64,000 nt of DNA, taken from Stanieria sp. NIES-3757. GTDB lineage: Bacteria > Cyanobacteriota > Cyanobacteriia > Cyanobacteriales > Xenococcaceae. The first letter of the stretch is position 1. Each line of letters begins with the position of its first letter. Below the pieces are notes generated by a model. That model was given only the letters and a program-made list of their open reading frames with translations. It was not told the DNA's origin and did no database searches. This document shows positions 1-64,000 of the stretch, piece by piece. Position numbers and translations under genes: made by a program. The DNA is taken from NCBI GenBank assembly GCA_002355455.1, contig AP017375.1, positions 930,001-994,000 of the forward strand, read 5' to 3'.

Positions 1-2116
1 TGCAACTGCACTCGCAACAACCCTGGCTGGAGGTGCAATTGGTGCTGCTGCTGGCGGTTTAGTTGGTGGACTGATTGGCTTGGGAATTCCCGAAGAAAGA
101 GCTAGAGTTTATAACGATCGCGTCAAACAAGGATACTACTTAGTAATCATCGAAGGAACTCCAGTAGAAGTTGAGCGCGCTGAAGCAATCTTACGTCGTC
201 ATGGTATCCAAGATTGGGATGTATATGGACAGCCAGAGCGTCAGGTAGCCCCCACCAATGTAGCTCCTACTAATATAGCTCCCCCTCATGTAACCCGTAC
301 TAATGTAGCCCCTACTACTAATGTAGCTACCCCAATAACCTCTAATCAACCCGTAAATCGTTTAGGTCGTCGTTTACGTGCAGTTGGGTTATTTGCTCAC
401 CATCGAGATGCTGAAGCAGCCTTAAGAGATTTAGACAATGCCCATTTTTCTAAAAATCAGATTTCCTTAGTTGGCAGACAAGGCTCAGTTGGCGATCGCA
501 CTGAGGGTGATTTAACTGACCGCACTAAAACTGATGAAGGTGCCAAAGCTGGAGCAGCTACAGGTGGTCTTCTCGGTGGTTTAGGTGGCTTACTGGTTGG
601 CTTGGGTGCTTTAGCGATTCCTGGAATTGGCCCTGTGATTGCTGGTGGTGCGTTAGCTACTGCCTTAACAACTGCGGTTGCTGGTGGTGCAATTGGTGCT
701 GCTGCTGGTGGTTTGACAGGAGCATTAGTTGGTTTAGGTATTCCTGACGAGCGCGCTAATTTCTATAATGAGCGAGTCAGTCGGGGTGATTATCTAGTCA
801 TGGTTGATGGCACAGAAGAGGAAATCAGGCAGGCTGAAGCAATTTTACGTCATCGTGGGATCCAAGATTGGGATGTTTTTGAACAACCACAACGTCAGGT
901 TGGTTCTACTAACGTAGCTCATACTGATGTAACTCCTGCTACTAACGTGACTCGTACTAATGTAACTCCTCCCCCTCATGTAACTCATACTAATGTAGCT
1001 CCTACTACTAATGTAGCTACCCCAATAACCTCTAATCAACCCGTAAATCGTTTAGGTCGTCGTCTCCGTGCGGTTGGTTTATTTGCTCACCGTCGAGATG
1101 CGGAAGCAGCCTTAAGAGATTTAGACAATGCCCATTTTTCTAAAAATCAGATTTCCTTAGTTGGCAGACAAGGCTCAGTTGGCGATCGCACTGAGGGTGA
1201 TTTAACTGACCGCACTAAAACTGATGAAGGTGCTAAAGCTGGAGCAGCTACAGGTGGTCTTCTCGGTGGTTTAGGTGGCTTACTGGTTGGCTTGGGTGCT
1301 TTAGCGATTCCTGGAATTGGCCCTGTGATTGCTGGTGGTGCGTTAGCTACTGCCTTAACAACTGCGGTTGCTGGTGGTGCAATTGGTGCTGCTGCTGGTG
1401 GTTTGACAGGAGCATTAGTTGGTTTAGGTATTCCTGACGAGCGCGCTAATTTCTATAATGAGCGAGTCAGTCGGGGTGATTATCTAGTCATGGTTGATGG
1501 CACAGAAGAGGAAATCAGACAAGCTGAAGCAATTTTACGTCATCGTGGGATCCAAGATTGGGATGTTTTTGATGCCGATCGCGATCGCCCTTCCCAATCA
1601 ATCTCATCTAATCGAGAAAGCATTAATAGTAGACCAGTAACAGAATTAAATCCAGATGTACCTACTACCAGAGTTAATTCTACTGATTATGTAACGACTA
1701 CAACCAGACCAACTACTAATAGAACTATTAATGCTCGTAAACACGCAATTGCAGTTTTTCCTCATCGGCAAGAGGCAGAATTGGCAGTGAGGGACTTGAG
1801 AGAAGCTGGTTTTCCTCTAGAACAAGTTTCTGTAGTGGCGACAGAAACAAGCACCGATCGCCCTTTTAGTGGTATAAGAACTCACAATCGCATTGATAAT
1901 TATGAAAGCTTGGGAATTTTAGAACCAGCAGCTAATACTTATCGCGATCGCCTTAACCGTGGTCAATATTTAGTCATGCTCGACGGTACAGATGAAGAAC
2001 TTCAACGTGCCGAAGCAAGATTAAATCATCGTGCTATTCAACAGTGGGATATTTATCAAGTGTTTGCCGATCATCCTGAAGTTATTGTGATTGACCATCG
2101 TCATCCTGAAGTTTAA
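1..2116 (+). CDS. General stress protein with repeated YflT/DUF1269-like modules (5' end outside window)
   Basis: The reading frame is open from base 2, and the first residues (ATALATTLAGGAIGAAAGG) already belong to a repeat module, so the true start lies upstream; the TTG at 80 is internal. At least three and a half modules are visible. Each has a region like RAVGLFAHRRDAEAALRDL, a Gly/Ala-rich segment with membrane-helix character, a GIPDERANFYNERV region and an end near IQDWDVF. The last module is shorter and lacks the Gly/Ala segment. Modules are joined by Thr/Asn/Val/Pro linkers of the type TNVAPTTNVA. This resembles the general stress protein 17M (YflT-like) family, whose members are usually single-module, so the repeated form is unusual. 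Probably membrane-associated or stress-related; biochemical role unknown. Confidence 0.85.
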   Translation, partial: ATALATTLAGGAIGAAAGGLVGGLIGLGIPEERARVYNDRVKQGYYLVIIEGTPVEVERAEAILRRHGIQDWDVYGQPERQVAPTNVAPTNIAPPHVTRTNVAPTTNVATPITSNQPVNRLGRRLRAVGLFAHHRDAEAALRDLDNAHFSKNQISLVGRQGSVGDRTEGDLTDRTKTDEGAKAGAATGGLLGGLGGLLVGLGALAIPGIGPVIAGGALATALTTAVAGGAIGAAAGGLTGALVGLGIPDERANFYNERVSRGDYLVMVDGTEEEIRQAEAILRHRGIQDWDVFEQPQRQVGSTNVAHTDVTPATNVTRTNVTPPPHVTHTNVAPTTNVATPITSNQPVNRLGRRLRAVGLFAHRRDAEAALRDLDNAHFSKNQISLVGRQGSVGDRTEGDLTDRTKTDEGAKAGAATGGLLGGLGGLLVGLGALAIPGIGPVIAGGALATALTTAVAGGAIGAAAGGLTGALVGLGIPDERANFYNERVSRGDYLVMVDGTEEEIRQAEAILRHRGIQDWDVFDADRDRPSQSISSNRESINSRPVTELNPDVPTTRVNSTDYVTTTTRPTTNRTINARKHAIAVFPHRQEAELAVRDLREAGFPLEQVSVVATETSTDRPFSGIRTHNRIDNYESLGILEPAANTYRDRLNRGQYLVMLDGTDEELQRAEARLNHRAIQQWDIYQVFADHPEVIVIDHRHPEV
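301..1570. repeat. Near-identical 690-bp direct duplication inside the stress-protein gene
   Basis: Bases 301-880 and 991-1570 are the same sequence at an offset of 690 bases. From about 430 to 860 and 1120 to 1550 only a handful of silent or conservative changes are visible, for example tgccaaag/tgctaaag. The duplication is in frame and adds one whole protein module. The first module (1-240) is more diverged, so the middle copy is a recent duplication or has been homogenised. Confidence 0.95.
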
Positions 2117-2155
2117 AAGTTATTTGTTTGTAAAAACTTTAACGAGATGATGTTT

Positions 2156-2202
2156 TTTAGAGCGTTACTTCTTACAACCTCAAGTTTGAGCAACGCTCTA
2201 AA
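2156..2202. terminator. Hairpin downstream of the stress-protein gene
   Basis: An 11-bp perfect inverted repeat, TTTAGAGCGTT (2156-2166) and AACGCTCTAAA (2192-2202), has a 25-base loop. It lies 40 bases after the stress-protein stop and 90 bases before the transketolase start. There is no clear U-tract after it, so it may be a terminator, a processing site or a leader hairpin. Confidence 0.45.
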
Positions 2203-2293
2203 CTTCAGAATTACTTAACTCAAATTCTCAAAGACTTCTTGTTCAAGTCATCTTTGTGAGCCTCACTCAGCATCAATTAAGAGAAAAAGAATA

Positions 2294-4189
2294 ATGACTA
2301 CACAAGAACAATTAAAACAATGGCAAGAATTAGCACAACAATTGCGTGTTGATAGTATTCGCGCTACCACTGCTGCTGGTTCAGGACATCCAACTTCCTC
2401 AATGTCGGCTGCCGATTTGATGGCGGTTTTACTTGCTAAATATTTACGCTACGATTTCGAGCATCCCGACAATCCTAACAACGATCATTTCATTCTTTCC
2501 AAAGGTCATGCTTCACCTTTACTTTATGCCATGTATAAGGCAGCAGGAGTAATTGACGAAGATGATTTAATGTCATTACGCAAGTTTGGTAGTCGTTTTG
2601 AAGGTCATCCTGTACCACTCATTCCTTGGGTAGACGTAGCCACCGGTTCTTTAGGACAAGGCTTACCCATCGGAGTCGGGATAGGTTTAGCAGGGAAATA
2701 TCTTGATCAACTACCCTATCGAATTTGGGTCTTATTAGGCGATAGCGAGTCAGCAGAGGGTTCAGTTTGGGAGGCTTTTGACCATGCCTCTTATTATCAT
2801 CTTAATAATTTGACTGCAATTCTCGATGTCAATCGTTTAGGTCAACGGGGTCAAACCGAACTAGGTTGGGATACTCAAGCCTATGCCAATCGTGCTAAAG
2901 CTTTTGGTTGGCACACTATCGAAATAGATGGTCACGATCTTGAACAAATCGACCGAACTTATCAAGAAGCCTTAAACGTTAGCGATCGCCCTACCTTGAT
3001 TATCGCTCGCACTAAAAAAGGTAAAGGGGTAGCTTCGTTAGAAGATCTTGATGGTTGGCATGGTAAAAATCTTGACTCGGAACAGGCAAAAGAAGCTATT
3101 AAAGAGTTGGGAGGGGAACGTCACCACACTATCGAAGTGCAAAAACCCGAAACCCACGAGCAACCTAATTTATCCATCGCTCATCCTTTTCATTTTCCAA
3201 CTTATGAGATAGGTGAAACAGTGGCTACCAGAAAAGCTTATGGTGAGGCTTTAAAAGGTTTAGCTGCTGCTTATCCTCGCTTAGTTGTCTTAGATGCAGA
3301 AGTAAGTAACTCAACTCATGCGGAGGATTTTGCCAAGGCTTATCCAGAACGTTTCTTTGAAATGTTTATTGCTGAACAACAAATGGTTGCAGCAGCAGTA
3401 GGTTTACAAGTGCGAGGATATTTACCTTTTGCTTCTACTTTTGCTGCATTTCTCTCCCGTGCCTACGATTTTGTTCGCATGGCTGCGGTTTCCCGTGCCA
3501 ACATCAAGCTGGTAGGTTCTCATGCTGGAGTATCAATTGGTCAAGATGGTGCTTCCCAAATGGGATTAGAAGATTTGGCTTCTTTGCGTGCAGTCTGTCA
3601 TAGTACCGTACTTTATCCCTGTGATGGCAACCAAACCGCTAAGTTAGTTGAGCAAATGCTTGGTTGCGAAGGAGTTGTGTATTTACGAACAACTCGGATG
3701 AAAACTCCAGTTATTTATTCAATTCAAGAAGAATTTCCTGTTGGTGGTAGTAAGATTGTTCGCCAATCTGACCGCGATCGCGTGACTATCATTGGTGCTG
3801 GAATAACTCTTCATGAAGCTTTAAAAGCTTACGAACAACTTCAAGAAGAAGGTATTACCGCTAGAGTGATTGATGCCTATTCGGTTAAACCTATTGATGT
3901 GGAAACCATTCATCAGGCAGCTAAAGACACCGATGGTAACCTAATTGTAGTCGAAGACCATTGGGCAGAAGGGGGATTGGGGGCAGCCGTACTCGATGCT
4001 TTTGCAGGAAACAAAACTAAAGCGAAGTATCAAGGACCGCTTTTAAATCTAATTAAACTAGCTGTAAGAGAAATGCCTGGTTCTGGTTCGCCAGAGGAAT
4101 TGTTACACGCAGCTAAAATTGATGCTGTTGCCATTGTTGACGCAGCGCGCTCGCTCGTTGAATCTCAGGTATTTGCTAGTCACAACTAA
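2294..4189 (+). CDS. tkt: Transketolase, short animal/archaeal-like type
   Basis: Transketolase moves two-carbon units between sugar phosphates, using thiamine diphosphate, in the Calvin and pentose-phosphate pathways. Seen: ATTAAGSGHPTSSMSAADLM near residue 25-43, KGHASPLLYA near 70, a ThDP-binding segment starting GDSESAEGS near 149 that runs to the LDVNRLGQ region, and the catalytic glutamate in FIAEQQMVAAAVGL (about E361). At 631 residues it is shorter than the usual bacterial/plant enzyme (about 660-670), and its N-terminal wording matches vertebrate transketolase more closely. The usual GDG of the cofactor motif is GDS here. It probably is not the main Calvin-cycle copy. It sits 18 bases upstream of a transaldolase gene, so the two are likely one operon. 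Confidence 0.93.
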   Translation: MTTQEQLKQWQELAQQLRVDSIRATTAAGSGHPTSSMSAADLMAVLLAKYLRYDFEHPDNPNNDHFILSKGHASPLLYAMYKAAGVIDEDDLMSLRKFGSRFEGHPVPLIPWVDVATGSLGQGLPIGVGIGLAGKYLDQLPYRIWVLLGDSESAEGSVWEAFDHASYYHLNNLTAILDVNRLGQRGQTELGWDTQAYANRAKAFGWHTIEIDGHDLEQIDRTYQEALNVSDRPTLIIARTKKGKGVASLEDLDGWHGKNLDSEQAKEAIKELGGERHHTIEVQKPETHEQPNLSIAHPFHFPTYEIGETVATRKAYGEALKGLAAAYPRLVVLDAEVSNSTHAEDFAKAYPERFFEMFIAEQQMVAAAVGLQVRGYLPFASTFAAFLSRAYDFVRMAAVSRANIKLVGSHAGVSIGQDGASQMGLEDLASLRAVCHSTVLYPCDGNQTAKLVEQMLGCEGVVYLRTTRMKTPVIYSIQEEFPVGGSKIVRQSDRDRVTIIGAGITLHEALKAYEQLQEEGITARVIDAYSVKPIDVETIHQAAKDTDGNLIVVEDHWAEGGLGAAVLDAFAGNKTKAKYQGPLLNLIKLAVREMPGSGSPEELLHAAKIDAVAIVDAARSLVESQVFASHN

Positions 4190-4207
4190 TTTAACGGGTC
4201 AAAAATC

Positions 4208-5359
4208 ATGACTAAAAATGCACTTGTCGAAATAGATAACTATGGACAAAGTATTTGGATGGACTATCTCAATCGTATTGCGATCGCGTCTGGCGAACTA
4301 GAACAGATGATCGTTAATTATCGATTGCGGGGTATTACTTCCAATCCTTCTATTTTTGAACAAGCAATTGTTGGTAATCAGGTTTATGATGCGGATATCG
4401 AAGCAGGGATTAAAGCAGGTAAATCTGTCAAAGATATTTATGAATCACTGATTTTTGAAGATATTCGTAATGCTTGCGATCTTTTGCGTCCTATTTACGA
4501 AGAATCTGGGGGACAAAATGGCTATGTTAGTATTGAAGTCTCGCCTCACTTAGCACGAGATACCGCAGGTACGATTGAAGAGGCATTGCAATTTTATCAC
4601 GCGATCGCTCGTGAGAACGTAATGATCAAAATTCCTGGAACTCCTGAAGGTTTTCCTGCCGTAGAACGAATTATCGGTCAAGGAATTAATGTTAATATTA
4701 CGTTGCTGTTTTCTGTGCAAAGCTATGAAGATGCAGCCTGGGCTTACATTCGTGGGTTAGAAGAGCGAGTAGCCAAACATCAACCGATTGATAAACTTGC
4801 TTCGGTAGCTAGTTTTTTCCTCAGTCGAATTGACAGTAAAATTGACAATCTAATTGATGAAAGACTGAAAAACATTGGTACTGAAGATTTAAGTGAAGCA
4901 GCCCGTTTGGAGCAAATTAAAGGGAAAGTAGCGATCGCAAATGCTAAAATTGCCTATCAAAAATTTAAGGAAATTATCAGTAGCGATTGTTGGCAAGCTT
5001 TGCAACAAAAAGGAGCAAATGTACAGCGACTTTTATGGGCAAGCACTAGCACCAAAAATCCTCATTACAGTGATGTCATGTATGTCGAGCAGTTAATTGC
5101 TCCCAATACAGTCAATACTATGCCCCTCGCTACGATTGAAGCTTGTGCAGATCATTGTCATCCTGTTCCTAATCAAATTGAAACCAATCTTGAAGAAGCT
5201 TATCACTTGATCGAAAGTCTTAAAGACCCCGATCTTAACATTGACTTAGATCACGTAATGAGTGAACTCCTTGAAGAAGGAATTGATAAATTTGTTCAGC
5301 CTTACGATTCTGTACTGGAATCTTTAGAAGAGAAAGTCAAACAACTATCTCCAGTTTAG
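4208..5359 (+). CDS. tal: Transaldolase
   Basis: Transaldolase transfers a dihydroxyacetone unit between sugar phosphates through a Schiff-base lysine. Seen: RGITSNPSIFEQAI near residue 40, EVSPHLARDTAGTI near 108, the lysine motif MIKIPGTPEG (lysine about residue 141), NVNITLLFSV near 160, and a late WASTSTKNPHY segment. At 383 residues it belongs to the long transaldolase type common in cyanobacteria and actinobacteria. It follows transketolase by 18 bases on the same strand, so co-transcription is likely and the pair forms a non-oxidative pentose-phosphate module. Start ATG 4208 directly follows a short purine-poor spacer; no stronger alternative start is seen. Confidence 0.95.
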   Translation: MTKNALVEIDNYGQSIWMDYLNRIAIASGELEQMIVNYRLRGITSNPSIFEQAIVGNQVYDADIEAGIKAGKSVKDIYESLIFEDIRNACDLLRPIYEESGGQNGYVSIEVSPHLARDTAGTIEEALQFYHAIARENVMIKIPGTPEGFPAVERIIGQGINVNITLLFSVQSYEDAAWAYIRGLEERVAKHQPIDKLASVASFFLSRIDSKIDNLIDERLKNIGTEDLSEAARLEQIKGKVAIANAKIAYQKFKEIISSDCWQALQQKGANVQRLLWASTSTKNPHYSDVMYVEQLIAPNTVNTMPLATIEACADHCHPVPNQIETNLEEAYHLIESLKDPDLNIDLDHVMSELLEEGIDKFVQPYDSVLESLEEKVKQLSPV

Positions 5360-5802
5360 TTTTTGAATCAAAAAACAGATTAAATCAAGGTATCTATCTT
5401 AAGAATGACGAATAGCTCCTTCAAGAATAGATAGGCTATTAAAAACAGAAATTGAGTTTTTGCTTGAGCTAATCTCTAGATGGCACTAACTTGAGTTTGC
5501 CAGTTCACCAATTTAAACTCAATAACCAGCACTTACGCAAAGTCATCAATTGTAAGTTGGGTCATGTCTACCCACTCGGAATATATAACTGTGATTAAAA
5601 TCGAGTACGATCAATTTGCGTAAGTCCGATCCACTTTTAACTTACTACCAAAAACTCAATTGCTTACTGCTCCAAGTAAGGTGTAATGTCTCTTCAGGAT
5701 TAAATTAGCTTTTTAAATAACTAGCAATCTAATAGATGCAATTAGCTAAAACAGCATGATTGAGAAATTAAACCCGCTTTATGTAAAGCAACGGAGGAAC
5801 AA
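5360..5802. other. 443-bp gap holding a MITE-like element
   Basis: No credible coding region. The only structured element is the inverted-repeat element at 5531-5625; the rest is AT-rich sequence. Promoter elements for the small gene at 5803 presumably lie in the last 150 bases, but I see no convincing -35/-10 pair. Confidence 0.6.
5531..5625. mobile_element. 95-bp MITE-like element with 11-bp terminal inverted repeats
   Basis: ACTTACGCAAA at 5531-5541 is exactly inverted as TTTGCGTAAGT at 5615-5625. No coding potential lies between. The size and perfect inverted ends suit a non-autonomous transposon (MITE). Similar ends are, to my knowledge, common in cyanobacterial genomes. No target-site duplication is obvious. 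Confidence 0.6.
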
Positions 5803-6036
5803 ATGGTTCAACAAATGCCAGGAAAATCCAACACAGGTACAGCGAATGAAGAGTACAACTTGATTAGCGTTCTCTATCACGCACTACAAAGTGCTTCTGT
5901 ATGCGATACCTATATGCAAGATGCTGAACAAGCTGGCGATCGCGAGTTAACCGAGTTCTTTCAACAACTTAAAGAGCAAAATCGCGAACAAGCAGAAAGA
6001 GCTAAACAGCTTATGGCACAAAGGATAGGAAGATAG
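5803..6036 (+). CDS. Small helical protein of unknown function
   Basis: 77 residues. The start is well supported: GGAGG lies about 8 bases upstream. After a short polar N-terminus, two amphipathic helices are predicted by eye: EEYNLISVLYHALQSASVCD, and a charged EFFQQLKEQNREQAERAKQL segment. The pattern of a helical hairpin with EYN and a later charged helix recalls small ferritin-like proteins, but there is no full diiron ligand set. Probably a soluble, stress-related cytoplasmic protein; function not known. It stands alone, with repeats on both sides. Confidence 0.8.
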   Translation: MVQQMPGKSNTGTANEEYNLISVLYHALQSASVCDTYMQDAEQAGDRELTEFFQQLKEQNREQAERAKQLMAQRIGR

Positions 6037-6421
6037 TACTCAGTCAGAGCTATTTTGAATTTAGGCGCAGTTGAGTTGGCAATGAAAATTGTTTGCTTAT
6101 TTTACTGCGCCCAGGTACTCGCTCATCATACTAATTTGATTTAATTATGAGATAGATTGAATCCAAACAAGTAATAAGTAATAAGTAATAGGTAATAGGT
6201 AATAACTGACCTCTGCTCGCCGAAGACTCAACGCTTTGAAAAGTCGAAAGCTAATCAGATTAAGCTTCAAAATTTAAACTCTAACTTTAGATTGACTAAA
6301 AACTACTCTTTTAGGATGACGTTTAAATCTCTTAAATTGATTAAATTATATTTAAATCTTCTTCAAGATTACTAATAGATTCAAGCTAAAAAATAAAAAC
6401 TAATTTACAAAAGGATTAACT
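6037..6421. other. 385-bp gap with heptad repeats
   Basis: No gene seen. It contains the tandem heptads at 6171-6205 followed by ACTGACCTCTG, a pairing that recurs at 38265-38310. The remainder is AT-rich. Confidence 0.6.
6171..6205. repeat. Short tandem heptad repeats (GTAATAA/GTAATAG)x5
   Basis: Five consecutive heptads, three GTAATAA and two GTAATAG, are followed by ACTGACCTCTG. This fits the short tandemly repeated repetitive (STRR) sequences known from cyanobacteria. A four-heptad copy with the same trailing sequence is at 38265. Confidence 0.85.
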
Positions 6422-6781
6422 ATGCAAGACGTACCAAAAAATGCTAAAGAAGGCGATTATTATAAAACTGAGGAAATTCCAGCAGAAGCTAGAGACGCTG
6501 TACCTAACGAAGAAAGACTAAGCCCAAAAGAAAGAAATCTAACCGCTAATCCAGGCGATCGCATTTCTGATGAGCCTCAGACAATTGAAGAAAAAGCAGA
6601 ACAAATTGCAGTAGATTCACCTGATATCACTGGCGACCATATTAAAGTACCAACTTATTTTGTAGTTGACGAACCTGATGGTGAAGAAAAAGCACTTCAT
6701 CATGTTAAAGATGCAGAAGAAATTTCAGATGTAATTCGCCAAGCAAGAGTAGATGAGGATGGTAATCGCACTTGGTGGTAA
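6422..6781 (+). CDS. Small acidic hydrophilic protein, unknown function
   Basis: 119 residues with AAGGA nine bases before the ATG. The N-terminal 70 residues are rich in Glu, Asp, Lys and Pro with no hydrophobic core, so probably disordered. A C-terminal part (about 78-119: KVPTYFVVDEPDGEEKALHH, ending GNRTWW) could fold as a small beta-rich unit. No signal peptide or membrane segment. Composition resembles small stress- or desiccation-associated hydrophilic proteins, but I recognise no family. It is followed by a hairpin and is probably monocistronic. Confidence 0.8.
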   Translation: MQDVPKNAKEGDYYKTEEIPAEARDAVPNEERLSPKERNLTANPGDRISDEPQTIEEKAEQIAVDSPDITGDHIKVPTYFVVDEPDGEEKALHHVKDAEEISDVIRQARVDEDGNRTWW

Positions 6782-6793
6782 GTAATTTAATTG

Positions 6794-6824
6794 GGGAAAA
6801 AGTTAAATAATTGCTCTTTTTCCC
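6794..6824. terminator. Hairpin after the acidic protein gene
   Basis: GGGAAAAAG (6794-6802) pairs with CTTTTTCCC (6816-6824) across a 13-base loop, 12 bases after the stop at 6781. The U-rich strand is inside the stem, so the fit to an intrinsic terminator is only partial. Confidence 0.45.
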
Positions 6825-7047
6825 TAGTTAAATCTTTCGGCATTATTCATAAATTTTTATTTTTTAAAATTTTAAATTTGATCTAAATTATTTTAATTAT
6901 TAACGCGATCTTAGCGTAACCAAGGTACAGAGAGATCGCAACAAAATTAAATAAGGCTTGCTGAAAATTAGTTCTTAATTGTATTTATTATCTACACTCA
7001 AAACTTCCGAGCTATTCTAAAGATGATTGAGTTGATAATTTTTACAG

Positions 7048-7989
7048 ATGGCTCATTCCCACCACCATCATTCACACGAACACCAGGTTACTAATTTCAA
7101 TCGCGCTTTCGCGCTCGCTACAAGTTTAAATATTGGTTTTGTAGTAGTAGAAGCTTTATTTGGTTTTTTTACAAGTTCTTTGGCATTATTGGCTGATGCA
7201 GGACACAATCTTAGTGATGTGCTTGGACTTTTACTCGCTTGGGGAGCGAGTTGGTTGGCGCAACGCCCTCCTAGTAAACGTTATACCTATGGATTAAGAC
7301 GTTCCTCAATTCTTGCTGCTTTAATTAACTCGGTTGTTTTGTTGGTAGCGATGGGTGGTATTACTTGGGAAGCTATTCACAGATTGACTAATCCTACCCC
7401 TATTTCTGGAACTACAATCATTGGAGTTGCCCTCATTGGAGTAGCCATCAATACAGCTACGGCACTACTATTTATTTCGGGTAGAGAACAAGATTTAAAT
7501 ATTAAGGGCGCATTTTTACACATGGCAGCAGACGCACTTGTTTCTGTAGGTGTTGTCTTAGCAGGGATTGCCATTTTAACTACTGGTTGGCTGTGGTTCG
7601 ATCCTGCCATCAGTTTAATTATTGTCATTGTTGTAGTGGTGGGAACTTGGCAGCTACTCAAAGATGCTCTCAATTTGTCTTTAGATGCAGTCCCTAATCA
7701 TATCGAACCTGCTGCCGTCAAAACTTTTTTAACTCAACTTCCTGGAGTTGCCCAAGTTCACGACTTGCATATTTGGGCAATGAGTACCACTGAAACTGCC
7801 TTAACTGTCCATTTAGTGATGCCTGAAGGACATCCAGGCGAGATGTTCGCTCCTTGCAGTCGTGATCGCTTTTTAGCCTATGTTTGTCAAGAACTTCACG
7901 ATCATTTTGGCATCGAACACAGCACTATTCAGATCGAAATTAAAGATTCGGAAGGTTGTTGTATTTATGAACCCGAACACAAAGTTTAA
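7048..7989 (+). CDS. Cation diffusion facilitator (zinc/cobalt/cadmium efflux), CzcD-like
   Basis: CDF transporters exchange divalent metal ions for protons and move the metal out of the cytoplasm. Seen: a His-rich N-terminus (HSHHHHSHEHQ), six predicted membrane helices, the metal-site signatures ALLADAGHNLSDVLGLLLAW in helix 2 and HMAADALVSVGV in helix 5, and a C-terminal cytoplasmic domain with VHDLHIWAMSTTETALTVHL. At 313 residues it has the standard length. The His-rich stretch and HxxxD sites favour Zn/Co/Cd. A SpoIIAA-like gene follows by 30 bases, probably in the same operon. A second, distinct CDF lies at 47902. Confidence 0.93.
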   Translation: MAHSHHHHSHEHQVTNFNRAFALATSLNIGFVVVEALFGFFTSSLALLADAGHNLSDVLGLLLAWGASWLAQRPPSKRYTYGLRRSSILAALINSVVLLVAMGGITWEAIHRLTNPTPISGTTIIGVALIGVAINTATALLFISGREQDLNIKGAFLHMAADALVSVGVVLAGIAILTTGWLWFDPAISLIIVIVVVVGTWQLLKDALNLSLDAVPNHIEPAAVKTFLTQLPGVAQVHDLHIWAMSTTETALTVHLVMPEGHPGEMFAPCSRDRFLAYVCQELHDHFGIEHSTIQIEIKDSEGCCIYEPEHKV

Positions 7990-8019
7990 AAACTATGGTT
8001 ATTTTAGGAGAATATTTCA

Positions 8020-8397
8020 ATGTTAGAGTATCGACAAAATCAAAATTCTAATCTCATCGGGATTAAAGTTGATGGCAAAATTACTAAAAACGATTTTACC
8101 GAACTCGTTCACAAGTTAGAAGCTGCAATTAATAACTACGGACAAATTCGTATTTTACTTGAATTTATTCAAATGCAAGGATTAGAAGCTAGTGCTTTTT
8201 GGGAAGACTTACGCTTTAGCTTGACTCATTTTAAAGATATCAGTCGCTATGCAGTAGTAGGAGAGCAAACTTGGTTACAAGCTTGGACAACTCTTGTTAA
8301 ACCGTTTCTTCCCTGTGAAATCAAATATTTTAAGCCCAATGAACTTGAAGAAGCATGGCATTGGTTAGAAAGTTCGACTAGTTTTTCAGAAGATTAA
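8020..8397 (+). CDS. SpoIIAA-like (STAS-fold) protein
   Basis: 125 residues with AGGAG nine bases before ATG. The sequence (NLIGIKVDGKITKNDFTELV, then RILLEFIQMQGLEASAFWED, DISRYAVVGEQTWLQAW and EEAWHWLE) matches the SpoIIAA-like family, small soluble proteins with a STAS-like fold. Some bind lipids or act as partner proteins; the exact role is unknown. It lies 30 bases after the CDF exporter and is likely co-expressed with it. Confidence 0.85.
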   Translation: MLEYRQNQNSNLIGIKVDGKITKNDFTELVHKLEAAINNYGQIRILLEFIQMQGLEASAFWEDLRFSLTHFKDISRYAVVGEQTWLQAWTTLVKPFLPCEIKYFKPNELEEAWHWLESSTSFSED

Positions 8398-8657
8398 AGA
8401 ATTTATTTTTTCTGCATTTATAGCAAGCGCGTAACCAATGGTGATCACTCTTGGATTAATCATCTAAAACTTGATCAGAAAATATACAAGTATTTTTGCC
8501 TAAGTACTTAATTAGAACTGAAGTTTGATTTCGCTCAGTTGTGGTAATTTTTTTCTCTCTTTCCTATTCTCTTTCTTTACGATAAGTTCTCTTAAATAAA
8601 ATAGGATCGCTAAATAGACCGTTTTAACTTAAATCATTTGAGGTTAGAGAAAGTATC

Positions 8658-9242
8658 ATGACGATCGAGTTAAAGTATCAAGCTTTGACAACCTCTCTTT
8701 TGCTTTGTAGCAATCTATTGTTTCTCATGGAAGCTCAAGCTCGACCGAAGGTAGGATTTGAGAATAATGCTTCAACCCAACCAACAGTTGCAGGAGGCAC
8801 AACTTTTAGCTGTATTCCGCAAGGTAACAACTACGCTACTGTAGGTCAAAAAGCTGACAGAGAACCAGTTCCCTTAATTGTTTGGACACCCAAAGGATCG
8901 AATCATTTTGGTGAAAAATATCCTCCTCAAACTCGCTGCCAAATAGTTACCCAAAAATTAAACGCAGCCATTAATGCGAATGGTGGCACGATGAAAAACT
9001 TGTTATTGACTAACGGTATGGTAAACAGTCAAACCGTAATTTGTACTCTTAGGCAACAAGAAAATGCTTGTAACCCTGGTAACACATTGTTTACGCTCAA
9101 ACCAGAAAATGCGAGCCGTTCTGGAGAGATAATCTCCCAATTAATGCAAATTGGTCGCTATGGTAGCAGTGCAGGATTTATTCAGGAAACTAGCGGTCAA
9201 GTTTATGTGGATTTAGGAGACTGGGAAAATAAAGTTTTTTAA
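8658..9242 (+). CDS. COP23-domain secreted protein
   Basis: 194 residues. The N-terminus (to about residue 29, ending MEAQA) is a signal peptide. The mature part carries FSCIPQGN, a PLIVWTPKGSNHFG segment, RCQIVTQKLNAAI, and a late TLFTLKPENASRSGEIISQL. These match the COP23 domain, first noted in a circadian-oscillating membrane-associated cyanobacterial protein. The four cysteines (CIPQ, RCQI, ICTL, ACNP) could make two disulphides in the periplasm. It lies immediately upstream of a protease gene on the same strand (about 50 bases), suggesting a joint envelope function. Confidence 0.85.
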   Translation: MTIELKYQALTTSLLLCSNLLFLMEAQARPKVGFENNASTQPTVAGGTTFSCIPQGNNYATVGQKADREPVPLIVWTPKGSNHFGEKYPPQTRCQIVTQKLNAAINANGGTMKNLLLTNGMVNSQTVICTLRQQENACNPGNTLFTLKPENASRSGEIISQLMQIGRYGSSAGFIQETSGQVYVDLGDWENKVF

Positions 9243-9294
9243 GCAATTACAATTGTTTTTCTCCCGTTAACCATTTATTTTGACATTTTGTTTA

Positions 9295-10155
9295 ATGATC
9301 ACTAGTTTTTTAGGAGGATTATTATCCTTTTTTCATTCACAATCGATCCCTAAAGTTGAGCATAGGCCTAATCATACTGACAATTTGCAACTCCAATTAA
9401 TTAGCAACCGTCTCTTTCAAGAGCAGTCTGTAGAGGAGATTGCGAAACAAGTAACAGTCAGAATTCTCACAGATTCAGGTTTAGGTTCAGGTGCGATCAT
9501 TGCTCGTCAGGGTCAGACTTATACTATACTGACTAATCATCATGTGGTGACAAGTAGTCTCAATCAAGCATATACCGTTTTAACTGATGATGGACAAAGA
9601 CATCAAGCTCAATGGTTGCAATCTAGTCAGTTTGGTACTTTAGATGTAGCTTTGCTCCAATTTACTAGTAATAATTCTTATCGGGTTGTCAAAATAGGAG
9701 ACTCAAAACAACTTTCCGTTGGCAATCTCATCTATGCTTCAGGATTTCCTGCTTGGCATTTTACTAGAGAGGGCAATAAAATAACCGCCCTGGAAGATAC
9801 CCGTCATTGGGGATTAAGAGCTTTTCGTTTTACTAAAGGAAGAGTAGGGATGTTACCAGAGCAAGCATTATCTGGAGGATATCAAATCGGCTATAGCAAT
9901 GATGTAGTTGAAGGCATGAGTGGTGGGCCAGTTTTTAATGAACAAGCTGAATTAATTGGAATTAATGGCATGTTGAAATATCCTCTGCAAGATACTCAGG
10001 CAATCGTTTTTGTTGATGGGACGGCTCCTTCAGAACAACTTTTTCAGCAGATGGAAACTTTAAGCTGGGCTATTCCTATCAATGAAATTCATTATCAAAT
10101 TGAAACTTTGAACGGAGAAAGTGCAGTCATAGAAAATGAATTACTTCGAGAATAA
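9295..10155 (+). CDS. Trypsin-like serine protease (S1 family), membrane-anchored or secreted
   Basis: The N-terminal ITSFLGGLLSFF is a short hydrophobic segment, so export or anchoring is likely. The catalytic triad is visible: His in LTNHHVVTSS, Asp in GTLDVALLQF and Ser in GMSGGPVFN. An oxyanion/GSG turn (GLGSGAIIA) is typical of S1C/Deg-like proteases, but there is no PDZ domain. An in-frame TTG at 9280 would add five residues; neither start has a clear ribosome site. Its stop overlaps the next protease start by one base (TAATG), pointing to coupled translation. Confidence 0.87.
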   Translation: MITSFLGGLLSFFHSQSIPKVEHRPNHTDNLQLQLISNRLFQEQSVEEIAKQVTVRILTDSGLGSGAIIARQGQTYTILTNHHVVTSSLNQAYTVLTDDGQRHQAQWLQSSQFGTLDVALLQFTSNNSYRVVKIGDSKQLSVGNLIYASGFPAWHFTREGNKITALEDTRHWGLRAFRFTKGRVGMLPEQALSGGYQIGYSNDVVEGMSGGPVFNEQAELIGINGMLKYPLQDTQAIVFVDGTAPSEQLFQQMETLSWAIPINEIHYQIETLNGESAVIENELLRE

Positions 10156-12050
10156 TGATAATCAAAAAATTTAAGATGAGTTTTGCGAGTTTTAATTTTC
10201 CCACTAAGTGGCTGGGAAGTACATTAATAGTCACTTTGTTAGCGGTTAGTTTCCCAACAATTGTAACCGCCAAAAGCAAAAGCGAGATTGCTCAAACGGC
10301 TAAAACTTTGACAGTACAAATTAATAGTAATGGCAATTCGCCAGGAGGTTCTGGAGTCATTGTTGCTAGAGATGGTAATACTTATACAGTAATCACTGCC
10401 AATCATGTAGTATGCGATGCGATTCCTCGACCAGGCTCTGTGGTTTGTCGTCAAGATATTGTTTATACTGTTCGTACTTACACTGGTCAAGAATATCCTT
10501 TAAGTTTAGTAGAACATTTCCAGCAACATCCCAACGATTCCGATCTAGCCATTGTCACCTTTGAAAGCTCTGAAGAATATCCAGTCGCCCAGTTAGGAAA
10601 TTCTGAGCAAGCTGCGATCGCTTCAGATGTTTATGTGGCTGGTTTTCCAGCAGCTTTTGGTAAAACAGGAGCGCAACGAGACTTTACCTTGACTACAGGT
10701 GCAGTTGCTTCTCTTGCTACTAATGCGATTAACGGCTATAGTCTGATCTACGATGCCAGAACTAAAACAGGGATGAGTGGAGGTCCAGTTTTTAATTCTG
10801 AAGGTCAATTGCTTGGTATTCATGGCTTAGGAGATACTAATATTCCTCAAACAGGCAATTTATCAGATGCTCAAAAATCTGGTTTTAATGCTGGTATTCC
10901 CATTAATACTTTTAAGCAGTTGTGTCCCAAATTTGAACATTGCCCAACAATTCAAGAAAATGAAGAAAAAACACGAAATTCAGTAGAACAACCAACCACA
11001 GAATCAACGGTTACTAATCTAGATAACCCTCAATCAGCTAGAGATTACTACAAAAAAGGTCTTTCTCTACAAGCACGAGGCGATTATCAGCAAGCGATCG
11101 CTCAATATACTCAGGCACTGCAACTGGCTCCAGATCGAAGTACAGCCCTATCAACTTTTTTAAATCGAGGATCTGCCTATTTAAATCTTCAAAATTGGCA
11201 AGCAGCGATTGATGATTACGATCAAGCCTTAAAAATTGATCGCAATGAAGCGACAGCCTATAACGAAAGGGGTGAAGCTCGTCAGCAATTAGGAGATTTA
11301 GAGGGAGCGATGAGCGATTACACTCAAGCAATTAATCTTGACCCCAATTTATCTTATGCCTATAATAACCGAGCTTTTATCCTAAATCGTCAAGGAGATT
11401 TAGCAAGAGCTAAAGCAGATTTGAAAAAGGCTGCCGAGTTACTCTTGGCTGAGGGACAAAGGGATCAATATCAAATTGTGGTGAATAATATCGAAACAGT
11501 CGAACGTAATCAAAGAGTTCAGCCTGAGACAGCTAATTCTGATCCTAATTTGTCACTGATTCAACAGTGGGAATTGAACTCTGTACCTTGTAGCGATCGC
11601 GCAGTTTCTATTTTTATTGATGGCAAAGAATATTGTACCGAACCGACTGATTGGCTGAGTTTGGGTAAATATAAATATATTCGTAATGATGATAGATTAG
11701 AACCGATTACTAAACCACCAGCTACTTCTAATTCTCAAACTCTGGCAATTTCACCTCAATTTACTTTTACTAGCGTGTGGGACTATGGTAACTGTCTAGA
11801 AGATATTATTCAGCTTTATCTTGGGGTCGATCAATTCAAACAACGAGGAAGAATCGGCAATTGTTTGGCAGATGTGTTTGAAATCTACCAAAATCAGGGA
11901 CTATCTCAAGTACAAGCTTTAGAGTTGATTCGTGCTGCTGACAAATATGCCACTTCTCAATTAAATCCTTCCCTTTATCCTCCTCAAGGACAACGAAGAC
12001 GAATTAATAAAATGTTTGGTTTTACCTATCAAATCGATAAAACACCTTGA
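10155..12050 (+). CDS. Trypsin-like protease with TPR repeats
   Basis: Signal peptide about 1-40 (WLGSTLIVTLLAVSFPTIVTA). A protease domain (about 45-260) has GGSGVIVARDGNTYTVITANH as its His segment, the Asp in DSDLAIVTFE and the Ser in GMSGGPVFN. Then come three TPR units (about 292-430: ARDYYKKGLSLQARGDYQQA, then two more with the W/L/G/Y/A/P pattern), and a C-terminal cysteine-containing domain (FTSVWDYGNCLEDIIQLYLG) of unknown role. The start overlaps the preceding protease stop. TPRs probably bind protein partners in the periplasm or on the thylakoid/plasma membrane. Convergent with the kinase gene at 12060. Confidence 0.88.
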   Translation: MIIKKFKMSFASFNFPTKWLGSTLIVTLLAVSFPTIVTAKSKSEIAQTAKTLTVQINSNGNSPGGSGVIVARDGNTYTVITANHVVCDAIPRPGSVVCRQDIVYTVRTYTGQEYPLSLVEHFQQHPNDSDLAIVTFESSEEYPVAQLGNSEQAAIASDVYVAGFPAAFGKTGAQRDFTLTTGAVASLATNAINGYSLIYDARTKTGMSGGPVFNSEGQLLGIHGLGDTNIPQTGNLSDAQKSGFNAGIPINTFKQLCPKFEHCPTIQENEEKTRNSVEQPTTESTVTNLDNPQSARDYYKKGLSLQARGDYQQAIAQYTQALQLAPDRSTALSTFLNRGSAYLNLQNWQAAIDDYDQALKIDRNEATAYNERGEARQQLGDLEGAMSDYTQAINLDPNLSYAYNNRAFILNRQGDLARAKADLKKAAELLLAEGQRDQYQIVVNNIETVERNQRVQPETANSDPNLSLIQQWELNSVPCSDRAVSIFIDGKEYCTEPTDWLSLGKYKYIRNDDRLEPITKPPATSNSQTLAISPQFTFTSVWDYGNCLEDIIQLYLGVDQFKQRGRIGNCLADVFEIYQNQGLSQVQALELIRAADKYATSQLNPSLYPPQGQRRRINKMFGFTYQIDKTP

Positions 12051-12059
12051 GAAGTTGGT

Positions 12060-14210
12060 TTATAAAGCCCAATCAGAATTGTCTTCAGGTTGCTGTTGAG
12101 GTTGGGGTTGGGGTTGAGGTTGCGGTTGGGATGAGTCAAAGTCGTCTACGGGCATATTGCCATAATGTTGGTTAGGTGTTTGATTTTCCGAAGGCTTATA
12201 AGTTGATTTTGGCTGAAAATCAGTAACTTCTGGTGATTTTTCTTCCACAGAATTAGGAGTTTCTGAAGGCTGAGAATCAGTAGCCTCTGGGGATTTTTCT
12301 TCCACAGGATTGGTATTTTTTGGTTCTTGGGTTGTCGGAATTATAGTAGGATTGGGAGTCACTGGTGGGGAAGCCACAGCGATCGCTTTTTCTGCTTCAC
12401 TAATAATTGCTTCAGCTTGTTCTTGCCAATAGCTAGAAGTAGAGGTTTGAACTTGAGTTGCTGTTTGTTTGGCTTCTTGCCAGTTTTGCTGTTGGAGTGC
12501 CTCCTGAGCGTTAGCAATCAGATTTTTATTAGTATCGGATTCGGTTTTCCAGCGATCGCTTTCGGTTTGAGTTTGAGATTTAATCGAACTATTTTCTGGT
12601 ATTTGTTTAATTAATTCGAGTGCTTCTTCCAGTTTTCCTTCTGTTGTATACATTGCTGTAGCCTCTTGGAAAAGCTGTTGTGACCATTGATTAGTTAATT
12701 GTTCAATTTCACCAACAAAAGAAGTATTTTGAGGTAATTGGGCAATAATAGCTAAAGCTTCTCCATAATTGAGAGATTGTGCTTGTTGTTTTGCCATTCC
12801 TAAACCACACTGAACCTGGAACTGTGATTTTTCTGGTTCTGGTAAGCTAATGGTTTGAGTGGCATCGGTTGTGGTAACTTGTTGATAACATTGGGTATAT
12901 TGATTTTGAGCAATTAAAGTATTAAGTTGTTGAACCTGTTGATTGAGATTTTGTCGTTCTACTTGAGTATTGTTTTGATTTAACCAATATATTCCTCCCG
13001 CAGCACTACCTAAAGCGATCGCACTAGCCAACACGATTAAGCTTTTACGGTTGGATTTTTTAGGAGTATTAGTTTTACCTGTAATAGGATTGCCGACAGA
13101 TGTTTCTTTGGAAAGATTTTGTCCTGAAGAATGGTTGGAGGAATTAGGCTCAAAATTCCTCGGTGGTAAAGAATCTTGAGTAGATAAAGATTCAGAAGGA
13201 TAAAAATTGTTGGTTTGCGTTGGCAAAGATAATTTTTGCTCAATGACAGAAGAGTTAGATGCAGAACTAAGATTAGATTTGGATTGATTAGAATTAATCA
13301 GAGTGGGAGGTTCTTCTGAAGTAGGAACAGTCTGACTCAACAAAGAATTATTTACTCTAACTGTTGGAGTAGCTCTAACTGATCCAGTAGATGGAACAAT
13401 AGTTGCAGAATAAGCGTTGAGCGCATTTAAAGCTTCTTGAGCAGAACGATAGCGATCGCCATAATGATAGCGTACCATTTTAGCGATAATTGCTCCTAGT
13501 CGGGGACTGACTCGAGCTTGAGGTTGCCAGCGTAACTCACCGTATTCGTCTTCTGAAAGTTCTAAAGGATGAATTTTTGTCAAAGCTTGAATAGCAATCA
13601 TTCCTAAAGCATAGAGATCGCTACTAGGACGAGGTTTACCAATTGCCTGTTCGGTTGGCATATAACCTTTGGTTCCTACTGCTATAGTGGCAGCCATAAG
13701 CTGCGATTGAGTCATAACAAATTCTTTAACTGTCCCAAAATCCACTAACACCAATTTGCGATCGCTATTGCGACGAATTAGATTATCAGGTTTCACATCG
13801 CGGTGAATTACGCCTTGGCTATGAATAAAATGAAGAATATTCAAACAGTCTTTTAGTAGTTCGACTACAGCATTTTCTGACCAAATCGAACCTGATTTTA
13901 ATTCTTGACTAAGAGTATGACCTTCAATATATTCTTGGACTAAATAAAATTGTTGCTCTTCTTCAAAATAGGCTACCAGACGAGGAATTTGAGGATGATT
14001 TAACTTGTTAAGGGTTTCTCCTTCTTTTTGAAATAAGCGTCTAGCAACATTTAAAAAATTTGGATCGTTAATTTGAGGATAAAGTTGTTTGACTACACAG
14101 CGATTATGATTAGGGAGATCGATATCTTTCGCCAGATAAGTCTTTCCAAAGCCACCTTTGGCGATATATCGAATAATTTGATATCGCGAAGCTAGAATTT
14201 TACCCTGCAT
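12060..14210 (-). CDS. Membrane Ser/Thr protein kinase (PknB-like) with large extracytoplasmic domain
   Basis: Kinase domain about residues 10-275: glycine loop AKGGFGKTYLA, ATP lysine in CVVKQLYP (K41), catalytic loop VIHRDVKPDN (D138), DFGTVKE (157-163), and GTKGYMPTEQA in the activation segment. A Ser/Asn-rich linker follows, then one membrane helix (SLIVLASAIALGSAAGGIYW), then a Gln-rich coiled-coil-like domain with repeated Trp/Gln segments. The tail contains a near-duplicate VEEKSPEATD/VEEKSPEVTD and a Gln/Pro run. At 716 residues it has the standard cyanobacterial architecture: cytoplasmic kinase and exposed sensory part. Its substrate is unknown. It is transcribed toward the proteases, so it is not in their operon. 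Confidence 0.92.
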   Translation of the reverse strand: MQGKILASRYQIIRYIAKGGFGKTYLAKDIDLPNHNRCVVKQLYPQINDPNFLNVARRLFQKEGETLNKLNHPQIPRLVAYFEEEQQFYLVQEYIEGHTLSQELKSGSIWSENAVVELLKDCLNILHFIHSQGVIHRDVKPDNLIRRNSDRKLVLVDFGTVKEFVMTQSQLMAATIAVGTKGYMPTEQAIGKPRPSSDLYALGMIAIQALTKIHPLELSEDEYGELRWQPQARVSPRLGAIIAKMVRYHYGDRYRSAQEALNALNAYSATIVPSTGSVRATPTVRVNNSLLSQTVPTSEEPPTLINSNQSKSNLSSASNSSVIEQKLSLPTQTNNFYPSESLSTQDSLPPRNFEPNSSNHSSGQNLSKETSVGNPITGKTNTPKKSNRKSLIVLASAIALGSAAGGIYWLNQNNTQVERQNLNQQVQQLNTLIAQNQYTQCYQQVTTTDATQTISLPEPEKSQFQVQCGLGMAKQQAQSLNYGEALAIIAQLPQNTSFVGEIEQLTNQWSQQLFQEATAMYTTEGKLEEALELIKQIPENSSIKSQTQTESDRWKTESDTNKNLIANAQEALQQQNWQEAKQTATQVQTSTSSYWQEQAEAIISEAEKAIAVASPPVTPNPTIIPTTQEPKNTNPVEEKSPEATDSQPSETPNSVEEKSPEVTDFQPKSTYKPSENQTPNQHYGNMPVDDFDSSQPQPQPQPQPQQQPEDNSDWAL

Positions 14211-14358
14211 AATCTTCTAAACAGTCAAAGTTAGTATCTAACTTAATTTAAGTACAATACTGATAAAAATTGGCAAAGCCTCAAAATTTCGGAGAAAAGT
14301 ATTTATTAATACAGAAATAATTTTATAATTAAAGTAAAGAACTAAAGGAAATGAGTTT

Positions 14359-14559
14359 ATGTCTATTGAAACAAAAGCTCGCGCTCTTCTCAATCGTCAT
14401 CATCAAATGATTCGTAACCGCGAACAATCAATGTTGCTAAGAACTGCAACAGAAATCGGTTTTGATGTTGATACAACTCACTACCATAGCCACATCCAAG
14501 GCAAAACTCCAGCCCAATTTAGCCAAGCTTATCACCGTAGTCGAAGCACAATGAGTTAG
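14359..14559 (+). CDS. Small conserved-looking protein, unknown function
   Basis: 66 residues, with AAAGGA about nine bases before ATG. The protein is basic and rich in His and Arg (LNRHHQMIRNREQSM, TTHYHSHIQGKTPAQF), with no signal peptide or membrane segment. The His pattern HYHSH could hold a metal, but this is inference. It lies 60 bases ahead of the pterin-dehydratase-like gene on the same strand. Confidence 0.7.
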   Translation: MSIETKARALLNRHHQMIRNREQSMLLRTATEIGFDVDTTHYHSHIQGKTPAQFSQAYHRSRSTMS

Positions 14560-14618
14560 GGTAGTTGGATTTAAATAAAAAATATTTACTCAAGCTTAGA
14601 AAGCTATCGGAAGATGGT

Positions 14619-15047
14619 ATGGTCAAGCTTAAAAGACAATCTCAAGAAATTAAATCTTTTCAACCAAAGAAAGAAATAGTTGCGCCAAACAATTGTGGTG
14701 ATAGTTACCAGTTTCCTCTTAAAGCCTTATCAGATCAGCAATTAAAGGTAGCTTTAAAGAATTTAGAAGGATGGCAACTTCAACAAGGTAAACTACATCG
14801 TCAATTTTGTTTTAGTTCCTTTGAAAAAGCACTGGGCTTTCTGTCAGGACTAGCTTTAAGTGCGAAAAGGATAGAACATAGTTTGGAAGAATCTAATTTA
14901 TACAATTGTGTCACTGTCGAGCTAATCACTCCTGAATTAGGTGGGATCACTTATTTAGATTTGCAATTAGCCTACAAGGCTAATGAACTAGCGCGTCTGC
15001 TTAATGCCTCAGTGCGATCGCATTATTTAGATTTATTGATATTTTAA
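14619..15047 (+). CDS. Pterin-4a-carbinolamine dehydratase-fold protein, catalytic site degenerate
   Basis: Residues from about 45 onward match the PCD/DCoH fold: LEGWQLQQGKLHRQFCFSSF, then FLSGLALSAKRIEHSLEESN, LYNCVTVELITPELGGI and YLDLQLAYKANELARLL. In active enzymes three histidines are catalytic: a HH pair before PEWSNVYN, and one in a TH-D motif. Here HH reads HS and the third His is replaced by Pro, so catalysis is doubtful. Such PCD-like proteins can act as chaperones or dimerisation factors instead. ATG 14619 has GGAAGAT upstream; an in-frame TTG at 14565 would extend the N-terminus by 18 residues. There are about 40 additional Lys-rich N-terminal residues. Confidence 0.8.
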   Translation: MVKLKRQSQEIKSFQPKKEIVAPNNCGDSYQFPLKALSDQQLKVALKNLEGWQLQQGKLHRQFCFSSFEKALGFLSGLALSAKRIEHSLEESNLYNCVTVELITPELGGITYLDLQLAYKANELARLLNASVRSHYLDLLIF

Positions 15048-15074
15048 AAAGATATAGCAACCAAATTATCGATT

Positions 15075-15200
15075 AAAACAAGTTATGGAACGTAGAGGCG
15101 AACGGCGGTTCGCAAGGGGAGGACGCGATGTCGCCCGCAGGTGGCGACATTACAGCCGTCCGTGCTGTGGCGTGAATTCGATTCACGCCCTTGTACGCCC
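15075..15200. repeat. Cluster of GC-rich palindromic repeats
   Basis: Three hairpin-forming palindromes in a row lie between converging genes: GGCGAACGGCGGTTCGC near 15096, ATGTCGCC/GGCGACAT near 15127-15150, and GGCGTGAATTCGATTCACGCC near 15168. Composition is unlike the flanking AT-rich sequence. It may serve as a two-way terminator for the PCD-like gene and hcp. Confidence 0.75.
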
Positions 15201-15230
15201 CGCCCTTACACAATTTATGTGTTTCCACCT

Positions 15231-16880
15231 TTAACCCAGACAAGCAGCCAAATCTTGGTCAGGAGTGGTAATTGGTTTAAGGTTATAAGTATCTGCTAGT
15301 AATTTGAGGACATTAGCAGAAAGGAACGCAGGAAGAGTTGGTCCTAAACGAATATCTTTAATTCCTAAATATAACAAAGTTAACAGCACAGCTACAGCTT
15401 TTTGTTCGTACCAGGAAAGAATCATCGATAAAGGTAACTCATTGACAGTGGTGTTTAAAGCTTTGGCTAATTCTATCGCAATCTGAATCGCAGAATAGGC
15501 ATCATTGCATTGACCGACATCCATTAACCTTGGTAAACCAGCAATTTCACCTAAATTCTTGTCAAAGAAGCGGAATTTGCCACAAGCAAGGGTTAAAACG
15601 ACACAATCTTGAGGAACTTTTTCAACCAACTCAGTATAATAATTGCGGTCTGGTTTTGCCCCATCACAACCACCAACTAAGAAAAGATGACGAATTTTAC
15701 CTTCTTCAATGGCAGCTAGAACTCGATCCGCTACTCCTAAAACTGCATTGCGAGCAAATCCTGTCATTACCTGACGTGGAGGTTGATCTTCACTAAATCC
15801 AGGCAATTCTAAAGCTTTTTGAATCACAGGACTAAAATCTGGTATCCCTTCACTTTTACCAGGAAGATAACTTAAACCAGCATAGCCTACTGGGCCAAGG
15901 GTAAATAATTTATCCTGATAGTTTTCATGGGGAGGCATTAAACAGTTGGTTGTCAGGACAATTGCACCAGGAAATTTAGCAAACTCTTTGGTTTGGTTCT
16001 GCCAAGCTGTACCATAATGTCCGTAGAGATGGGGATAAGTTTGTTTTAATAAAGGATAACCGTGGGCAGGAAGTAATTCACCGTGAGTATAAACAGTAAT
16101 ACCTGTATTAGCAGTTTGTTCTAATAAAGCTTTGAGTTGTTTAAGATCGTGTCCTGAAACGAGAATCGCTTTACCTTTTCTGGCATTGAGAGGTACAGGT
16201 GTGGGTACAGGATGTCCGTAAGTAGTGGTATGTCCAGCATCCAGCAACTCCATCGTCCGCAGATTAATTTTACCAACTTCAAGGGCAAGATTAACCCAAT
16301 CATTTAAACTGAGGTCTTGACGTTGAAGATTAACCAATGCTCGATAAATAAATTGATAGACTGCTTCGTCTGTTTGTCCTAATTCTTGGGCATGGAAAGC
16401 GTAGGAAGCCACCCCTTTAATCCCATAAAGAACAGTCAGTTTAAGTGAAAAGATATCTACATTAGTTCCTGATTGACTAATAAATTTAAAGCTAAAATCT
16501 TGACCCTGTTCTACTAAATTAGAATCAAAGTCTGGGACAAAACAAGCCAACTCTGACCAATTTTCCAAGGTATTAGCAGCTTGTTGAACTTGTGTTTTAA
16601 GGTCTTCACGAAGAGCGATCGCTTTTCTGATATACTCAACAAAACGCTGTTCTTGAAAGTTAACATTTGTCATCGTGGCAAACAAAGCTTCACAAGTAAA
16701 TAAATCTGCCACCTGGGTTTTAATACCTAATTCATGGGCGCGTAAGACAACTTCGGCTAAACCCTGTAAACAATGAACTAATAAATCCTGTAGTGCATTC
16801 ACTTGAGGACTTTTACCGCAAGCACCCCATTGATGAAAACCGTTACCGCTAGCAGTTTGTTCGCATTGTTCGCAAAACAT
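15231..16880 (-). CDS. hcp: Hydroxylamine reductase / hybrid cluster protein
   Basis: Hcp carries a [4Fe-4S] (or 2Fe-2S) cluster and a hybrid Fe-S-O cluster. It reduces hydroxylamine, and in vivo is mainly linked to nitric-oxide reduction under low oxygen. Seen: the N-terminal cluster motif MFCEQCEQTASGNGFHQWGACG, a central GHTTTYGHPVPTPVP with hybrid-cluster His ligands, IVLTTNCLMPP, LFLVGGCDGA, VLTLACGKFRF and LPLSMILSWYEQKAVAVLL. At 549 residues it is full-length class I. It is the last gene of a minus-strand operon after the cupin-globin and methyltransferase genes, 60 bases from the former. That context supports nitrosative-stress defence. Confidence 0.96.
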   Translation of the reverse strand: MFCEQCEQTASGNGFHQWGACGKSPQVNALQDLLVHCLQGLAEVVLRAHELGIKTQVADLFTCEALFATMTNVNFQEQRFVEYIRKAIALREDLKTQVQQAANTLENWSELACFVPDFDSNLVEQGQDFSFKFISQSGTNVDIFSLKLTVLYGIKGVASYAFHAQELGQTDEAVYQFIYRALVNLQRQDLSLNDWVNLALEVGKINLRTMELLDAGHTTTYGHPVPTPVPLNARKGKAILVSGHDLKQLKALLEQTANTGITVYTHGELLPAHGYPLLKQTYPHLYGHYGTAWQNQTKEFAKFPGAIVLTTNCLMPPHENYQDKLFTLGPVGYAGLSYLPGKSEGIPDFSPVIQKALELPGFSEDQPPRQVMTGFARNAVLGVADRVLAAIEEGKIRHLFLVGGCDGAKPDRNYYTELVEKVPQDCVVLTLACGKFRFFDKNLGEIAGLPRLMDVGQCNDAYSAIQIAIELAKALNTTVNELPLSMILSWYEQKAVAVLLTLLYLGIKDIRLGPTLPAFLSANVLKLLADTYNLKPITTPDQDLAACLG

Positions 16881-16902
16881 AATTTCTCCTCAATTTAATG
16901 TA

Positions 16903-16945
16903 TGTAGGGACTGTGTGTAAGGGCGATTTACAAATCGCCCCTACG
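16903..16945. repeat. Dispersed palindromic repeat between hcp and globin gene
   Basis: GGGCGATTTACAAATCGCCC at 16921-16940 is a 20-base palindrome, followed by CTACG and preceded by GTAGGGACTG. It is the same family as 17781-17800, which has the same GGGCGATT..AATCGCCCCTAC frame. It abuts the stop codon of the globin gene and may form an internal mRNA hairpin in the operon. Confidence 0.8.
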
Positions 16946-17729
16946 ATTGATTGGTTTGATAAATTTGTTGTTCTCGGTTAATAAAAACTTCAGCTAATGC
17001 TTGATAAGCTTCTGTCCAAGCTGTCATTACTTCTTCTGTTGCAGCATCTCCCAAGACATCTTTGATTGCTTGTAATAAACTTTTTCCCACAATAGCGTAT
17101 TGTTCTGGTTGAACATGAGTTGCCACATGACGATGGGCAATTTTTTCTACCATTGATTTCAAAGCTGGCAAATTATCAATCTGGTTGGCATAGCTATAAA
17201 CCGCAGTAGCAAGTTTGTCAGGTTGAGAACCATTAGCTTGTGCAGACATATCAAATTGTTGCTTCACCTCTGGATGGTTGCGGAACATAATTTCATACAT
17301 CCTGGTAGTGATTTCTCGACCATGCTGTTTCAGGACAGGTGCGGTAGATTTAACAATAGCGATCGTTTTGGGACTGACTTGATCTTTGGGATGTAGATGT
17401 TCAGAAAGAGTCAATAAAAAAGATAGATTTTCTGTCGCTTGTAAAGCATGGGGTGCATTTGCTGGCATAAAGACAAATACTCCTGGATTTAAAGCAATTT
17501 CTTTACCTTCTAAAGTTAAACTTCCTTTCCCTTCAATTACTGTAACTACAGCATTACGAGTTGAAGTGTGTTCATCGATTTCCGTATCTTTTGCTAAACA
17601 GAAAAGAGTGTATTGACTGTTATTATCTTTGAGTAAAACTTTACTGAGAATTCCTTGCTTGGGATATTCAATCAAATTTTGTAAGCTAGCAGTAAATGAA
17701 TTGTTTGTTGAAGCTAATGCACCACTCAT
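16941..17729 (-). CDS. Cupin-globin fusion protein (flavohaemoglobin-type globin without reductase)
   Basis: 262 residues. N-terminal cupin (about 15-118): EHTSTRNAVVTVIEGKGSLT, then GVFVFMPANAPHALQA, with two likely metal histidines. C-terminal globin (about 125-262), of the flavohaemoglobin/bacterial globin type: MYEIMF holds the B10 Tyr, NGSQ near the E7 Gln, KIAHRHVATHV the proximal His, and VFINREQQIY the late conserved segment. All key residues of nitric-oxide dioxygenase chemistry are present. The FAD/NAD reductase domain found in Hmp is absent and replaced at the other end by the cupin. It stands between hcp and a methyltransferase in one operon; NO binding or sensing is the inferred role. 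An electron donor would have to come from another protein. Confidence 0.85.
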   Translation of the reverse strand: MSGALASTNNSFTASLQNLIEYPKQGILSKVLLKDNNSQYTLFCLAKDTEIDEHTSTRNAVVTVIEGKGSLTLEGKEIALNPGVFVFMPANAPHALQATENLSFLLTLSEHLHPKDQVSPKTIAIVKSTAPVLKQHGREITTRMYEIMFRNHPEVKQQFDMSAQANGSQPDKLATAVYSYANQIDNLPALKSMVEKIAHRHVATHVQPEQYAIVGKSLLQAIKDVLGDAATEEVMTAWTEAYQALAEVFINREQQIYQTNQS

Positions 17730-17777
17730 GATTTTTTCTCCTATAAATTTTTGTTATTTCTGAACTCATTATTTTGG

Positions 17778-18569
17778 TCAGGGCGATTCGTGAATCGCCC
17801 CTACAGTCCCGACAAAAACGATGTAACCTAAATCCTGTTGATGTTTTTGAAAACTGCGACGTATCTGCCAGACTCTCTGACGCAAGGTTGCATTAGTCAA
17901 AATCTTCCACCAAATTTTTAATGTGCCGAAGATACCTTCATCTCGAATCATTTGTTTTAGATTCAAAAGTCCCATCGCACCTGTTTGCTGCTGTTGTATA
18001 GTTAAACCAGCCGTAGCACAAGCAGACTGCCATTCTTCCACAGTTAACGGTTGAGAATTAACCCGAATTGCTTGAGATAGAGTTTGGTAAACTGCTGACT
18101 TGTTGCCTTTAACCAATAATTCATGGGATAAAAACTTGCCACTAGGTTTGAGATGATTTTGAATTGCTTGTAATACTTTTGCTTTTCCTGCTGGTGATTG
18201 CATCGTCAGGATGGCTTCAGCTAAAACATAATCGAACTTTTCTGTAATAGCTTCTAAATGAAAGATATCGCCCTCAATAATGGTTATCCGAGCTTCTAAA
18301 CCAGCATTTTTAATGTTTTCTCTCGCTTTGGCAACACTTTCAGGATTTTTTTCAATTCCCACAACACGAACATCAAAACGTTTTGCTAGAGAGATGGCAC
18401 TTTCGCCAAAACTAGCTGCTAATTCTAATACTGTCTCACCTGGCTGAAAATTAGCCCAAGTAAATAATTGTTCCGTTGCTTTTCGTCCCCCAGGGCGTAA
18501 TATCTTTTTCCCTGCTGCTGCTAATACCTGATGTCCTGGTGCTGTGGCAAGATTGAGAGTGGCTGTCAT
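17778..18569 (-). CDS. SAM-dependent class I methyltransferase
   Basis: Rossmann-type methyltransferase with the SAM loop VLELAASFGES, an acidic residue in VVGIEKNPES, and DIFHLE / FDYVLAEAIL downstream; UbiE-like in length. Substrate unknown. ATG 18569 is preceded by GGAGA at good spacing, better than the in-frame TTG 18584. First gene of a minus-strand operon with cupin-globin and hcp (48-base and 60-base gaps), so it may act in the nitrosative-stress response. The last ten residues (VGTVGAIHESP) are encoded by a dispersed repeat, not by the ancestral gene. Confidence 0.87.
   Translation of the reverse strand: MTATLNLATAPGHQVLAAAGKKILRPGGRKATEQLFTWANFQPGETVLELAASFGESAISLAKRFDVRVVGIEKNPESVAKARENIKNAGLEARITIIEGDIFHLEAITEKFDYVLAEAILTMQSPAGKAKVLQAIQNHLKPSGKFLSHELLVKGNKSAVYQTLSQAIRVNSQPLTVEEWQSACATAGLTIQQQQTGAMGLLNLKQMIRDEGIFGTLKIWWKILTNATLRQRVWQIRRSFQKHQQDLGYIVFVGTVGAIHESP
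17781..17800. repeat. Dispersed palindrome forming the 3' end of the methyltransferase gene
   Basis: GGGCGATTCGTGAATCGCCC lies inside the coding sequence. On the minus strand it reads GAIHESP plus stop. It is the second copy of the palindrome at 16921, 860 bases away. Such tails ending in IHESP are a known signature of this repeat in cyanobacterial proteins. Confidence 0.82.
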
Positions 18570-18734
18570 GAGTCTTATCTCCAACTCGATACTCTTACTT
18601 TGACATCAAGTTTCAGTTCGGTCTTTGAGGTAGCTCATGTTTGGAGGTAAAGTTTTGTTGAGTAAATTTAGACTCAAACGATATTCAGAAAATTGCGGAT
18701 TATCATCAATAATTTATTTGGAAAAATTTGAGAG

Positions 18735-18779
18735 CTACTTCATATATGTGGAGTAGACAGAGGCAAAATATCTAGATAT
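18735..18779. promoter_or_regulatory. Candidate operators in the divergent intergenic region
   Basis: Two dyads lie between the minus-strand NO operon and the plus-strand DUF488 genes. The first is a 22-base imperfect palindrome, CTACTTCATATATGTGGAGTAG split as CTACT..AGTAG, at 18735-18756 (18 of 22 positions symmetric). The second is a perfect 12-base palindrome, ATATCTAGATAT, at 18768-18779. They resemble repressor sites but I cannot assign a regulator. Confidence 0.4.
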
Positions 18780-18842
18780 CTTTTATAAATAATAGATAAT
18801 ATCAAAGTTAAAGCAATAAACTTTATGTAGGGAAAAGTATTA

Positions 18843-19544
18843 ATGGAGTTATTCACTATTGGTCACTCTAATCACAAAATAGAATCATTTATTGCTTTAC
18901 TTAAGAAACATGAAGTAAATGCGATCGCTGATGTCCGTTCTCATCCATACAGCAGATTCTTAACGCATTTTAATCAATCAAGTTTAAAAAAGGCTTTAGC
19001 AGATGAAGGAATTCGCTATGTATTTCTCGGACAAGAGTTAGGAGCAAGACCTAGTAATCAAGAATGTTATTTTGAAGGAAAAGCATTGTACGAAAGAATT
19101 GCTGCAACTAATACCTTTCATGAAGGAATTCAAAGGGTTTTGAATGGTTTAAAAAAATATAGGCTCGCATTAATGTGTGCAGAAAAAGACCCACTGACTT
19201 GTCACAGAGCCGTTCTTGTTTGTCAACATCTACGACATTTCGACTTAAGTATTAATCATATTTTAAAGAGTGGTGATTTAGAGTCTCATAAGCATTTAGA
19301 AGAAAGAATGCTTGCTAAGCAAGGTTTTAAAGACTTTACAGAGAGTGAAAAAAGTGTGGTTCAACTCTCTTTATTTTCTCAACAAGAGAATAACTTAATA
19401 ACAAAGGAAGAATGTTTGCAGAAGGCTTACAAGCTTCAGGGAGATGAGATTGCTTATGTAGAAACAAGGAACTACGATCATGAACAAGAAAATCAATCTA
19501 TTCACAATCGGTTTTACTCAAAAGAGCGCGCAAAAGTTCTTTGA
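18843..19544 (+). CDS. DUF488-family protein
   Basis: 233 residues. DUF488 signatures: TIGHSNHKIESF at the start, AIADVRSHPYSRF (the DVR motif near residue 30), YVFLGQELGARP, ALMCAEKDPLTCHRAV (CAE and CHR motifs near residues 111-122). The family is soluble and of unknown catalytic role; the invariant Arg/Cys/His set suggests an enzyme. A C-terminal extension of about 75 residues after the core is less conserved. Its last 65 bases overlap the next DUF488 gene. First gene of a tight three-gene unit. Confidence 0.88.
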   Translation: MELFTIGHSNHKIESFIALLKKHEVNAIADVRSHPYSRFLTHFNQSSLKKALADEGIRYVFLGQELGARPSNQECYFEGKALYERIAATNTFHEGIQRVLNGLKKYRLALMCAEKDPLTCHRAVLVCQHLRHFDLSINHILKSGDLESHKHLEERMLAKQGFKDFTESEKSVVQLSLFSQQENNLITKEECLQKAYKLQGDEIAYVETRNYDHEQENQSIHNRFYSKERAKVL

Positions 19545-19926
19545 GACACTTCAAAAAGCTGGTGTTAAAAGAGTTATCGATACTAGACTAAATAATGTTT
19601 CTCAGTTAGCAGGGTTTGCTAAAAGAAAAGATTTAGAGTATTTTTTAAAAACTATTGACGATATTGGTTATGTCCATATCTTAGAGTTAGCACCAACTCA
19701 AGATATTCTTGATGAATATAAGAAGAAAAAAGGAGATTGGGCAATATATGAGCAAAAATTTTTACAACTTGTAACTAATCGTCAAATAGAGAAGAAGGTT
19801 TCTCCAGAGATGCTAGATAATGCTTGTTTACTATGTAGTGAAGCAAAACCTCATCACTGTCATCGTCGCTTAGTTGCTGAATATTTGAATGAAAAATGGG
19901 GAAATATTAATATATGTCACCTTTAA
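19480..19926 (+). CDS. Second DUF488-family protein, compact
   Basis: 148 residues, starting MNKKINLFTIGFTQK, exactly where DUF488 proteins begin. That supports ATG 19480 despite the 65-base overlap with the preceding gene in another frame. Motifs: VIDTRLNN (DTR instead of DVR), a Glu/Leu-rich helix, LLCSEAKPHHCHRRLV (CSE and CHRR). Distinct from its neighbour, so an old paralogue pair rather than a recent duplicate. It ends ten bases before the dual-OB gene. Confidence 0.85.
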   Translation: MNKKINLFTIGFTQKSAQKFFETLQKAGVKRVIDTRLNNVSQLAGFAKRKDLEYFLKTIDDIGYVHILELAPTQDILDEYKKKKGDWAIYEQKFLQLVTNRQIEKKVSPEMLDNACLLCSEAKPHHCHRRLVAEYLNEKWGNINICHL

Positions 19927-19935
19927 AATTAATAT

Positions 19936-20610
19936 ATGTCCTCCCTAAAAAAAATTGTTTGTCTTGCTAATTCCTGGAAACTTGATGAACGTTGTATCGC
20001 TGGAATAGATCTTGATACAGGGCAATGGGTTCGTCCCGTGTGCGATACTATTTGTCCAGAAAATGGTAAAATTCCCAGATCGGTTCGACTTATTGCAGGA
20101 AAAGAACCGGAATTGTTAGACATTTTAGAAATTCCTCTTGCTAATACTGGAAATGATTTTGGTTTTGAATGTGAAAATCTTTCAGTAATAGCTGGTGAAT
20201 GGAAATATTTAACAAAAGCAAAACCTAATGATTTGATTCAATATTGTGGTAGTTTTACTCAGATTCTACATAATTCATCGAAATACGTAAATCCTTCTTA
20301 TTTAAAAAATCTTCCCTTTGAAGAACGCCGTACACTCCAATTAGTTAAAAGTGAAAGCTTTGACATACAATCAAAAACTAATTCAAAAGGTAATACAGAG
20401 TGGCGTGGTACTATTCAAACTAATAAAAGTGCGCGCTTATTAGAAGCAAAAATAACCGACCCAGTATTTGTAGAGAAACTAAACACAGGATATCAACCTC
20501 AAAACAACTGTTTAATAACAGTCAGTCTTAGTTTACCTTGGAAACCTCACGATCATTGGGAAGGTGAAGCTCCGTGTTGGAAATTAATAGCAGGGGTCAT
20601 AGAACTATAA
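19936..20610 (+). CDS. Predicted dual-OB-fold protein linked to DUF488
   Basis: 224 residues. The start reads LKKIVCLANSWKLDERCIAG then GQWVRPVCDT, a pattern I associate with the dual OB-containing domain family that accompanies DUF488 genes. Several short beta-strand-like segments follow, and a C-terminal SLSLPWKPHDHWEGEAPCWK motif with conserved Trp/His/Cys. OB folds often bind nucleic acid or small ligands, so this may supply the substrate-recognition part of the three-gene unit. Function unknown. Family assignment rests on recalled pattern only. Confidence 0.75.
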   Translation: MSSLKKIVCLANSWKLDERCIAGIDLDTGQWVRPVCDTICPENGKIPRSVRLIAGKEPELLDILEIPLANTGNDFGFECENLSVIAGEWKYLTKAKPNDLIQYCGSFTQILHNSSKYVNPSYLKNLPFEERRTLQLVKSESFDIQSKTNSKGNTEWRGTIQTNKSARLLEAKITDPVFVEKLNTGYQPQNNCLITVSLSLPWKPHDHWEGEAPCWKLIAGVIEL

Positions 20611-20658
20611 CAAGAAGCTAAAGTAATCTCTAATTAAATATAGCGATCGCACTAGAGC

Positions 20659-20719
20659 GAGATATTTTCAAGTTCTGAATTAGCCTGAAAAAATTTCGAG
20701 TTGATAAGACGCGATCGCG
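20659..20719. repeat. Left copy of a 60-bp direct repeat flanking the HicAB region
   Basis: GAGATATTTTCAAGTTCTGA begins a 61-base stretch that recurs with about nine changes at 21860-21919, in the same orientation. The pair brackets both HicAB modules. The copy ends in GCGATCGCG (HIP1) followed by a short palindrome (CTCAGCCTCGCTGAG). Confidence 0.8.
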
Positions 20720-20758
20720 TAGTGCCTCAGCCTCGCTGAGATCGCCTAAAATTAGGGG

Positions 20759-20944
20759 ATGAAAGTTAGAGATATAATCAAACTAATCGAACAAGATGGG
20801 TGGTATTTAGCTCGAACGCGAGGCAGCCATCGTCAATATAAACATCCTACTAAATCGGGTTTGGTCACTGTACCAGGAAAATTAAGTGACGATTTGGCTG
20901 TAGGAACACTAAACAGTATTTTAAAACAAGCAGGTTTGAAATAA
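20759..20944 (+). CDS. hicA: HicA-family mRNA interferase toxin
   Basis: 61 residues: MKVRDIIKLIEQDGWYLART, then GSHRQYKHPTKSGLVTVPGK and a C-terminal LNSILKQAGLK helix. The conserved GSHRQY with the catalytic His identifies the HicA (YcfA) double-stranded-RNA-binding-like fold, which cleaves mRNA in the absence of its antitoxin. Standard length. Its stop overlaps the next gene start by one base (TAATG), the usual hicAB coupling. The A-rich -10-like sequence and repeats upstream are not clearly a promoter. Confidence 0.93.
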   Translation: MKVRDIIKLIEQDGWYLARTRGSHRQYKHPTKSGLVTVPGKLSDDLAVGTLNSILKQAGLK

Positions 20945-21156
20945 TGCAGTATTTAATTGTGATCGAAAAAACAGAAACTGGTTATTCTGCCTATTCTCCC
21001 GATTTACCAGGTTGTGTTTCCACTGGCGCAACTCGTGAAGAAATAGAACAGAATATGCGTGAAGCAATTGAATTTCATCTTGATGGGTTGAAAGCAGAGA
21101 ATTTGGAAATTCCCAAACCCACAACTTCATCAGCTTATGTGGAAGTTGCAGCCTAA
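20944..21156 (+). CDS. hicB: HicB-family antitoxin
   Basis: 70 residues: MQYLIVIEKTETGYSAYSPD then LPGCVSTGATREEIEQNMRE and AIEFHLDGLKAENLEIPKP. This is the partial RNase-H fold of HicB antitoxins, which neutralise HicA. No DNA-binding C-terminal domain is present, so regulation is by the protein partner only or by the N-terminal fold. Start codon shared with the hicA stop. Confidence 0.92.
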   Translation: MQYLIVIEKTETGYSAYSPDLPGCVSTGATREEIEQNMREAIEFHLDGLKAENLEIPKPTTSSAYVEVAA

Positions 21157-21295
21157 ATAAAAACGTTCTATTTATTTAATTAAATCGTTTATTTGAGTGT
21201 AATCTATTAAAAAAGCGATCTTTGATTGTTCCTCTATTAAGACAATAAAATGCCGATTTTATAATTAAAACATGACCAAAAGAGAAAAATTTTTT

Positions 21296-21502
21296 ATGAA
21301 AACATTTACTGCAATTGTTGAGCGAGATTTAGATACTAATTTATACGTTGGTTATATCCCAGGATTTAAAGGCGCACATTCTCAGGGAGAAACTTTAGAC
21401 GAGTTAAAGGAAAATCTACGAGAAGTAATTGAAATGTTGTTAGAAGATGAAAATCCAATCTTTGAAACAGAGTTTGTAGGGACACAACAGATTGTGGTCT
21501 GA
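21296..21502 (+). CDS. Second HicB-like antitoxin
   Basis: Translated from ATG 21296 this is 68 residues: MKTFTAIVERDLDTNLYVGY, IPGFKGAHSQGETLDELKEN and LREVIEMLLEDENP. An in-frame ATG at 21272 would add eight residues, but MKTFTAIVE is the usual HicB beginning. Its stop is seven bases before a broken hicA. Here antitoxin precedes toxin, the reverse of the first module, so the two modules belong to different HicAB subtypes. Confidence 0.85.
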   Translation: MKTFTAIVERDLDTNLYVGYIPGFKGAHSQGETLDELKENLREVIEMLLEDENPIFETEFVGTQQIVV

Positions 21503-21508
21503 TGATTA

Positions 21509-21733
21509 ATGAGTAATATTCCTGTTTTAAAACCGCAAGAAGTTGTCCGAATTTTAGAGAATCGAGGATTTTTAGAAGTACGTCAAAAAGGTTCGCATAA
21601 GCAGTTTCGATATGAAGATGGTCGAGCTACAATAGTACCTTTTCATTAAGGACGGGATATTTCCCCCAGATTATTAAGACAAATCGCTAGTGACATCAAT
21701 TTAACAGTTGAAGAACTATTAGAATATCGTTAG
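21509..21733 (+). pseudogene. hicA with an in-frame stop
   Basis: The frame from ATG 21509 reads MSNIPVLKPQEVVRILENRG, then RQKGSHKQFRYEDGRATIVP and FH, and meets TAA at 21647-21649 where intact relatives continue with K-G-R-D-I-S. The same frame then goes on as GRDISPRLLRQIASDINLTV to a TAG at 21731-21733. One codon change would restore a full 74-residue HicA. The toxin is therefore probably inactive, while its antitoxin (21296) stays intact. A sequencing error cannot be excluded from the sequence alone. Confidence 0.8.
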
Positions 21734-22155
21734 TTTATATAGTAATTGAAACATTTTACTTTTCTTAGATTAGCGAATAAAGCGATCGCTGAATTTGAGG
21801 CTGGTAACAGAGAAAAGATTGTTAATTAAGATTAATTTTTATAGGTTTAATTAGGAGTTGAGATATTTTCGAGTTCTGAATTAGCCTAAAAAAAATTGAG
21901 TTAATCAGACGAGATCGCGATTTTGAGGAGCTAACCTCTCCCTTGTTAAATAAAGTCTGAAATAGTTAGATTTTGGCTATAAGCAGTCAAAAGTAATACA
22001 TTTGACTTGAGGATTCTGTCTGTAGATGGACGTGACTGTTCCGTTAAATTAATTACACTACAGTCTAAATAGATTCAGCAGATAAATTAGTTAGATTTTT
22101 TTTTCTATCTCAATCTACTGGTGAGTTAATGGAAAACGAGCCTCAATAATATTCT
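21734..22155. other. 422-bp gap with repeat; upstream region of the oxidase operon
   Basis: No coding region beyond the right copy of the direct repeat at 21860. The last 230 bases are AT-rich and hold the likely promoter of the oxidase gene: a TTGACT occurs near 22001, but no good -10 follows at 16-18 bases. Confidence 0.5.
21860..21919. repeat. Right copy of the 60-bp direct repeat
   Basis: GAGATATTTTCGAGTTCTGA starts this copy; it matches 20659-20719 across its length. Flanks the broken hicA on its right. A 14-base piece (GAGTTAATCAGACG) reappears at 24794, at the end of the exporter gene. Confidence 0.8.
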
Positions 22156-23283
22156 ATGATTACAGATGTCAGTCCTCACGCTTTGATAAAAAAAGTTAAA
22201 AATTACACCTCACCTACGGTTGAAGATATAGATTTTTTTGTGGCAGAAAATCAACTCATTGAGTTGTTAGCTTTGGAAGAGCTAGATCAATATGTTACCC
22301 AATCTCCTGAGCGAGTTGAGAATTTAGAAAAAGCGATCGCTACAGCAGTTCCCTTAGCTTATGCAGATCCTTTAGAACCTGGGGACGCAACTGCTCATCG
22401 ATTCTTACAGCGAGTTTTATACCGCATTAATCGCCTCAATTTATTTTGGTACGATGATTTGCAGCATTATCGCAATGAAAGATCATTTTATTTACAATGG
22501 GTACGCGATCGCATTGAATCTGTTTGGCAGGCTTGGGAACTCCAGCAGATGGATGTTGAAACCCTTCAGCAACAAAATATAGAGAAAACTTTAACAGAAT
22601 GGGGTAAAGCGGATCTAAATCCCCCAATAACCGAAAATAGACGTTTCTTGCGCGAAGAAATAGATCGAGAAGGATATCGCTGGTTGTTGGCGATCGCCTC
22701 TCTGGACGGTCTAGTCGAAGCCAGTCGGATGTCTCGAATTTTAGGGGGAGCTAGCAACGAAGTTCAAGCAACCTTGATCCGAGTTTTGTTAGAGGAATAT
22801 GGCAATGGTCGTCTATCCCGTAAGCATTCCACTTTCTTTGCCAAAATGATGGCTGAGATGGAGTTAAATATAGAACCAGAAGGATATTTCGATCTCGCTC
22901 CCTGGGAACTTTTAGCCAGCATTAACCACAACTTTTTGCTCACTGAATGCAAGCGTCACTTTTTGCGTTACAACGGTGGCTTGACTTACTTTGAAATTGT
23001 TGGACCTTCTATCTATACGGATTACCTGATGGCTGCTCAAAGATTGAACCTCAGCGAAGACTCATCAGGATATTGGGCTTTGCATATTCGGGAGGACGAG
23101 CGACACGGGCAATGGATGTTGCGGGATGTAGCCCTTCCCCTGGCAGAGCAGTACCCCAACAACGCCTGGGAAATTTTACTTGGCTATGCCCAAGAAAAGT
23201 TTATAGGCGATCGCGCTGGTAACGCAGTGATTCAATGCATCAAACAAGCTGATGCTCATCTTCCTGTGATTCTTTCTGCATAA
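22156..23283 (+). CDS. Haem-oxygenase-like diiron oxidase (HDO), SznF-like ligand spacing
   Basis: 375 residues. The N-terminal 150 residues are helical and charged. The C-terminal 225 residues form the HDO fold with a full candidate ligand set: E188, E213 or E214 (LLEEYGNG), H224 (RKHSTFF), E280 (TYFEIVG), H310, D314 and H317 (ALHIREDERHGQ). I recall the central domain of SznF, the N-oxygenase of streptozotocin biosynthesis, as having E189, E215, H225, E281, H311, D315 and H318: the same spacing. HDO enzymes use a diiron site and oxygen for N-hydroxylation, N-oxygenation or C-C cleavage of amino-acid-derived substrates. The cupin domain of SznF is absent. Substrate unknown. First gene of a probable operon with a methyltransferase and a LysE exporter. 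Confidence 0.85.
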   Translation: MITDVSPHALIKKVKNYTSPTVEDIDFFVAENQLIELLALEELDQYVTQSPERVENLEKAIATAVPLAYADPLEPGDATAHRFLQRVLYRINRLNLFWYDDLQHYRNERSFYLQWVRDRIESVWQAWELQQMDVETLQQQNIEKTLTEWGKADLNPPITENRRFLREEIDREGYRWLLAIASLDGLVEASRMSRILGGASNEVQATLIRVLLEEYGNGRLSRKHSTFFAKMMAEMELNIEPEGYFDLAPWELLASINHNFLLTECKRHFLRYNGGLTYFEIVGPSIYTDYLMAAQRLNLSEDSSGYWALHIREDERHGQWMLRDVALPLAEQYPNNAWEILLGYAQEKFIGDRAGNAVIQCIKQADAHLPVILSA

Positions 23284-23320
23284 ATTGCCTATTTTTTAAC
23301 TTAATTATTGAACTCTTACT

Positions 23321-24064
23321 ATGAACAAAAGTCTTTTAACCTCGGAAGCTTTAGTTGAGGTTAATTCCCCCAATCAAATTTTCTTCTGTCCTGAAGAATC
23401 TCAATTCTATGCCCAATGCTTAGAAAAAATGGTGTTATCTCAAAACACTTCAAAAATCTCGGTGGTTGAATTTGGTTCTGGAGATGGTAGTCCTGTAATT
23501 CAAGCACTTCTCAAGAGTTCCTTTGGTGGAATCATTCAAGGATATGAATTAAATTCAGATGCTTGTCAGTTAGCAAAATTGAGAATTAAACAATATAATC
23601 TTGATTCTTATTACCGCATCTACAACACTTGTTTTTTTGAAAACTCTCCAGAAGAAGCTCGGTGTTTGATTGCCAATCCTCCCTACCTCCCAGCCCCAGA
23701 TAACCAGCTTTATATGCCATCTCTGCATGGAGGTCATGACGGAGCAACCATTACCAAACGACTCCTTGCCCAGGGCTATGAACAAGTTATGCTGATGATT
23801 TCGGCTTACTCCAATCCAGTTGATACAGTAAACTACGCTACGAAGTTAGGTTATCAGGTGGTTGATTTCATGATTTCTCCTCTCAAGTTTGGCTATTACA
23901 GTTGTGAACCCAAAGTAAAAAATAGCATTACAGAATTGCAGCGTAAGCGTAAGGCTTTCTTTTCAAAAAACATTTACTTTCTAGCAGGAGTTTTTTTTCA
24001 ACAAAAAAGTTCTCAGACTTCGTGTCTTTCAGAAGAGTTTTTGAAAGTAATGACAGCTTTATAG
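23321..24064 (+). CDS. SAM-dependent methyltransferase with NPPY motif
   Basis: 247 residues. SAM motif I at VVEFGSGDGS (about 48-57), motif II-like acidic residue in IIQGYELNSD (76), and motif IV ANPPYLPAP (119-126). NPPY is typical of enzymes that methylate nitrogen atoms such as amino or amide groups (HemK, RlmF-type and DNA N6-adenine families). No target-recognition or DNA-binding domain is evident, so a small molecule or protein glutamine is plausible. Located 37 bases after the HDO gene and before an amino-acid exporter, which favours a small-molecule role. Confidence 0.85.
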   Translation: MNKSLLTSEALVEVNSPNQIFFCPEESQFYAQCLEKMVLSQNTSKISVVEFGSGDGSPVIQALLKSSFGGIIQGYELNSDACQLAKLRIKQYNLDSYYRIYNTCFFENSPEEARCLIANPPYLPAPDNQLYMPSLHGGHDGATITKRLLAQGYEQVMLMISAYSNPVDTVNYATKLGYQVVDFMISPLKFGYYSCEPKVKNSITELQRKRKAFFSKNIYFLAGVFFQQKSSQTSCLSEEFLKVMTAL

Positions 24065-24171
24065 TGAATTGTTTTCCATGGAATAATCAGCGAAATATAT
24101 AACCAACTAAATATTTGTCCTAAAATTAACTCAATTAAGCACTGAGGTAAATATTAACTTTTAGGAGCGTA

Positions 24172-24801
24172 ATGTCTATGCAAAGCAGTATGACATTTAG
24201 CAGCATGGTTGCATTATTCAGTGCCATGATTGTTCTAGCTTCTATTCCTAGTCTTAGTGTCTTGGCTGTTTCTACCAGATCCGCTACCTTTGGCTTTATT
24301 CATGGCGTTTTTACAACCATAGGAATATTAATTGGTGACATCGTTTTCATAATAATTGCTATTTGGGGTTTATCGCTTATTGCTGAAACCATGGGAAACC
24401 TATTTGTTTTAATAAAATACCTGGGTGGAATTTATTTGATCTTCCTGGGAATAGGTTTATGTAGGTCAAAAACAAAGGTTTTACCAACACAAGAAGTTGT
24501 TAAATCTTCTTTAATGTCTAGTTTTATGACTGGATTGTTGATAACATTAGGCGATCAAAAAGCTACCTTATTTTATCTTGGTTTTTTTCCAGCTTTTCTC
24601 GATCTTTCTCAAGTATCTTATTTGGATACTGTCATTATTATAGGGATTACTATAGTTGCCGTAGGCGGTGTAAAACTTGGTTATGCCTTGATGGCAGATC
24701 GAGCTAGATTCTTAATTAATTTTAAAACAAGGAAAATAATCAATATTGCTGCTGGCATTGTCATGATTGCTGTTGGATTATTTTTAATAACGAAGAGTTA
24801 A
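24172..24801 (+). CDS. LysE/RhtB-family exporter
   Basis: 209 residues with AGGAG seven bases before ATG. Six membrane segments are visible, with the first two helices separated by a short RSATFGFIHG motif, a hydrophilic turn RSKTKVLPTQEVV after helix 3, and FMTGLLITLGDQKATLFYLG, the family signature area. LysE/RhtB proteins export amino acids such as lysine, arginine, homoserine or their analogues. As the last gene of the HDO operon it most likely exports the pathway product or detoxifies it. Confidence 0.88.
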   Translation: MSMQSSMTFSSMVALFSAMIVLASIPSLSVLAVSTRSATFGFIHGVFTTIGILIGDIVFIIIAIWGLSLIAETMGNLFVLIKYLGGIYLIFLGIGLCRSKTKVLPTQEVVKSSLMSSFMTGLLITLGDQKATLFYLGFFPAFLDLSQVSYLDTVIIIGITIVAVGGVKLGYALMADRARFLINFKTRKIINIAAGIVMIAVGLFLITKS

Positions 24802-25154
24802 TCAGACGCAATTTACTTAAATTTCTGGGATTTTAAACATAGTTTTTATCAAACTACTCAAAAAAAATCTGAGCCAAAAAAGCGATCGCTTATGCGCCAG
24901 GCGAAGCCTGACCGCTTGCCTTATAAATTTCTTTGACTCAATTTTCCCGTAATGATACGGACAAACCTTCTTTCTAGAAGCAGGAAACTCGCTCTTTTTT
25001 TTCTCTTATCTTGATAATTACTTTATAAACACTCATGATTTAACAAATTTTTTAACTGAAAATTTATTTAGCAATTCAGTGAATGTTACCTGTTACATAA
25101 CTCATCAACGTTATTAAATATATATATAGAAATTAAATGTTGTCGGGAAAGAAT
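24802..25154. other. Gap with palindromic repeats
   Basis: At 24880-24925 there is GCGATCGC followed by CCAGGCGAAGCCTGACC, a palindromic unit that recurs in related form at 29190 and in other gaps. Otherwise AT-rich; no gene seen. Confidence 0.6.
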
Positions 25155-25355
25155 ATGCACTTCTTAGGATTGATTAAATTAAACTTCAACTTTTCTAATC
25201 CCAAAAATGATTTTTTGAGTGTTAGTGTTAGTGAACCAAGAGTCCAAAAAATCGATTTTACTCAACAACCAGAAGAAGCAAATTTAGCTAGATTAGAAGA
25301 AGCTTTATATGCTGATGACGACCAAGGAATTTGCAATCTAAGTTTGTATTGTTAA
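25155..25355 (+). CDS. Possible small protein, unknown function
   Basis: Open from ATG 25155 (66 residues) with GGGAAAG just upstream; an in-frame ATG at 25137 would add six residues. Sequence begins MHFLGLIKLNFNFS and ends with an acidic PEEANLARLEEALYADDD then CNLSLYC. The acidic, Leu-rich second half looks protein-like and the codons are like neighbouring genes, but I recognise no family. Tentative. Confidence 0.35.
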   Translation: MHFLGLIKLNFNFSNPKNDFLSVSVSEPRVQKIDFTQQPEEANLARLEEALYADDDQGICNLSLYC

Positions 25356-25463
25356 GAAACTAGTTGGTTAACTAAGTTTTGAGAAAATTTTTAAATAGCA
25401 ATTTTAAAATATTTTTTAATTTGGTTTTTAGTTGAACCAATAGTAAATAATCTAGCTAATTGA

Positions 25464-26171
25464 CTACGCACTACGAGGCATCAAGCGACGAAAAAGTCGG
25501 TAGCTTTGACGAACAAAATCTAAGATAAAGTAAGGCATCCGTACCGGAAGCCAAGAAAGAAAAGGCAAATATATTAAATAATAAGCTTTTTTCAAATCAT
25601 CCCATGCTCGACAAGGTTGTTCATTAAGAAAATCGGAGACATCTACAACTAATCCTCTGCCTTCGTGCATCATGACATTACGCCCATGAACATCGTGAGG
25701 GTACAAACCTAACCCTCGAATATATTTTAAAGCTTGGTTGATATCTTTGATGACTTGCGGCGGGATTTTTAGCCCACGATGCAAACAATCATAAAGAGTA
25801 ACTCCATATAATCGTTTCAAAACTAAAAAATCTTCTTCTGCATAGAAACATTTAGAAAAAGCTGGATGAGAACCTAGACGACGATAAACTTCTAATTCTT
25901 CTGCCCAACCCTTTCTTCCAGGTGCATAAATTTTGACTACGAGATCGACATAATTAGGATGATAAAATACTCCAGCATAATTTCCTGTTCCTAATAATTG
26001 CCAAGGTTGAGGAAGGTGATGAACTACAACAGGATTGTGAGGATCGACACTTTCTATTTTTAAATGGGGAAGTAATTCTTGATGAATGCTTTCGATTAGA
26101 GGCGTGATTTCCAATCCATTTTGACAAGATTGATCAGAAAAATTAGAAGAATTTTGTGATTTAGGCAACAT
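25464..26171 (-). CDS. Atypical protein-kinase-fold protein
   Basis: 235 residues. It has the kinase core: GTGNYAGVFY as glycine loop, VVKIYAPG with Lys 80, an N-terminal Glu helix, and a catalytic loop HDVHGRNVM (D160, N165) with a downstream Asp (D177) in VVDVSDF. The fold resembles small lipopolysaccharide-kinase-like or RIO-like enzymes more than PknB. A C-terminal hydrophobic segment (LIYLPFLSWLPVRMPYFIL) may sit on the membrane. Substrate unknown. Single gene; both neighbours are on the other strand or far away. Confidence 0.82.
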   Translation of the reverse strand: MLPKSQNSSNFSDQSCQNGLEITPLIESIHQELLPHLKIESVDPHNPVVVHHLPQPWQLLGTGNYAGVFYHPNYVDLVVKIYAPGRKGWAEELEVYRRLGSHPAFSKCFYAEEDFLVLKRLYGVTLYDCLHRGLKIPPQVIKDINQALKYIRGLGLYPHDVHGRNVMMHEGRGLVVDVSDFLNEQPCRAWDDLKKAYYLIYLPFLSWLPVRMPYFILDFVRQSYRLFRRLMPRSA

Positions 26172-26927
26172 TTGTAATTAATTTTAATTGTAGATAAAAT
26201 GATAACGTGGCAATGGTATTTTAAGAAAAATTCTGTATGCTAAATTTGGCATTAAAGATTAAGTTGTATAGTCACAAAAAGCTCCGACTGATCGATTAAA
26301 TAAAATCTTACAAGTGCCAGTAGCACCATTACTATTGTTATCGAAAAAGAAAACAGCTTCAACTTAATTTTTAACTCATAGTTTTTATTTTCAGCTATTT
26401 TTAACTGGCTGAATTATTTTCTGATGATTTTTTAGTCTAAACTCCAGTCATTTTAGAGAGAGTTTGAATTTGTGCGACCGTTTCGGTATAACTACTACTG
26501 TATTACAATACCTTTAGGAACGCTGAGTCTATTTATCTGAACCAAAAACTCTATCATTTGTCGATAGAGCAGCAGTATGTATTGGTTTTGGAACTGATGC
26601 TCAAAACTTCTGTCAATGCATGGTCTAATGACTCGGGCGATCGCGTAGTTCCGAAATTGAGGGAATTTCTCGCGGGGATAGTTCGCGAACCTACAGCAAA
26701 AATTTCCATTAAGGCACTACAAGTCAGTAGTTCAACCCTCGCAGAGAAATAAGCATTTATTAATAATGTGGCGGATTAAATCACTCCTCAAGATTGAGTT
26801 TTCTTGCTGAACTGGGGGGATTTAAAATCGCTTAGTAAAAATTAACTGCTCTAAGTGGCGTATTTCTTCCCTGACACAAACTTTTTGTCTGTGCCGAGTT
26901 TGTGCTAACAGAGGCAGAATGTGCTTA
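26172..26927. other. 756-bp gap without a convincing gene
   Basis: A TTG-started open stretch at 26558-26752 has no ribosome site and no protein-like pattern, so it is not called. There is HIP1-like sequence near 26637 and a short palindrome GTTCGCGAAC near 26681. Possibly decayed sequence. Confidence 0.55.
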
Positions 26928-27014
26928 CGGAGAGGGAGGGATTCGAACCCTCGAACGAGTCACCCCGTTACAGCATTTCCAGTGCTGCGCCTTCGACCAC
27001 TCGGCCACCTCTCC
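26928..27014 (-). tRNA. tRNA-Ser (anticodon GGA)
   Basis: On the minus strand: acceptor GGAGAGG at the 5' end pairs with CCTCTCC, with discriminator G. The anticodon stem CAGCA/TGCTG encloses CTGGAAA (anticodon GGA). A long variable arm (class II) and a GGTTCGAATCC T-loop are present. No encoded CCA. All invariant features of a bacterial tRNA-Ser are seen. Confidence 0.95.
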
Positions 27015-27253
27015 AGGTGTCGCGATTTATCATTATACATGGCAACGTAAGTTTTTCAAACTATTAATAAATTCTTTTTTGTTGATAGACTACACATGGC
27101 AGAGTTAAAGATAGGCAAAGTCGAAGCAAAAAAAGGGTTGTAGGAAAAACTTGGTGAGCTTCTTCAACTTGAAAAATCTTTGTTGTTACACAACGGAGTA
27201 TCTTTAACTCAAAGCTAAATTTCAACAATTAGAATCAAGCTTAAAATTAACTG

Positions 27254-27619
27254 ATGAAATCTCATAAAATTACCGTTCACTATCATCAACAAGGAAAAAT
27301 CTATACTGTAGAAGTTCCTGAAAACCAATATATTTTACAGACTGCGGAAAAACAGGGTGTAGAATTACCTTTTTCTTGTCGTAATGGTGCTTGTACAAGT
27401 TGCGCCGTCAGAATTATATCTGGAGAAATTGAACAACCTGAAGCAATGGGATTATCACCTAAATTAAAACAACAAGGCTATGCCTTATTGTGTGTAAGCT
27501 ATCCTCGTTCAGATTTAGTTGTAGAAACCCAGGATGAAGATGAAGTGTACGAACTTCAGTTTGGGCGTTATTTTGGTAAGGGAAAAGTTCGAGTTGGCTT
27601 ACCTTTGGATGAAGATTAA
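27254..27619 (+). CDS. Plant-type [2Fe-2S] ferredoxin with C-terminal extension
   Basis: 121 residues. Cluster motif FSCRNGACTSCAVR (Cys about 46, 51, 54) and the fourth Cys in LLCVSYPRSD near 84. A further 30-residue tail (EDEVYELQFGRYFGKGKVRV) follows, longer than in photosynthetic PetF. This shape recalls the extended ferredoxins of cyanobacteria and plants (FdC2-like). It may carry electrons to a specialised redox partner. The cluster-loop wording RNGACTS differs from the usual RAGACST. Confidence 0.88.
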   Translation: MKSHKITVHYHQQGKIYTVEVPENQYILQTAEKQGVELPFSCRNGACTSCAVRIISGEIEQPEAMGLSPKLKQQGYALLCVSYPRSDLVVETQDEDEVYELQFGRYFGKGKVRVGLPLDED

Positions 27620-27673
27620 ATAAGTTCAACTGTGATGCTTTTCTCCCACACAGAGGAGATAAATCTAGATTTT

Positions 27674-28195
27674 ATGAATTTTCTTAGGAAAATCTGTCTA
27701 ATTTGTTGTTGCTGTTTCTGGTTATGTAGCTGTCAAAATTCTGATTTACCTTCAACTATTAAGGCTAAAGTAAAACGGGTAGTAAGCGGACAAACTATCG
27801 AAGTATGGTTAAATCAAGCAGACCATTCTAGCTCAAAAGAAACAGTCAGAATCATTGGCATTAATGCCCCAGATTTACAGCAATCTCCTTGGGGAAAAGC
27901 AGCCCAACAGAAACTAGAACAATTAATTAGTCCAAAAGTTTCTACAATTCAATTGCAGCTTGAAAAACGCGATCGCTTTAATCGGTATTTAGCTCATATT
28001 TGGCATGATGGTACTTTAATTAGTGAACAATTAGTTAAAGAAGGATATGTTTTAGCTGATACTAATTATCCCAATCAATACAGTCAGCGTCTTTGGTACG
28101 CCCAAGAATATGCTCGTTTAATGGGTTATGGGATTTGGAATCCTCAACAACCGATGCGAGAATCTCCCGATCAATTTCGTTCTCAAAAAAAGTAA
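27674..28195 (+). CDS. Thermonuclease-like (SNase) lipoprotein
   Basis: 174 residues from ATG 27674. The N-terminus (MNFLRKICLICCCCFWLCSC) looks like a lipoprotein signal with Cys-rich lipobox, so membrane attachment is likely. The SNase fold is shown by KAKVKRVVSGQTIEVWL, then VRIIGINAPDLQQSPWGKAA, a RFNRYLAHIWHDG segment and LVKEGYVLADTNYP. SNase catalytic residues Arg and Glu are only partly recognisable, so activity is not certain. An upstream in-frame GTG (27632) would spoil the signal peptide. Followed by the IMPase gene after three bases. Confidence 0.82.
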   Translation: MNFLRKICLICCCCFWLCSCQNSDLPSTIKAKVKRVVSGQTIEVWLNQADHSSSKETVRIIGINAPDLQQSPWGKAAQQKLEQLISPKVSTIQLQLEKRDRFNRYLAHIWHDGTLISEQLVKEGYVLADTNYPNQYSQRLWYAQEYARLMGYGIWNPQQPMRESPDQFRSQKK

Positions 28196-28198
28196 ATC

Positions 28199-29032
28199 AT
28201 GAGCCAAAATTCCGTCGCACAATTACAAATTTTTTTAGATATTGCTACCGAAGCAGTTATGGCTGCTGGAGTCGTTTTACAAAATTATTGGGGTAAATTA
28301 GAACAGATTGAAGAAAAAGGTAAACCTGGAGATTTGGTTACCGAAGCTGATAAACAAGCAGAGAAAGCAATTATTCAAGTATTAAATCGTCATGTTCCTG
28401 AACATAGCATTTTGGCAGAAGAATCAGGAAAACTAGGCTCAATGGAAAGTGAATATCTTTGGGCGATCGATCCGTTGGATGGTACAACCAATTATGCTCA
28501 TGGTTATCCTGTGTCCGCCGTTTCGGTTGGGTTAATGATTGATGGTATTCCCCAAGTAGGAGCAGTATATAATCCTTTCCGTAATGAATTATTTCGTGCT
28601 GCTAAAGGTTTAGGTGCTAGTTGTAATCGTCGTCCAATTCGAGTTTCTCAAACTAAAGAATTAAGTAAAAGTCTCTTGGTAACTGGTTTTGCTTATGATC
28701 GCAGAGAAACAACGGATAATAATTATGCTGAGTTTTGTTATCTAACTCATCTCACTCAAGGTGTGCGTCGTAGTGGTTCTGCTTCTTTAGATTTAACTGA
28801 TGTTGCTTGTGGCAGATTAGATGGTTATTGGGAAAGAGGACTAAGTCCTTGGGATATTACCGCCGGAATTGTGATCGTTCAAGAGGCTGGCGGAAACATA
28901 ACTGCTTATGATGGTAGTGAAATTCAAGTGAATTCTGGGCGAATTTTGGCTACTAATGGTCAGATTCACCAAAGTTTGAGTCAAGCTCTTTTAGAAACTC
29001 CCTCTTTGGCAAGTTGGCAAGGTAAATCTTAA
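28199..29032 (+). CDS. suhB: Inositol-monophosphatase family protein
   Basis: 277 residues. Metal-dependent sugar/inositol phosphatase. Seen: motif 1 LAEESGK (Glu), the DPLDGTTNYAHGYPV signature with metal aspartates, and a second metal motif WDITAGIVIVQEAGG. Standard IMPase length and order. In cyanobacteria, members dephosphorylate inositol phosphate or histidinol phosphate, so suhB is an assignment by family only. Located three bases after the nuclease gene, so translated from the same mRNA. Confidence 0.93.
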   Translation: MSQNSVAQLQIFLDIATEAVMAAGVVLQNYWGKLEQIEEKGKPGDLVTEADKQAEKAIIQVLNRHVPEHSILAEESGKLGSMESEYLWAIDPLDGTTNYAHGYPVSAVSVGLMIDGIPQVGAVYNPFRNELFRAAKGLGASCNRRPIRVSQTKELSKSLLVTGFAYDRRETTDNNYAEFCYLTHLTQGVRRSGSASLDLTDVACGRLDGYWERGLSPWDITAGIVIVQEAGGNITAYDGSEIQVNSGRILATNGQIHQSLSQALLETPSLASWQGKS

Positions 29033-29488
29033 GATACAGGTAATGAGAGCTTGATCCAGCAAGTCCCATCGCTATAACTGATTGATTGTAGATAAACAGA
29101 ATTTATAGCAGTACAAAGAAAAATTAGGACATTACATTGATCGTAGGGGCGATCTCGCCAAAGGCTAGGCACAGAGTGGTCAGGCTTCGCCTGGGGCGTA
29201 CGCGGTCTCAGCGAAGCGGACGGGGCATACAAGGTTATTGTGTCCTAACCCTAGGACGTAGTGCTATAGTATCAGCTATTTGTTTGACATCTTTTTCTTG
29301 TCTTATATCGGCGACTATTTTAGGCAACAAGTTTGAGTTGATTCCTCACAAAAAATTAGTTTTACTTCCTAAGTAAGATCACTTATTTATCTTTTTCTGC
29401 TGGATTCTCAAAACTGAATATCTATCGAAATTAAGATTGAAACAAGGCTATTTATTTTAAAATATTGTATTGTGCCATAAAATCAATC
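29033..29488. other. 456-bp gap with repeat cluster
   Basis: From 29139 to about 29235 there are GTAGGGGCGAT, CAGGCTTCGCCTG, GGTCTCAGCGAAGC and similar palindromic modules also found near 15100, 20725, 24890, 38375 and 44760. No gene. AT-rich around it. Confidence 0.7.
29139..29235. repeat. Mosaic of dispersed palindromic repeats
   Basis: Contains GTAGGGGCGATC, CAGGCTTCGCCTG and GCGGTCTCAGCGAAGC. The CAGGCGAAGCCTG core also appears at 24897 and the CTCAGCGAAGCTGAG type at 44766. GC-rich compared with the flanks. Confidence 0.75.
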
Positions 29489-30640
29489 ATGACTAGACTT
29501 AGCAAGGATGCAACCCTTCTTCTTAAAGGTTTAATTATTGGTAAAGTATTAACACTCGTAGTAGTTGGTGGGTTTTTCTGGTGGTTTTGGTCGCGTTTGG
29601 GAAGAGAACAAAATTTTGTCGCTTCTAGAAATACACGTTCAGATAAGGCCTTTTCCAATCTCCCCTCCCAAACAATCACCCGAATTCCGATAGGTTCATT
29701 TAATTATGGTGGTAGTTCAGCATGGGCTCCAATTCGACAGACAATTGATTCTCAAATTCAAGCTACCTATCCCGAATTGCAATTGCGCTATGTAAATCCT
29801 GTTAATGCCAATCCTAGTTCAAGTTCGGGCATTCAAATGTTACTTAATGGAGAGTTGGACTTTGTTCAGTCAACGCGCCCTGTAACAACACAAGAGCAAA
29901 CTATTGCTCAACAGCAAGGCTTTTCTCTTCGGGCATATCCAGTTGCTATCGATGGAGTAGCCGTGGTAGTCAATCCATCTTTAAATCTAACGGGAGGTTT
30001 GACTGTCTCCCAACTCCAGCAAATTTTTACTGGCAAGATCACCAATTGGAGCGAAATAGGCGGAAATAATCTCTCAATTGTTCCTTTTGCTCTTCCTGTA
30101 CAAGATTCAGAAAGGGAGATTTTTACCGGGGAACACCGGTGGCAGCAGACTCCCGAGTTAAACTCGGGAGTACCTGCCACCTCATCTAACGAGTCACAAT
30201 CAACCTCATTAGGGCAAAATGTTCAATACATCAACTCCACTACTGAAGCTATTCGCAAGGTTAGTAAGACTCCAGGTGGAATTTATTTTGCTTCGGCAAA
30301 AACACTCATTCCTCAGTGTAGTGTTAAACCCTTAGGTTTAGGTTACAGTAGCGATCGCTTGATAGCTCCCTATCACGATCCTTTGATTTCACCACAACAA
30401 TGTCCTGATTCACGCAATCAAGTAAATATAGAAGTCTTTGAAAATAAGACTTATCCCCTAACACGGAAAATGTATGTAATTGTTAAAGAAGATGGAAGTA
30501 TGGCTGAGCAAGCAGGAGAAGCTTATGCAAAGCTTTTACAAACTGAAACTCTTCAAAATGCGATCGCGCAAGCTGGATTTGCTAGTTTAAATCAATCTAA
30601 AGAAGTTGCAGAAAAAAATTTAACTGAAGCTAGCCGGTAA
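29489..30640 (+). CDS. PstS-like phosphate-binding protein with N-terminal membrane anchor
   Basis: About 383 residues from ATG 29489. Residues near 18-35 form one membrane segment (VLTLVVVGGFFWWFW). The periplasmic-binding-protein core includes FNYGGSSAWAPIRQTIDSQI, the phosphate-loop-like STRPVTTQEQ and FTGKITNWSEIGGN, and a late GGIYFASAKTL. Family: phosphate ABC-transport substrate-binding (PstS-type), here membrane-anchored; no permease genes adjoin it. An in-frame palindromic repeat lies inside the coding sequence at 30138-30181. Possibly a phosphate sensor-like binding protein. Confidence 0.87.
   Translation: MTRLSKDATLLLKGLIIGKVLTLVVVGGFFWWFWSRLGREQNFVASRNTRSDKAFSNLPSQTITRIPIGSFNYGGSSAWAPIRQTIDSQIQATYPELQLRYVNPVNANPSSSSGIQMLLNGELDFVQSTRPVTTQEQTIAQQQGFSLRAYPVAIDGVAVVVNPSLNLTGGLTVSQLQQIFTGKITNWSEIGGNNLSIVPFALPVQDSEREIFTGEHRWQQTPELNSGVPATSSNESQSTSLGQNVQYINSTTEAIRKVSKTPGGIYFASAKTLIPQCSVKPLGLGYSSDRLIAPYHDPLISPQQCPDSRNQVNIEVFENKTYPLTRKMYVIVKEDGSMAEQAGEAYAKLLQTETLQNAIAQAGFASLNQSKEVAEKNLTEASR
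30138..30181 (+). repeat. In-frame nested palindrome inside the PstS-like gene
   Basis: GGTGGCAG (30138-30145) pairs with CTGCCACC (30174-30181), and inside it ACTCCCGAGTT (30149-30159) with AACTCGGGAGT (30161-30171). Together they make a large hairpin. It is in frame and encodes RWQQTPELNSGVPAT, in the region between two core blocks. The outer and inner arms are offset by one base. Confidence 0.9.
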
Positions 30641-30785
30641 TAAAAGAAATAGAGCCATAAATGTCAATCAAACTCACTTTTATTGCTTCGTAATTGTGAT
30701 TCTTTAACTATTTATTGTCTAGCAAAACTAATTATTTGCCGTAAGTAGATGACTAAAAAACAAGAATGTTTTCGATCATAATGAC

Positions 30786-31955
30786 ATGACAAAAAATCGT
30801 ATCAGGAATGAAACCCTAGTAGGCAAGTTACTTAATCGACGTTATTTAATTGTTAAACTTTGCACTTCTGGTGGCTTTGGAGAAACTTATTTAGCTGAAG
30901 ATGTCCAACACTCTGATAGTCCGATTTGCTTTGTCAAACGTTTCAAACCTAATACTAAAAATTTCCACCTAATCAAAGTAGCAAAATTGATGTTTGAAAG
31001 GGAAGCTGAAATTACTAGTAGTTTAGGTAATTACAAGTATATTCCTCGACTTTTAGCTTCTTTTGCCGAAAAAAATGAATTTTATTTAGTACAAGAGTTC
31101 ATTCAAGGACAGACTCTTTATTCAGAATTAGCAACAGGAGATTGTTGGGAAGAAAATCAGGTTATTCAATTACTACAAGAAGTTTTGCCAATTTTAGAAT
31201 TTATTCATTCTCATGGCATTATTCATCGTGATATTAAGCCTAGTAATTTTATTCGTCGTTGGGATGATTGTAAATTAGTCTTAATCGATTTTGGCGTAGC
31301 TAAATTGCTCAATAATGAACTCGAAGAAATAGATCGTTCTAAGGATACCAAAATTATAGTTGGTACTCCTGGTTATATGCCTAGTGAACAAGCAGAAGCC
31401 AATTCTTGTTTTAGCAGCGATATCTATGCGCTGGGAATAATTGCCATTGAAGCGCTGACGGGAACCGATACCTTAAATTTAAGTTTCGATCCTAAAACTC
31501 ATGAACTAAGTTGGGAGCATTTAGTATCTGTTAGTCCAGAATTAACTGCCATTATCAACCAAATGGTGCGTCAAAATTATCAACAACGCTATCAGTCTGC
31601 ATCGGAAGTTTTGAAGGCACTTGAGCAACATCCACTCAATCAGAAATTGAGATTACAATCTTCCTTATCAGAAAAACCAGTAAATTCCAAATCTCTTACT
31701 AATCCAGTTAGTTTAGTTAAATCTTTACGTAATAGCAATTCTTCAAAAAAAATTTTCTTGATCGGAATTGTGGTTAGCATTGCGACTACTTGGCCAATCG
31801 CCCTTGTAGTTTATTATTTTATTTGGCTATTAAATAGTACTTATCATGTTCCAAGTAATCCCTCTTCTCCTGCATCGCTCAATCAGGATTCTAGCTCAAA
31901 CAGACTAGATACAGTTAGTTTTTCTCAAGTGAGTTTTTCCCAAGTAGGGAAATAA
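30786..31955 (+). CDS. Ser/Thr protein kinase with C-terminal membrane helix
   Basis: 389 residues. Kinase domain about 18-285: SGGFGETYLAEDV glycine loop, K51 (FVKRFKP), catalytic loop IIHRDIKPSN (D149, N154), DFGVAKLL (168-175), VGTPGYMPSEQ. One predicted membrane helix lies near 323-345 (FLIGIVVSIATTWPIALVVY) and a short outside tail rich in Ser/Pro follows. Related in build to the kinase at 12060 but with a much shorter external part. ATG 30786 has no strong ribosome site; an ATG at 30782 is out of frame. Convergent with sufB. Confidence 0.9.
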   Translation: MTKNRIRNETLVGKLLNRRYLIVKLCTSGGFGETYLAEDVQHSDSPICFVKRFKPNTKNFHLIKVAKLMFEREAEITSSLGNYKYIPRLLASFAEKNEFYLVQEFIQGQTLYSELATGDCWEENQVIQLLQEVLPILEFIHSHGIIHRDIKPSNFIRRWDDCKLVLIDFGVAKLLNNELEEIDRSKDTKIIVGTPGYMPSEQAEANSCFSSDIYALGIIAIEALTGTDTLNLSFDPKTHELSWEHLVSVSPELTAIINQMVRQNYQQRYQSASEVLKALEQHPLNQKLRLQSSLSEKPVNSKSLTNPVSLVKSLRNSNSSKKIFLIGIVVSIATTWPIALVVYYFIWLLNSTYHVPSNPSSPASLNQDSSSNRLDTVSFSQVSFSQVGK

Positions 31956-32230
31956 TATGAAATGTTTATAAATGTTTGCTACGGTTGGAGCTTTTTTAAC
32001 TGTTAGCTAACACCTTAACTCAAATCAAACTATTGGTAGCATTCTTTTTACTATTTGAGATCAGATTATTTAAATTTAAGCAAGTTTGGTACTTTTCTTG
32101 ACGGAGATAGTTTAACCAGCGTTCAATCAAAATGATCTTGATGATTTACTGATTAAGTAGATTAGATTCTCGTCAAGTTAGTACCTTGCTTTAATAGCGA
32201 TCGCAATTTATTTGAACGAAGAGAAAGTTT

Positions 32231-33670
32231 TTAACCTACTGTACCTTCTAACTTCAGACTCAATAACTTATCTGCTTCTGCTGCAAATTCCATTGGTAAC
32301 TCATTCAAAACATCTTTACAGAAACCACTAACTAACATGGAAACTGCATCTTCTTCTGAGATACCACGTTGAGCAAAGTAAAATAGTTGTTCTTCGCCAA
32401 TTTTTGCTGTAGAAGCTTCATGTTCGACTCTGGCACTGTTGTTATCTACTTGGATATAAGGAAAAGTATTCGCTTCGGCGTTGTCTCCAATTAACATCGA
32501 GTCACATTGAGAATAGTTTCTTGCACCGTCTGCTTTTGGCCCAATTTTGACTAAACCACGATAGCTACCTTTTGATTCTCCAGCCGAAATACCTTTAGAA
32601 ATAATCGTACTACGGGTATTTTTGCCGATATGAATCATTTTTGTACCTGTATCCGCTTGTTGCTTGTTATTTGTCAGAGCGATGGAATAAAATTCCCCGA
32701 CGGAATTATCACCAACCAAAACACAACTAGGATACTTCCAAGTAATTGCCGAACCTGTTTCTACTTGAGTCCAAGAAATTTTAGAATTAATTCCCTTACA
32801 CAAACCGCGCTTGGTAACAAAGTTATAGATACCGCCTTTACCTTGTTCGTCGCCAGCAAACCAGTTTTGGACGGTAGAGTATTTAATCTCGGCGTTATCT
32901 AAAGCAACTAATTCTACTACCGCAGCATGAAGTTGGTTACTGTCGTACATCGGTGCAGTACAACCTTCTAGATAACTAACCGAAGCACCTTCTTCTGCAA
33001 CAATTAAAGTCCGTTCAAACTGTCCTGTTTCACCGTTGTTAATACGGAAATAAGTAGACAATTCCATTGGACATTTCACACCCTTGGGAATAAACACAAA
33101 CGAACCGTCGCTAAAAACAGCCGAATTAAGGGCAGCAAAATAATTGTCTGCTACAGGAACGACACTACCTAAATACTTTCGTACTAACTCAGGATGTTCT
33201 TGTAAAGCTTCAGAAATTGAACAGAAAATAACCCCTTCTTCAGCCAGCTTTTCTTTAAAGGTAGTAGCGATGGAAACACTATCAAAAATTGCATCTACGG
33301 CGACATTACTCAGTCTTTTTTGTTCTGAGAGAGGAAGACCAAGTTTTTCAAAAGTTTCGAGTAAAGCTGGATCGACTTCGTCGAGGCTATCGAGTTTGGC
33401 TTTCTTCTGTTTAGGCGCAGAGTAGTAAATGATATTTTGATAATCAATGGGAGGATAACCTACATGAGCCCAAGTTGGTTCAGTCATTTTTAGCCACTGG
33501 TGATATGCTTTGAGGCGAAACTCCAACATAAATTCTGGCTCGTTTTTCTTGGCTGAAATCAAGCGGATAATCTCTTCATTGAGTCCGCGAGGAATAGTAT
33601 CAGCCTCGATCTCAGTGATAAAGCCGTATTTATAAGGTTGATTGACTAAATTTTTGACTTGGGAACTCAT
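32231..33670 (-). CDS. sufB: Fe-S cluster assembly scaffold SufB
   Basis: SufB builds Fe-S clusters together with SufC and SufD. Seen: [17 protein letters not shown] at the start, [78 protein letters not shown] and [20 protein letters not shown]. The Met at 33670 matches the usual beginning; a TTG-linked upstream extension to 33712 is not supported. Full length (479 residues). The divergent sufR gene controls it through operators in the 236-base space between. sufC/D/S do not follow: the next gene is a kinase on the other strand. Confidence 0.97.
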
Positions 33671-33780
33671 AGCAGTGTTCTCGTGCAGATGGATGTTAAG
33701 TTTTTTGGGCAAGGATTAGCGGATGAGTTGAATTCAATGCTCTGTATTCACAATGGCTACTAACCCCAACTATATTTAAA

Positions 33781-33834
33781 CAATAAATTTGTTGTTTAAG
33801 TCTATTGTAGGTTACATTAACAACAAAGATGTTG
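33781..33834. promoter_or_regulatory. SufR operator pair between sufB and sufR
   Basis: CAAC-AAAGAT-GTTG (33821-33834) matches the known SufR site CAAC-N6-GTTG exactly. A second, imperfect copy, CAAT-AAATTT-GTTG, is at 33781-33794. Two sites in this divergent region are what is described for Synechocystis sufR-suf. SufR is expected to repress both genes when its Fe-S cluster is intact. Confidence 0.85.
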
Positions 33835-33906
33835 TCAAAGTCGCTAAAATTTTAAAATTTTTCTGTTTAATTTTTTTCTTTAACAACACCATCTAGAGAT
33901 AAGACG

Positions 33907-34545
33907 ATGACGACCACAGGGATACCGTCTACTAAGCAGAGTATTCTGCAACATTTACTCAAACAAGGTCAAGCCTCAGCACAACAGCTAGCCCAGGCTT
34001 TGAATATTAGTCCGCAAGCAACTCGCCGTCACCTCAATGAATTGGAAGTTGAGGGTTTAATCGAATACGAATCAGTCCAAACTGGAATGGGAAGACCACA
34101 ACATCTTTATCAACTAAGTCAACAAGGGCGATCGCTTTTTCCCCATCGTTACGGAGAGTTTGCTGTTTCTTTTTTGGATACTCTAGCGGAAACTGTAGGC
34201 AAAGAACAGGTTAGTAAGGTTCTGGAAAAGCAATGGCAAAGAAAAGCTGCTGAATATCGCGATCGCATTGGTAAGGGTTCTTTACATCAAAGAGTGGCTT
34301 CTCTGGTTGAATTACGTCAACAAGAAGGCTATATGGCAGAGTTACACATGATTCAAGGAGATAAACAGCAATTTATTTTGGCTGAACACAATTGTGCTAT
34401 TTCTGAAGTAGCTGAATCTTATCCTAGTATTTGTGGTCACGAATTAGAAATGTTTGGTGCAGTCTTGCCCGATTGTACTGTAGAACGTACTCACTGGATT
34501 AATAATGGTGAGCATCGTTGTGGGTATCTCATTAAAGTTAAATAA
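33907..34545 (+). CDS. sufR: SufR transcriptional repressor of suf genes
   Basis: 212 residues. DeoR/MarR-like winged helix near 15-70 (QASAQQLAQALNISPQATRR). The C-terminus carries four Cys spaced C-X12-C-X13-C-X14-C (HNCAIS.. SICGH.. PDCTV.. HRCGY), the exact Fe-S ligand pattern of SufR. It senses iron-sulphur/oxidative status and controls sufB divergently, with two operators in between. A carotenoid-desaturase-like gene lies 43 bases downstream. Confidence 0.95.
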   Translation: MTTTGIPSTKQSILQHLLKQGQASAQQLAQALNISPQATRRHLNELEVEGLIEYESVQTGMGRPQHLYQLSQQGRSLFPHRYGEFAVSFLDTLAETVGKEQVSKVLEKQWQRKAAEYRDRIGKGSLHQRVASLVELRQQEGYMAELHMIQGDKQQFILAEHNCAISEVAESYPSICGHELEMFGAVLPDCTVERTHWINNGEHRCGYLIKVK

Positions 34546-34588
34546 TAATAAAATTTGATACTCACAATTTTATAACTTACAAGGTAGG

Positions 34589-36088
34589 ATGTCAGAAACA
34601 AAACAGATTGTAGTAATTGGTGCTGGTTGGGCTGGTTTAGGCGCAGCCTATAACTTAGCTAAACAAGGTTATCAGGTTACACTCCTAGAAGCAGCACCTT
34701 ATCCTGGTGGTTTAGTCGCATGTTGGAAAACCCCAGGAGGCAGATCTGTAGAAGCTGGAATTCATGGTTTTTGGTATCCCTACAACAATATTTTTAGTCT
34801 GGTTAAAGAATTAGCAATTGATCCTTTTACACCGTTTACTCGTTCTTCTCAATATTCTCCTGCTGGTTTAGAAGTAGAGTCACCCCTTTTTCAAGCACAA
34901 CCTCGTTTACCAGCACCCCTAGGAACTTTCTTATATACACAGTTTAAACGGTTACCTTTAAGCGATCGCTTGTCTGCCCTTCCTCTACTTTACGCTGTGA
35001 TTGATTTTGATAATTCAGATGAGGCGTGGCGACGTTATGACAAGGTAACTGCTAGAGAATTATTTAAACAATTTGCCGTTTCGGAAAGATTATACCGAGA
35101 GTCTTTTGAACCGATGTTACTGGTTGGTTTATTTGCACCTGGAGAACAATGTTCGGCAGCAGCAACCTTGGGAATGCTTTACTATTTCATTTTGGCTCAT
35201 CAACCTGATTTTGATGTGGTTTGGTGTCGAGGAACAGTTGGGGAAAAAATTTTTAAACCTTGGATACAACGGATCGAACAAGCAGGCGGTAAGGTTTTAA
35301 CAAATAAAAGAGTTAGTGATGTAGTTCTGGATGAAAAGGGTAACGCTAAAGGAGTTGTCTGCGGTGAAGAGTTTTTTGCAGCCGATGCAGTAATTTCTGC
35401 GGTTAGTGTGAGTGGAATCAAGAAAATAGTAGATAGTAGTACCACGCTCAATAATTATGACCAATTCCGCAATCTAGCTAACCTAAAAGGTATTGATGTC
35501 TTAGCAACACGTCTTTGGTTTGATCGCAAGGTTAATATTCCTCTTCCTTCTAACGCTTGCTTCGGTTTCGATCCGACGACAGGCTGGACATTCTTCGATC
35601 TCAATGCTTTACAAGACGAATACAGAGATGAACCTGGTAGTGTAATTGAAGCTGATTTTTATCATGCTAATCAACTCTTACCAATGAGTGATGAGCAAAT
35701 TGTTGCTAAAGTACAACGAGACTTAACTACTTGTATTCCTGATTTTGGTCAAGCTAAGGTAATCGATCGCAGTATTGTTAGAGTTAAAGAAGGTGTAACT
35801 CACTTTTTCCCTGGTAGCTATCAGTATTTACTTCCCGCTAGAACCGATATTCCTAATTTATTCATGAGTGGCGATTGGATTGTAACTCGTCATGGTTCTT
35901 GGTCGCAAGAAAAAGCTTATGTCACTGGTTTAGAAGCAGCTAATCTTGTCATCGAAAAATTTGGCATCGGAAGAAAAGCAAATATAATTCCTGTCGAACC
36001 CGATGAACCTCATATTCAATTTGCCAGAACAATTAATCGCACTTTTAGAGATTGGGGGAAATTTCTGCCCGATTTTTGGTTGCCGTAA
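34589..36088 (+). CDS. FAD-dependent carotenoid-desaturase-like oxidoreductase
   Basis: 499 residues. FAD-binding dinucleotide fold at the N-terminus: VVIGAGWAGLGAAYNLAKQG, with E in LLEAAPYPGG. Later blocks HGFWYPYNNIF, FMSGDWIVTRHGSWSQEKAY and VTGLEAANLV match the amine-oxidase/phytoene-desaturase superfamily, closest in look to zeta-carotene desaturase-type enzymes. I would not call it CrtQ, because wording differs from both Pds and Zds and cyanobacteria carry extra members of unknown substrate. It follows sufR by 43 bases and may be co-transcribed. Confidence 0.85.
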   Translation: MSETKQIVVIGAGWAGLGAAYNLAKQGYQVTLLEAAPYPGGLVACWKTPGGRSVEAGIHGFWYPYNNIFSLVKELAIDPFTPFTRSSQYSPAGLEVESPLFQAQPRLPAPLGTFLYTQFKRLPLSDRLSALPLLYAVIDFDNSDEAWRRYDKVTARELFKQFAVSERLYRESFEPMLLVGLFAPGEQCSAAATLGMLYYFILAHQPDFDVVWCRGTVGEKIFKPWIQRIEQAGGKVLTNKRVSDVVLDEKGNAKGVVCGEEFFAADAVISAVSVSGIKKIVDSSTTLNNYDQFRNLANLKGIDVLATRLWFDRKVNIPLPSNACFGFDPTTGWTFFDLNALQDEYRDEPGSVIEADFYHANQLLPMSDEQIVAKVQRDLTTCIPDFGQAKVIDRSIVRVKEGVTHFFPGSYQYLLPARTDIPNLFMSGDWIVTRHGSWSQEKAYVTGLEAANLVIEKFGIGRKANIIPVEPDEPHIQFARTINRTFRDWGKFLPDFWLP

Positions 36089-36179
36089 TCTTGCAGCAGT
36101 TTCCAATTAAGTAGGTGCTTTCCATGGAACGCCCCTACTGATAACGGCTCACTGAATTAAGCGATCGCTCTACAACGTC

Positions 36180-36485
36180 TCATTCAGAGAAAAACTTATT
36201 TAAAATTTTGTAGATGTCTTTTCTATCGCCTTCTTTTCTAATGCCAGCACCAACAATGACAACTATTATTTTTTCTCGATCTACTCGATACACTATACGA
36301 TAGCGTTGTCCTAAAGCTCTAATACTACGATAGCCTTTCAATACTCCTGACAAAGCTTTACCTTGTTTGTCTGGTTCAAAAGCTAATTGTTCAATCCTTT
36401 GACGTAATCCTTGCTGTTCTCGTTTATCTTTTACTTGGCTTAATAATTCTAATGCTAAAGGTGTAATTTCTATCTGATATTCCAT
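36180..36485 (-). CDS. RelE/ParE-family toxin
   Basis: 101 residues, basic: YQIEITPLALELLSQVKDKR, then LSGVLKGYRSIRALGQRYRI and VYRVDREKIIVVIVGAGIRK. The RSIRALGQRYRIVY segment is the family core (mRNA-cleaving RelE-type or gyrase-targeting ParE-type). Start overlaps the antitoxin stop by one base. Complete length, so active toxin is plausible. Confidence 0.9.
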   Translation of the reverse strand: MEYQIEITPLALELLSQVKDKREQQGLRQRIEQLAFEPDKQGKALSGVLKGYRSIRALGQRYRIVYRVDREKIIVVIVGAGIRKEGDRKDIYKILNKFFSE

Positions 36486-36748
36486 TACCAGCCTAATTTG
36501 TTCTTAGCTTCTTCCCAACTTACGGTTTTTCCTGCTCGATCCTGTTGTATTCCTGCTGCTAGTTGGGAACTAAATTCTTTATCTCCCAAAATCTCTAAAG
36601 TTTCTAGTAATGATTCCATTTGTTCGTAACTTATAGTAACCATGACAGGTTTTCCGTGTTTGGTGATGATGATCGGTTCATCGGTTAGTTCGTCTGGTAA
36701 ACCTAATAGTTGTTTTCTTGCTTCGGTAATAGTCAGATATTTAGCCAT
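36485..36748 (-). CDS. Phd/YefM-family antitoxin
   Basis: 87 residues: MAKYLTITEARKQLLGLPDE then LTDEPIIITKHGKPVMVTIS and YEQMESLLETLEILGD. Matches the Phd/YefM N-terminal DNA-binding fold plus a C-terminal toxin-binding helix. It is the first gene of a two-gene toxin-antitoxin operon, as is usual, and likely represses its own promoter. An AT-rich region before the start holds TGTACACTTAACTGTACA, an inverted repeat that may be its operator. Confidence 0.9.
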   Translation of the reverse strand: MAKYLTITEARKQLLGLPDELTDEPIIITKHGKPVMVTISYEQMESLLETLEILGDKEFSSQLAAGIQQDRAGKTVSWEEAKNKLGW

Positions 36749-36757
36749 TAATCAAAA

Positions 36758-36776
36758 AGTGTACACTTAACTGTAC
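36758..36776. promoter_or_regulatory. Candidate Phd/YefM operator
   Basis: TGTACACTTAACTGTACA near 36758-36776 has TGTACA at one end and TGTACA/ TGTACAC on the other, an inverted repeat ten bases upstream of the antitoxin start. The position and symmetry suit an autoregulatory site. Not experimentally based. Confidence 0.45.
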
Positions 36777-36896
36777 ATTTAATCTAGCACGATTTAGAGT
36801 ATAAATGCTTTAATTACCTAAAGATCGGTTAGAGAAATACATGATTGGATGGGTAGTTTCTATTGATTAATGGACAGATTTCTCATCAATTGGAAT

Positions 36897-36933
36897 ACTA
36901 GGAACAAAAAAAGATAAACTAAAAAATCCTAGT
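36897..36933 (+). promoter_or_regulatory. Leader hairpin upstream of queE
   Basis: ACTAGGA (36897-36903) pairs with TCCTAGT (36927-36933) around a 23-base A-rich loop, ending 23 bases before the queE start. It does not match the preQ1-I consensus by eye, although queuosine-synthesis genes are often preQ1-controlled. Possible alternative leader structure. Confidence 0.3.
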
Positions 36934-36956
36934 CTTAATGTGCCGTAAATACAGTT

Positions 36957-37565
36957 ATGAAAACTGTTACTGTTACCTATCCTATCGTCGAAACCTTTCA
37001 TTCTGTACAAGGAGAAGGTGCTTGGACGGGAGTAAATGCTTTTTTTATTCGTTTAGGAGGTTGTGATGTTGGTTGTCCTTGGTGCGATACCAAGCAATCT
37101 TGGAATGCGAAACGTCATTCTCAACGCCCAGTTCAAGATTTAGCTGAAGAAGTCCAAATCGCTAATCCTGCGATCGCAGTTATTACTGGTGGTGAACCAT
37201 TAATGCACGATCTCAAACCCCTAACGGCAGCTATCAAAAGTTTAGGCATCAGAGTTCATCTCGAAACTTCTGGCGCACATCCTTTTAGTGGCGATTTTGA
37301 TTGGGTAACCTTTTCACCCAAACAATTTAAACCTCCTCATCCAAGTATTTATCACCAGGTAAGTGAACTCAAAGTAGTGATAGCAAAATCAGAAGATTTG
37401 ATTTGGGCGCAACAACAAGCAAGTTTAGTATCTCCCCAAACCTTAAAATATTTACAACCAGAATGGAATACACCCGCGAGTAAAGATTTAATCTTTGAAT
37501 ATGTGCTAAGACATCCTCAATGGCGTATTAGTTTGCAAACTCATAAATTATTAGAAGTTCGATGA
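36957..37565 (+). CDS. queE: 7-carboxy-7-deazaguanine synthase (radical SAM)
   Basis: 202 residues. QueE turns 6-carboxytetrahydropterin into 7-carboxy-7-deazaguanine, an early queuosine precursor step. Seen: [20 protein letters not shown], then [17 protein letters not shown] with the cluster Cys motif C-x3-C-x2-C, and [11 protein letters not shown]. Length normal. Overlaps queC by four bases (ATGA), so the two are translationally coupled. Confidence 0.95.
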
Positions 37566-38239
37566 CCAAAGCAGTTGTGTTACTTTCTGGAGGTTTAGAT
37601 TCCGCTACGACAGCAGCCATAGCTATTAATGAAGGGTATGAAGCGATCGCACTTTCTTTTAGATATGGACAACGTCACGCCAAAGAATTGTCAGCAGCCA
37701 AGCAAATTGCCCAAGTTCTACAGATTAAAGAGCATTTTATTGTTGATATTAATTTATCTCAGTGGGGTGGTTCGTCTCTAACCGATAGTTCGATTGACTT
37801 GCCTCAAACTGGAGTAGAGCCTAATATCATTCCTTCTACCTACGTACCAGGCAGAAATACAGTTTTTATCGCGATCGCTCTTTCTTTGGCAGAGGCTAAA
37901 GGTGCAACAGCCATTTATCTAGGTATCAATGCCGTAGATTATTCTGGTTATCCCGATTGTCGTCCTGAATATTTAGCAGCTTATCAAAACTTAGCCAATC
38001 TTTCTTCTAAAGTCGGTGTAGAGGGCAAAGCACCCCAACTGATTGCCCCTCTCGTCCAAGATTCTAAAGTCGATATTGTTCGTCGTGCCTTGAAATTAGG
38101 AGTTCCTATCGAAGTTACTTGGTCTTGTTATCAAGGAGGAGAACAACCCTGTGGTTTATGCGATTCTTGTCGTATACGCGATCGCGCTTTAATTGAAGCT
38201 GGTAGACCCGATCTAGCTAGTAATCACAATTTGATTTAA
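37562..38239 (+). CDS. queC: 7-cyano-7-deazaguanine synthase
   Basis: 225 residues. QueC forms preQ0 from carboxydeazaguanine using ATP and ammonia. Seen: PP-loop [43 protein letters not shown], and the zinc Cys set [19 protein letters not shown]. Coupled to queE by overlap. The next 470 bases hold repeats and no gene. Confidence 0.96.
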
Positions 38240-38264
38240 TCGTGAGAGAGATTGAATGAAAAAA

Positions 38265-38292
38265 GTAATAGGTAATAAGTAATAAGTAATAG
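38265..38292. repeat. STRR heptad repeat (four copies)
   Basis: GTAATAG GTAATAA GTAATAA GTAATAG, preceded by AGATTGAAT and followed by ACTGACCTCTG. A near copy of the array at 6171, including flanking bases. The two share more than the heptads, so they come from one family of elements. Confidence 0.85.
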
Positions 38293-38369
38293 ATTAAAAA
38301 CTGACCTCTGTGATACCTCGACATTTCAGAGCTTTGCTTTAGAAAATTGGTATAACTGCCAACGTACTG

Positions 38370-38405
38370 CCCGTGCGGTCTCAGCTTCGCTGAGGCACTT
38401 CGTGG
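38370..38405. repeat. Dispersed palindromic repeat
   Basis: GCGGTCTCAGCTTCGCTGAGGC with the CTCAGC/GCTGAG core, same family as the module at 44766 and 20725. GC-rich against an AT-rich background. Confidence 0.7.
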
Positions 38406-38711
38406 TCGCTTTAGTTTCCACATTTATTGCAAATAATTCTGATAATCAAGTAACTTTAGCAAGCAAATTATTAGGTATTTATTGCTAAAAATTATGATTA
38501 AATCAAAAAAATAAAAGGAAATATTGGGGCTTATTTTTTAATAGATGTTTATTTTAAGCCAAAAAACTTTTCAAACCTATTACTCTTTTAACTTACTTGC
38601 TCTAATTCCAAATTATGATTGATTAAGCAACTTTTCATCTATTGAGAAATACTTGCAAACAATTGTATGATAGATAACCAAATCTTATTCACTTTAGACA
38701 GAGTTAAATAG

Positions 38712-39755
38712 ATGAACAAATTTTCTCGACGGATGTTTCTAGGAGCAGGTGCAGCGGTTGCCTTTAGTCAAGTAATTAGAGTTAAATCAGGTATTAGTCA
38801 AACCAACTCAATCAATATCTACTCTTCTCGCCACTACAACACCGACGCTCAATTATACGAAGGTTTTACTCAGCAGACAGGAATTAAAGTAAACCTGATT
38901 GAAGGCAAAGATGACGAATTAATTGAAAGAATTACCAGCGAAGGACAAAACAGTCCAGCAGATATCCTGATTACAGTTGATGCTGGTCGTCTCTGGCGAG
39001 CAGAACAAGCGGGTATTTTTGCGCCTGTAACCTCTCAAACTTTAACATCTAAAATTCCTGCTAGCTTACGTCATCCCAACAATCTTTGGTTTGGTTTTTC
39101 CAAGCGAGCGCGGGTGATTATGTATAACAAAGATAGAGTAGATCCTGCTCAATTATCTACTTACGAAGATTTAGCCGATCCTAAATGGAAAGGGAAACTG
39201 CTAATTCGTTCTTCTAGCAATATTTATAATCAATCCTTAGTTGCGTCTCTGATTAACACTCACGGCGAACAGAAAACCGAGGAATGGTGTCGAGGAATAG
39301 TAGCTAATATGGCTCGACCACCCCAAGGTGGAGATACAGACCAAATCGAAGCAATAGCAGCAGGTTTGGGAGATATTGCCGTAGCCAATACTTATTATCT
39401 TGCTCGATTGGGTAAAGACAACAGCCGTAAATCACAAGCTATTTTTGAAAAAGTAGGTGTATTTTTCCCTAATCAAAGCGATCGCGGAACTCATGTTAAT
39501 ATTAGTGGTGGTGGTTTAACTAAGTATGCACCAAATCCAGAGAATGGAGTTAAATTTTTAGAATATCTTATTAGTCCTACTGCCCAAGAGTTTTTTGCTC
39601 AAGGAAATAATGAATATCCTGTAGTAGCGGGAACTGCCATTGACTCAATCGTGGCTGGTTTTGGACAGTTTAAGGCAGATACGACTAATGTAGCGGTTTA
39701 CGGTCAGAATAACGCTTTAGCTGTCCAAATTATGGATCGTGCTGGCTGGAAATAA
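38712..39755 (+). CDS. futA: Ferric-iron-binding ABC-transport protein, FutA/IdiA-like
   Basis: 347 residues. N-terminal SRRMFLGAGAAVAFSQV is a Tat-type signal, as in FutA2, so the folded protein is exported to the periplasm. Core matches iron-binding proteins: INIYSSRHYNTDAQLYEGFT near the start, IRSSSNIYNQSLVASL, and YLISPTAQEFFAQGNNEYPV. Tyr residues near YNTDA and YY suit Fe(III) ligands. No permease or ATPase gene lies next to it in this window. Probably expressed under iron limitation, though no clear Fur site is seen. Confidence 0.92.
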   Translation: MNKFSRRMFLGAGAAVAFSQVIRVKSGISQTNSINIYSSRHYNTDAQLYEGFTQQTGIKVNLIEGKDDELIERITSEGQNSPADILITVDAGRLWRAEQAGIFAPVTSQTLTSKIPASLRHPNNLWFGFSKRARVIMYNKDRVDPAQLSTYEDLADPKWKGKLLIRSSSNIYNQSLVASLINTHGEQKTEEWCRGIVANMARPPQGGDTDQIEAIAAGLGDIAVANTYYLARLGKDNSRKSQAIFEKVGVFFPNQSDRGTHVNISGGGLTKYAPNPENGVKFLEYLISPTAQEFFAQGNNEYPVVAGTAIDSIVAGFGQFKADTTNVAVYGQNNALAVQIMDRAGWK

Positions 39756-39934
39756 TAATCTCAGCTAACTATAACAAGTTTGGCAAGCAAAATTTGTTTT
39801 CAAAGTTCTCAATTAATTTTTGATAGTCTGACAAAAGTTCTGGGAATTATAAAATTGAGGACACAGGTTCGAGCCAAACTCAAAACCGTAAGTCGTCCGT
39901 GCAGTTTGTCTAATCTAACCTGATAACCAATTTT

Positions 39935-40186
39935 ATGCCCAGAAAACCAGACGAATATTCTATTCATATTTTTCTAACTAACGGACACAAGGAAGAAGTT
40001 CGCTTTAGTACTGTCCAAGAATTTCAAAGATGGTACAGTACCGAACTTGTTCCTAAATCTGATTCGCAAGATTTTATTAACATTCCTATTAAAAATATTC
40101 AAGGAGAATATATGGTGGTACGCCCAAGCAGTATAGTTGCTATTCGGGTTGAACCGATTTTTTTAGGCAGTGTAGAGCGATTTTAA
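39935..40186 (+). CDS. Small conserved-looking protein, unknown
   Basis: 83 residues: MPRKPDEYSIHIFLTNGHKE, EVRFSTVQEFQRWYSTELVP, and MVVRPSSIVAIRVEPIFLGS. A compact beta-rich fold is likely; no signal peptide or membrane segment. No known family recognised. Lies seven bases before the convergent cytochrome gene end. Confidence 0.8.
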   Translation: MPRKPDEYSIHIFLTNGHKEEVRFSTVQEFQRWYSTELVPKSDSQDFINIPIKNIQGEYMVVRPSSIVAIRVEPIFLGSVERF

Positions 40187-40192
40187 AGGGAA

Positions 40193-40567
40193 TTATAACT
40201 GTTCTAAATAGGTTAATAAATCTGCCATTTCTTGAGAACTGGGCTGGAATTTTGGCATAGGTGGAGTTTTTCCACTAATTACCTGATCGATTAAATCTAT
40301 TTTAGATTTTCGCTTAGGAACATTTTTTAAACTAGGACCGACAATGCCATCACCTTTGATTCCATGACAGCCAGCACAATTAATTTGAAAAATAGCATAT
40401 CCTTGTGCTACGTCGCCTTTAAGAGATAAAACTTCGATGATGTAAGGATCAGAAATCCGATGCCAATAGATACCCAGAATAGTAATCAATCCGATTAATA
40501 CTAGGAGTAAAGCGGGAATCATGATTCGCTTAATTAAAATTTGTGGTTGAAGTAACTGGTTATCCAC
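40193..40567 (-). CDS. cytM: Membrane-anchored cytochrome c, CytM-like
   Basis: 124 residues. One N-terminal membrane helix (IMIPALLLVLIGLITILGIY), haem site CAGCH (64-68), Met ligand in TPPMPKF (about M104). Short single-haem cytochrome with an uncleaved anchor, like cyanobacterial cytochrome cM, which affects electron flow at night or under stress. Divergent from petG, so electron-transport genes share this area. Confidence 0.85.
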   Translation of the reverse strand: MDNQLLQPQILIKRIMIPALLLVLIGLITILGIYWHRISDPYIIEVLSLKGDVAQGYAIFQINCAGCHGIKGDGIVGPSLKNVPKRKSKIDLIDQVISGKTPPMPKFQPSSQEMADLLTYLEQL

Positions 40568-40758
40568 TGATTTTTGATAAAAATATTTACTTATAATTTT
40601 GTTTCAATTCATAAAATAGCTTAAGATTTGACAGCCAGACTAGACAAATTATAAAAAATCTTGAGCCAAATCTTCTTACAGTTGAGGCTAGAACTAAAGC
40701 CAGTAGTCCAGTAGGATATATTCAGACACATAATTTTCTATCTCAAGGAGAGATTGCT

Positions 40759-40875
40759 GTGATTGAACCTTTACTACTAGGGATTGTTCTAGGTCTGATT
40801 ACCATTACTTTAGCTGGCTTATTTTTTGCTGCATATATGCAGTACAAACGAGGCAATCAACTAGGAATCGATTAA
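40759..40875 (+). CDS. petG: Cytochrome b6f complex subunit 5 (PetG)
   Basis: 38 residues, GTG start, with AAGGAG eight bases before: (M)[19 protein letters not shown], then [19 protein letters not shown] single membrane helix and the start-to-end match with PetG are clear. Needed for stability of the cytochrome b6f complex in thylakoids. The wording [13 protein letters not shown] is a small departure from the more usual WNQYRRGGGL. Too short to show up in longer ORF screens. Confidence 0.97.
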
Positions 40876-40913
40876 TTCTCAAAAGAACAAATTGTTTCTT
40901 CGATAAGATAATA

Positions 40914-40948
40914 GTGTGGGCATTTAGCTCACGCCATTATTTTTTTTT
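40914..40948 (+). terminator. Intrinsic terminator after petG
   Basis: GTGTGGGC (40914-40921), loop ATTTA, GCTCACGCC (40927-40935) and then a run of T (about 40941-40948). The stem includes two G-U pairs. The downstream tsaE stop lies in the same short stretch, so the signal may serve both strands. Confidence 0.65.
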
Positions 40949-41444
40949 ATTCTTCAAACTTACTGGATCGAGCTTCAGTTTGCAATTGTTCTAGTAAATT
41001 AGGAGCTAATTGTACTTCTCCGCGAGCAAAAATTTCAGCTTGACGGGTTTGGTTAGCAGTATAAATAAGGTTAATCTCTAAATAATTAGATGGTTGATAG
41101 GGTAAATGTTGCGCCCATTCAATAGCAGTAATTCCTGGAGGCACTTCAATTCCTTCCCAATAAGTTTCTAGATAAATAGCAGCAACTTCAGTAGGTTGTA
41201 AACGATATAAATCTAAATGATAGAGCGGTAAACGACCTTCGTGATATTCATTAATTAAAGTAAAAGTAGGACTTACAATAGGAATTTTAATCCCTAAACC
41301 TTTACCAATTCCTTGAATGAAAGTAGTTTTTCCAGCACCAATTTCCCCCTGTAACAAAATTGTAGTTCCTGCTGGTAAAAATTGACCTAACAAAATACCT
41401 AAATGTTCAGTTTTTTCAGGGTTAGGCAGATTTATTATCATCAA
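40947..41444 (-). CDS. tsaE: TsaE, tRNA t6A-modification ATPase
   Basis: 165 residues. Walker A GEIGAGKTTFIQGIG at 33-47, switch-like SPTFTLINEYHEG, and LYHLDLYRL. TsaE works with TsaB and TsaD in threonylcarbamoyl-adenosine formation at A37 of ANN-reading tRNAs. It stands alone; its partners are not in this window. The tail extends into the petG terminator region. Confidence 0.93.
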   Translation of the reverse strand: MMIINLPNPEKTEHLGILLGQFLPAGTTILLQGEIGAGKTTFIQGIGKGLGIKIPIVSPTFTLINEYHEGRLPLYHLDLYRLQPTEVAAIYLETYWEGIEVPPGITAIEWAQHLPYQPSNYLEINLIYTANQTRQAEIFARGEVQLAPNLLEQLQTEARSSKFEE

Positions 41445-41868
41445 TAATTTTATCTAACATTTTCTTCATAAATATAGCGTTTTTTGTTGAAATAGAGTAA
41501 GGATATGTTTTTTTTTATAATCTTAGAGTAATAAAATAACTTGATTCACTTTTAGGTTTTGGATTGATTGCCTATTAAAGTTTTTTTTATAAGTAACAAT
41601 AAAATTTAGTCAAGCGAGCCGAGCGACTGCCCTAATAATCCTTAAAAATTTATCGAAATTTTATAATATATTGTTCCAAACTTACATTAACTTAATATTT
41701 AATTGATATTATTAAAATTAAGCCAAGTAATTGTAGTTGGGATAACAAAATAAATCAGGTTTGAGTTGTATCTAAAAACCAGGATAACCAAGACCTACTA
41801 ATTATTCTAAATAAATTTGACAGTCTTATAGTTATAACTAAACTTTCGTCTTTATTTTGTTTATCCCT
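41445..41868. other. 424-bp gap, AT-rich
   Basis: Between yvcK-like and tsaE, both on minus. No gene or RNA motif recognised; a short GC patch GCGAGCCGAGCGACTGCCC lies near 41617. Probably carries the tsaE promoter. Confidence 0.45.
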
Positions 41869-43263
41869 TTACCTCTCAAATTTTCTCACAATTTTTCGGG
41901 TAATTGAGATTTTGGGTTGCCATTTGCCAGTATACCAACGCAACAAGACTTTAGCTAAACGATTAGAATTATGACGGACATAGCCAGTTTCTTCATCTTC
42001 ATCCATAACATTGGCTAAGACAATCCGACGACCTAAATTACCAACATCTTCTCGATCTACAAACACAGGGTGAGAGTTTTCTAGAGCATATTTTTGCAAT
42101 GATTGGGGAGAAGGTGGTTTTTTATGGACTAAAACCGCATCAAATAATTTTTGATTGGAAATGCGATCTATGGCACGAATATGATCGGCAACAGTATAAC
42201 CTTCGGTTTCTCCTGGCTGAGTCATAATATTACAAACATAAATCCGAGGTACATCAGCTTTTGCGATCGCTTGACAGATTTCAGGAACTAATAAATTGGG
42301 GATAATACTGGTATAAAGACTACCAGGCCCAATAATAATATAGTCAGCTTCGCGAATTGCTTTAATTGCTGCGGGTACAGCAGGAGGATTTGCAGGAAAA
42401 CAGCCAATACTAACTATTTTTCCGCCAGCTTGAGGAATATTAGATTCTCCTTCAATAATTCTACCATCTTCAAATTCTGCCCATAAACGAACATCACTTA
42501 AAGTAGCAGGTAACACTTTTCCTCTGATAGCTAAAACTTGAGAACTAGCTGCCACTGCTTGCTCTAAATCTCCTGTAATCTCACTCATCGCAGTCAGAAA
42601 GAGATTGCCAAAACTATGACCAATTAAACCATCTCCAGCCTGAAAACGATATTGAAACAATTCGGTTAGAAGTTTTTCTTCATCAGCTAAAGCTGCTAGA
42701 CAATTACGTAAATCTCCTGGAGGTAACACCCCAATTTCTCGTCGTAGTCTGCCTGAAGAACCACCATCATCAGCTACAGTCACGATCGCAGTAATATTAT
42801 TACTATACTGTTTCAAGCCTCTCAATAAAGTAGAAAGACCAGTTCCACCGCCAATTGTTACTATTTTAGGTCCGCGATTTAAACGACGACGATTAAGAAG
42901 CATATCGACCAAAACTTCTTCTTGATCTACTCTAAGAACTTCGGTAATTGAACCAACAGTACGAGATTGACCCCAAAAAACTAAAAATAATCCTGCTCCT
43001 ATAGCTAGTGGCCCAGAGATGTAGTTGGGTAAAATGGTTGTGATAGTTTCTAATACGCCTGAAACAAACTCTAACAAACGATAAATTGGAGTTAGTTTGA
43101 CCCAGATTGCTACACCTAAAACCGCTATTGCTAAGCCACTAGCACTAATTAAGAGCCAACGTTTGATAAATAATCCTGGTGATAGCCATTTAAACCATTG
43201 GTTAACTACAGGAGTAGTTTTTTTGTGCCGAGAAGAGAGTTTATGCATTGATACCTGAACCAA
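41869..43263 (-). CDS. YvcK/CofD-like gluconeogenesis factor with N-terminal membrane helices
   Basis: 464 residues. The core begins [20 protein letters not shown], then [47 protein letters not shown]-type segment ([20 protein letters not shown]), and [20 protein letters not shown]. YvcK-type proteins control carbon flow and cell shape and bind UDP-sugars. Two membrane segments before the core ([20 protein letters not shown] and [13 protein letters not shown]) are a cyanobacterial feature. Long AT-rich gaps on each side; likely single gene. Confidence 0.9.
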
Positions 43264-43409
43264 GCTTAATGCTGACCAGTCGGAAAAGAATTACCATAAA
43301 CATAAACCATCTTGGCTAAAACGACAGTAAAGAGGATAAATAATTAGAAATTCAGAATTTCTGGAGAGATACTACGAACATTTTAGACTTATGATCCTGA
43401 GTGTCAAAT

Positions 43410-43850
43410 TTATTTTGATTGAACTACTCCAGTTGAACCAAAGCCTCCATTTCCTCTTACAGAAATACTTAATTGGGCTACGGTTTCTATGTCTACCTGA
43501 ATAATTGGGACAATCACCATTTGTGCTATTTTCATACCTTGAAAAACCTGAAAAGAATTTTTGCCGTGATTAATTAAAATAATCCCAATTTCTCCTCGAT
43601 AACCTGCATCTATTGTTCCCGGAGTGTTTAAAACAGTAACAGAATGTTTGAGTGCGAGTCCGCTTCTAGGACGTATTTGAGCTTCAGTTCCAAGAGGTAA
43701 TTCTATGGCAATACCAGTATTAATCAGTTTAGTTTCTCCAGGTAGAATTAGTTGGTCTTCTATTGAAAATAAATCTAGTCCCGAATCATCTGGATGGCTA
43801 TATTGAGGAATAATTGCTTGTTCATTTAATTTTAAGATCTTAAGTTTCAT
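43410..43850 (-). CDS. dut: dUTP diphosphatase
   Basis: 146 residues. Hydrolyses dUTP to dUMP and pyrophosphate, keeping uracil out of DNA and feeding dTMP synthesis. All motifs are present: [11 protein letters not shown] (motif 1), [10 protein letters not shown] (2), [20 protein letters not shown] (3), QMVIVPI (4) and GNGGFGSTG (5). Trimeric class, normal length. Confidence 0.97.
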
Positions 43851-44109
43851 AGTAAAAAGATAAATATAATCAAAAAAAATATTAAATTCAAGAAAATAAT
43901 TAAATATTTATTATTGGCAATAAACTAGCATTTTGCTTTTTAAAATAATTACAATATCTTTATTTAAGAAAAGTTTTTAATTTCTTTGATTTGGTTGTTT
44001 TGTAGAGATATTAAAAATCACTAAACTACTTTTATGATTTGCAGTAAATAGAAAAAATTATTCAAAAGTAATTTTAAATCAAAATAAACTTACTAAAAAT
44101 TTTAAATAC
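43851..44109. other. 259-bp AT-rich gap
   Basis: Between diverging dut and the class II aldolase gene. Very AT-rich with no stable hairpin or motif I can assign; promoters for both genes must lie here. Confidence 0.4.
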
Positions 44110-44730
44110 ATGATAGATGAAGGATATATTAAATATCAATGCAGTTTAATTAATCGTCCCTCAATTTCTTCAGCAGAAATCACAGAATTAAATCACTGGC
44201 GCAATCGATTATATCAGTTAAACTTGATCGGTCAGTATGACAATGGAATTGGTTTTGGTAATCTGAGCATTCGCGATCCTCAAGCTGAAAACTATAATTC
44301 ATTAATTATTTCTGGGACACAAACAGGGAGCCTTCCTAATCTTAATCCAGAACATTATACTAAAGTTATTAAATTTGATTGGGACAAAAACTCAGTTACT
44401 TGTATTGGTTTAATTCAGGCATCTTCAGAAACTTTAACTCATGCTGCTATTTATGTAGCCAATCAAGATATTAATGCAGTAATTCACGTTCATCATCGTC
44501 AACTTTGGCAACAACTGATTAATCAAGTAGCTACTACCGATCAAAATTGTGCTTTTGGTACACCAGAAATGGCAAGAGAAATTATGAGATTGTGTCAGCA
44601 AGACTTAACAAAAAAACAAAAAATTATTATTATGAGCGGTCATGAAGAGGGAATTATAACCTTTGGTAGAAATTTGGATGAAGCTGGCAAAGTGTTACTA
44701 AATTTTTACAATCAACTACAACTTAATTAA
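44110..44730 (+). CDS. Class II aldolase/adducin-fold protein
   Basis: 206 residues. The zinc-aldolase fold is seen in NGIGFGNLSIRDPQ, ISGTQTGSLPNLNPEHYTKV, ASSETLTHAAIYVANQDINA and VIHVHHRQLWQQL (Zn histidines), followed by MSGHEEGIITFGRNLDEAGK with the third His. Members handle sugar phosphates such as fuculose-1-P; substrate unknown here. Standard length. Probably metal-dependent and cytoplasmic. Confidence 0.88.
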   Translation: MIDEGYIKYQCSLINRPSISSAEITELNHWRNRLYQLNLIGQYDNGIGFGNLSIRDPQAENYNSLIISGTQTGSLPNLNPEHYTKVIKFDWDKNSVTCIGLIQASSETLTHAAIYVANQDINAVIHVHHRQLWQQLINQVATTDQNCAFGTPEMAREIMRLCQQDLTKKQKIIIMSGHEEGIITFGRNLDEAGKVLLNFYNQLQLN

Positions 44731-45180
44731 AACTTTTAAACTCAAATTACGCGATCACGAAGTGCCTCAGCGAAGCTGAGATCGCGTATGCGCCTAGGGT
44801 TTGCCGAGACTGCACAAAACATAGCTGACACTAGAATCAACACTTAATCTTAGTAGTCACAATAAAAACATAGTATATCAAAGTTTGTTCTTTAATTTCT
44901 GTGCCTGGTTAACATCTAAACTTTGTGGGTTTAACTACAATCTTATTTCAAATATTCGGCTTAATTGTTTTGGAGAGATAACATTATCATTCAGGCTAAA
45001 TCTATTTTTTCCAACTCAATCAATCAAAAGTTGTTTATATAATTTTTATCATACCTTTGGTGGTTTTATTGCTCATCTAGGGAATGTTAAAAATCAAGAA
45101 TCCTGATTCTCCGAAAGTCAAATTAGTTGATTAGGAAAATCATTTGATTTGTTGTTTTAATCCTGAGTTAAAAGCGTGTT
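44731..45180. other. 450-bp gap with palindromic repeat
   Basis: Repeat at 44750-44800 (CTCAGCGAAGCTGAG core). The TTG-start open stretch at 44885-45106 has Phe/Leu-rich, unprotein-like content and no ribosome site, so it is not called. Confidence 0.5.
44750..44800. repeat. Dispersed palindromic repeat
   Basis: GCGATCACGAAGTGCCTCAG, then CGAAGCTGAGATCGCGTATG and GCGCCTAGG. The palindromic CTCAGCGAAGCTGAG core is shared with 38375 and 20725. GC-rich block in AT-rich DNA. Confidence 0.75.
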
Positions 45181-45522
45181 ATGTCGTATAATTTTGAAAT
45201 CGTTGGAATCACACCTATTTTAACCTTTTTTAACTATCAACAAGAAGTAGAAGTTAGCTCAAAAAGAAGTAAAACTTATTTAGGTAGTTATCGATGTACT
45301 CTCGATTCTTTTATTGAATCTACTAAAATAATTCCCAAAAAACCTGAATGGGATTGGGATGAGGTAATCGAAACTATGGTTAATTTTTGGCTAAAACACG
45401 AAGATATTATTCGCCATTGGAAACTTGAATTGGATCGTTCTGAACAAAATAATTTATTGGTAGCTAGAGTAGCTAATTTGAATTGTTTAAGAGCAGAATT
45501 AGAACAAATTTTTGGGAATTAA
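45181..45522 (+). CDS. Conserved-looking protein, unknown
   Basis: 113 residues: EIVGITPILTFFNYQQEVEV, then EWDWDEVIETMVNFWLKHED and WKLELDRSEQNNLLVARVAN. Soluble, mixed alpha/beta; no family recognised. ATG 45181 follows AAAGCGTGTT, without a strong Shine-Dalgarno. Codon use like neighbours. Confidence 0.75.
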   Translation: MSYNFEIVGITPILTFFNYQQEVEVSSKRSKTYLGSYRCTLDSFIESTKIIPKKPEWDWDEVIETMVNFWLKHEDIIRHWKLELDRSEQNNLLVARVANLNCLRAELEQIFGN

Positions 45523-45913
45523 AAGTAAATTTTGGTAGTAGTTGGTACTGCTACACAGAAATCAAAGATTCAGTTTATGCGTGATTAATGAGGAAGGGGC
45601 AATTCAATTTGCTTCATGCCTCCTTAAATTTATTAAATCATTGCTATTGTCTACATCAAACTTTGAAGTAGCAAAAATTCCTCCTCAGATAACCTTTTAT
45701 CTGGACTTGCTCAACTCTTAATATAAACTTAAGAGACAGCCTTTGTTTAGCTTTAAGAGATTACTAAAAACAGACTAATAGGGCAATACAATATAGTTTA
45801 TACCCTGATTGAGCAAAGCCAAAATAACTGATTAAGAGTGTTTTTTTTTGGTATTAGTAGGTTGATTTCTACCTAAATTTACTAAAAAATTATTTCAACA
45901 ACTATCTAATACT
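45523..45913. other. 391-bp gap, nothing recognised
   Basis: Between two converging genes; AT-rich, T-runs near 45840. No gene or RNA motif. Confidence 0.4.
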
Positions 45914-46378
45914 TTACTGTGTAGTATTGACTTTCTTAATCAACCAATAACTAATTGCCAGGCTTAAAATAGCTATTCCCAAAGCAATTAAATCTCTACT
46001 ATTGTATTTTTCTAAATCAAAAATGATAATTTTCCTAGCTACGGCGATTAAAGAAGTGACAATCACTAGTTCCACCTGAACTATGTGTTTTCTAAGATAA
46101 GCTGTAATATTTTCTAATAGTTCCAAAGCAATTAAAATATTTAAAAATAATCCAAACAATTCAATTAAACTTTTACTATAAAAACCTAAAGGATCTTTCA
46201 AAATATCTTTGGCAAGAAAAAAAATCAAATCAGCTAAAGCACTAAAAACGACTACCAGTAAAGCGATCGCTAATACTTTAGAAATAAAATTTTCTGCCCA
46301 ATGAATTAATTTGAGAAAACTCTCATCTTTTTTCATTTGTGTTACTAGGTTAAAAAATTTTTTTCCTTGTCTCATCAT
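45914..46378 (-). CDS. PsiE-like small membrane protein
   Basis: 154 residues with four predicted membrane helices (VLAIALLVVVFSALADLIFF, the LIELFGLFLNILIALELLEN block, VQVELVIVTSLIAVARKIII, and LIALGIAILSLAISYWLI). The short loops and Glu/Arg in the middle helices match the phosphate-starvation-inducible PsiE family. Function not known. MMRQGKK start; an in-frame later Met (KKDES) is possible. Confidence 0.82.
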   Translation of the reverse strand: MMRQGKKFFNLVTQMKKDESFLKLIHWAENFISKVLAIALLVVVFSALADLIFFLAKDILKDPLGFYSKSLIELFGLFLNILIALELLENITAYLRKHIVQVELVIVTSLIAVARKIIIFDLEKYNSRDLIALGIAILSLAISYWLIKKVNTTQ

Positions 46379-46838
46379 ATCTAGTGATACTCGAACTACG
46401 ATTTTATTAGTTGCTACTGAGAGAAAAGATTAGGTATAACTGTACAATTGCGAGAATTGATTGCTTCAGAAGTAGTCAGCTTAGATCGGCAGGCATCTGC
46501 TAAGAAGTATTAGAAGCTGGAAAACTCCTTACTGCTTAAACTCTCGCAGAGTTGTTGACAAACTGAGGAAGATGATACTGCTGATTCAAAAACTCAACGG
46601 TATACTTCCTATTTGTGCTGTAAGACAATCTCTTCTCTGAACTATAGTAATATGTATATAGAAACAATCGAATATTAATTTAAAAAAAAATAGATTAAAT
46701 ACTATGCTTAAATTTTACAGTTAGTCAGAGGCGATAGATTGGGAGCTTTCTCAGTAGTAACCCGTTATTTTCTAGATATTTAGTATCAAATAATACAATC
46801 AACTATTTGCTATCACGAAAACAAAGGAGATCTTAATT
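46379..46838. other. 460-bp gap upstream of the LysR gene
   Basis: Between the diverging PsiE-like and LysR genes. No clear coding region, although a decayed reading (VQLRELIASEVVSLDRQAS) near 46441-46520 ends in stops. LysR binding sites probably lie in the last 150 bases, but I could not define one. Confidence 0.45.
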
Positions 46839-47774
46839 TTGATTCAGGCAACCTTACATCAGTTAAAAGTATTTGAAACAGTTGCTCGACATGGTAGCTT
46901 TACTCGCGCTGCTGAAGAGTTATTCATTACTCAACCTACGGTTTCTAGTCAAGTAAAACAACTAACTAAAGCAGTAGGTTTACCTTTGTTTGAACAAATT
47001 GGCAAAAGTCTTTATTTAACTGATGCAGGCAAAGAATTATTGGCAACTTGCCAAGATATTTTTGAAAGGTTAGATAACTTTGAAATGCAAATAGCTGATT
47101 TGAAAGGTACTAAACAAGGACAATTAAGGTTGGCAGTAATTACAACTGCTAAATATTTTGTACCGAGATTATTGGGTTCTTTCTGCCAGCATTATCCAGG
47201 AATTGATGTCACTCTTAAAGTAACTAATCACCAAGAAATTCAAAGACGGATGTTAGAAAACGAGGATGATCTTTATATTGTTAGTAATCCTCCCGAAGAC
47301 ATCGATCTGCATAACAAACAATTTTTAGATAATCCTTTAGTTGTAGTAGCCAAAGCCGATCATCCTTTAACCAAACACCACAATATTTCTATTGATGCTT
47401 TAAACGGTCAACCTTTTATTATGCGGGAAAAAGGTTCTGGTACTAGAGCAGCGGTATTAAATTTATTTGCTAAATATAAAGTTTCAGTTAATGTCAAATT
47501 AGAACTAGGTAGTAATGAAGCAATTAAGCAAGCGATCGCAGGAGGTCTAGGTATTTCGGTTTTATCTGAACACTGTCTCATTTCAGAAGGAATAAGTGGA
47601 GAATTAACCGTTCTCAATATAGAACATTTTCCGATCAAACGTCGTTGGTATGTATCTTATTTAGCAGGTAAGAAGTTATCTGTGATCGCTCAAACTTTTC
47701 TTGATTATCTACTCCAAGAAAGTCCTAAAATGTCTTTTCCCTCTTATAGTATTTTGGCTCAACTAGCTAAATAA
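46839..47774 (+). CDS. LysR-type regulator, CmpR/NdhR(CcmR)-like
   Basis: 311 residues. TTG start with AAGGAG about eight bases upstream. Winged helix: TLHQLKVFETVARHGSFTRA, EELFITQPTVSSQVKQLTKA. Downstream: LFEQIGKSLYLTDAGKELL and RLAVITTAKYFVPRLLGSFC. This pattern is shared by CmpR and NdhR (CcmR), the regulators of inorganic-carbon-uptake genes that sense 2-phosphoglycolate, RuBP or 2-oxoglutarate. Which of the two cannot be decided here. The target operon is not adjacent. Confidence 0.9.
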   Translation: MIQATLHQLKVFETVARHGSFTRAAEELFITQPTVSSQVKQLTKAVGLPLFEQIGKSLYLTDAGKELLATCQDIFERLDNFEMQIADLKGTKQGQLRLAVITTAKYFVPRLLGSFCQHYPGIDVTLKVTNHQEIQRRMLENEDDLYIVSNPPEDIDLHNKQFLDNPLVVVAKADHPLTKHHNISIDALNGQPFIMREKGSGTRAAVLNLFAKYKVSVNVKLELGSNEAIKQAIAGGLGISVLSEHCLISEGISGELTVLNIEHFPIKRRWYVSYLAGKKLSVIAQTFLDYLLQESPKMSFPSYSILAQLAK

Positions 47775-47880
47775 CTTCTATCTGGAGATTCTTAAATAAA
47801 TAAATAAATTTTTTTGTCAATTTCTGTGGAAAACTCGGTTAAATCTGTGGAAAAGTCAATTTTTTTGGGGAAAAAGTCGG

Positions 47881-47901
47881 CTATAAACTATCAGTTTATA
47901 G
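47881..47901. terminator. Hairpin between converging LysR and CDF genes
   Basis: CTATAAACT/AGTTTATAG, a perfect 9-base stem with three-base loop, one base from the CDF stop. Possibly a two-way terminator; AT-only stem, so weak. Confidence 0.45.
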
Positions 47902-48822
47902 TTATTGATGTTCAATCCCAAAGCTAATTTGATTCGATTGATAATTAGGTGGCTCGACATGAATTAATATTCTCACAGGATTAAAATGTTCTTCCAATCG
48001 AGTTTCAACTTTTTCAGTGATTTTGTGAGCAGTTTCCACATCAGACGCATCGACAATTAGATGCATCTCGATAAAAACTTGTCTTCCCAATAATCCACGA
48101 GAAGCAATATCATGACAATTAAGTACCCCAGGTACTTCCATCACAATACGATGAATTGCCTCAGGCGCGATCGCAATTTCATCGACTAGCCAAGGTAAGT
48201 TATCTTTTAAAACTGTCCAACCGCTATAAAAAACCAAAATTGCCACAGGAAAAGCCAAAATTACATCTAACCATTGTAATTGAGGTAAGTTGAAAGTTTT
48301 AGCTTGAGAAACTCCGATTAATCCCGCCAATACTAAAATAGTCACCCAAATATCACTCATAGTATGTTTGGCATCAGCAATTAAGATGGGACTGCCAATC
48401 CTTTTCCCTACATTGCGTTCATAAAAAGCAACAAAAATATTTACCCCTAAAACTATTAGTAATAGCCACAATTCAGCAATTGAAATTTGAATAGGAGTAA
48501 TACCTGTAAAAAGTCTTTCTATTGAGCCTTTCAGAATTTCAAAACAAGCAATACCCAAAAAAGCAGCAATTCCTAGAGCTCCAATTGCCTCAAACTTTTG
48601 ATGTCCGTAAGGATGTTCTCTGTCTGGGATAGGAGAAGAAAAACGATTGGTTACTAGACCTAAAACATTATTAATACTATCAGTGACGCTATGTAAAGCA
48701 TCTGCTTGTAAACTAAGAGAACCCGTAGCAAAACCTACTACTGCTTTTAAACCCATTACAAATAAATTAAGTAATAAAGTAATCCAGAGAACTTGGCGAA
48801 TTTTGGTTCGATGGTCTGGCAT
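47902..48822 (-). CDS. Cation diffusion facilitator transporter
   Basis: 306 residues from ATG 48822. It lacks the His-rich N-terminus of the copy at 7048. Membrane helices 1-6 hold GSLSLQADALHSVTDSINNV (helix 2 metal site) and ILIADAKHTMSDIWVTILVL (helix 5). The C-terminal domain has IVMEVPGVLNCHDIASRGLL and VFIEMHLIVDASDVETAHKI. Ferrous/manganese or zinc are possible; the DALHS and KHTMSD metal motifs leave it open. In-frame TTG 48843 is an unlikely start. Confidence 0.88.
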   Translation of the reverse strand: MPDHRTKIRQVLWITLLLNLFVMGLKAVVGFATGSLSLQADALHSVTDSINNVLGLVTNRFSSPIPDREHPYGHQKFEAIGALGIAAFLGIACFEILKGSIERLFTGITPIQISIAELWLLLIVLGVNIFVAFYERNVGKRIGSPILIADAKHTMSDIWVTILVLAGLIGVSQAKTFNLPQLQWLDVILAFPVAILVFYSGWTVLKDNLPWLVDEIAIAPEAIHRIVMEVPGVLNCHDIASRGLLGRQVFIEMHLIVDASDVETAHKITEKVETRLEEHFNPVRILIHVEPPNYQSNQISFGIEHQ

Positions 48823-49044
48823 GACAATAATAAAATGAAACAAATTAATACTTTAAATCGTAAAATAAAAGTCTTGTCAGCCTTGGTCAGTTAATAGCTT
48901 GAGTTCTCTTTAGTAAAAATAAATATGTTAACTTATTGAGATTTTTTGAAAATATTGTCTTGATTTAGCTGATTCTTTGGTAAATTTTGACGGTAACTCA
49001 ATGAAATTTTTTAGCATTAACACCAATTATTAAAATCTATTACA

Positions 49045-49392
49045 ATGACACGATTAACAATCAATTTAATTCAAGGTTCGATCAGCTTTAATTTTGATGG
49101 GGAAGCAGCCAAAAATCTGCAACAAGAGATTGCTGTTTTAATGCAGAGTCTTAAAGCAGTTGCCTCTCATGCTGCTGGTGGTGGGGGTAAACCTCAACCT
49201 CAACCTCCAATGGAATATCGCTACACTGGAGAAATATTTTTAGAAGTATTTTGTAATCCTAATATTTATCCTAGTCCCTTTGCTGCTAAAGTATTGTTAA
49301 CGATTCGTGACGATCGCATTAGGATGACTAGTGAAGCTGAATTGACTCAATTAATTGAAGATGTAAATCTTTATTTAGAACAAGTAGGATAG
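49045..49392 (+). CDS. Conserved-looking protein, unknown
   Basis: 115 residues: TRLTINLIQGSISFNFDGEA, a Gly/Pro-rich hinge (HAAGGGGKPQPQPPMEYRYT) and VLLTIRDDRIRMTSEAELTQ. Soluble; a hinge between two small parts. No family recognised. Followed 51 bases later by the phasin-like gene. Confidence 0.75.
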   Translation: MTRLTINLIQGSISFNFDGEAAKNLQQEIAVLMQSLKAVASHAAGGGGKPQPQPPMEYRYTGEIFLEVFCNPNIYPSPFAAKVLLTIRDDRIRMTSEAELTQLIEDVNLYLEQVG

Positions 49393-49442
49393 ATAAAATA
49401 TTTTTGACTAGCTTCCTAAAATTCCTATCGATCTAAATTATT

Positions 49443-49829
49443 ATGAACAACAATAATCTTTTTCAATTCGTGCAACAAGGCTTCCACGTAGCCGTAGGAG
49501 CAGCAACAGATTTATGTGAAACGTTTGCCGATCCTCAAAAACGCACTGAAACTGTTTCTAATCTACAAACAGAATTAAGCGAAAAAACAGGCGCATGGGC
49601 TAAAAAAGGTCAAATTACCGAGCAAGAAGCTAGAAAAAACCTCGAAAATTTTCTCAATCAACGGGGTTGGCGACAAACAGCAACAACTTCTCAAGCCAAT
49701 ACTGACACTGCCTCTAACCCTACTCCCACTGATAATAACGTCCAATCTGAATTAGAGGAACTTACTGAACAAATTATTGCTCTGAGAAATGAATTGGAAC
49801 AGTTGCGTAAGTCAGAAGAGCCAAACTAA
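49443..49829 (+). CDS. Phasin-like coiled-coil protein
   Basis: 128 residues. N-terminal helix QFVQQGFHVAVGAATDLCET, then LQTELSEKTGAWAKKGQITE, and a C-terminal coiled-coil LEELTEQIIALRNELEQLRK. A Thr/Asn/Pro linker is in between. The pattern resembles polyhydroxyalkanoate-phasin or helical hypothetical proteins of cyanobacteria. Assignment is weak. Confidence 0.65.
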   Translation: MNNNNLFQFVQQGFHVAVGAATDLCETFADPQKRTETVSNLQTELSEKTGAWAKKGQITEQEARKNLENFLNQRGWRQTATTSQANTDTASNPTPTDNNVQSELEELTEQIIALRNELEQLRKSEEPN

Positions 49830-49869
49830 ATAATTTAGTAAATTTGCTTTTCTTTGTCACAAAGATTAG

Positions 49870-50118
49870 CTAGTCGTTATCCCATCTTTCTGTACTTAAG
49901 AGATCGCTAATGCGATCGCGTAAAAGATAGTCACATCTTTCCAATTCGCATTCTATACCAAGCCATTCGCGAGCAGGTAAATATTGGCAAAGAGCGTAGA
50001 GAGGTTGGTTTTTTTGAACGATCCCCCTCTCTACCAGTTGTCTTACTTCATCTTTAATCGTCTCGATCGAATAGCGAAACGGTGAAGTCGAAGCAGTCAA
50101 AGTTGCATTAATATTCAT
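49870..50118 (-). CDS. DUF4327-type small protein (copy 1)
   Basis: 82 residues: YSIETIKDEVRQLVERGIVQ, LYALCQYLPAREWLGIECEL, ERCDYLLRDRISDLLSTERW. Close paralogue of 50383-50625; both end with WDND. Cyanobacterial family of unknown role; conserved Cys and Arg. Downstream of the second copy on the same strand, 264 bases apart. Confidence 0.82.
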   Translation of the reverse strand: MNINATLTASTSPFRYSIETIKDEVRQLVERGIVQKNQPLYALCQYLPAREWLGIECELERCDYLLRDRISDLLSTERWDND

Positions 50119-50280
50119 AAGGGTTAAACCTATTAATCGAACACCCTAGTATTAAATGATAAGGCAAAAGGATTACCAAGAAAATCTATCTCTGTCAGTA
50201 TTGTAAGTTACTTTTTGTCGCGATTTTGTAAATAAATAATAATAATATTATGTTTTGTTAAAAATTTTTTCTTCCGCACA

Positions 50281-50301
50281 AAAAAAACCTGGGTATCCAG
50301 G
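50281..50301 (-). terminator. Intrinsic terminator of the DUF4327 copy 2 gene
   Basis: On the minus strand CCTGG-ATAC-CCAGG is followed by TTTTTTT (plus strand A-run at 50281-50287). It lies 80 bases after the stop at 50383 and fits a rho-independent terminator. Confidence 0.75.
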
Positions 50302-50382
50302 CTCTCTACGATTATGTTTATGTTGTGTTATTGTTATCTTATAAATTTAATTTCCAAAACTTAATCTACTTTTGTTTAAAGA

Positions 50383-50625
50383 TCAATCATTATCCCAGTC
50401 TTCGTAAGCAATTAATTCACCGATTGGATCTCTCAATAAATAATCACATTTTTCTAATTCGCACTCAACACAAACCCATTCGCGTGCAGGAATATATTGA
50501 CAAAGTACGTAAATAGGTTGTTGACGACTAATAATCCCTTGCTCTACTAACTGACGTGCCTCGTCTTTAATCATGTCGAGAGAATAGTTAATAGAAGGGG
50601 ATGGAGATAAGGTTGCAAGGCTCAT
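50383..50625 (-). CDS. DUF4327-type small protein (copy 2)
   Basis: 80 residues: YSLDMIKDEARQLVEQGIIS, IYVLCQYIPAREWVCVECEL, EKCDYLLRDPIGELIAYEDW. Very similar to the copy at 49870 but with additional Cys. Both copies have their own promoters, as a terminator stands between. Function unknown. Confidence 0.82.
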   Translation of the reverse strand: MSLATLSPSPSINYSLDMIKDEARQLVEQGIISRQQPIYVLCQYIPAREWVCVECELEKCDYLLRDPIGELIAYEDWDND

Positions 50626-50887
50626 GAATGGTCACCGGAATAATCTAGGATTGGAAATTTAAAGCTCTTATCTATAACTATAGAACAAAAATCAGAAGAA
50701 TAACCAGAAATTTCGCTGTATCAAGAACTACAAATCTAAAAAAATATCAAAATTTTGGTAAAAACAGGGATAATTTATAAGTTAATCTCTACATTAAAAT
50801 ATTTGGTGTAAGTCGGACGAGGTGAAAAAACCAAACTGTGTAAAGATAAGTAAAGACAGATAATGTATCTACCAAGGTAATAGAGAT

Positions 50888-51213
50888 ATGGGCAGCCGTT
50901 TGATGGTATTTCTGACTAGAGAGCAAGATAGAATTCTTTTCAACCTGAGAACGGCAGAGGTACCGCAGAAAGTGCAAGACAGAGCAGAAGTTATTAGATT
51001 AAGCGCGGATGGTTGGTACGTAGAGAAGATAGCGACTCACTTTCATTGGACGGCACAAACAGTGCGAGAAGTCTTGCATAAATGGCAAAAGCTAGGAGTA
51101 GAGGGACTTGGCTCAAAACCAGGGCGTGGAGGGGAACAGAAGTGGACTGAAGCTGACATGGTGTTCTTAGAAAAATGTTTAGAGAAAGAACCACGTACTT
51201 ATATGAAAGAACC
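50888..51213 (+). pseudogene. IS630-type transposase, N-terminal fragment
   Basis: The open frame from 50888 reads MVFLTREQDRI from 50903, then ADGWYVEKIATHFHWTAQTV and KLGVEGLGSKPGRGG, a helix-turn-helix N-terminus of IS630-type transposases. After about residue 105 (RTYM) the frame runs into the reverse complement of the response regulator and has no DDE domain. The element has been cut off at this junction. It marks the left border of a G+C-richer stretch. Confidence 0.85.
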
Positions 51214-51216
51214 TTT

Positions 51217-51594
51217 TTATCGCTCCCAGCCCAAAATTTCTGCGACCTGTTGCCAAACGGTCATTGGATCGAAGGGCTTGGTGATGATACCTGCAACGTC
51301 GAGAGCGGTAAATCGCTGGCGATCGCGAGACAGGACTTTAGCCGTCAACAAAATAACTGGAATGTTCTGAGTTTTAGAGTCCGCTTGAAGTTTTGCATGG
51401 ATCTGAAATCCATCAAGATCCGGCATCGATATATCCAACAGAATCGCATCTAAAGCTTGCGCCTTGGCGATCTGCAATCCTTCAATACCCGAAGGAGCAG
51501 CAAATGTCAGCCAACCTCCAAATTCTTCTAACGATACCCGCACGACATCGCGAATATCTTCTTCATCATCCACAATCAGAATCCGTTTAGTCAT
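51217..51594 (-). CDS. Single-domain response regulator (receiver only)
   Basis: 125 residues: RILIVDDEEDIRD, phosphoacceptor in ILLDISMPDLDG (D54), Thr in ILLTAKV, Lys in GIITKPFDP. No output domain. Its start overlaps the large histidine kinase stop by eight bases, so it is translated together with it and is the likely terminal or intermediate phosphate acceptor of the local phosphorelay. Confidence 0.93.
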   Translation of the reverse strand: MTKRILIVDDEEDIRDVVRVSLEEFGGWLTFAAPSGIEGLQIAKAQALDAILLDISMPDLDGFQIHAKLQADSKTQNIPVILLTAKVLSRDRQRFTALDVAGIITKPFDPMTVWQQVAEILGWER

Positions 51595-54500
51595 TTTCCT
51601 CCTTCATCGGCAATGTAAAGTAAAAGGTGCTTCCTTCTCCCAGGCTGCTTTCTACCCAAATTCGTCCCCCATGTTGTTGCACGATTTTTTTACAAATTGA
51701 CAGCCCCAATCCGGTTCCCCCTTTTTGCCGAGAATCAGACACATCCACCTGTTGGAACTGTTCAAAAATTATTTCGAGTTTATCTTCAGGAATACCGCGC
51801 CCCTGATCTTTAACTGTAAAGAGAATGTAGGGAGTCTGGGTATCGGATAATTGTTGCCCATTGCCCGTTGCCCATTCTCCACTGCCTATTTCAGCCTTGA
51901 GCCAAACCGTATCTCCTGGTGAGGAGAACTTAATGGCATTGCTCAGTAGGTTGGTCAGAGTCTGAACGATCGCATCGGGGGCTGCCCATAAAGTTGCCGA
52001 GACGGGAGTGACTGAAAGAGTGAGATCTGCTCGCTCGGCAAGTGCCTGTATGCTGTCTATAGCTTGTTGCATTAGGTCTGCGACCTGACACCGCTCAATC
52101 ACGAGCTGGACTTTACCAGACTCCAATCGTTCTAAACTGAGAATGTCATCGACGAGTCGCACCAAGCGATCGCTATTGGTAATGGCAATTTGTAGCATGC
52201 GTTTGGCTTTTTCCGGTCGATTGTCGAAAACTCCAGAGCCTAGAATACCCAGGGCACCTCGAATAGAAGTTAGGGGCGTACGGAGTTCGTGGCTAACAAC
52301 TGAAATAAATTCATCTTTCATCCGTTCCACTTTCAAGCGATCGCGAATGTCTTGAATTTGTCCGACACAATAAAGGGGTCGATCGTCTCGATCGCGGATA
52401 GATGCTGCATTCAAGAGTACTGGAATGACTATTCCTTGCTTGGTGATGTATCGTTTTTCAAGGTGATACGAACGAATTTCACCTGCTATCATCTGACGAA
52501 AAGCCTCAAGATCTGCTTCTAAATCTGTCGGATGGGTAAGATCTTGAAATGTAAGAGTTAATAGTTCTTCTTCGCTATATTCCAGCAGGTTGCAATAGTA
52601 AGTATTTGCTTTGAGAAATTGTCCGGTAGGTGAAACGAGTGCAATTCCAATGGGCGCATCATCGAAGGCTCTGCGAAAAAGTTCTTCACTTTCCCTGAGA
52701 GCTTCTTCAGTCTGTTGATGCTCTGCCAGTTTTCTTTGCAACTGCTGATAAAGGTTCGCCTGATTGATCGCGATCGCCAACTGATCGCATATTCGCTGCA
52801 AGATCTCGACTTCCGATTTTTGCCACTGGCGGTAATGAGAACAGGCATGAACAATCAGTAAACCCCAAACTTTCCTAGAGAATTTTGCATACACCTGCAC
52901 AATCGGCGCAACTACTTTAGATTTAACACACACCTGTTGCATAAACTCGACCAGACATTCGGCCCATTCATCGATTGCAACATCGGGCACAATTCGGGGA
53001 ATTCCCTGTCGGTAATATTCATAGCAATCCTCTGGAAAGTGTTCGTCTTCCCAACGCATCTGGTCAGTCACTGGATATTCTGGGACAACGGCTTCCTCAA
53101 TCACCTGTCCCGAACCATCTGGGTTTAATCGGAAAATTAAGACGCGATCGGCATTAAGAATCTGCTGTACTTCAATCACCGTAGTTGCCAGAATCTTCTC
53201 TAAATCTAGAGACTGACGAATGTTCTGGGTGATGGTAGTAATTAACCGTTCCTCTTCTGCTTGCGATCGCAGCGATTGTTCTAACTGTTTACGCTCGGTG
53301 ATGTCCTCTACCGTTCCCACAATCCGAACGATGGTTCCGGTCTCGTCTTGGAGTGGAAATGCTTTTGATCGCAGCCAGCGTATTTCCCCATTCGGGCGGA
53401 TGAAGCGATACTCTTCATCAAAGTTTTTGCCCTGACGTTCCCTCCGCAACCCTGCTTCGATGCGATCGCAATCGTCGGGATGAATATTGTTCAGCCAATG
53501 GAACATTCCTTGGTAGAACAATTGGGCTGGTGTTGCCATGATGTCTGCATAGGCGGGGTTCACGTAGGAATAGTAAGCAGATTGTGTTTCATAGACGAAA
53601 AATCCCTCCCGCACGGTTTCGGCTAATTGACGGAAGCGAATTTCACTTTCGTGCAGTGCTTCTTCGGCACTTTTGCGATCGCTAATATCTCGAAGCACCA
53701 CAATCGTGCAGTCTTGTCCTTCTAAAGTCGGAACTTCGGCAGACACCAAAACTGTTCTGACTTCACCGGATTTCATGCGTAATTGCGCTTCTAAATTGCG
53801 AACACTTCCTTGCAGGTGCAGTAAGTTTCTGAATTGTTCGCACTCATCAAGACTGCTCCACAGATTGAGTTCTAAGGAAGTGCGACCGATCGCCTCTCCA
53901 CGAGAATAACCAAAGAAATCGACGTGACTGTCGTTAACTTCCAGGATGCGTCCCTCAGCTAAGCTTGCGATCGCCATCGGGTCGGGACTGGTGCGGAAAA
54001 TGGTCGCGAATTTCTCTTTAGACTCTTCTAGAGCAATTTGGATGCGATCAAAGGACTGTTGTAGTTGCTCTGCCATTTGGTTAAACGACCGTGCCAGACC
54101 GTTTAATTCATAGATTGTGCTGTCGGTCGGTAGCCGTCGATCGAGATTACCTGCTGCCAGTTCTCGACTGACTCGGTTTAATCGCGCAAAGTTTGCTATT
54201 AACTTATCAGCGGTGAGCAGTCCCAGCGCGAGTGCTACACCTAGAGTCAGCAGACAGAGCAAAGCTGTTGTGCGGGTATTATTTTGGATGTCTCTTAGGA
54301 AGTGGGATTTTGGAATCACCGTCACAATTTGCCAATTCAGCCCGTATCGATCTTGAAAGGGCGTGATTTTTAGGAATTGCAGTTGACCCTTATATCTAAA
54401 TTCCAAGTCATGAGTTCGCTCCAGAGATTCTAAACCACTCGGACGCTCGCGCAAATACTTTCCCAGCGATCGCGTTAAATCATCCTGACTTTCATCAATA

Positions 54501-55336
54501 TTTATTTGCTCGAACTGGCGTTGATATCCAGTTCTAGCCTTGAATTTATAGGGTTGTTCCCGTGTGGACGTGGCGATAAGGGCACCATTTCGATCCATAA
54601 TGATGACTCTACCGGAGCGGCTGATGTCCAAGCAATGGAGAAATTCACTCAAATAATCTAGCCGTATATGAACGGCAAAAACTCCTAACAGACTATTTGT
54701 AGTGCTATCGTAGACGGGTTGAGACGCATCTAATGTCAGGAAATTAAGAGAACCATACTGGGAAATCGGACTCCATCCAGGCTTACCCGTTGTAACAGCT
54801 TGCCGATACCAGGGTCGATCGCGTCTAACGTCTAAGCCTTCGTTCGTGCGGACGAGTTCTTTTCGGCTGCCGTCGCTATTGAGGCTATAGATAAAGATTT
54901 GCTCGGGACGAGGAGGATCGGCAACGACTAAATATAAATCTGGCAGTCGGTCAACTAATCTAAACGTCCCTTGAGGACTGGCAAATAAGACCGCCGCTAC
55001 TTGCTCGAATTGCTGCAACCGAGCGAATAACAAAGTTTCCAGTGCTGGAATATTTTGGAGATCGAGTTGCCCCCAAGCAACTGCATCTACATTCAAACGA
55101 TTAATTAATAAAGGTTCTTGCAGATACGTCTCGAGTTCTTGCTTCACGCGCTCATTCGTCTCTGCTACTAGTTGATGACCCAAATCTTCCACTGCTTCTT
55201 GTCCATTCCGATAGGATAGATAACCTACCATTGCCACCGCTCCAATGGTAGGCAAAACAAAGGGAATGGTTAGTACCCAACGTAGTGGAACGTTTGTTAT
55301 AAAGTGGCGGAGAGTTTGTGAAAGGGCAAGGGACAT
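51587..55336 (-). CDS. Membrane sensor histidine kinase with PAS/GAF modules
   Basis: 1249 residues. N-terminal membrane segment (WVLTIPFVLPTIGAVAMVGY), a large periplasmic Cache-like sensor (about 35-350), a second membrane segment (ALLCLLTLGVALALGLL), then a HAMP domain with SRELAAGNLDRRL. PAS units follow around 440-590 (SPDPMAIASLAEGRILEVND), 580-700 (PAC RWLRSKAFPLQDETG) and 870-1000 (QVEEALRESEELF near 860). A GAF-type block lies about 700-860 (ADRVLIFRLNPDGSGQVIEE). The HisKA has SHELRTPLTSIRG (His near 1005), then the ATPase N box LTNLLSNAIKFSSPG, GRGIPEDKLEIIFEQF and TGLGLSICKKIVQQHGGRIW. Signal unknown; it feeds the receiver proteins beside it. Confidence 0.93.
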   Translation of the reverse strand: MSLALSQTLRHFITNVPLRWVLTIPFVLPTIGAVAMVGYLSYRNGQEAVEDLGHQLVAETNERVKQELETYLQEPLLINRLNVDAVAWGQLDLQNIPALETLLFARLQQFEQVAAVLFASPQGTFRLVDRLPDLYLVVADPPRPEQIFIYSLNSDGSRKELVRTNEGLDVRRDRPWYRQAVTTGKPGWSPISQYGSLNFLTLDASQPVYDSTTNSLLGVFAVHIRLDYLSEFLHCLDISRSGRVIIMDRNGALIATSTREQPYKFKARTGYQRQFEQINIDESQDDLTRSLGKYLRERPSGLESLERTHDLEFRYKGQLQFLKITPFQDRYGLNWQIVTVIPKSHFLRDIQNNTRTTALLCLLTLGVALALGLLTADKLIANFARLNRVSRELAAGNLDRRLPTDSTIYELNGLARSFNQMAEQLQQSFDRIQIALEESKEKFATIFRTSPDPMAIASLAEGRILEVNDSHVDFFGYSRGEAIGRTSLELNLWSSLDECEQFRNLLHLQGSVRNLEAQLRMKSGEVRTVLVSAEVPTLEGQDCTIVVLRDISDRKSAEEALHESEIRFRQLAETVREGFFVYETQSAYYSYVNPAYADIMATPAQLFYQGMFHWLNNIHPDDCDRIEAGLRRERQGKNFDEEYRFIRPNGEIRWLRSKAFPLQDETGTIVRIVGTVEDITERKQLEQSLRSQAEEERLITTITQNIRQSLDLEKILATTVIEVQQILNADRVLIFRLNPDGSGQVIEEAVVPEYPVTDQMRWEDEHFPEDCYEYYRQGIPRIVPDVAIDEWAECLVEFMQQVCVKSKVVAPIVQVYAKFSRKVWGLLIVHACSHYRQWQKSEVEILQRICDQLAIAINQANLYQQLQRKLAEHQQTEEALRESEELFRRAFDDAPIGIALVSPTGQFLKANTYYCNLLEYSEEELLTLTFQDLTHPTDLEADLEAFRQMIAGEIRSYHLEKRYITKQGIVIPVLLNAASIRDRDDRPLYCVGQIQDIRDRLKVERMKDEFISVVSHELRTPLTSIRGALGILGSGVFDNRPEKAKRMLQIAITNSDRLVRLVDDILSLERLESGKVQLVIERCQVADLMQQAIDSIQALAERADLTLSVTPVSATLWAAPDAIVQTLTNLLSNAIKFSSPGDTVWLKAEIGSGEWATGNGQQLSDTQTPYILFTVKDQGRGIPEDKLEIIFEQFQQVDVSDSRQKGGTGLGLSICKKIVQQHGGRIWVESSLGEGSTFYFTLPMKEEND

Positions 55337-55393
55337 GAAGGATGCCTAACGCAATAAATAACTTAATCTAAAAAATAGATTCCGCGTTTTCAA

Positions 55394-56542
55394 TCACCTC
55401 CTGGTAAGGCTTGGCTCGGCAATTAATTTATCGCTCGACGGTTTAGTCAGCTTCTGTCTCAACTTTTCCAACAATTGAGAGAACTGCTTGGCTAATTGTG
55501 TTTCTTGACTAATCTGGGTTTCCAACAAGCATTCGATCGCCCGTGCTATCTCCGAAGCTTTGATATAACCAAATGTTCCCAATCCGCCTGCTAGTTTATG
55601 GGCTTGTGTTCGCGCAGCTTGTTGTTGCTGCACGGTAAAATCGCCTGTTTGAAATGATCGCTCTACTGCTTCCAATGCAGTAATTCTTTGCTCCAGCGAG
55701 ATCTGAAAACGAGCTGTAATTTTCTCAATTGCTATTCTCCCTCGCTGGTCTCGAACTTGCCAATCCTCGTCCCAATCCACTGGTAAATCAAATTCCCAGG
55801 CAATCGCGCCCTCTTCGCTTCTCCTCTTTACATACTCCGATTCCCGTGTTCTTTTGTCTTCTTTTGGTGCTGCTTTTAACCGATATCCCAACCCATAAAC
55901 TGTCTCGATCGAATCATCCTCCATTCCGGCAGACTTCAAACGATGCCGTAAGTCTTTGATTAAAGTGGTGACAGAACCTTCAACGGGAGTTTTTTCGATC
56001 GACCACAGGCGATCAATGATGGCACTACGGCTGAGAATGTGTTCGGGGTGGCGGAGAAATAGTTCGAGCAGATTGTATTCTTTGGGACGCAGGGATATTT
56101 CTTTGCGATCATAAGTAACCCGAGCTGAAGTAGGATCGAGACAGAGTAGCCCCCAAGTTAATACTGGCGAAGATGAGTATCTTTTATCGCGCCTCAGAAT
56201 TGCTCGCAATCTTGCCAGTAGTTGGGAAGAAGCGCAAGATTTGGCAACATAGTCATCGGCACCAGCATCAAGTCCAGCAATAACATCTTCGTTCGCGTCT
56301 TTCGTTGTTAGCATCAGAATTGGTGTTTGACAGCCTTGAGCGCGTAAACGACGGCAAACTTCAAGTCCATTTAACGTTGGAATTAAAAGATCTAAAAGAA
56401 TCAGATCGTAATTCCATCGAGTTGCCAGATCTAACCCTGCCATTCCATCTGCAACCACATCGACTGTATAACGATGGGTAGAGAGCATGGCTGAGAATAA
56501 TTCACTAGTATGTTCATCATCTTCTATAAACAGAATTTTCAT
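55394..56542 (-). CDS. OmpR-type response regulator with C-terminal HPt domain
   Basis: 382 residues from ATG 56542, with AGGAG seven bases upstream (a GTG at 56548 is less likely). Receiver 1-120: FIEDDEHTSEL, LLDLLIPTLNG (D51 by this start), KSCASS after the Lys. Winged helix 125-225 (LRPKEYNLLELFLRHPEHIL, SVTTLIKDLRHRLKS, ETVYGLGYRLKA). Linker, then an HPt-type helix bundle with ARTQAHKLAGGLGTFGY, the phosphorylatable His about 315. A receiver, DNA-binding and HPt domain in one chain is rare and suggests it both relays phosphate and binds DNA. 58 bases from the kinase gene. Confidence 0.92.
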   Translation of the reverse strand: MKILFIEDDEHTSELFSAMLSTHRYTVDVVADGMAGLDLATRWNYDLILLDLLIPTLNGLEVCRRLRAQGCQTPILMLTTKDANEDVIAGLDAGADDYVAKSCASSQLLARLRAILRRDKRYSSSPVLTWGLLCLDPTSARVTYDRKEISLRPKEYNLLELFLRHPEHILSRSAIIDRLWSIEKTPVEGSVTTLIKDLRHRLKSAGMEDDSIETVYGLGYRLKAAPKEDKRTRESEYVKRRSEEGAIAWEFDLPVDWDEDWQVRDQRGRIAIEKITARFQISLEQRITALEAVERSFQTGDFTVQQQQAARTQAHKLAGGLGTFGYIKASEIARAIECLLETQISQETQLAKQFSQLLEKLRQKLTKPSSDKLIAEPSLTRR

Positions 56543-57103
56543 ATGCACTCTCCTGTCAACTTTGCATTAGCTGAAAGCAGAGTCTAGACAAGATTGCTTT
56601 TTCTAATATCTTTTCATTAGACATCTCCAAACCTTAATTTAAAACCATTGAATAAACCGTAGTTAAAATTTAATTTCTGGAGCAATATATTATTTAAATA
56701 ACAGCAAAAGCTGCCTGGCAAAGGTGTCTTAGAAGCTCATGTTATCTAGAGTCTGCTCTCAACTGTCACAACCTGTTTTGAGATAGATTGGAAGTCTGAA
56801 AACCCCCGAGCATCGTGCCTGCCAAATTTGGATTTTAAAAATAATTTAAATTTTGTTGCAAATGTTTTAGGTAGGCAGGAGCAAAAGTCAAGCGCTCGTT
56901 TGCTTAAAAAGACTTATTTAAGTTTGACAATCTTTTTTTTAAATCATAAATTCACGCTATTAATAAATAGAGCGATCGGAGTTATAAGCAGTTGAATGGT
57001 GAAATTATTTTTTTTATAAGGTCAACTCAATATATATCAGAAGTATGTGGCGAAAAGTGAGATAGTTTACATTGATTTAATCTTACTATCACCCTTAAAA
57101 TAA
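56543..57103. other. 561-bp gap, AT-rich
   Basis: Between the response regulator start and the TnpB remnant. No gene. Promoter of the minus-strand phosphorelay operon is expected here near 56560-56650, but no motif is certain. Composition is again AT-rich, unlike the coding blocks on both sides. Confidence 0.45.
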
Positions 57104-57691
57104 ACTTCAGCAGAGAAACAATTAAACAGAGCTAACCGTAAAAAGTCCAAGAAGTTCAGGAAAGGGCAGAAACAATCTAACAATTATCTCAAGGCTAGAA
57201 ATAGATATGCTCGGAAACACTTAAGAGTAAGTAGGCAACGTAAAGGCTTTGTCCAGAGAGAGGCATTGCGCGTAATCCAATCTAACGATTTGGTAGCCTA
57301 TGAAGACTTAAGAGTTAAGAACATGGTGAGGTCTAAACTAGCTAAGAGTATAAATGATGCTAGCTGGTCAGCTTTCCGTAGTTGGTTAGAGTATTTTGGT
57401 TGGAAGTATGGCAAGATAACTGTAGCAGTACCTCCACATAACACAAGCCAAAACTGCTCTAGCTGTGGGAAGAAAGTTAAAAAATCTCTATCAACTAGGA
57501 CTCATAAATGTCCTCATTGTGGATTTGAGGCTGATAGGGACTTAAACGCTAGCCTCAATATTTTGCAATTAGGATTGCGTACTGCGGGACACGCAGGAAC
57601 ATACGCTTGGGGAGAGACTCCCTCTTGGGCATTTGGAGAAATCCTGATGTCTAACGGAGACTCGTTGAACCAAGAATCCCCTCGCCTTTAG
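57104..57691 (+). pseudogene. tnpB: IS200/IS605 TnpB, C-terminal half only
   Basis: Open frame from 57104: AEKQLNRANRKKSKKFRKGQ, then HLRVSRQRKGFVQREALRVI and LVAYEDLRVKNMVRSKLAKS, SCGKKVKKS..CPHCGF (zinc finger, four Cys) and ADRDLNASLNIL (the last RuvC Asp). The N-terminal RuvC-I part and a start codon are missing, and TTG 57266 is only the start of a shorter frame. The right end with its hairpin is kept, so the left half was lost. RNA-guided nuclease of this type would be inactive. Confidence 0.87.
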
Positions 57692-57698
57692 GCAGGGG
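57678..57698 (+). repeat. Right-end hairpin of the IS200/IS605-type element
   Basis: CCCCTCGCC/GGCAGGGG stem with TTTA loop, containing the tnpB stop. This typical right-end hairpin overlaps the guide-RNA end in related elements. It is followed by GAGTGTCAATTG. Confidence 0.75.
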
Positions 57699-57716
57699 AG
57701 TGTCAATTGTAAGTCT

Positions 57717-59345
57717 CTAGGAAAGACGACACGAAGGATACTTGGGTAAAGTGACGGCGAGCAGAAAACAAATCCCCGTCAGGAGGAGTGCAATTAATAG
57801 AGAAATTTTGATTCCTGAAGTTGCTGCATCAAGACTAATCAATCGCAGCAATGGATAGATTGATGGTGGCAGTTTGTTAGCAAATACTTCTCTAACTTCT
57901 TCTCGAGAAAAGGTTTGCAACATTTCTTGTAACTTAGCAATCACTTCAAGGCGTTCGACTGGTGACAAGGTTTTGCCAAGGTTTTCTAAGATGTTATCAA
58001 CAATGCTTCGAGAGGTAGAATATACAAGTGCCGTACCGAGGATTCCTCGTCCCAAGGAACAGCCCAAATTCTGAATGGGATCGTAAATGCCAGAGGCTTG
58101 AGGTTTATCTCCCTTTGAAGCGTTTGAGTAAGTGAGGGTGCTAATATATGACGAAAATAATCCCGAACCCACGCCCATAATAATTAACCCCGGCATCAGT
58201 TCTAATGAGGTAACTGAGAGATGCAGGCTACTGTAAAGCACTCCAATGCCAGCAGCAAGCAAAGAAATGCCAAGACAGACAATATACTTGGGTGTGATGA
58301 GATTGCCCAAAACTAAATACTTCAGGACTGAGATTATAACGATTACCATGGTTAGGTTGTAAGGTATTATCGTTAGTGCTGTTCTAAATGGATTAAGCGA
58401 TAAGGCAACCGGTACAAATTGAAATAGGTTAAATTGCACGCCCGTTACAATTAGTGTATGCAGCATCGCAGTAAGAAGCCCCAAGACGAATTCTCGGTTA
58501 CGTAATAGTCCGACTCGGAATAAACAAGCCTTACCTAGATTTGCCTGTCGTCGTTGCCAGAAGACAAAGAACCCCAAAAGAATCATCCCCACGGCAAATA
58601 ATGTAGGTACGATCGAGATCGCAAAAGGTGGGATAATCAAACCCGCAATTGAAAACTCTCGTTTTGGTTCCCACCACCCAAATTCTCCCGCCAAGCTAAT
58701 ACCTACAAAAATAGAACTAAGTCCTAAAAAGGAGAATAAACCTCCGATCCAATCTATAGGTTGCGTACAGTTGACAATTAGATTAGGTAGCGATCGCCTC
58801 AAGCGTAACACGAGGATCAGAACCAGCAGTGAAGGCGCAAATGCCCAACGCCAACCGAAATTGGAGGCAAGGTAACCTCCAAGCAAAGAACCAAACAAGC
58901 CCCCCAATGTCGAAGCCAAAATGAGTGCTATGGTTATCCGCTCTTCATTGTCGCCATAAATTAAATCAGCGATCGCTAAAGGAGTACTAATCAAAGGTGT
59001 GGAAGCCAGACCCGTCAATAGTGAAAAACAGAGGGCAAGAATTTCAATTGTAGGACTTAGGGAGGTGAGGGTCATCCCAATACCATACAAAACTAAGCTG
59101 ATGCTAAATATACGAGTTCGACCGTAAAAGCGACACAGATTTTCCGTTGAGGGTGCAAAGGAAGCAGCTACAAGGAAATATACAACCAAAATACTCTGTA
59201 TGGCACCAACACTCGAATCGAGATCGCGCACGAGCGGAGACATAATCGTGGGCATGACACTGACATTGTAGGCAATCATAAACAAGGTAAGAGCGATCGC
59301 CCAAAAACCTTTATGTCCGAATTGAACTTTTCGCGTTCGATCCAT
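57717..59345 (-). CDS. MFS multidrug exporter, DHA2-like (14 TM)
   Basis: 542 residues, with about 14 membrane helices by hydrophobicity. Helix 1 begins WAIALTLFMIAYNVSVMPTI; motif A region CRFYGRTRIF after helix 2; LASTLGGLFGSLLGGYLASN in helix 5 is motif C-like. Drug:proton antiporters of this family export a range of compounds. Tail ends near a SRSIVDNILENLGK loop and a final helix. It lies alone on the minus strand between a TnpB remnant and a low-coding region. Confidence 0.88.
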   Translation of the reverse strand: MDRTRKVQFGHKGFWAIALTLFMIAYNVSVMPTIMSPLVRDLDSSVGAIQSILVVYFLVAASFAPSTENLCRFYGRTRIFSISLVLYGIGMTLTSLSPTIEILALCFSLLTGLASTPLISTPLAIADLIYGDNEERITIALILASTLGGLFGSLLGGYLASNFGWRWAFAPSLLVLILVLRLRRSLPNLIVNCTQPIDWIGGLFSFLGLSSIFVGISLAGEFGWWEPKREFSIAGLIIPPFAISIVPTLFAVGMILLGFFVFWQRRQANLGKACLFRVGLLRNREFVLGLLTAMLHTLIVTGVQFNLFQFVPVALSLNPFRTALTIIPYNLTMVIVIISVLKYLVLGNLITPKYIVCLGISLLAAGIGVLYSSLHLSVTSLELMPGLIIMGVGSGLFSSYISTLTYSNASKGDKPQASGIYDPIQNLGCSLGRGILGTALVYSTSRSIVDNILENLGKTLSPVERLEVIAKLQEMLQTFSREEVREVFANKLPPSIYPLLRLISLDAATSGIKISLLIALLLTGICFLLAVTLPKYPSCRLS

Positions 59346-59649
59346 ATACGCCTCGGAAGATACTAATTATAAGTGTAGGGTTTTGCCTGAAGATTCAATT
59401 CTCTCAGTTTTCTCTGTCTGGTAAGATCGGATACTACAAATAATATCTATAGTCATTAAAATAGTTCTTAGCCGCCGTACCGAAGAGGATTTGGCACGGA
59501 GCATTGGTAACAAGTTAAGCTTGTAAGCAAGTTGTCAAGGGGATTTTAGGAGAAGATTGAAAGAAAAACTGGTCAGAACCTGTTTGTTGGGCTGGAAAAG
59601 GAGCAATGATTAGCTTTTGCTTTGGTTCTCGCTGTCTTTTAATAATCCC
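59346..59649. other. 304-bp gap, nothing recognised
   Basis: Upstream of the MFS exporter start. Holds its promoter presumably; no other feature seen. Confidence 0.4.
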
Positions 59650-59907
59650 TCAACATTTCCGAATATCAGAATGGGCAAAATATTTAACTGGGTCATGAGC
59701 TTCTCCACGCTTTGAAGCACCAAGAAAATAATCAAGACCACGATAAATCATTTCTAAGGAGATGCGATATTCTCGAAAAAACCGCGACCCAGAGGTGATT
59801 GTTGGAGTTAATAAAGCAGTTAAGTGTTCAACAATGACTCGATCTTCTACCATTGGTCGTTGCGTTTTTTTGGCATCGTCTCGATTTAGTCTTTTACTCT
59901 TGCCCAT
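59650..59907 (-). CDS. Short protein or gene remnant, unknown
   Basis: 85 residues: KSKRLNRDDAKKTQRPMVED, then VIVEHLTALLTPTITSGSRF and IYRGLDYFLGASKRGEAHDP. The EDRVIVEHLTALLTP part recalls the N-terminus of some IS4-type transposases, so it may be a decayed insertion sequence. ATG and a stop are present but no strong ribosome site. Low certainty. Confidence 0.35.
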   Translation of the reverse strand: MGKSKRLNRDDAKKTQRPMVEDRVIVEHLTALLTPTITSGSRFFREYRISLEMIYRGLDYFLGASKRGEAHDPVKYFAHSDIRKC

Positions 59908-60075
59908 AGAGAAATAAAATCGCTCAATTGCTTGGTTTCTATGAGTTTGACACGATTTGTTTTTTTACTTGACTTTTTTCTGATTTCCTTAACTTGTGAC
60001 CAATGCGCCAAATCTAAGAAAAAAGACAAGTAGCAACAACTCGAATAGAACTGTGGAGCAATTACAGAACCAATC

Positions 60076-60996
60076 TCAACCAAATAAAGAATTCCAAGGA
60101 AGACGTGAGAGTTGTAGAAAGGCGAATAATACAATGTAAGTCACTCTGATTGCTCTGTGCTTGGGATGAGATTGGGCAAATCCCATGATAATCAAAATGT
60201 AGGCAAACCCCAGTACTGGTAGCAGGAAATAGGTGGTAGCGATAAACAAGATTAAGAACCAATCGCGGAATCGAGAAAACAGATGCAAGGGCTTGACTAA
60301 GAACGCAACAGCGATACAGCCTTCGATCCACAATGTCCAGTAAGAAGCAGCTAACGTAAATGTCTGCAATCGAGAACTGGTGCTTAAAGTAACACTACCG
60401 ATCGCCTCTGGAAACTGCTTGAGTAACCCTTCCAGTAACCGATTCTGCGGTAATGCATCGGGCGATAATCCGCCAATTGCCGTTGCCACCGCTGCCACGC
60501 GATCATCTGTCAAAAAGGTGTAGTGGAGAAAGCCGCCATCCCAATATTCACCTGCCAGTATCTTCCAGGTTGTGGCAAACAGAAACGTCAGCCCAATCAA
60601 TATTCGTCCGTTCCATGCCAGTACACCATCGGTATCTTTGGCAGATACCGCCAGCGCACAGACCAGGCACCAGTAAGTAATCAAAATTTTATGATTATCA
60701 ATCCATAGCCAATCGGTAGCATTCACCCACCAGACCATGCCGCAAATTAACACCCACATCACCTGGCTGGTTAACAGCGTAGGAGAGAGCAGCATTAGCC
60801 CACACAGAATGCACAAGGGAATATCGAGAAATACGGTGCTGGAGCCATATAACAGCAGGAAAAGTGCCGTAAAGCGCAAAACCAGCAGATGTCGGGGTTG
60901 CACTAGCAGCTCGTTCAGAAATGGCAGACGGAGGGGAGGGGCTGTTAGGGATGAGGCAGAGGGGGAAGAGGAGGGAGAGATTGGGGTCATTGCCAC
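60076..60996 (-). CDS. Polytopic membrane protein, HTTM-like
   Basis: 306 residues with roughly eight hydrophobic helices, a Ser/Pro-rich N-terminal tail (PISPSSSPSASSLTAPPLRL), then VLRFTALFLLLYGSSTVFLD, WVLICGMVWWVNATDWLWID and LIGLTFLFATTWKILAGEYW. The arrangement resembles HTTM (vitamin-K carboxylase-related) membrane proteins, but no catalytic motif is sure. The start overlaps the upstream gene stop by ten bases (coupled). Confidence 0.75.
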   Translation of the reverse strand: MAMTPISPSSSPSASSLTAPPLRLPFLNELLVQPRHLLVLRFTALFLLLYGSSTVFLDIPLCILCGLMLLSPTLLTSQVMWVLICGMVWWVNATDWLWIDNHKILITYWCLVCALAVSAKDTDGVLAWNGRILIGLTFLFATTWKILAGEYWDGGFLHYTFLTDDRVAAVATAIGGLSPDALPQNRLLEGLLKQFPEAIGSVTLSTSSRLQTFTLAASYWTLWIEGCIAVAFLVKPLHLFSRFRDWFLILFIATTYFLLPVLGFAYILIIMGFAQSHPKHRAIRVTYIVLFAFLQLSRLPWNSLFG

Positions 60997-61622
60997 ACTC
61001 CCGCTTCAACTACCGAACTCAACGGTTCAGCCCACAGACGATGGTGAGTCCGATCGAAGCGAATCCTCCACCACTGTAGCCGGATTGCTTTCAAGGTTTT
61101 AACGACTCCTGGCACCTCCGGATCATAAACCGTTTTCAGTCGATATAACGGTTGAGAAAGAGGGTGGCTGGGCAGATCGGGTAAAGCAAGGCTATCCCCT
61201 TTGTTGGGCATTAAATCTTGGATTGCCGGAAAATCAGGATTGTCGCTCTGAAGTTTTTGATAAATGGCTTGTCGCTGAATGGTGGTCGGTACAACAGACT
61301 GACCCACAAACTGAGGAGCCATTTGCTCGAGATCGCTCTGGCGAGGAAGGGTGCGAGTGCGGCGAATGGTTCGAGCGTCCAGCGCACTATACACATCGAA
61401 CTGAATCAGGTTGCCATCCCGATCTAGTGCCTCTGCCTGGATCGCTCGCATATTAGGTGCGTCGATCCCCCCAAACATCCCGAATCCGCCGCCTTTCCAA
61501 GGAGAAAGATTTGCGGTGTGAGTCAGATAGAGTTGCAGCAGTGCCACGAGTACCAAAATTGCCCCAGGCAATCCTCGCTCCAGGAGGTACTGCATCCGAT
61601 CGCCCAAACGGGGACGAGCCAT
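60987..61622 (-). CDS. Conserved membrane-anchored protein, unknown
   Basis: 211 residues. One N-terminal membrane helix (GLPGAILVLVALLQLYLT), then SPWKGGGFGMFGGIDAPNMR, a motif that seems characteristic, and a soluble domain ending KAIRLQWWRIRFDRTHHRLW. Always likely translated with the HTTM-like gene. Function unknown; periplasmic domain inferred. Confidence 0.75.
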   Translation of the reverse strand: MARPRLGDRMQYLLERGLPGAILVLVALLQLYLTHTANLSPWKGGGFGMFGGIDAPNMRAIQAEALDRDGNLIQFDVYSALDARTIRRTRTLPRQSDLEQMAPQFVGQSVVPTTIQRQAIYQKLQSDNPDFPAIQDLMPNKGDSLALPDLPSHPLSQPLYRLKTVYDPEVPGVVKTLKAIRLQWWRIRFDRTHHRLWAEPLSSVVEAGVWQ

Positions 61623-61649
61623 TGATTGTTAGTTCCTCTTTATGTTATG

Positions 61650-61898
61650 TTATTCATCGTCTTCAGCCCAGTCTCTAGCATCATCGCGACGTTCTTCGAG
61701 TTGGCCACTCTCTTCCAGTTCACTGCGATGGTCGATGACGTCTTCACCCTCGACATCTTCTACATCAAAAACGGTTCTGGCTAGCAGCGCAGAGGAGGCT
61801 CGATCTGGATCGACCGTCACCGATCGCGAAGCACCCACCCGTGGAGCAATTACAAAAATGGCGATCGCTACAATGCCGAGTAATAAAATACGAGTCAT
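61650..61898 (-). CDS. Small secreted or anchored acidic protein, unknown
   Basis: 83 residues from ATG 61898, which has AAGGAGAATTC directly before. A signal-like helix ILLLGIVAIAIFVIAPRVGA, then a Ser/Asp stretch and a very acidic end (EESGQLEERRDDARDWAEDD). Upstream in-frame Met at 61952 lies in unlikely sequence. Probably periplasmic or membrane-anchored; function unknown. Confidence 0.7.
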   Translation of the reverse strand: MTRILLLGIVAIAIFVIAPRVGASRSVTVDPDRASSALLARTVFDVEDVEGEDVIDHRSELEESGQLEERRDDARDWAEDDE

Positions 61899-61974
61899 AG
61901 AATTCTCCTTAAATGATTGGTGATTGTTAATTGGTAATTGGTGATAAACCAATTTATTTATTGCCCATTACCCA

Positions 61975-62955
61975 TTACTCAACTTGAAACGAATCTAAAA
62001 AACGGCTGATGTTGACGATGTTGTCTGAAAGAGCACCGACCCCATACATTCGTTCCTCTACCAAATAGAAGCGCACGGCTAGGATCTGTCCTTCAGGCGT
62101 AGTTCCGACAAACGATCGTCCTGGACTGTCATCAAGCAAAATCTTTCTGCCGCTTTCAACCACATTTTGAGCTTGCCATCGTTCGAGCAGGTTGGTGCCA
62201 ACTCGATTGAGCAGCGCATCTGCCCCTGCCTGTAAATCCTTCGATGAAACATCGGTGTAGCCCACTGAATAAGAGTCACCGGGGGCCGTAAAATTACGAC
62301 CTTCAATCACCTTCCATTCAAATTCAGTTCCGCCTAATTCGATCGATTCAGTTTCATCCGTAGGCAGCAGGGGCAAATTGACACTGAAACCACCTTCCTC
62401 GGAAACGTAAGGTTGCCAGGGCTGCACCGCAAACGAATCAATGAATTGACTGATTTCGGTCAAATCCTCAGAAGTACTCATCACTGCATAGAGGCGTCGA
62501 TCGGCCAGAATGAGGCGTAGAACCGAGAGTTGGTTGTTCTGCGTCCCGATGATTTCTCGTGCAGGATACCCATTCACGTCAATGCGCTTGCCGCGACCAT
62601 TCAGAGCTGACCAGTTGAGTTCATCCGTCAGGGTATTTTTGATACTGTCGATGACGGCATTTGCGCCTAATTCGATCGTCGCTGAAGTCAGATCCGTATA
62701 GGCAACCCCATAAAATCCGGTATCGTCTTTAACCCGAAAAACCTTCCAATCAGTGGATTGTTCGCCAATAGGAATAGTACGGCTACCCGTTTCTGGTTGA
62801 GCTGACATCCGAACAACAAATTGCCCTTCTTCAGAAACCTGAAGTTGCCCGGTTGACTGGTTGAGTAAAAGGGGTTGAGCAATAGATACTTTAAGTGGAG
62901 CAATCCAAGCGATCGCAATAAATAAACTAGTTCCGATGACTTTTATAAATTTCAT
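61975..62955 (-). CDS. Secreted protein with two copies of one domain
   Basis: 326 residues. Signal peptide (FIKVIGTSLFIAIAWIAPLK). Two homologous blocks of about 145 residues: the first holds EEGQFVVRMSAQPE, TDWKVFRVKDDTGFYGVAYT and VLRLILADRRLYAVMSTSED; the second EEGGFSVNLPLLPT, EFEWKVIEGRNFTAPGDSYS and AVRFYLVEERMYGVGALSDN. Both end in FxDSFxV. Likely an envelope-associated or extracellular protein. Unknown function; the pattern SEEGxFxVxxP is common to bacterial exported proteins. Confidence 0.8.
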   Translation of the reverse strand: MKFIKVIGTSLFIAIAWIAPLKVSIAQPLLLNQSTGQLQVSEEGQFVVRMSAQPETGSRTIPIGEQSTDWKVFRVKDDTGFYGVAYTDLTSATIELGANAVIDSIKNTLTDELNWSALNGRGKRIDVNGYPAREIIGTQNNQLSVLRLILADRRLYAVMSTSEDLTEISQFIDSFAVQPWQPYVSEEGGFSVNLPLLPTDETESIELGGTEFEWKVIEGRNFTAPGDSYSVGYTDVSSKDLQAGADALLNRVGTNLLERWQAQNVVESGRKILLDDSPGRSFVGTTPEGQILAVRFYLVEERMYGVGALSDNIVNISRFLDSFQVE

Positions 62956-63129
62956 GGTAAGAACAATACTAAGTACTTAACCAAAATTTTTTGTCTATTT
63001 TTTGATAAGATTTTAGATAACTATTTTATTAAGTTATCGACAACATAAAAAAATATTATAGTTAATGACAATATTTCAAGTAAATAGTAACATAATTTAT
63101 AATTAGCTAAATAATTGGGACTTATCAGG

Positions 63130-63373
63130 ATTAGTGGGATTATAGAAATAGAATTATATAATCGTGGTGGTCAAGGGCGTAAAAAAGCGATTCGATGCCT
63201 AGCAACAAGAAACGATTAAAAACTGGATCGAAGAAACACCTAAAAACCTAGTAATAGTTAAAGAAAAAATCCAACAAAAATGGGGAGTTATTACAAGTAA
63301 AAATACAATAAAATTGGCAAGAAGCCAGCAAGATTCCCAGATGACTCAGAAGGTATTGAAAGTGCTCAGTTAG
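63130..63373 (+). pseudogene. IS630-type transposase remnant
   Basis: NWIEETPKNLVIVKEKIQQK then WGVITSKNTIKLARSQQDSQ is the N-terminal helix region of IS630 transposases. The upstream part (NRGGQGRKK) is in another frame and a TAG at 63200 interrupts, so there is a frameshift plus a stop. The fragment ends at a stop at 63371, one base before the next gene stop. Together with 50888 it borders the G+C-richer region. Confidence 0.65.
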
Positions 63374-63954
63374 TTCGTCTCTTCTTGCAACAAGAGGTGT
63401 ATATCTCGACCAAAGCGTCTCAGCATACCAGAAACTGATAGAAAGCTAGCGTTAATGGAAGTTACCCTCTCGCTATCTACCAATACAACACTTCCCGAAC
63501 GAGTATCTGGGGAACCAGGCAGAAACACTACCACTTGTTGGGTTGCAGTTCTCTCGACCTCAAAGGCAATTTGAGACTGGTCGTCTAAGCGAATCAGAAC
63601 AGGTTTTAGGGACGATGCTGATTTATTTACATCAACTTCAGAGGTCATACTTTTAAAAACAGTGTAACCGGGAATGAACTTCTGCAACAAAACATCAAGA
63701 AAATTAAATAGCTTCTTCCCCCAAATGCTTTTTGAGAACAAACCAGCTAGAAAACACAGCGCAACAAGGCAGAAGACAGTTAGAGTATCTACAAACACCA
63801 CATCCTTGAGAGAATCTGCCCCTAAGGCTTCACTCAACGGGACAGAAATCGACCTCGTTATCTTGAATGCTTTACCAAATATTGCAGCAGCGACAACAAC
63901 AGGAATCAAGAAAAAGATCCCGCCAATAATTGTATTTTGGACAAAACGATTCAT
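63370..63954 (-). CDS. DUF502-family membrane protein
   Basis: About 194 residues from ATG 63954 (an in-frame Met nine residues upstream at 63981 is less likely). Two membrane helices (TIIGGIFFLIPVVVAAAIFG and VDTLTVFCLVALCFLAGLFS), then QKFIPGYTVFKSMTSEV and a beta-rich tail with DTRSGSVVLVDSERVTSINA. Matches the DUF502 family, conserved in bacteria and plants with unknown role. The end of the window cuts nothing from it. Confidence 0.87.
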   Translation of the reverse strand: MNRFVQNTIIGGIFFLIPVVVAAAIFGKAFKITRSISVPLSEALGADSLKDVVFVDTLTVFCLVALCFLAGLFSKSIWGKKLFNFLDVLLQKFIPGYTVFKSMTSEVDVNKSASSLKPVLIRLDDQSQIAFEVERTATQQVVVFLPGSPDTRSGSVVLVDSERVTSINASFLSVSGMLRRFGRDIHLLLQEETN

Positions 63955-64000
63955 GGGAAGCTCCAACGATGATGATATCATTGCCTGAATCTAGTCTAGC

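Follow-up and report, generated by a model that had tools for sequence, protein, structure and literature searches.

A conserved two-gene set of an HDO-family diiron enzyme and an NPPY methyltransferase in cyanobacteria

Results

An HDO-family diiron enzyme and an NPPY methyltransferase form a two-gene set in cyanobacteria that is inherited together, the two genes being mostly neighbours and present or absent together. The set was analysed in a 64,000-nucleotide stretch of the Stanieria sp. NIES-3757 genome (the window), which contains the following features.

22013..22064, + strand: candidate promoter stretch, from an alignment of 9 upstream regions
22156..23283, + strand: HDO-family diiron enzyme (HDO), 375 aa, predicted 3-His/4-carboxylate ligand set (E188, E214, H224, E280, H310, D314, H317)
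23321..24064, + strand: class I SAM methyltransferase of the NPPY (HemK/N6AMT1-like) type, 247 aa, constantly paired with HDO in the cyanobacteria searched
24172..24801, + strand: LysE-type exporter, 209 aa, seen as a neighbour in the window genus only and outside the conserved unit

The three ORFs lie on one strand, separated by gaps of 37 bases (HDO to methyltransferase) and 107 bases (methyltransferase to LysE), exactly as the initial annotation had described them. Comparison with a second species of the window genus gave dN/dS values of 0.10, 0.14 and 0.13 for HDO, methyltransferase and LysE, respectively, indicating that none of them is a chance ORF. None of the three proteins gave a PADLOC defence-gene match.

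HDO and methyltransferase occur together

HDO and the methyltransferase have an identical distribution over 386 cyanobacterial genomes, both being present in the same 30, and among 9 additional near relatives the methyltransferase was present in all 5 that have HDO and in 0 of the 4 that lack it. The methyltransferase lies within 5 kb of HDO in 105/110 loci and in 31/33 groups, while the runner-up recurrent neighbour reaches 5/33 groups; a group here means a cluster of HDOs at 80% identity, not a species (one comprises 54 loci), and the 110 loci probably include some genomes counted twice (e.g. L033 and L086, whose contigs are equally long). The adjacency survives several re-orientations in a quick-version tree. 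Given that the two genes are convergent in 14 of the 105 distinct HDO rows, and are far apart or on separate contigs in two genomes (G308 and G406), they need not share one transcript. The initial annotation had made its pathway depend on conserved co-occurrence, and such co-occurrence holds for HDO and the methyltransferase but not for LysE. A gene for a DAO-Rieske protein was considered as a general electron donor and rejected because it was found in only 2/33 groups (upstream in L032, L035 and L059; in L096 and L098, about 3 kb downstream). We found no published account of this pair in the open-access literature searched.

The third gene behaves differently. Its product is a LysE protein, as had been annotated (domain match of 111.1 bits with a cut-off of 25.6), but a homologue was detected at 1/110 loci, the window itself, and at 0/109 of the others, some of which are clipped by contig ends. 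Beyond these loci, LysE sits beside the pair in one more species of the window genus, the one other genome searched there. In three other genomes with both genes of the pair, all of them drafts, LysE is on a different contig from HDO, and four genomes have LysE without HDO or the methyltransferase. LysE thus looks like a local neighbour and not a conserved pathway part, and we rejected its membership on co-occurrence. Because it adjoins the pair in the window genus only, as searched, the unit is better described as a two-gene set than as an export operon. The three-gene pathway of the initial annotation is accordingly retained for a diiron N-oxygenase-type HDO that lacks a cupin and is tied to a methyltransferase, and abandoned for export by LysE.

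HDO carries the ligand set of SznF and RohS without a cupin

HDO matches Pfam Haem_oxygenas_2 with 91.4 bits (cut-off 28.9), and the top fold matches of its AF2 model (pLDDT 85.3) are HDOs among the matches listed. E188, E213/E214, H224, E280, H310, D314 and H317 were all found in the sequence. A phmmer alignment placed E188, E214, H224, E280, H310, D314 and H317 opposite SznF E189, E215, H225, E281, H311, D315 and H318, confirming the proposed SznF pattern offset by one; the seven residues are unchanged in 28/28 aligned full-length cyanobacterial proteins (truncated homologues L058 and L059 were omitted). E188, the counterpart of SznF E189, merits separate consideration. According to PMC11611611, SznF E189 and RohS E93 are auxiliary-helix iron ligands that are absent from AetD, which has Phe at the E188-equivalent position. 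Judged from this alignment, HDO has the extra auxiliary-helix Glu of the 3H/4C N-oxygenase subgroup (SznF, RohS). The equivalent residue is also Glu in 3/3 HDO-cupin relatives and 4/4 actinobacterial relatives checked. L144 has Phe at this position, and L149 has Asp.

Haem_oxygenas_2 is the sole Pfam domain of HDO at E<=0.001, so that no cupin was found at this threshold, in agreement with the initial annotation. A cupin was seen in three HDO relatives of 463-471 residues, although below the Pfam cut-off in one of them (L140). Because the cupin is absent, SznF-like nitrosation by HDO was rejected.

When the HDO family profile was compared with the PDB at E<=0.1, it matched RohS (1.9e-18), SznF (2.6e-13), HrmI (3.1e-6) and nothing else, all three being N-oxygenases. 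Among the fold matches listed, Z-scores were 29.0 for HrmI, 24.2 for RohS, 23.0 for SznF and 21.7 for 3bjd, followed by FlcD (20.9), BesC (18.1), AetD (15.6) and UndA (15.5). The suggested likeness to SznF stands for the ligands, while the nearest relatives are instead RohS in sequence and, among the matches listed, HrmI in fold, with SznF behind. RohS, the azomycin HDO N-oxygenase (PDB 9pfx, 9pfw), is the best sequence match of the family profile and has the auxiliary-helix Glu in common with the window HDO, but its chain has 306 residues and the alignment begins at model residue 75-79, leaving most of the N-terminal domain of the window HDO unmatched. RohS is not known to have a partner methyltransferase. 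The alignment with the SznF HDO domain (PDB 6vzy, 6m9r) extends over 322 residues and takes in this N-terminal domain too, and SznF works with a methyltransferase, SznE (PMC11705231). SznF differs in possessing a cupin, and the N-nitroso rearrangement would not be expected for the window HDO. HrmI, a lysine N-oxygenase (PDB 9n1x), is the best full-length fold match listed (rmsd 3.4 over 334 residues) despite its weaker sequence match; it has been described as 3H/3C (PMC13108848), and E188 suggests that the window HDO is 3H/4C. The mangotoxin enzymes MboA/MboB also comprise an HDO and a dedicated partner gene, but there the partner is a reductase instead of a methyltransferase, 3 of 4 chains are 3H/3C, and ATP-grasp ligases are present (PMC13185094).

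The methyltransferase is not PrmC

The annotated NPPY-type methyltransferase downstream of HDO was verified: its NPPY motif is unchanged in 26/26 aligned proteins (one 60-residue fragment was omitted), and it has a class I fold. Its fold matches, among those listed, include N6AMT1/KMT9 (Z 16.9), MmtN with bound free methionine (7vvx, 15.6) and PrmC (15.5). N6AMT1/KMT9 and PrmC methylate proteins, and since the top matches listed comprise protein and small-molecule enzymes within about 1.4 Z, they do not discriminate between the two kinds of target. Identity with PrmC was rejected because the protein scored 27.6 bits against the PrmC equivalog (cut-off 199.1) and the window genome has a separate, genuine PrmC (C1:710006, 224.2 bits). 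A search for relatives of the methyltransferase on plasmids gave no match.

Upstream sequences and possible nitrogen control in part of the family

A TTCTGYC block followed by TA-N-AGT (a possible -10 element) can be aligned at 22013..22064 in the window and eight near relatives, and this stretch is a possible promoter. The NtcA-type site GTAN8TAC occurs upstream of HDO in 59/110 loci versus 39/862 other ORFs, distributed over 8/33 groups; at least one of the 59 matches (L121) lies inside coding sequence since HDO is split there. The canonical NtcA promoter layout was found in 4/110 loci only, and no exact GTAN8TAC precedes the window HDO. NtcA may well place the pair under nitrogen control in a group dominated by heterocyst formers. 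GTAN8TAC also occurs upstream of the methyltransferase in 6/14 convergent loci versus 2/83 same-strand loci, and in 1/4 loci whose HDO is outside the tree. However, the start codon follows at a distance of 21-24 bases in 4 of the 6 convergent-locus sites, and 4/7 Microcoleus-type copies carry a mismatch at that position; these sites were set aside as evidence.

A scan for consensus promoters and terminators yielded 12 versus 10.9 in shuffles and 2 versus 2.5 in shuffles, respectively, and with counts so close to shuffles it gives no ground for grouping the three genes or for separating them. No Rfam family reached gathering score in 20 HDO loci (80,255 bases), hence no guanidine riboswitch, and a single tRNA was the only match to do so in window positions 15000-32000.

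An actinobacterial cassette with a further protein

An HDO together with a CDGSH protein and a methyltransferase of the HemK2 type was found in 9 of 12 actinobacterial records, which were fetched from a set of 18 plasmid and chromid records. In this HDO + CDGSH + HemK2/MTQ2-type cassette (e.g. Streptomyces NBC_00984, L143), HDO stands beside a methyltransferase as in the window, and all seven ligands are present in 4/4 HDOs checked. Identity is 22-24% overall for the HDOs and 25% for the methyltransferases, and the CDGSH iron-sulfur protein is an extra component that the window pair lacks. We found no literature description of this cassette. Dimethylargininase could have hinted at arginine as the substrate, but this lead was rejected, as the gene is in 1/12 of these records.

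Discussion

The explanation that we favour, quite possible though well short of established, is a two-gene pathway that methylates and N-hydroxylates a planar guanidine-like nitrogen, forms no nitrosourea and has no need of LysE. HDO, with a diiron cluster and O2, would probably oxygenate a nitrogen atom. The methyltransferase might act on a planar nitrogen, most likely that of a guanidine, in a small amino-acid-like molecule, and HDO might hydroxylate the same group. The end product would be a compound of the N-hydroxy(-methyl)guanidine type, and since HDO has no cupin the pathway would stop before nitrosourea. Because SznF, RohS and HrmI target different nitrogen groups, guanidine as the substrate group is a guess by analogy. 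Further points count against the proposal: HrmI, the best fold match listed, is described as 3H/3C; the fold matches of the methyltransferase fit both kinds of target; the two genes are convergent or separated in some genomes; the canonical NtcA layout is rare, with no exact site before the window HDO; and no guanidine riboswitch reached gathering score in the 20 HDO loci.

HDOs are catalytically diverse, with only about a dozen of known reaction (PMC13108848), and the window enzyme could instead catalyse desaturation, C-C cleavage or rearrangement of a methylated amino acid or fatty acid. We consider this doubtful, since E188 is kept where AetD has Phe (PMC11611611) and the PDB profile search retrieved N-oxygenases only at E<=0.1. 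Less likely still is that the methyltransferase targets a protein (release-factor-like, ribosomal or HDO itself) and that HDO modifies a protein or matures itself like CADD: N6AMT1/KMT9 and PrmC are among the best fold matches listed, but MmtN with its free methionine is close, a genuine PrmC is encoded elsewhere, and the patchy spread over cyanobacterial genomes is unlike that of a housekeeping modification.

The biosynthesis-export operon with LysE as dedicated exporter, the version first annotated, is in turn very unlikely. The single strand, the 107-base gap, the purifying selection and the retention of LysE in the other genome searched of the window genus agree with it, and the other loci, the separate contigs and the genomes having LysE without the pair speak against it. 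We give even less credence to a stress-protective role like that of Acinetobacter DtpC, which lowers H2O2 in drying and whose protection depends on HDO ligands (PMC13232832). In its favour, a host scan with two peptide patterns named, in the best 80 of 276 matches, several genera that are terrestrial or subaerial; against it, the planktonic Planktothrix carries the pair too, and no third gene, thus no catalase, lies beside the pair in more than 5/33 groups. Moreover, the word "methyltransferase" is absent from the main text of the DtpC paper (PMC13232832). Equally improbable is a RohS-like step toward a nitro-heterocycle, e.g. a methylated nitroimidazole: RohS is the nearest PDB sequence, but with the methyltransferase as sole widely recurrent partner there are no recurrent ring-forming enzymes.

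Taken more broadly, and more tentatively than the two-gene pathway of methylation and N-hydroxylation itself, the pair may represent a widespread, minimal two-enzyme cyanobacterial pathway, linked to nitrogen status in a portion of its range, for a methylated, N-oxidised and so far undescribed small molecule (e.g. an N-hydroxyguanidine), with an analogous actinobacterial cassette that would include a CDGSH electron carrier. As this sharply bounded HDO subfamily has just one constant partner, two proteins would be enough to test its chemistry. Should the product prove to be an N-oxidised metabolite under nitrogen control, cyanobacteria would have in it a common yet unseen metabolite.

A conserved HDO-methyltransferase gene pair

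Three genes lie in a row on one strand, separated by gaps of 37 and then 107 bases:

22156-23283, + strand, heme-oxygenase-like diiron enzyme (HDO), 375 aa; Haem_oxygenas_2 (Pfam) at 91.4 bits, cut-off 28.9
23321-24064, + strand, NPPY (HemK-like) methyltransferase, 247 aa; weak MTS/HemK-type match
24172-24801, + strand, LysE, 209 aa; LysE (Pfam) at 111.1 bits

The Stanieria genome contains one Haem_oxygenas_2 match. The methyltransferase scored below the curated cut-off of each Pfam and NCBIfam model that it matched, and a separate PrmC, above its own cut-off, is encoded elsewhere in the genome. Comparison with the second species of the genus gave dN/dS values of 0.099 (HDO), 0.138 (methyltransferase) and 0.125 (LysE), indicating purifying selection on all three genes.

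The initial annotation had matched the HDO ligands to those of SznF, and this was borne out by a phmmer alignment in which E188, E214, H224, E280, H310, D314 and H317 pair with SznF E189, E215, H225, E281, H311, D315 and H318. An alignment of 28 cyanobacterial proteins, comprising the window HDO and 27 relatives at 49-64% identity to it, showed all seven unchanged in every protein; two truncated homologues were excluded. Residue E188 occupies the position of SznF E189 and RohS E93, which are described as auxiliary-helix iron ligands in an excerpt of PMC11611611, where AetD has Phe at the same position. A wider alignment showed Glu at this position in 4/4 actinobacterial HDOs and 3/3 HDO-cupin proteins. 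L144 has Phe there and L149 has Asp. All of these proteins retained the remaining six ligands. Searching the PDB with the HDO family profile returned only three N-oxygenases at E<=0.1, namely RohS (1.9e-18), SznF (2.6e-13) and HrmI (3.1e-6). The same three headed the fold matches of the AlphaFold2 model (pLDDT 85.3, pTM 0.86), with HrmI the best (Z 29.0 over 334 residues), followed by RohS (24.2), SznF (23.0), 3bjd (21.7; a Pseudomonas aeruginosa entry under another name), FlcD (20.9), BesC (18.1), CADD (17.4), AetD (15.6) and UndA (15.5). This family resemblance to HrmI, RohS and SznF supports the predicted N-oxygenation by the HDO.

An HDO (E<=1e-10) and the methyltransferase (E<=1e-20) were each found in 30 of 386 cyanobacterial genomes, Stanieria included, and the two sets were identical, these genomes being related and hence not independent observations. 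Among nine further near relatives, the methyltransferase occurred in 5/5 with an HDO and 0/4 without. Apart from the window, the 386-genome search gave 29 loci. The two genes adjoined each other in 26 of them: 16 pairs shared a strand, one with its methyltransferase reduced to a 60-residue remnant, and 10 were convergent. As for the exceptions, the methyltransferase lies ~1.45 Mb from the HDO in genome G308; in G062 it is on a different contig, next to a second and degraded copy of the HDO; and the HDO contig ends in G195. Separate contigs carry the two genes in G406, both are fragmentary in G056, and the HDO of G352 is truncated next to a transposase gene. Loci L058 and L059 represent natural losses: in the first, the HDO is truncated next to a DDE transposase gene and the methyltransferase remains whole; in the second, both genes have decayed together.

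Scanning the GTDB species collection with two patterns yielded 276 relatives; among the best 80, which were retained, 78 had the methyltransferase, three as partial or split ORFs. Of the 110 pooled loci, which include the best 80 of 276, 105 had the methyltransferase no more than 5 kb from the HDO, as did 31 of 33 groups of HDOs clustered at 80% identity, and the runner-up neighbour reached 5/33 groups. Three of the five remaining loci (L045, L046, L055, L101, L133) are at or near a contig end. Convergent pairs formed 14 rows in a tree of 105 distinct HDOs, requiring a minimum of six orientation changes, of which well-supported branches force three. Thus, the pair persists through rearrangements, and a shared pathway fits this better than a mere shared transcript. 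In a quick tree, the HDOs of L083, L090 and L105 (Trichormus, Anabaena) clustered with those of L096 and L098 (Pseudanabaena) and not with Nostoc, a grouping that suggests transfer of the pair between lineages.

A three-gene operon with LysE export had also been proposed. Conserved co-occurrence held for the HDO and methyltransferase and failed for LysE, whose homologue was found in 1 of the 110 loci (including the best 80 of 276, some shortened by contig ends), this being the window itself; the three genes also occur together in the second species of the genus. In 30 near relatives, three more genomes (draft assemblies) had HDO and LysE on different contigs, and four had LysE without HDO or methyltransferase, one LysE being broken. 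In the loci and genomes searched, LysE is therefore not a conserved part of the HDO-methyltransferase unit.

NPPY marks methylation on planar nitrogens, and it was unchanged in 26 of 26 aligned methyltransferases. The closest folds to the methyltransferase model (pLDDT 81.3) were N6AMT1/HEMK2/KMT9 (Z 16.9), MmtN (15.8) and PrmC (15.5), a spread too small for choosing one. MmtN, one entry of which is a methionine complex, shows that a free amino acid can also be a substrate for this fold.

NtcA-type sites upstream of HDO genes

The NtcA consensus is GTAN8TAC in an excerpt of PMC3898017. In 59 of the 110 loci (including the best 80 of 276), this sequence occurred in the 300 bases that precede the HDO, compared with 39/862 other ORFs of the same loci (22/401 in the largest group); GTA/TAC with spacers of 5-7 and 9-11 gave 0-7, and other N8 palindromes at most 33. 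One 54-locus group dominated by heterocyst-formers accounted for 48 of the 59, most at about -80. Its spacers took about twenty forms and its half-sites differed in few rows (L111, L118, L129), half-site constancy being judged only by this scarcity of deviating rows as hits were chosen by exact match. Counted by group, the site was present in 8/33 (binomial p 9e-5 against the control rate, a generous value as large groups have many chances) and in 5/25 singleton groups (p 0.005). Evidence against NtcA control is that canonical -10 spacing fitted only 4 of the 110 loci (including the best 80 of 276) and that no exact GTAN8TAC was found upstream of the window HDO. Judged from these sites, nitrogen control is likely in part of the HDO family and unproven for the window copy.

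Other HDO contexts

Nine of 12 fetched actinobacterial plasmid or chromid records, of 18 found in Streptomyces, Embleya, Streptantibioticus, Kitasatospora and Nocardia, carried a cassette of HDO, CDGSH and HemK2-type methyltransferase (L143, L145-L148, L150-L152, L154); the other three lacked the methyltransferase. The L145 cassette is flanked by SigB/SigF/SigG sigma factor genes and that of L143 is near gas-vesicle genes. Because cyanobacterial and actinobacterial methyltransferases share only 25% identity, common descent of the pairing does not follow. A neighbouring dimethylargininase gene in one of the 12 records is a faint hint of methylarginine.

Plasmid-borne HDO-cupin proteins of SznF-like layout occurred in L140 (Pantoea), L141 (Gloeothece PCC 7822) and L142 (Azospirillum), each followed by a Rieske protein and variously accompanied by a methyltransferase, transporters and an ATP-grasp ligase; these loci are candidate N-nitroso pathways. 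A DAO-Rieske flavoprotein gene, upstream of the HDO in L032, L035 and L059, possibly encodes its electron donor.

Further genes lie a few kb from the window HDO:

15231-16880, - strand, Prismane/hybrid cluster protein, directly downstream of the cupin-globin fusion
16941-17729, - strand, cupin-globin fusion (Cupin_2 at 42-101, Globin at 143-247)
18843-20610, + strand, two overlapping DUF488 genes, then a dual-OB domain gene

The cupin-globin fusion paired with a hybrid cluster protein points to the handling of nitric oxide or hydroxylamine. Neither was found as a widely recurring HDO neighbour in the 110 loci (including the best 80 of 276).

Proposed chemistry

No published description of the HDO-methyltransferase pair was found in the open-access literature, subscription papers being outside the scope and absence not proven. 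SznF has a cupin and the window HDO has none, so that an SznF-type rearrangement is not expected. The identity of the genes, the set of ligand residues and the linkage of the pair are shown; with fair support, the HDO would hold a diiron site and carry out O2-dependent N-oxygenation of its substrate. RohS acts on 2-aminoimidazole. For SznF, the substrate given in PMC13108848 is methylarginine. By analogy with these two substrates, a guanidine might be a first guess for the nitrogen group, and the methyltransferase could perhaps methylate the same planar nitrogen group that the HDO would oxygenate.
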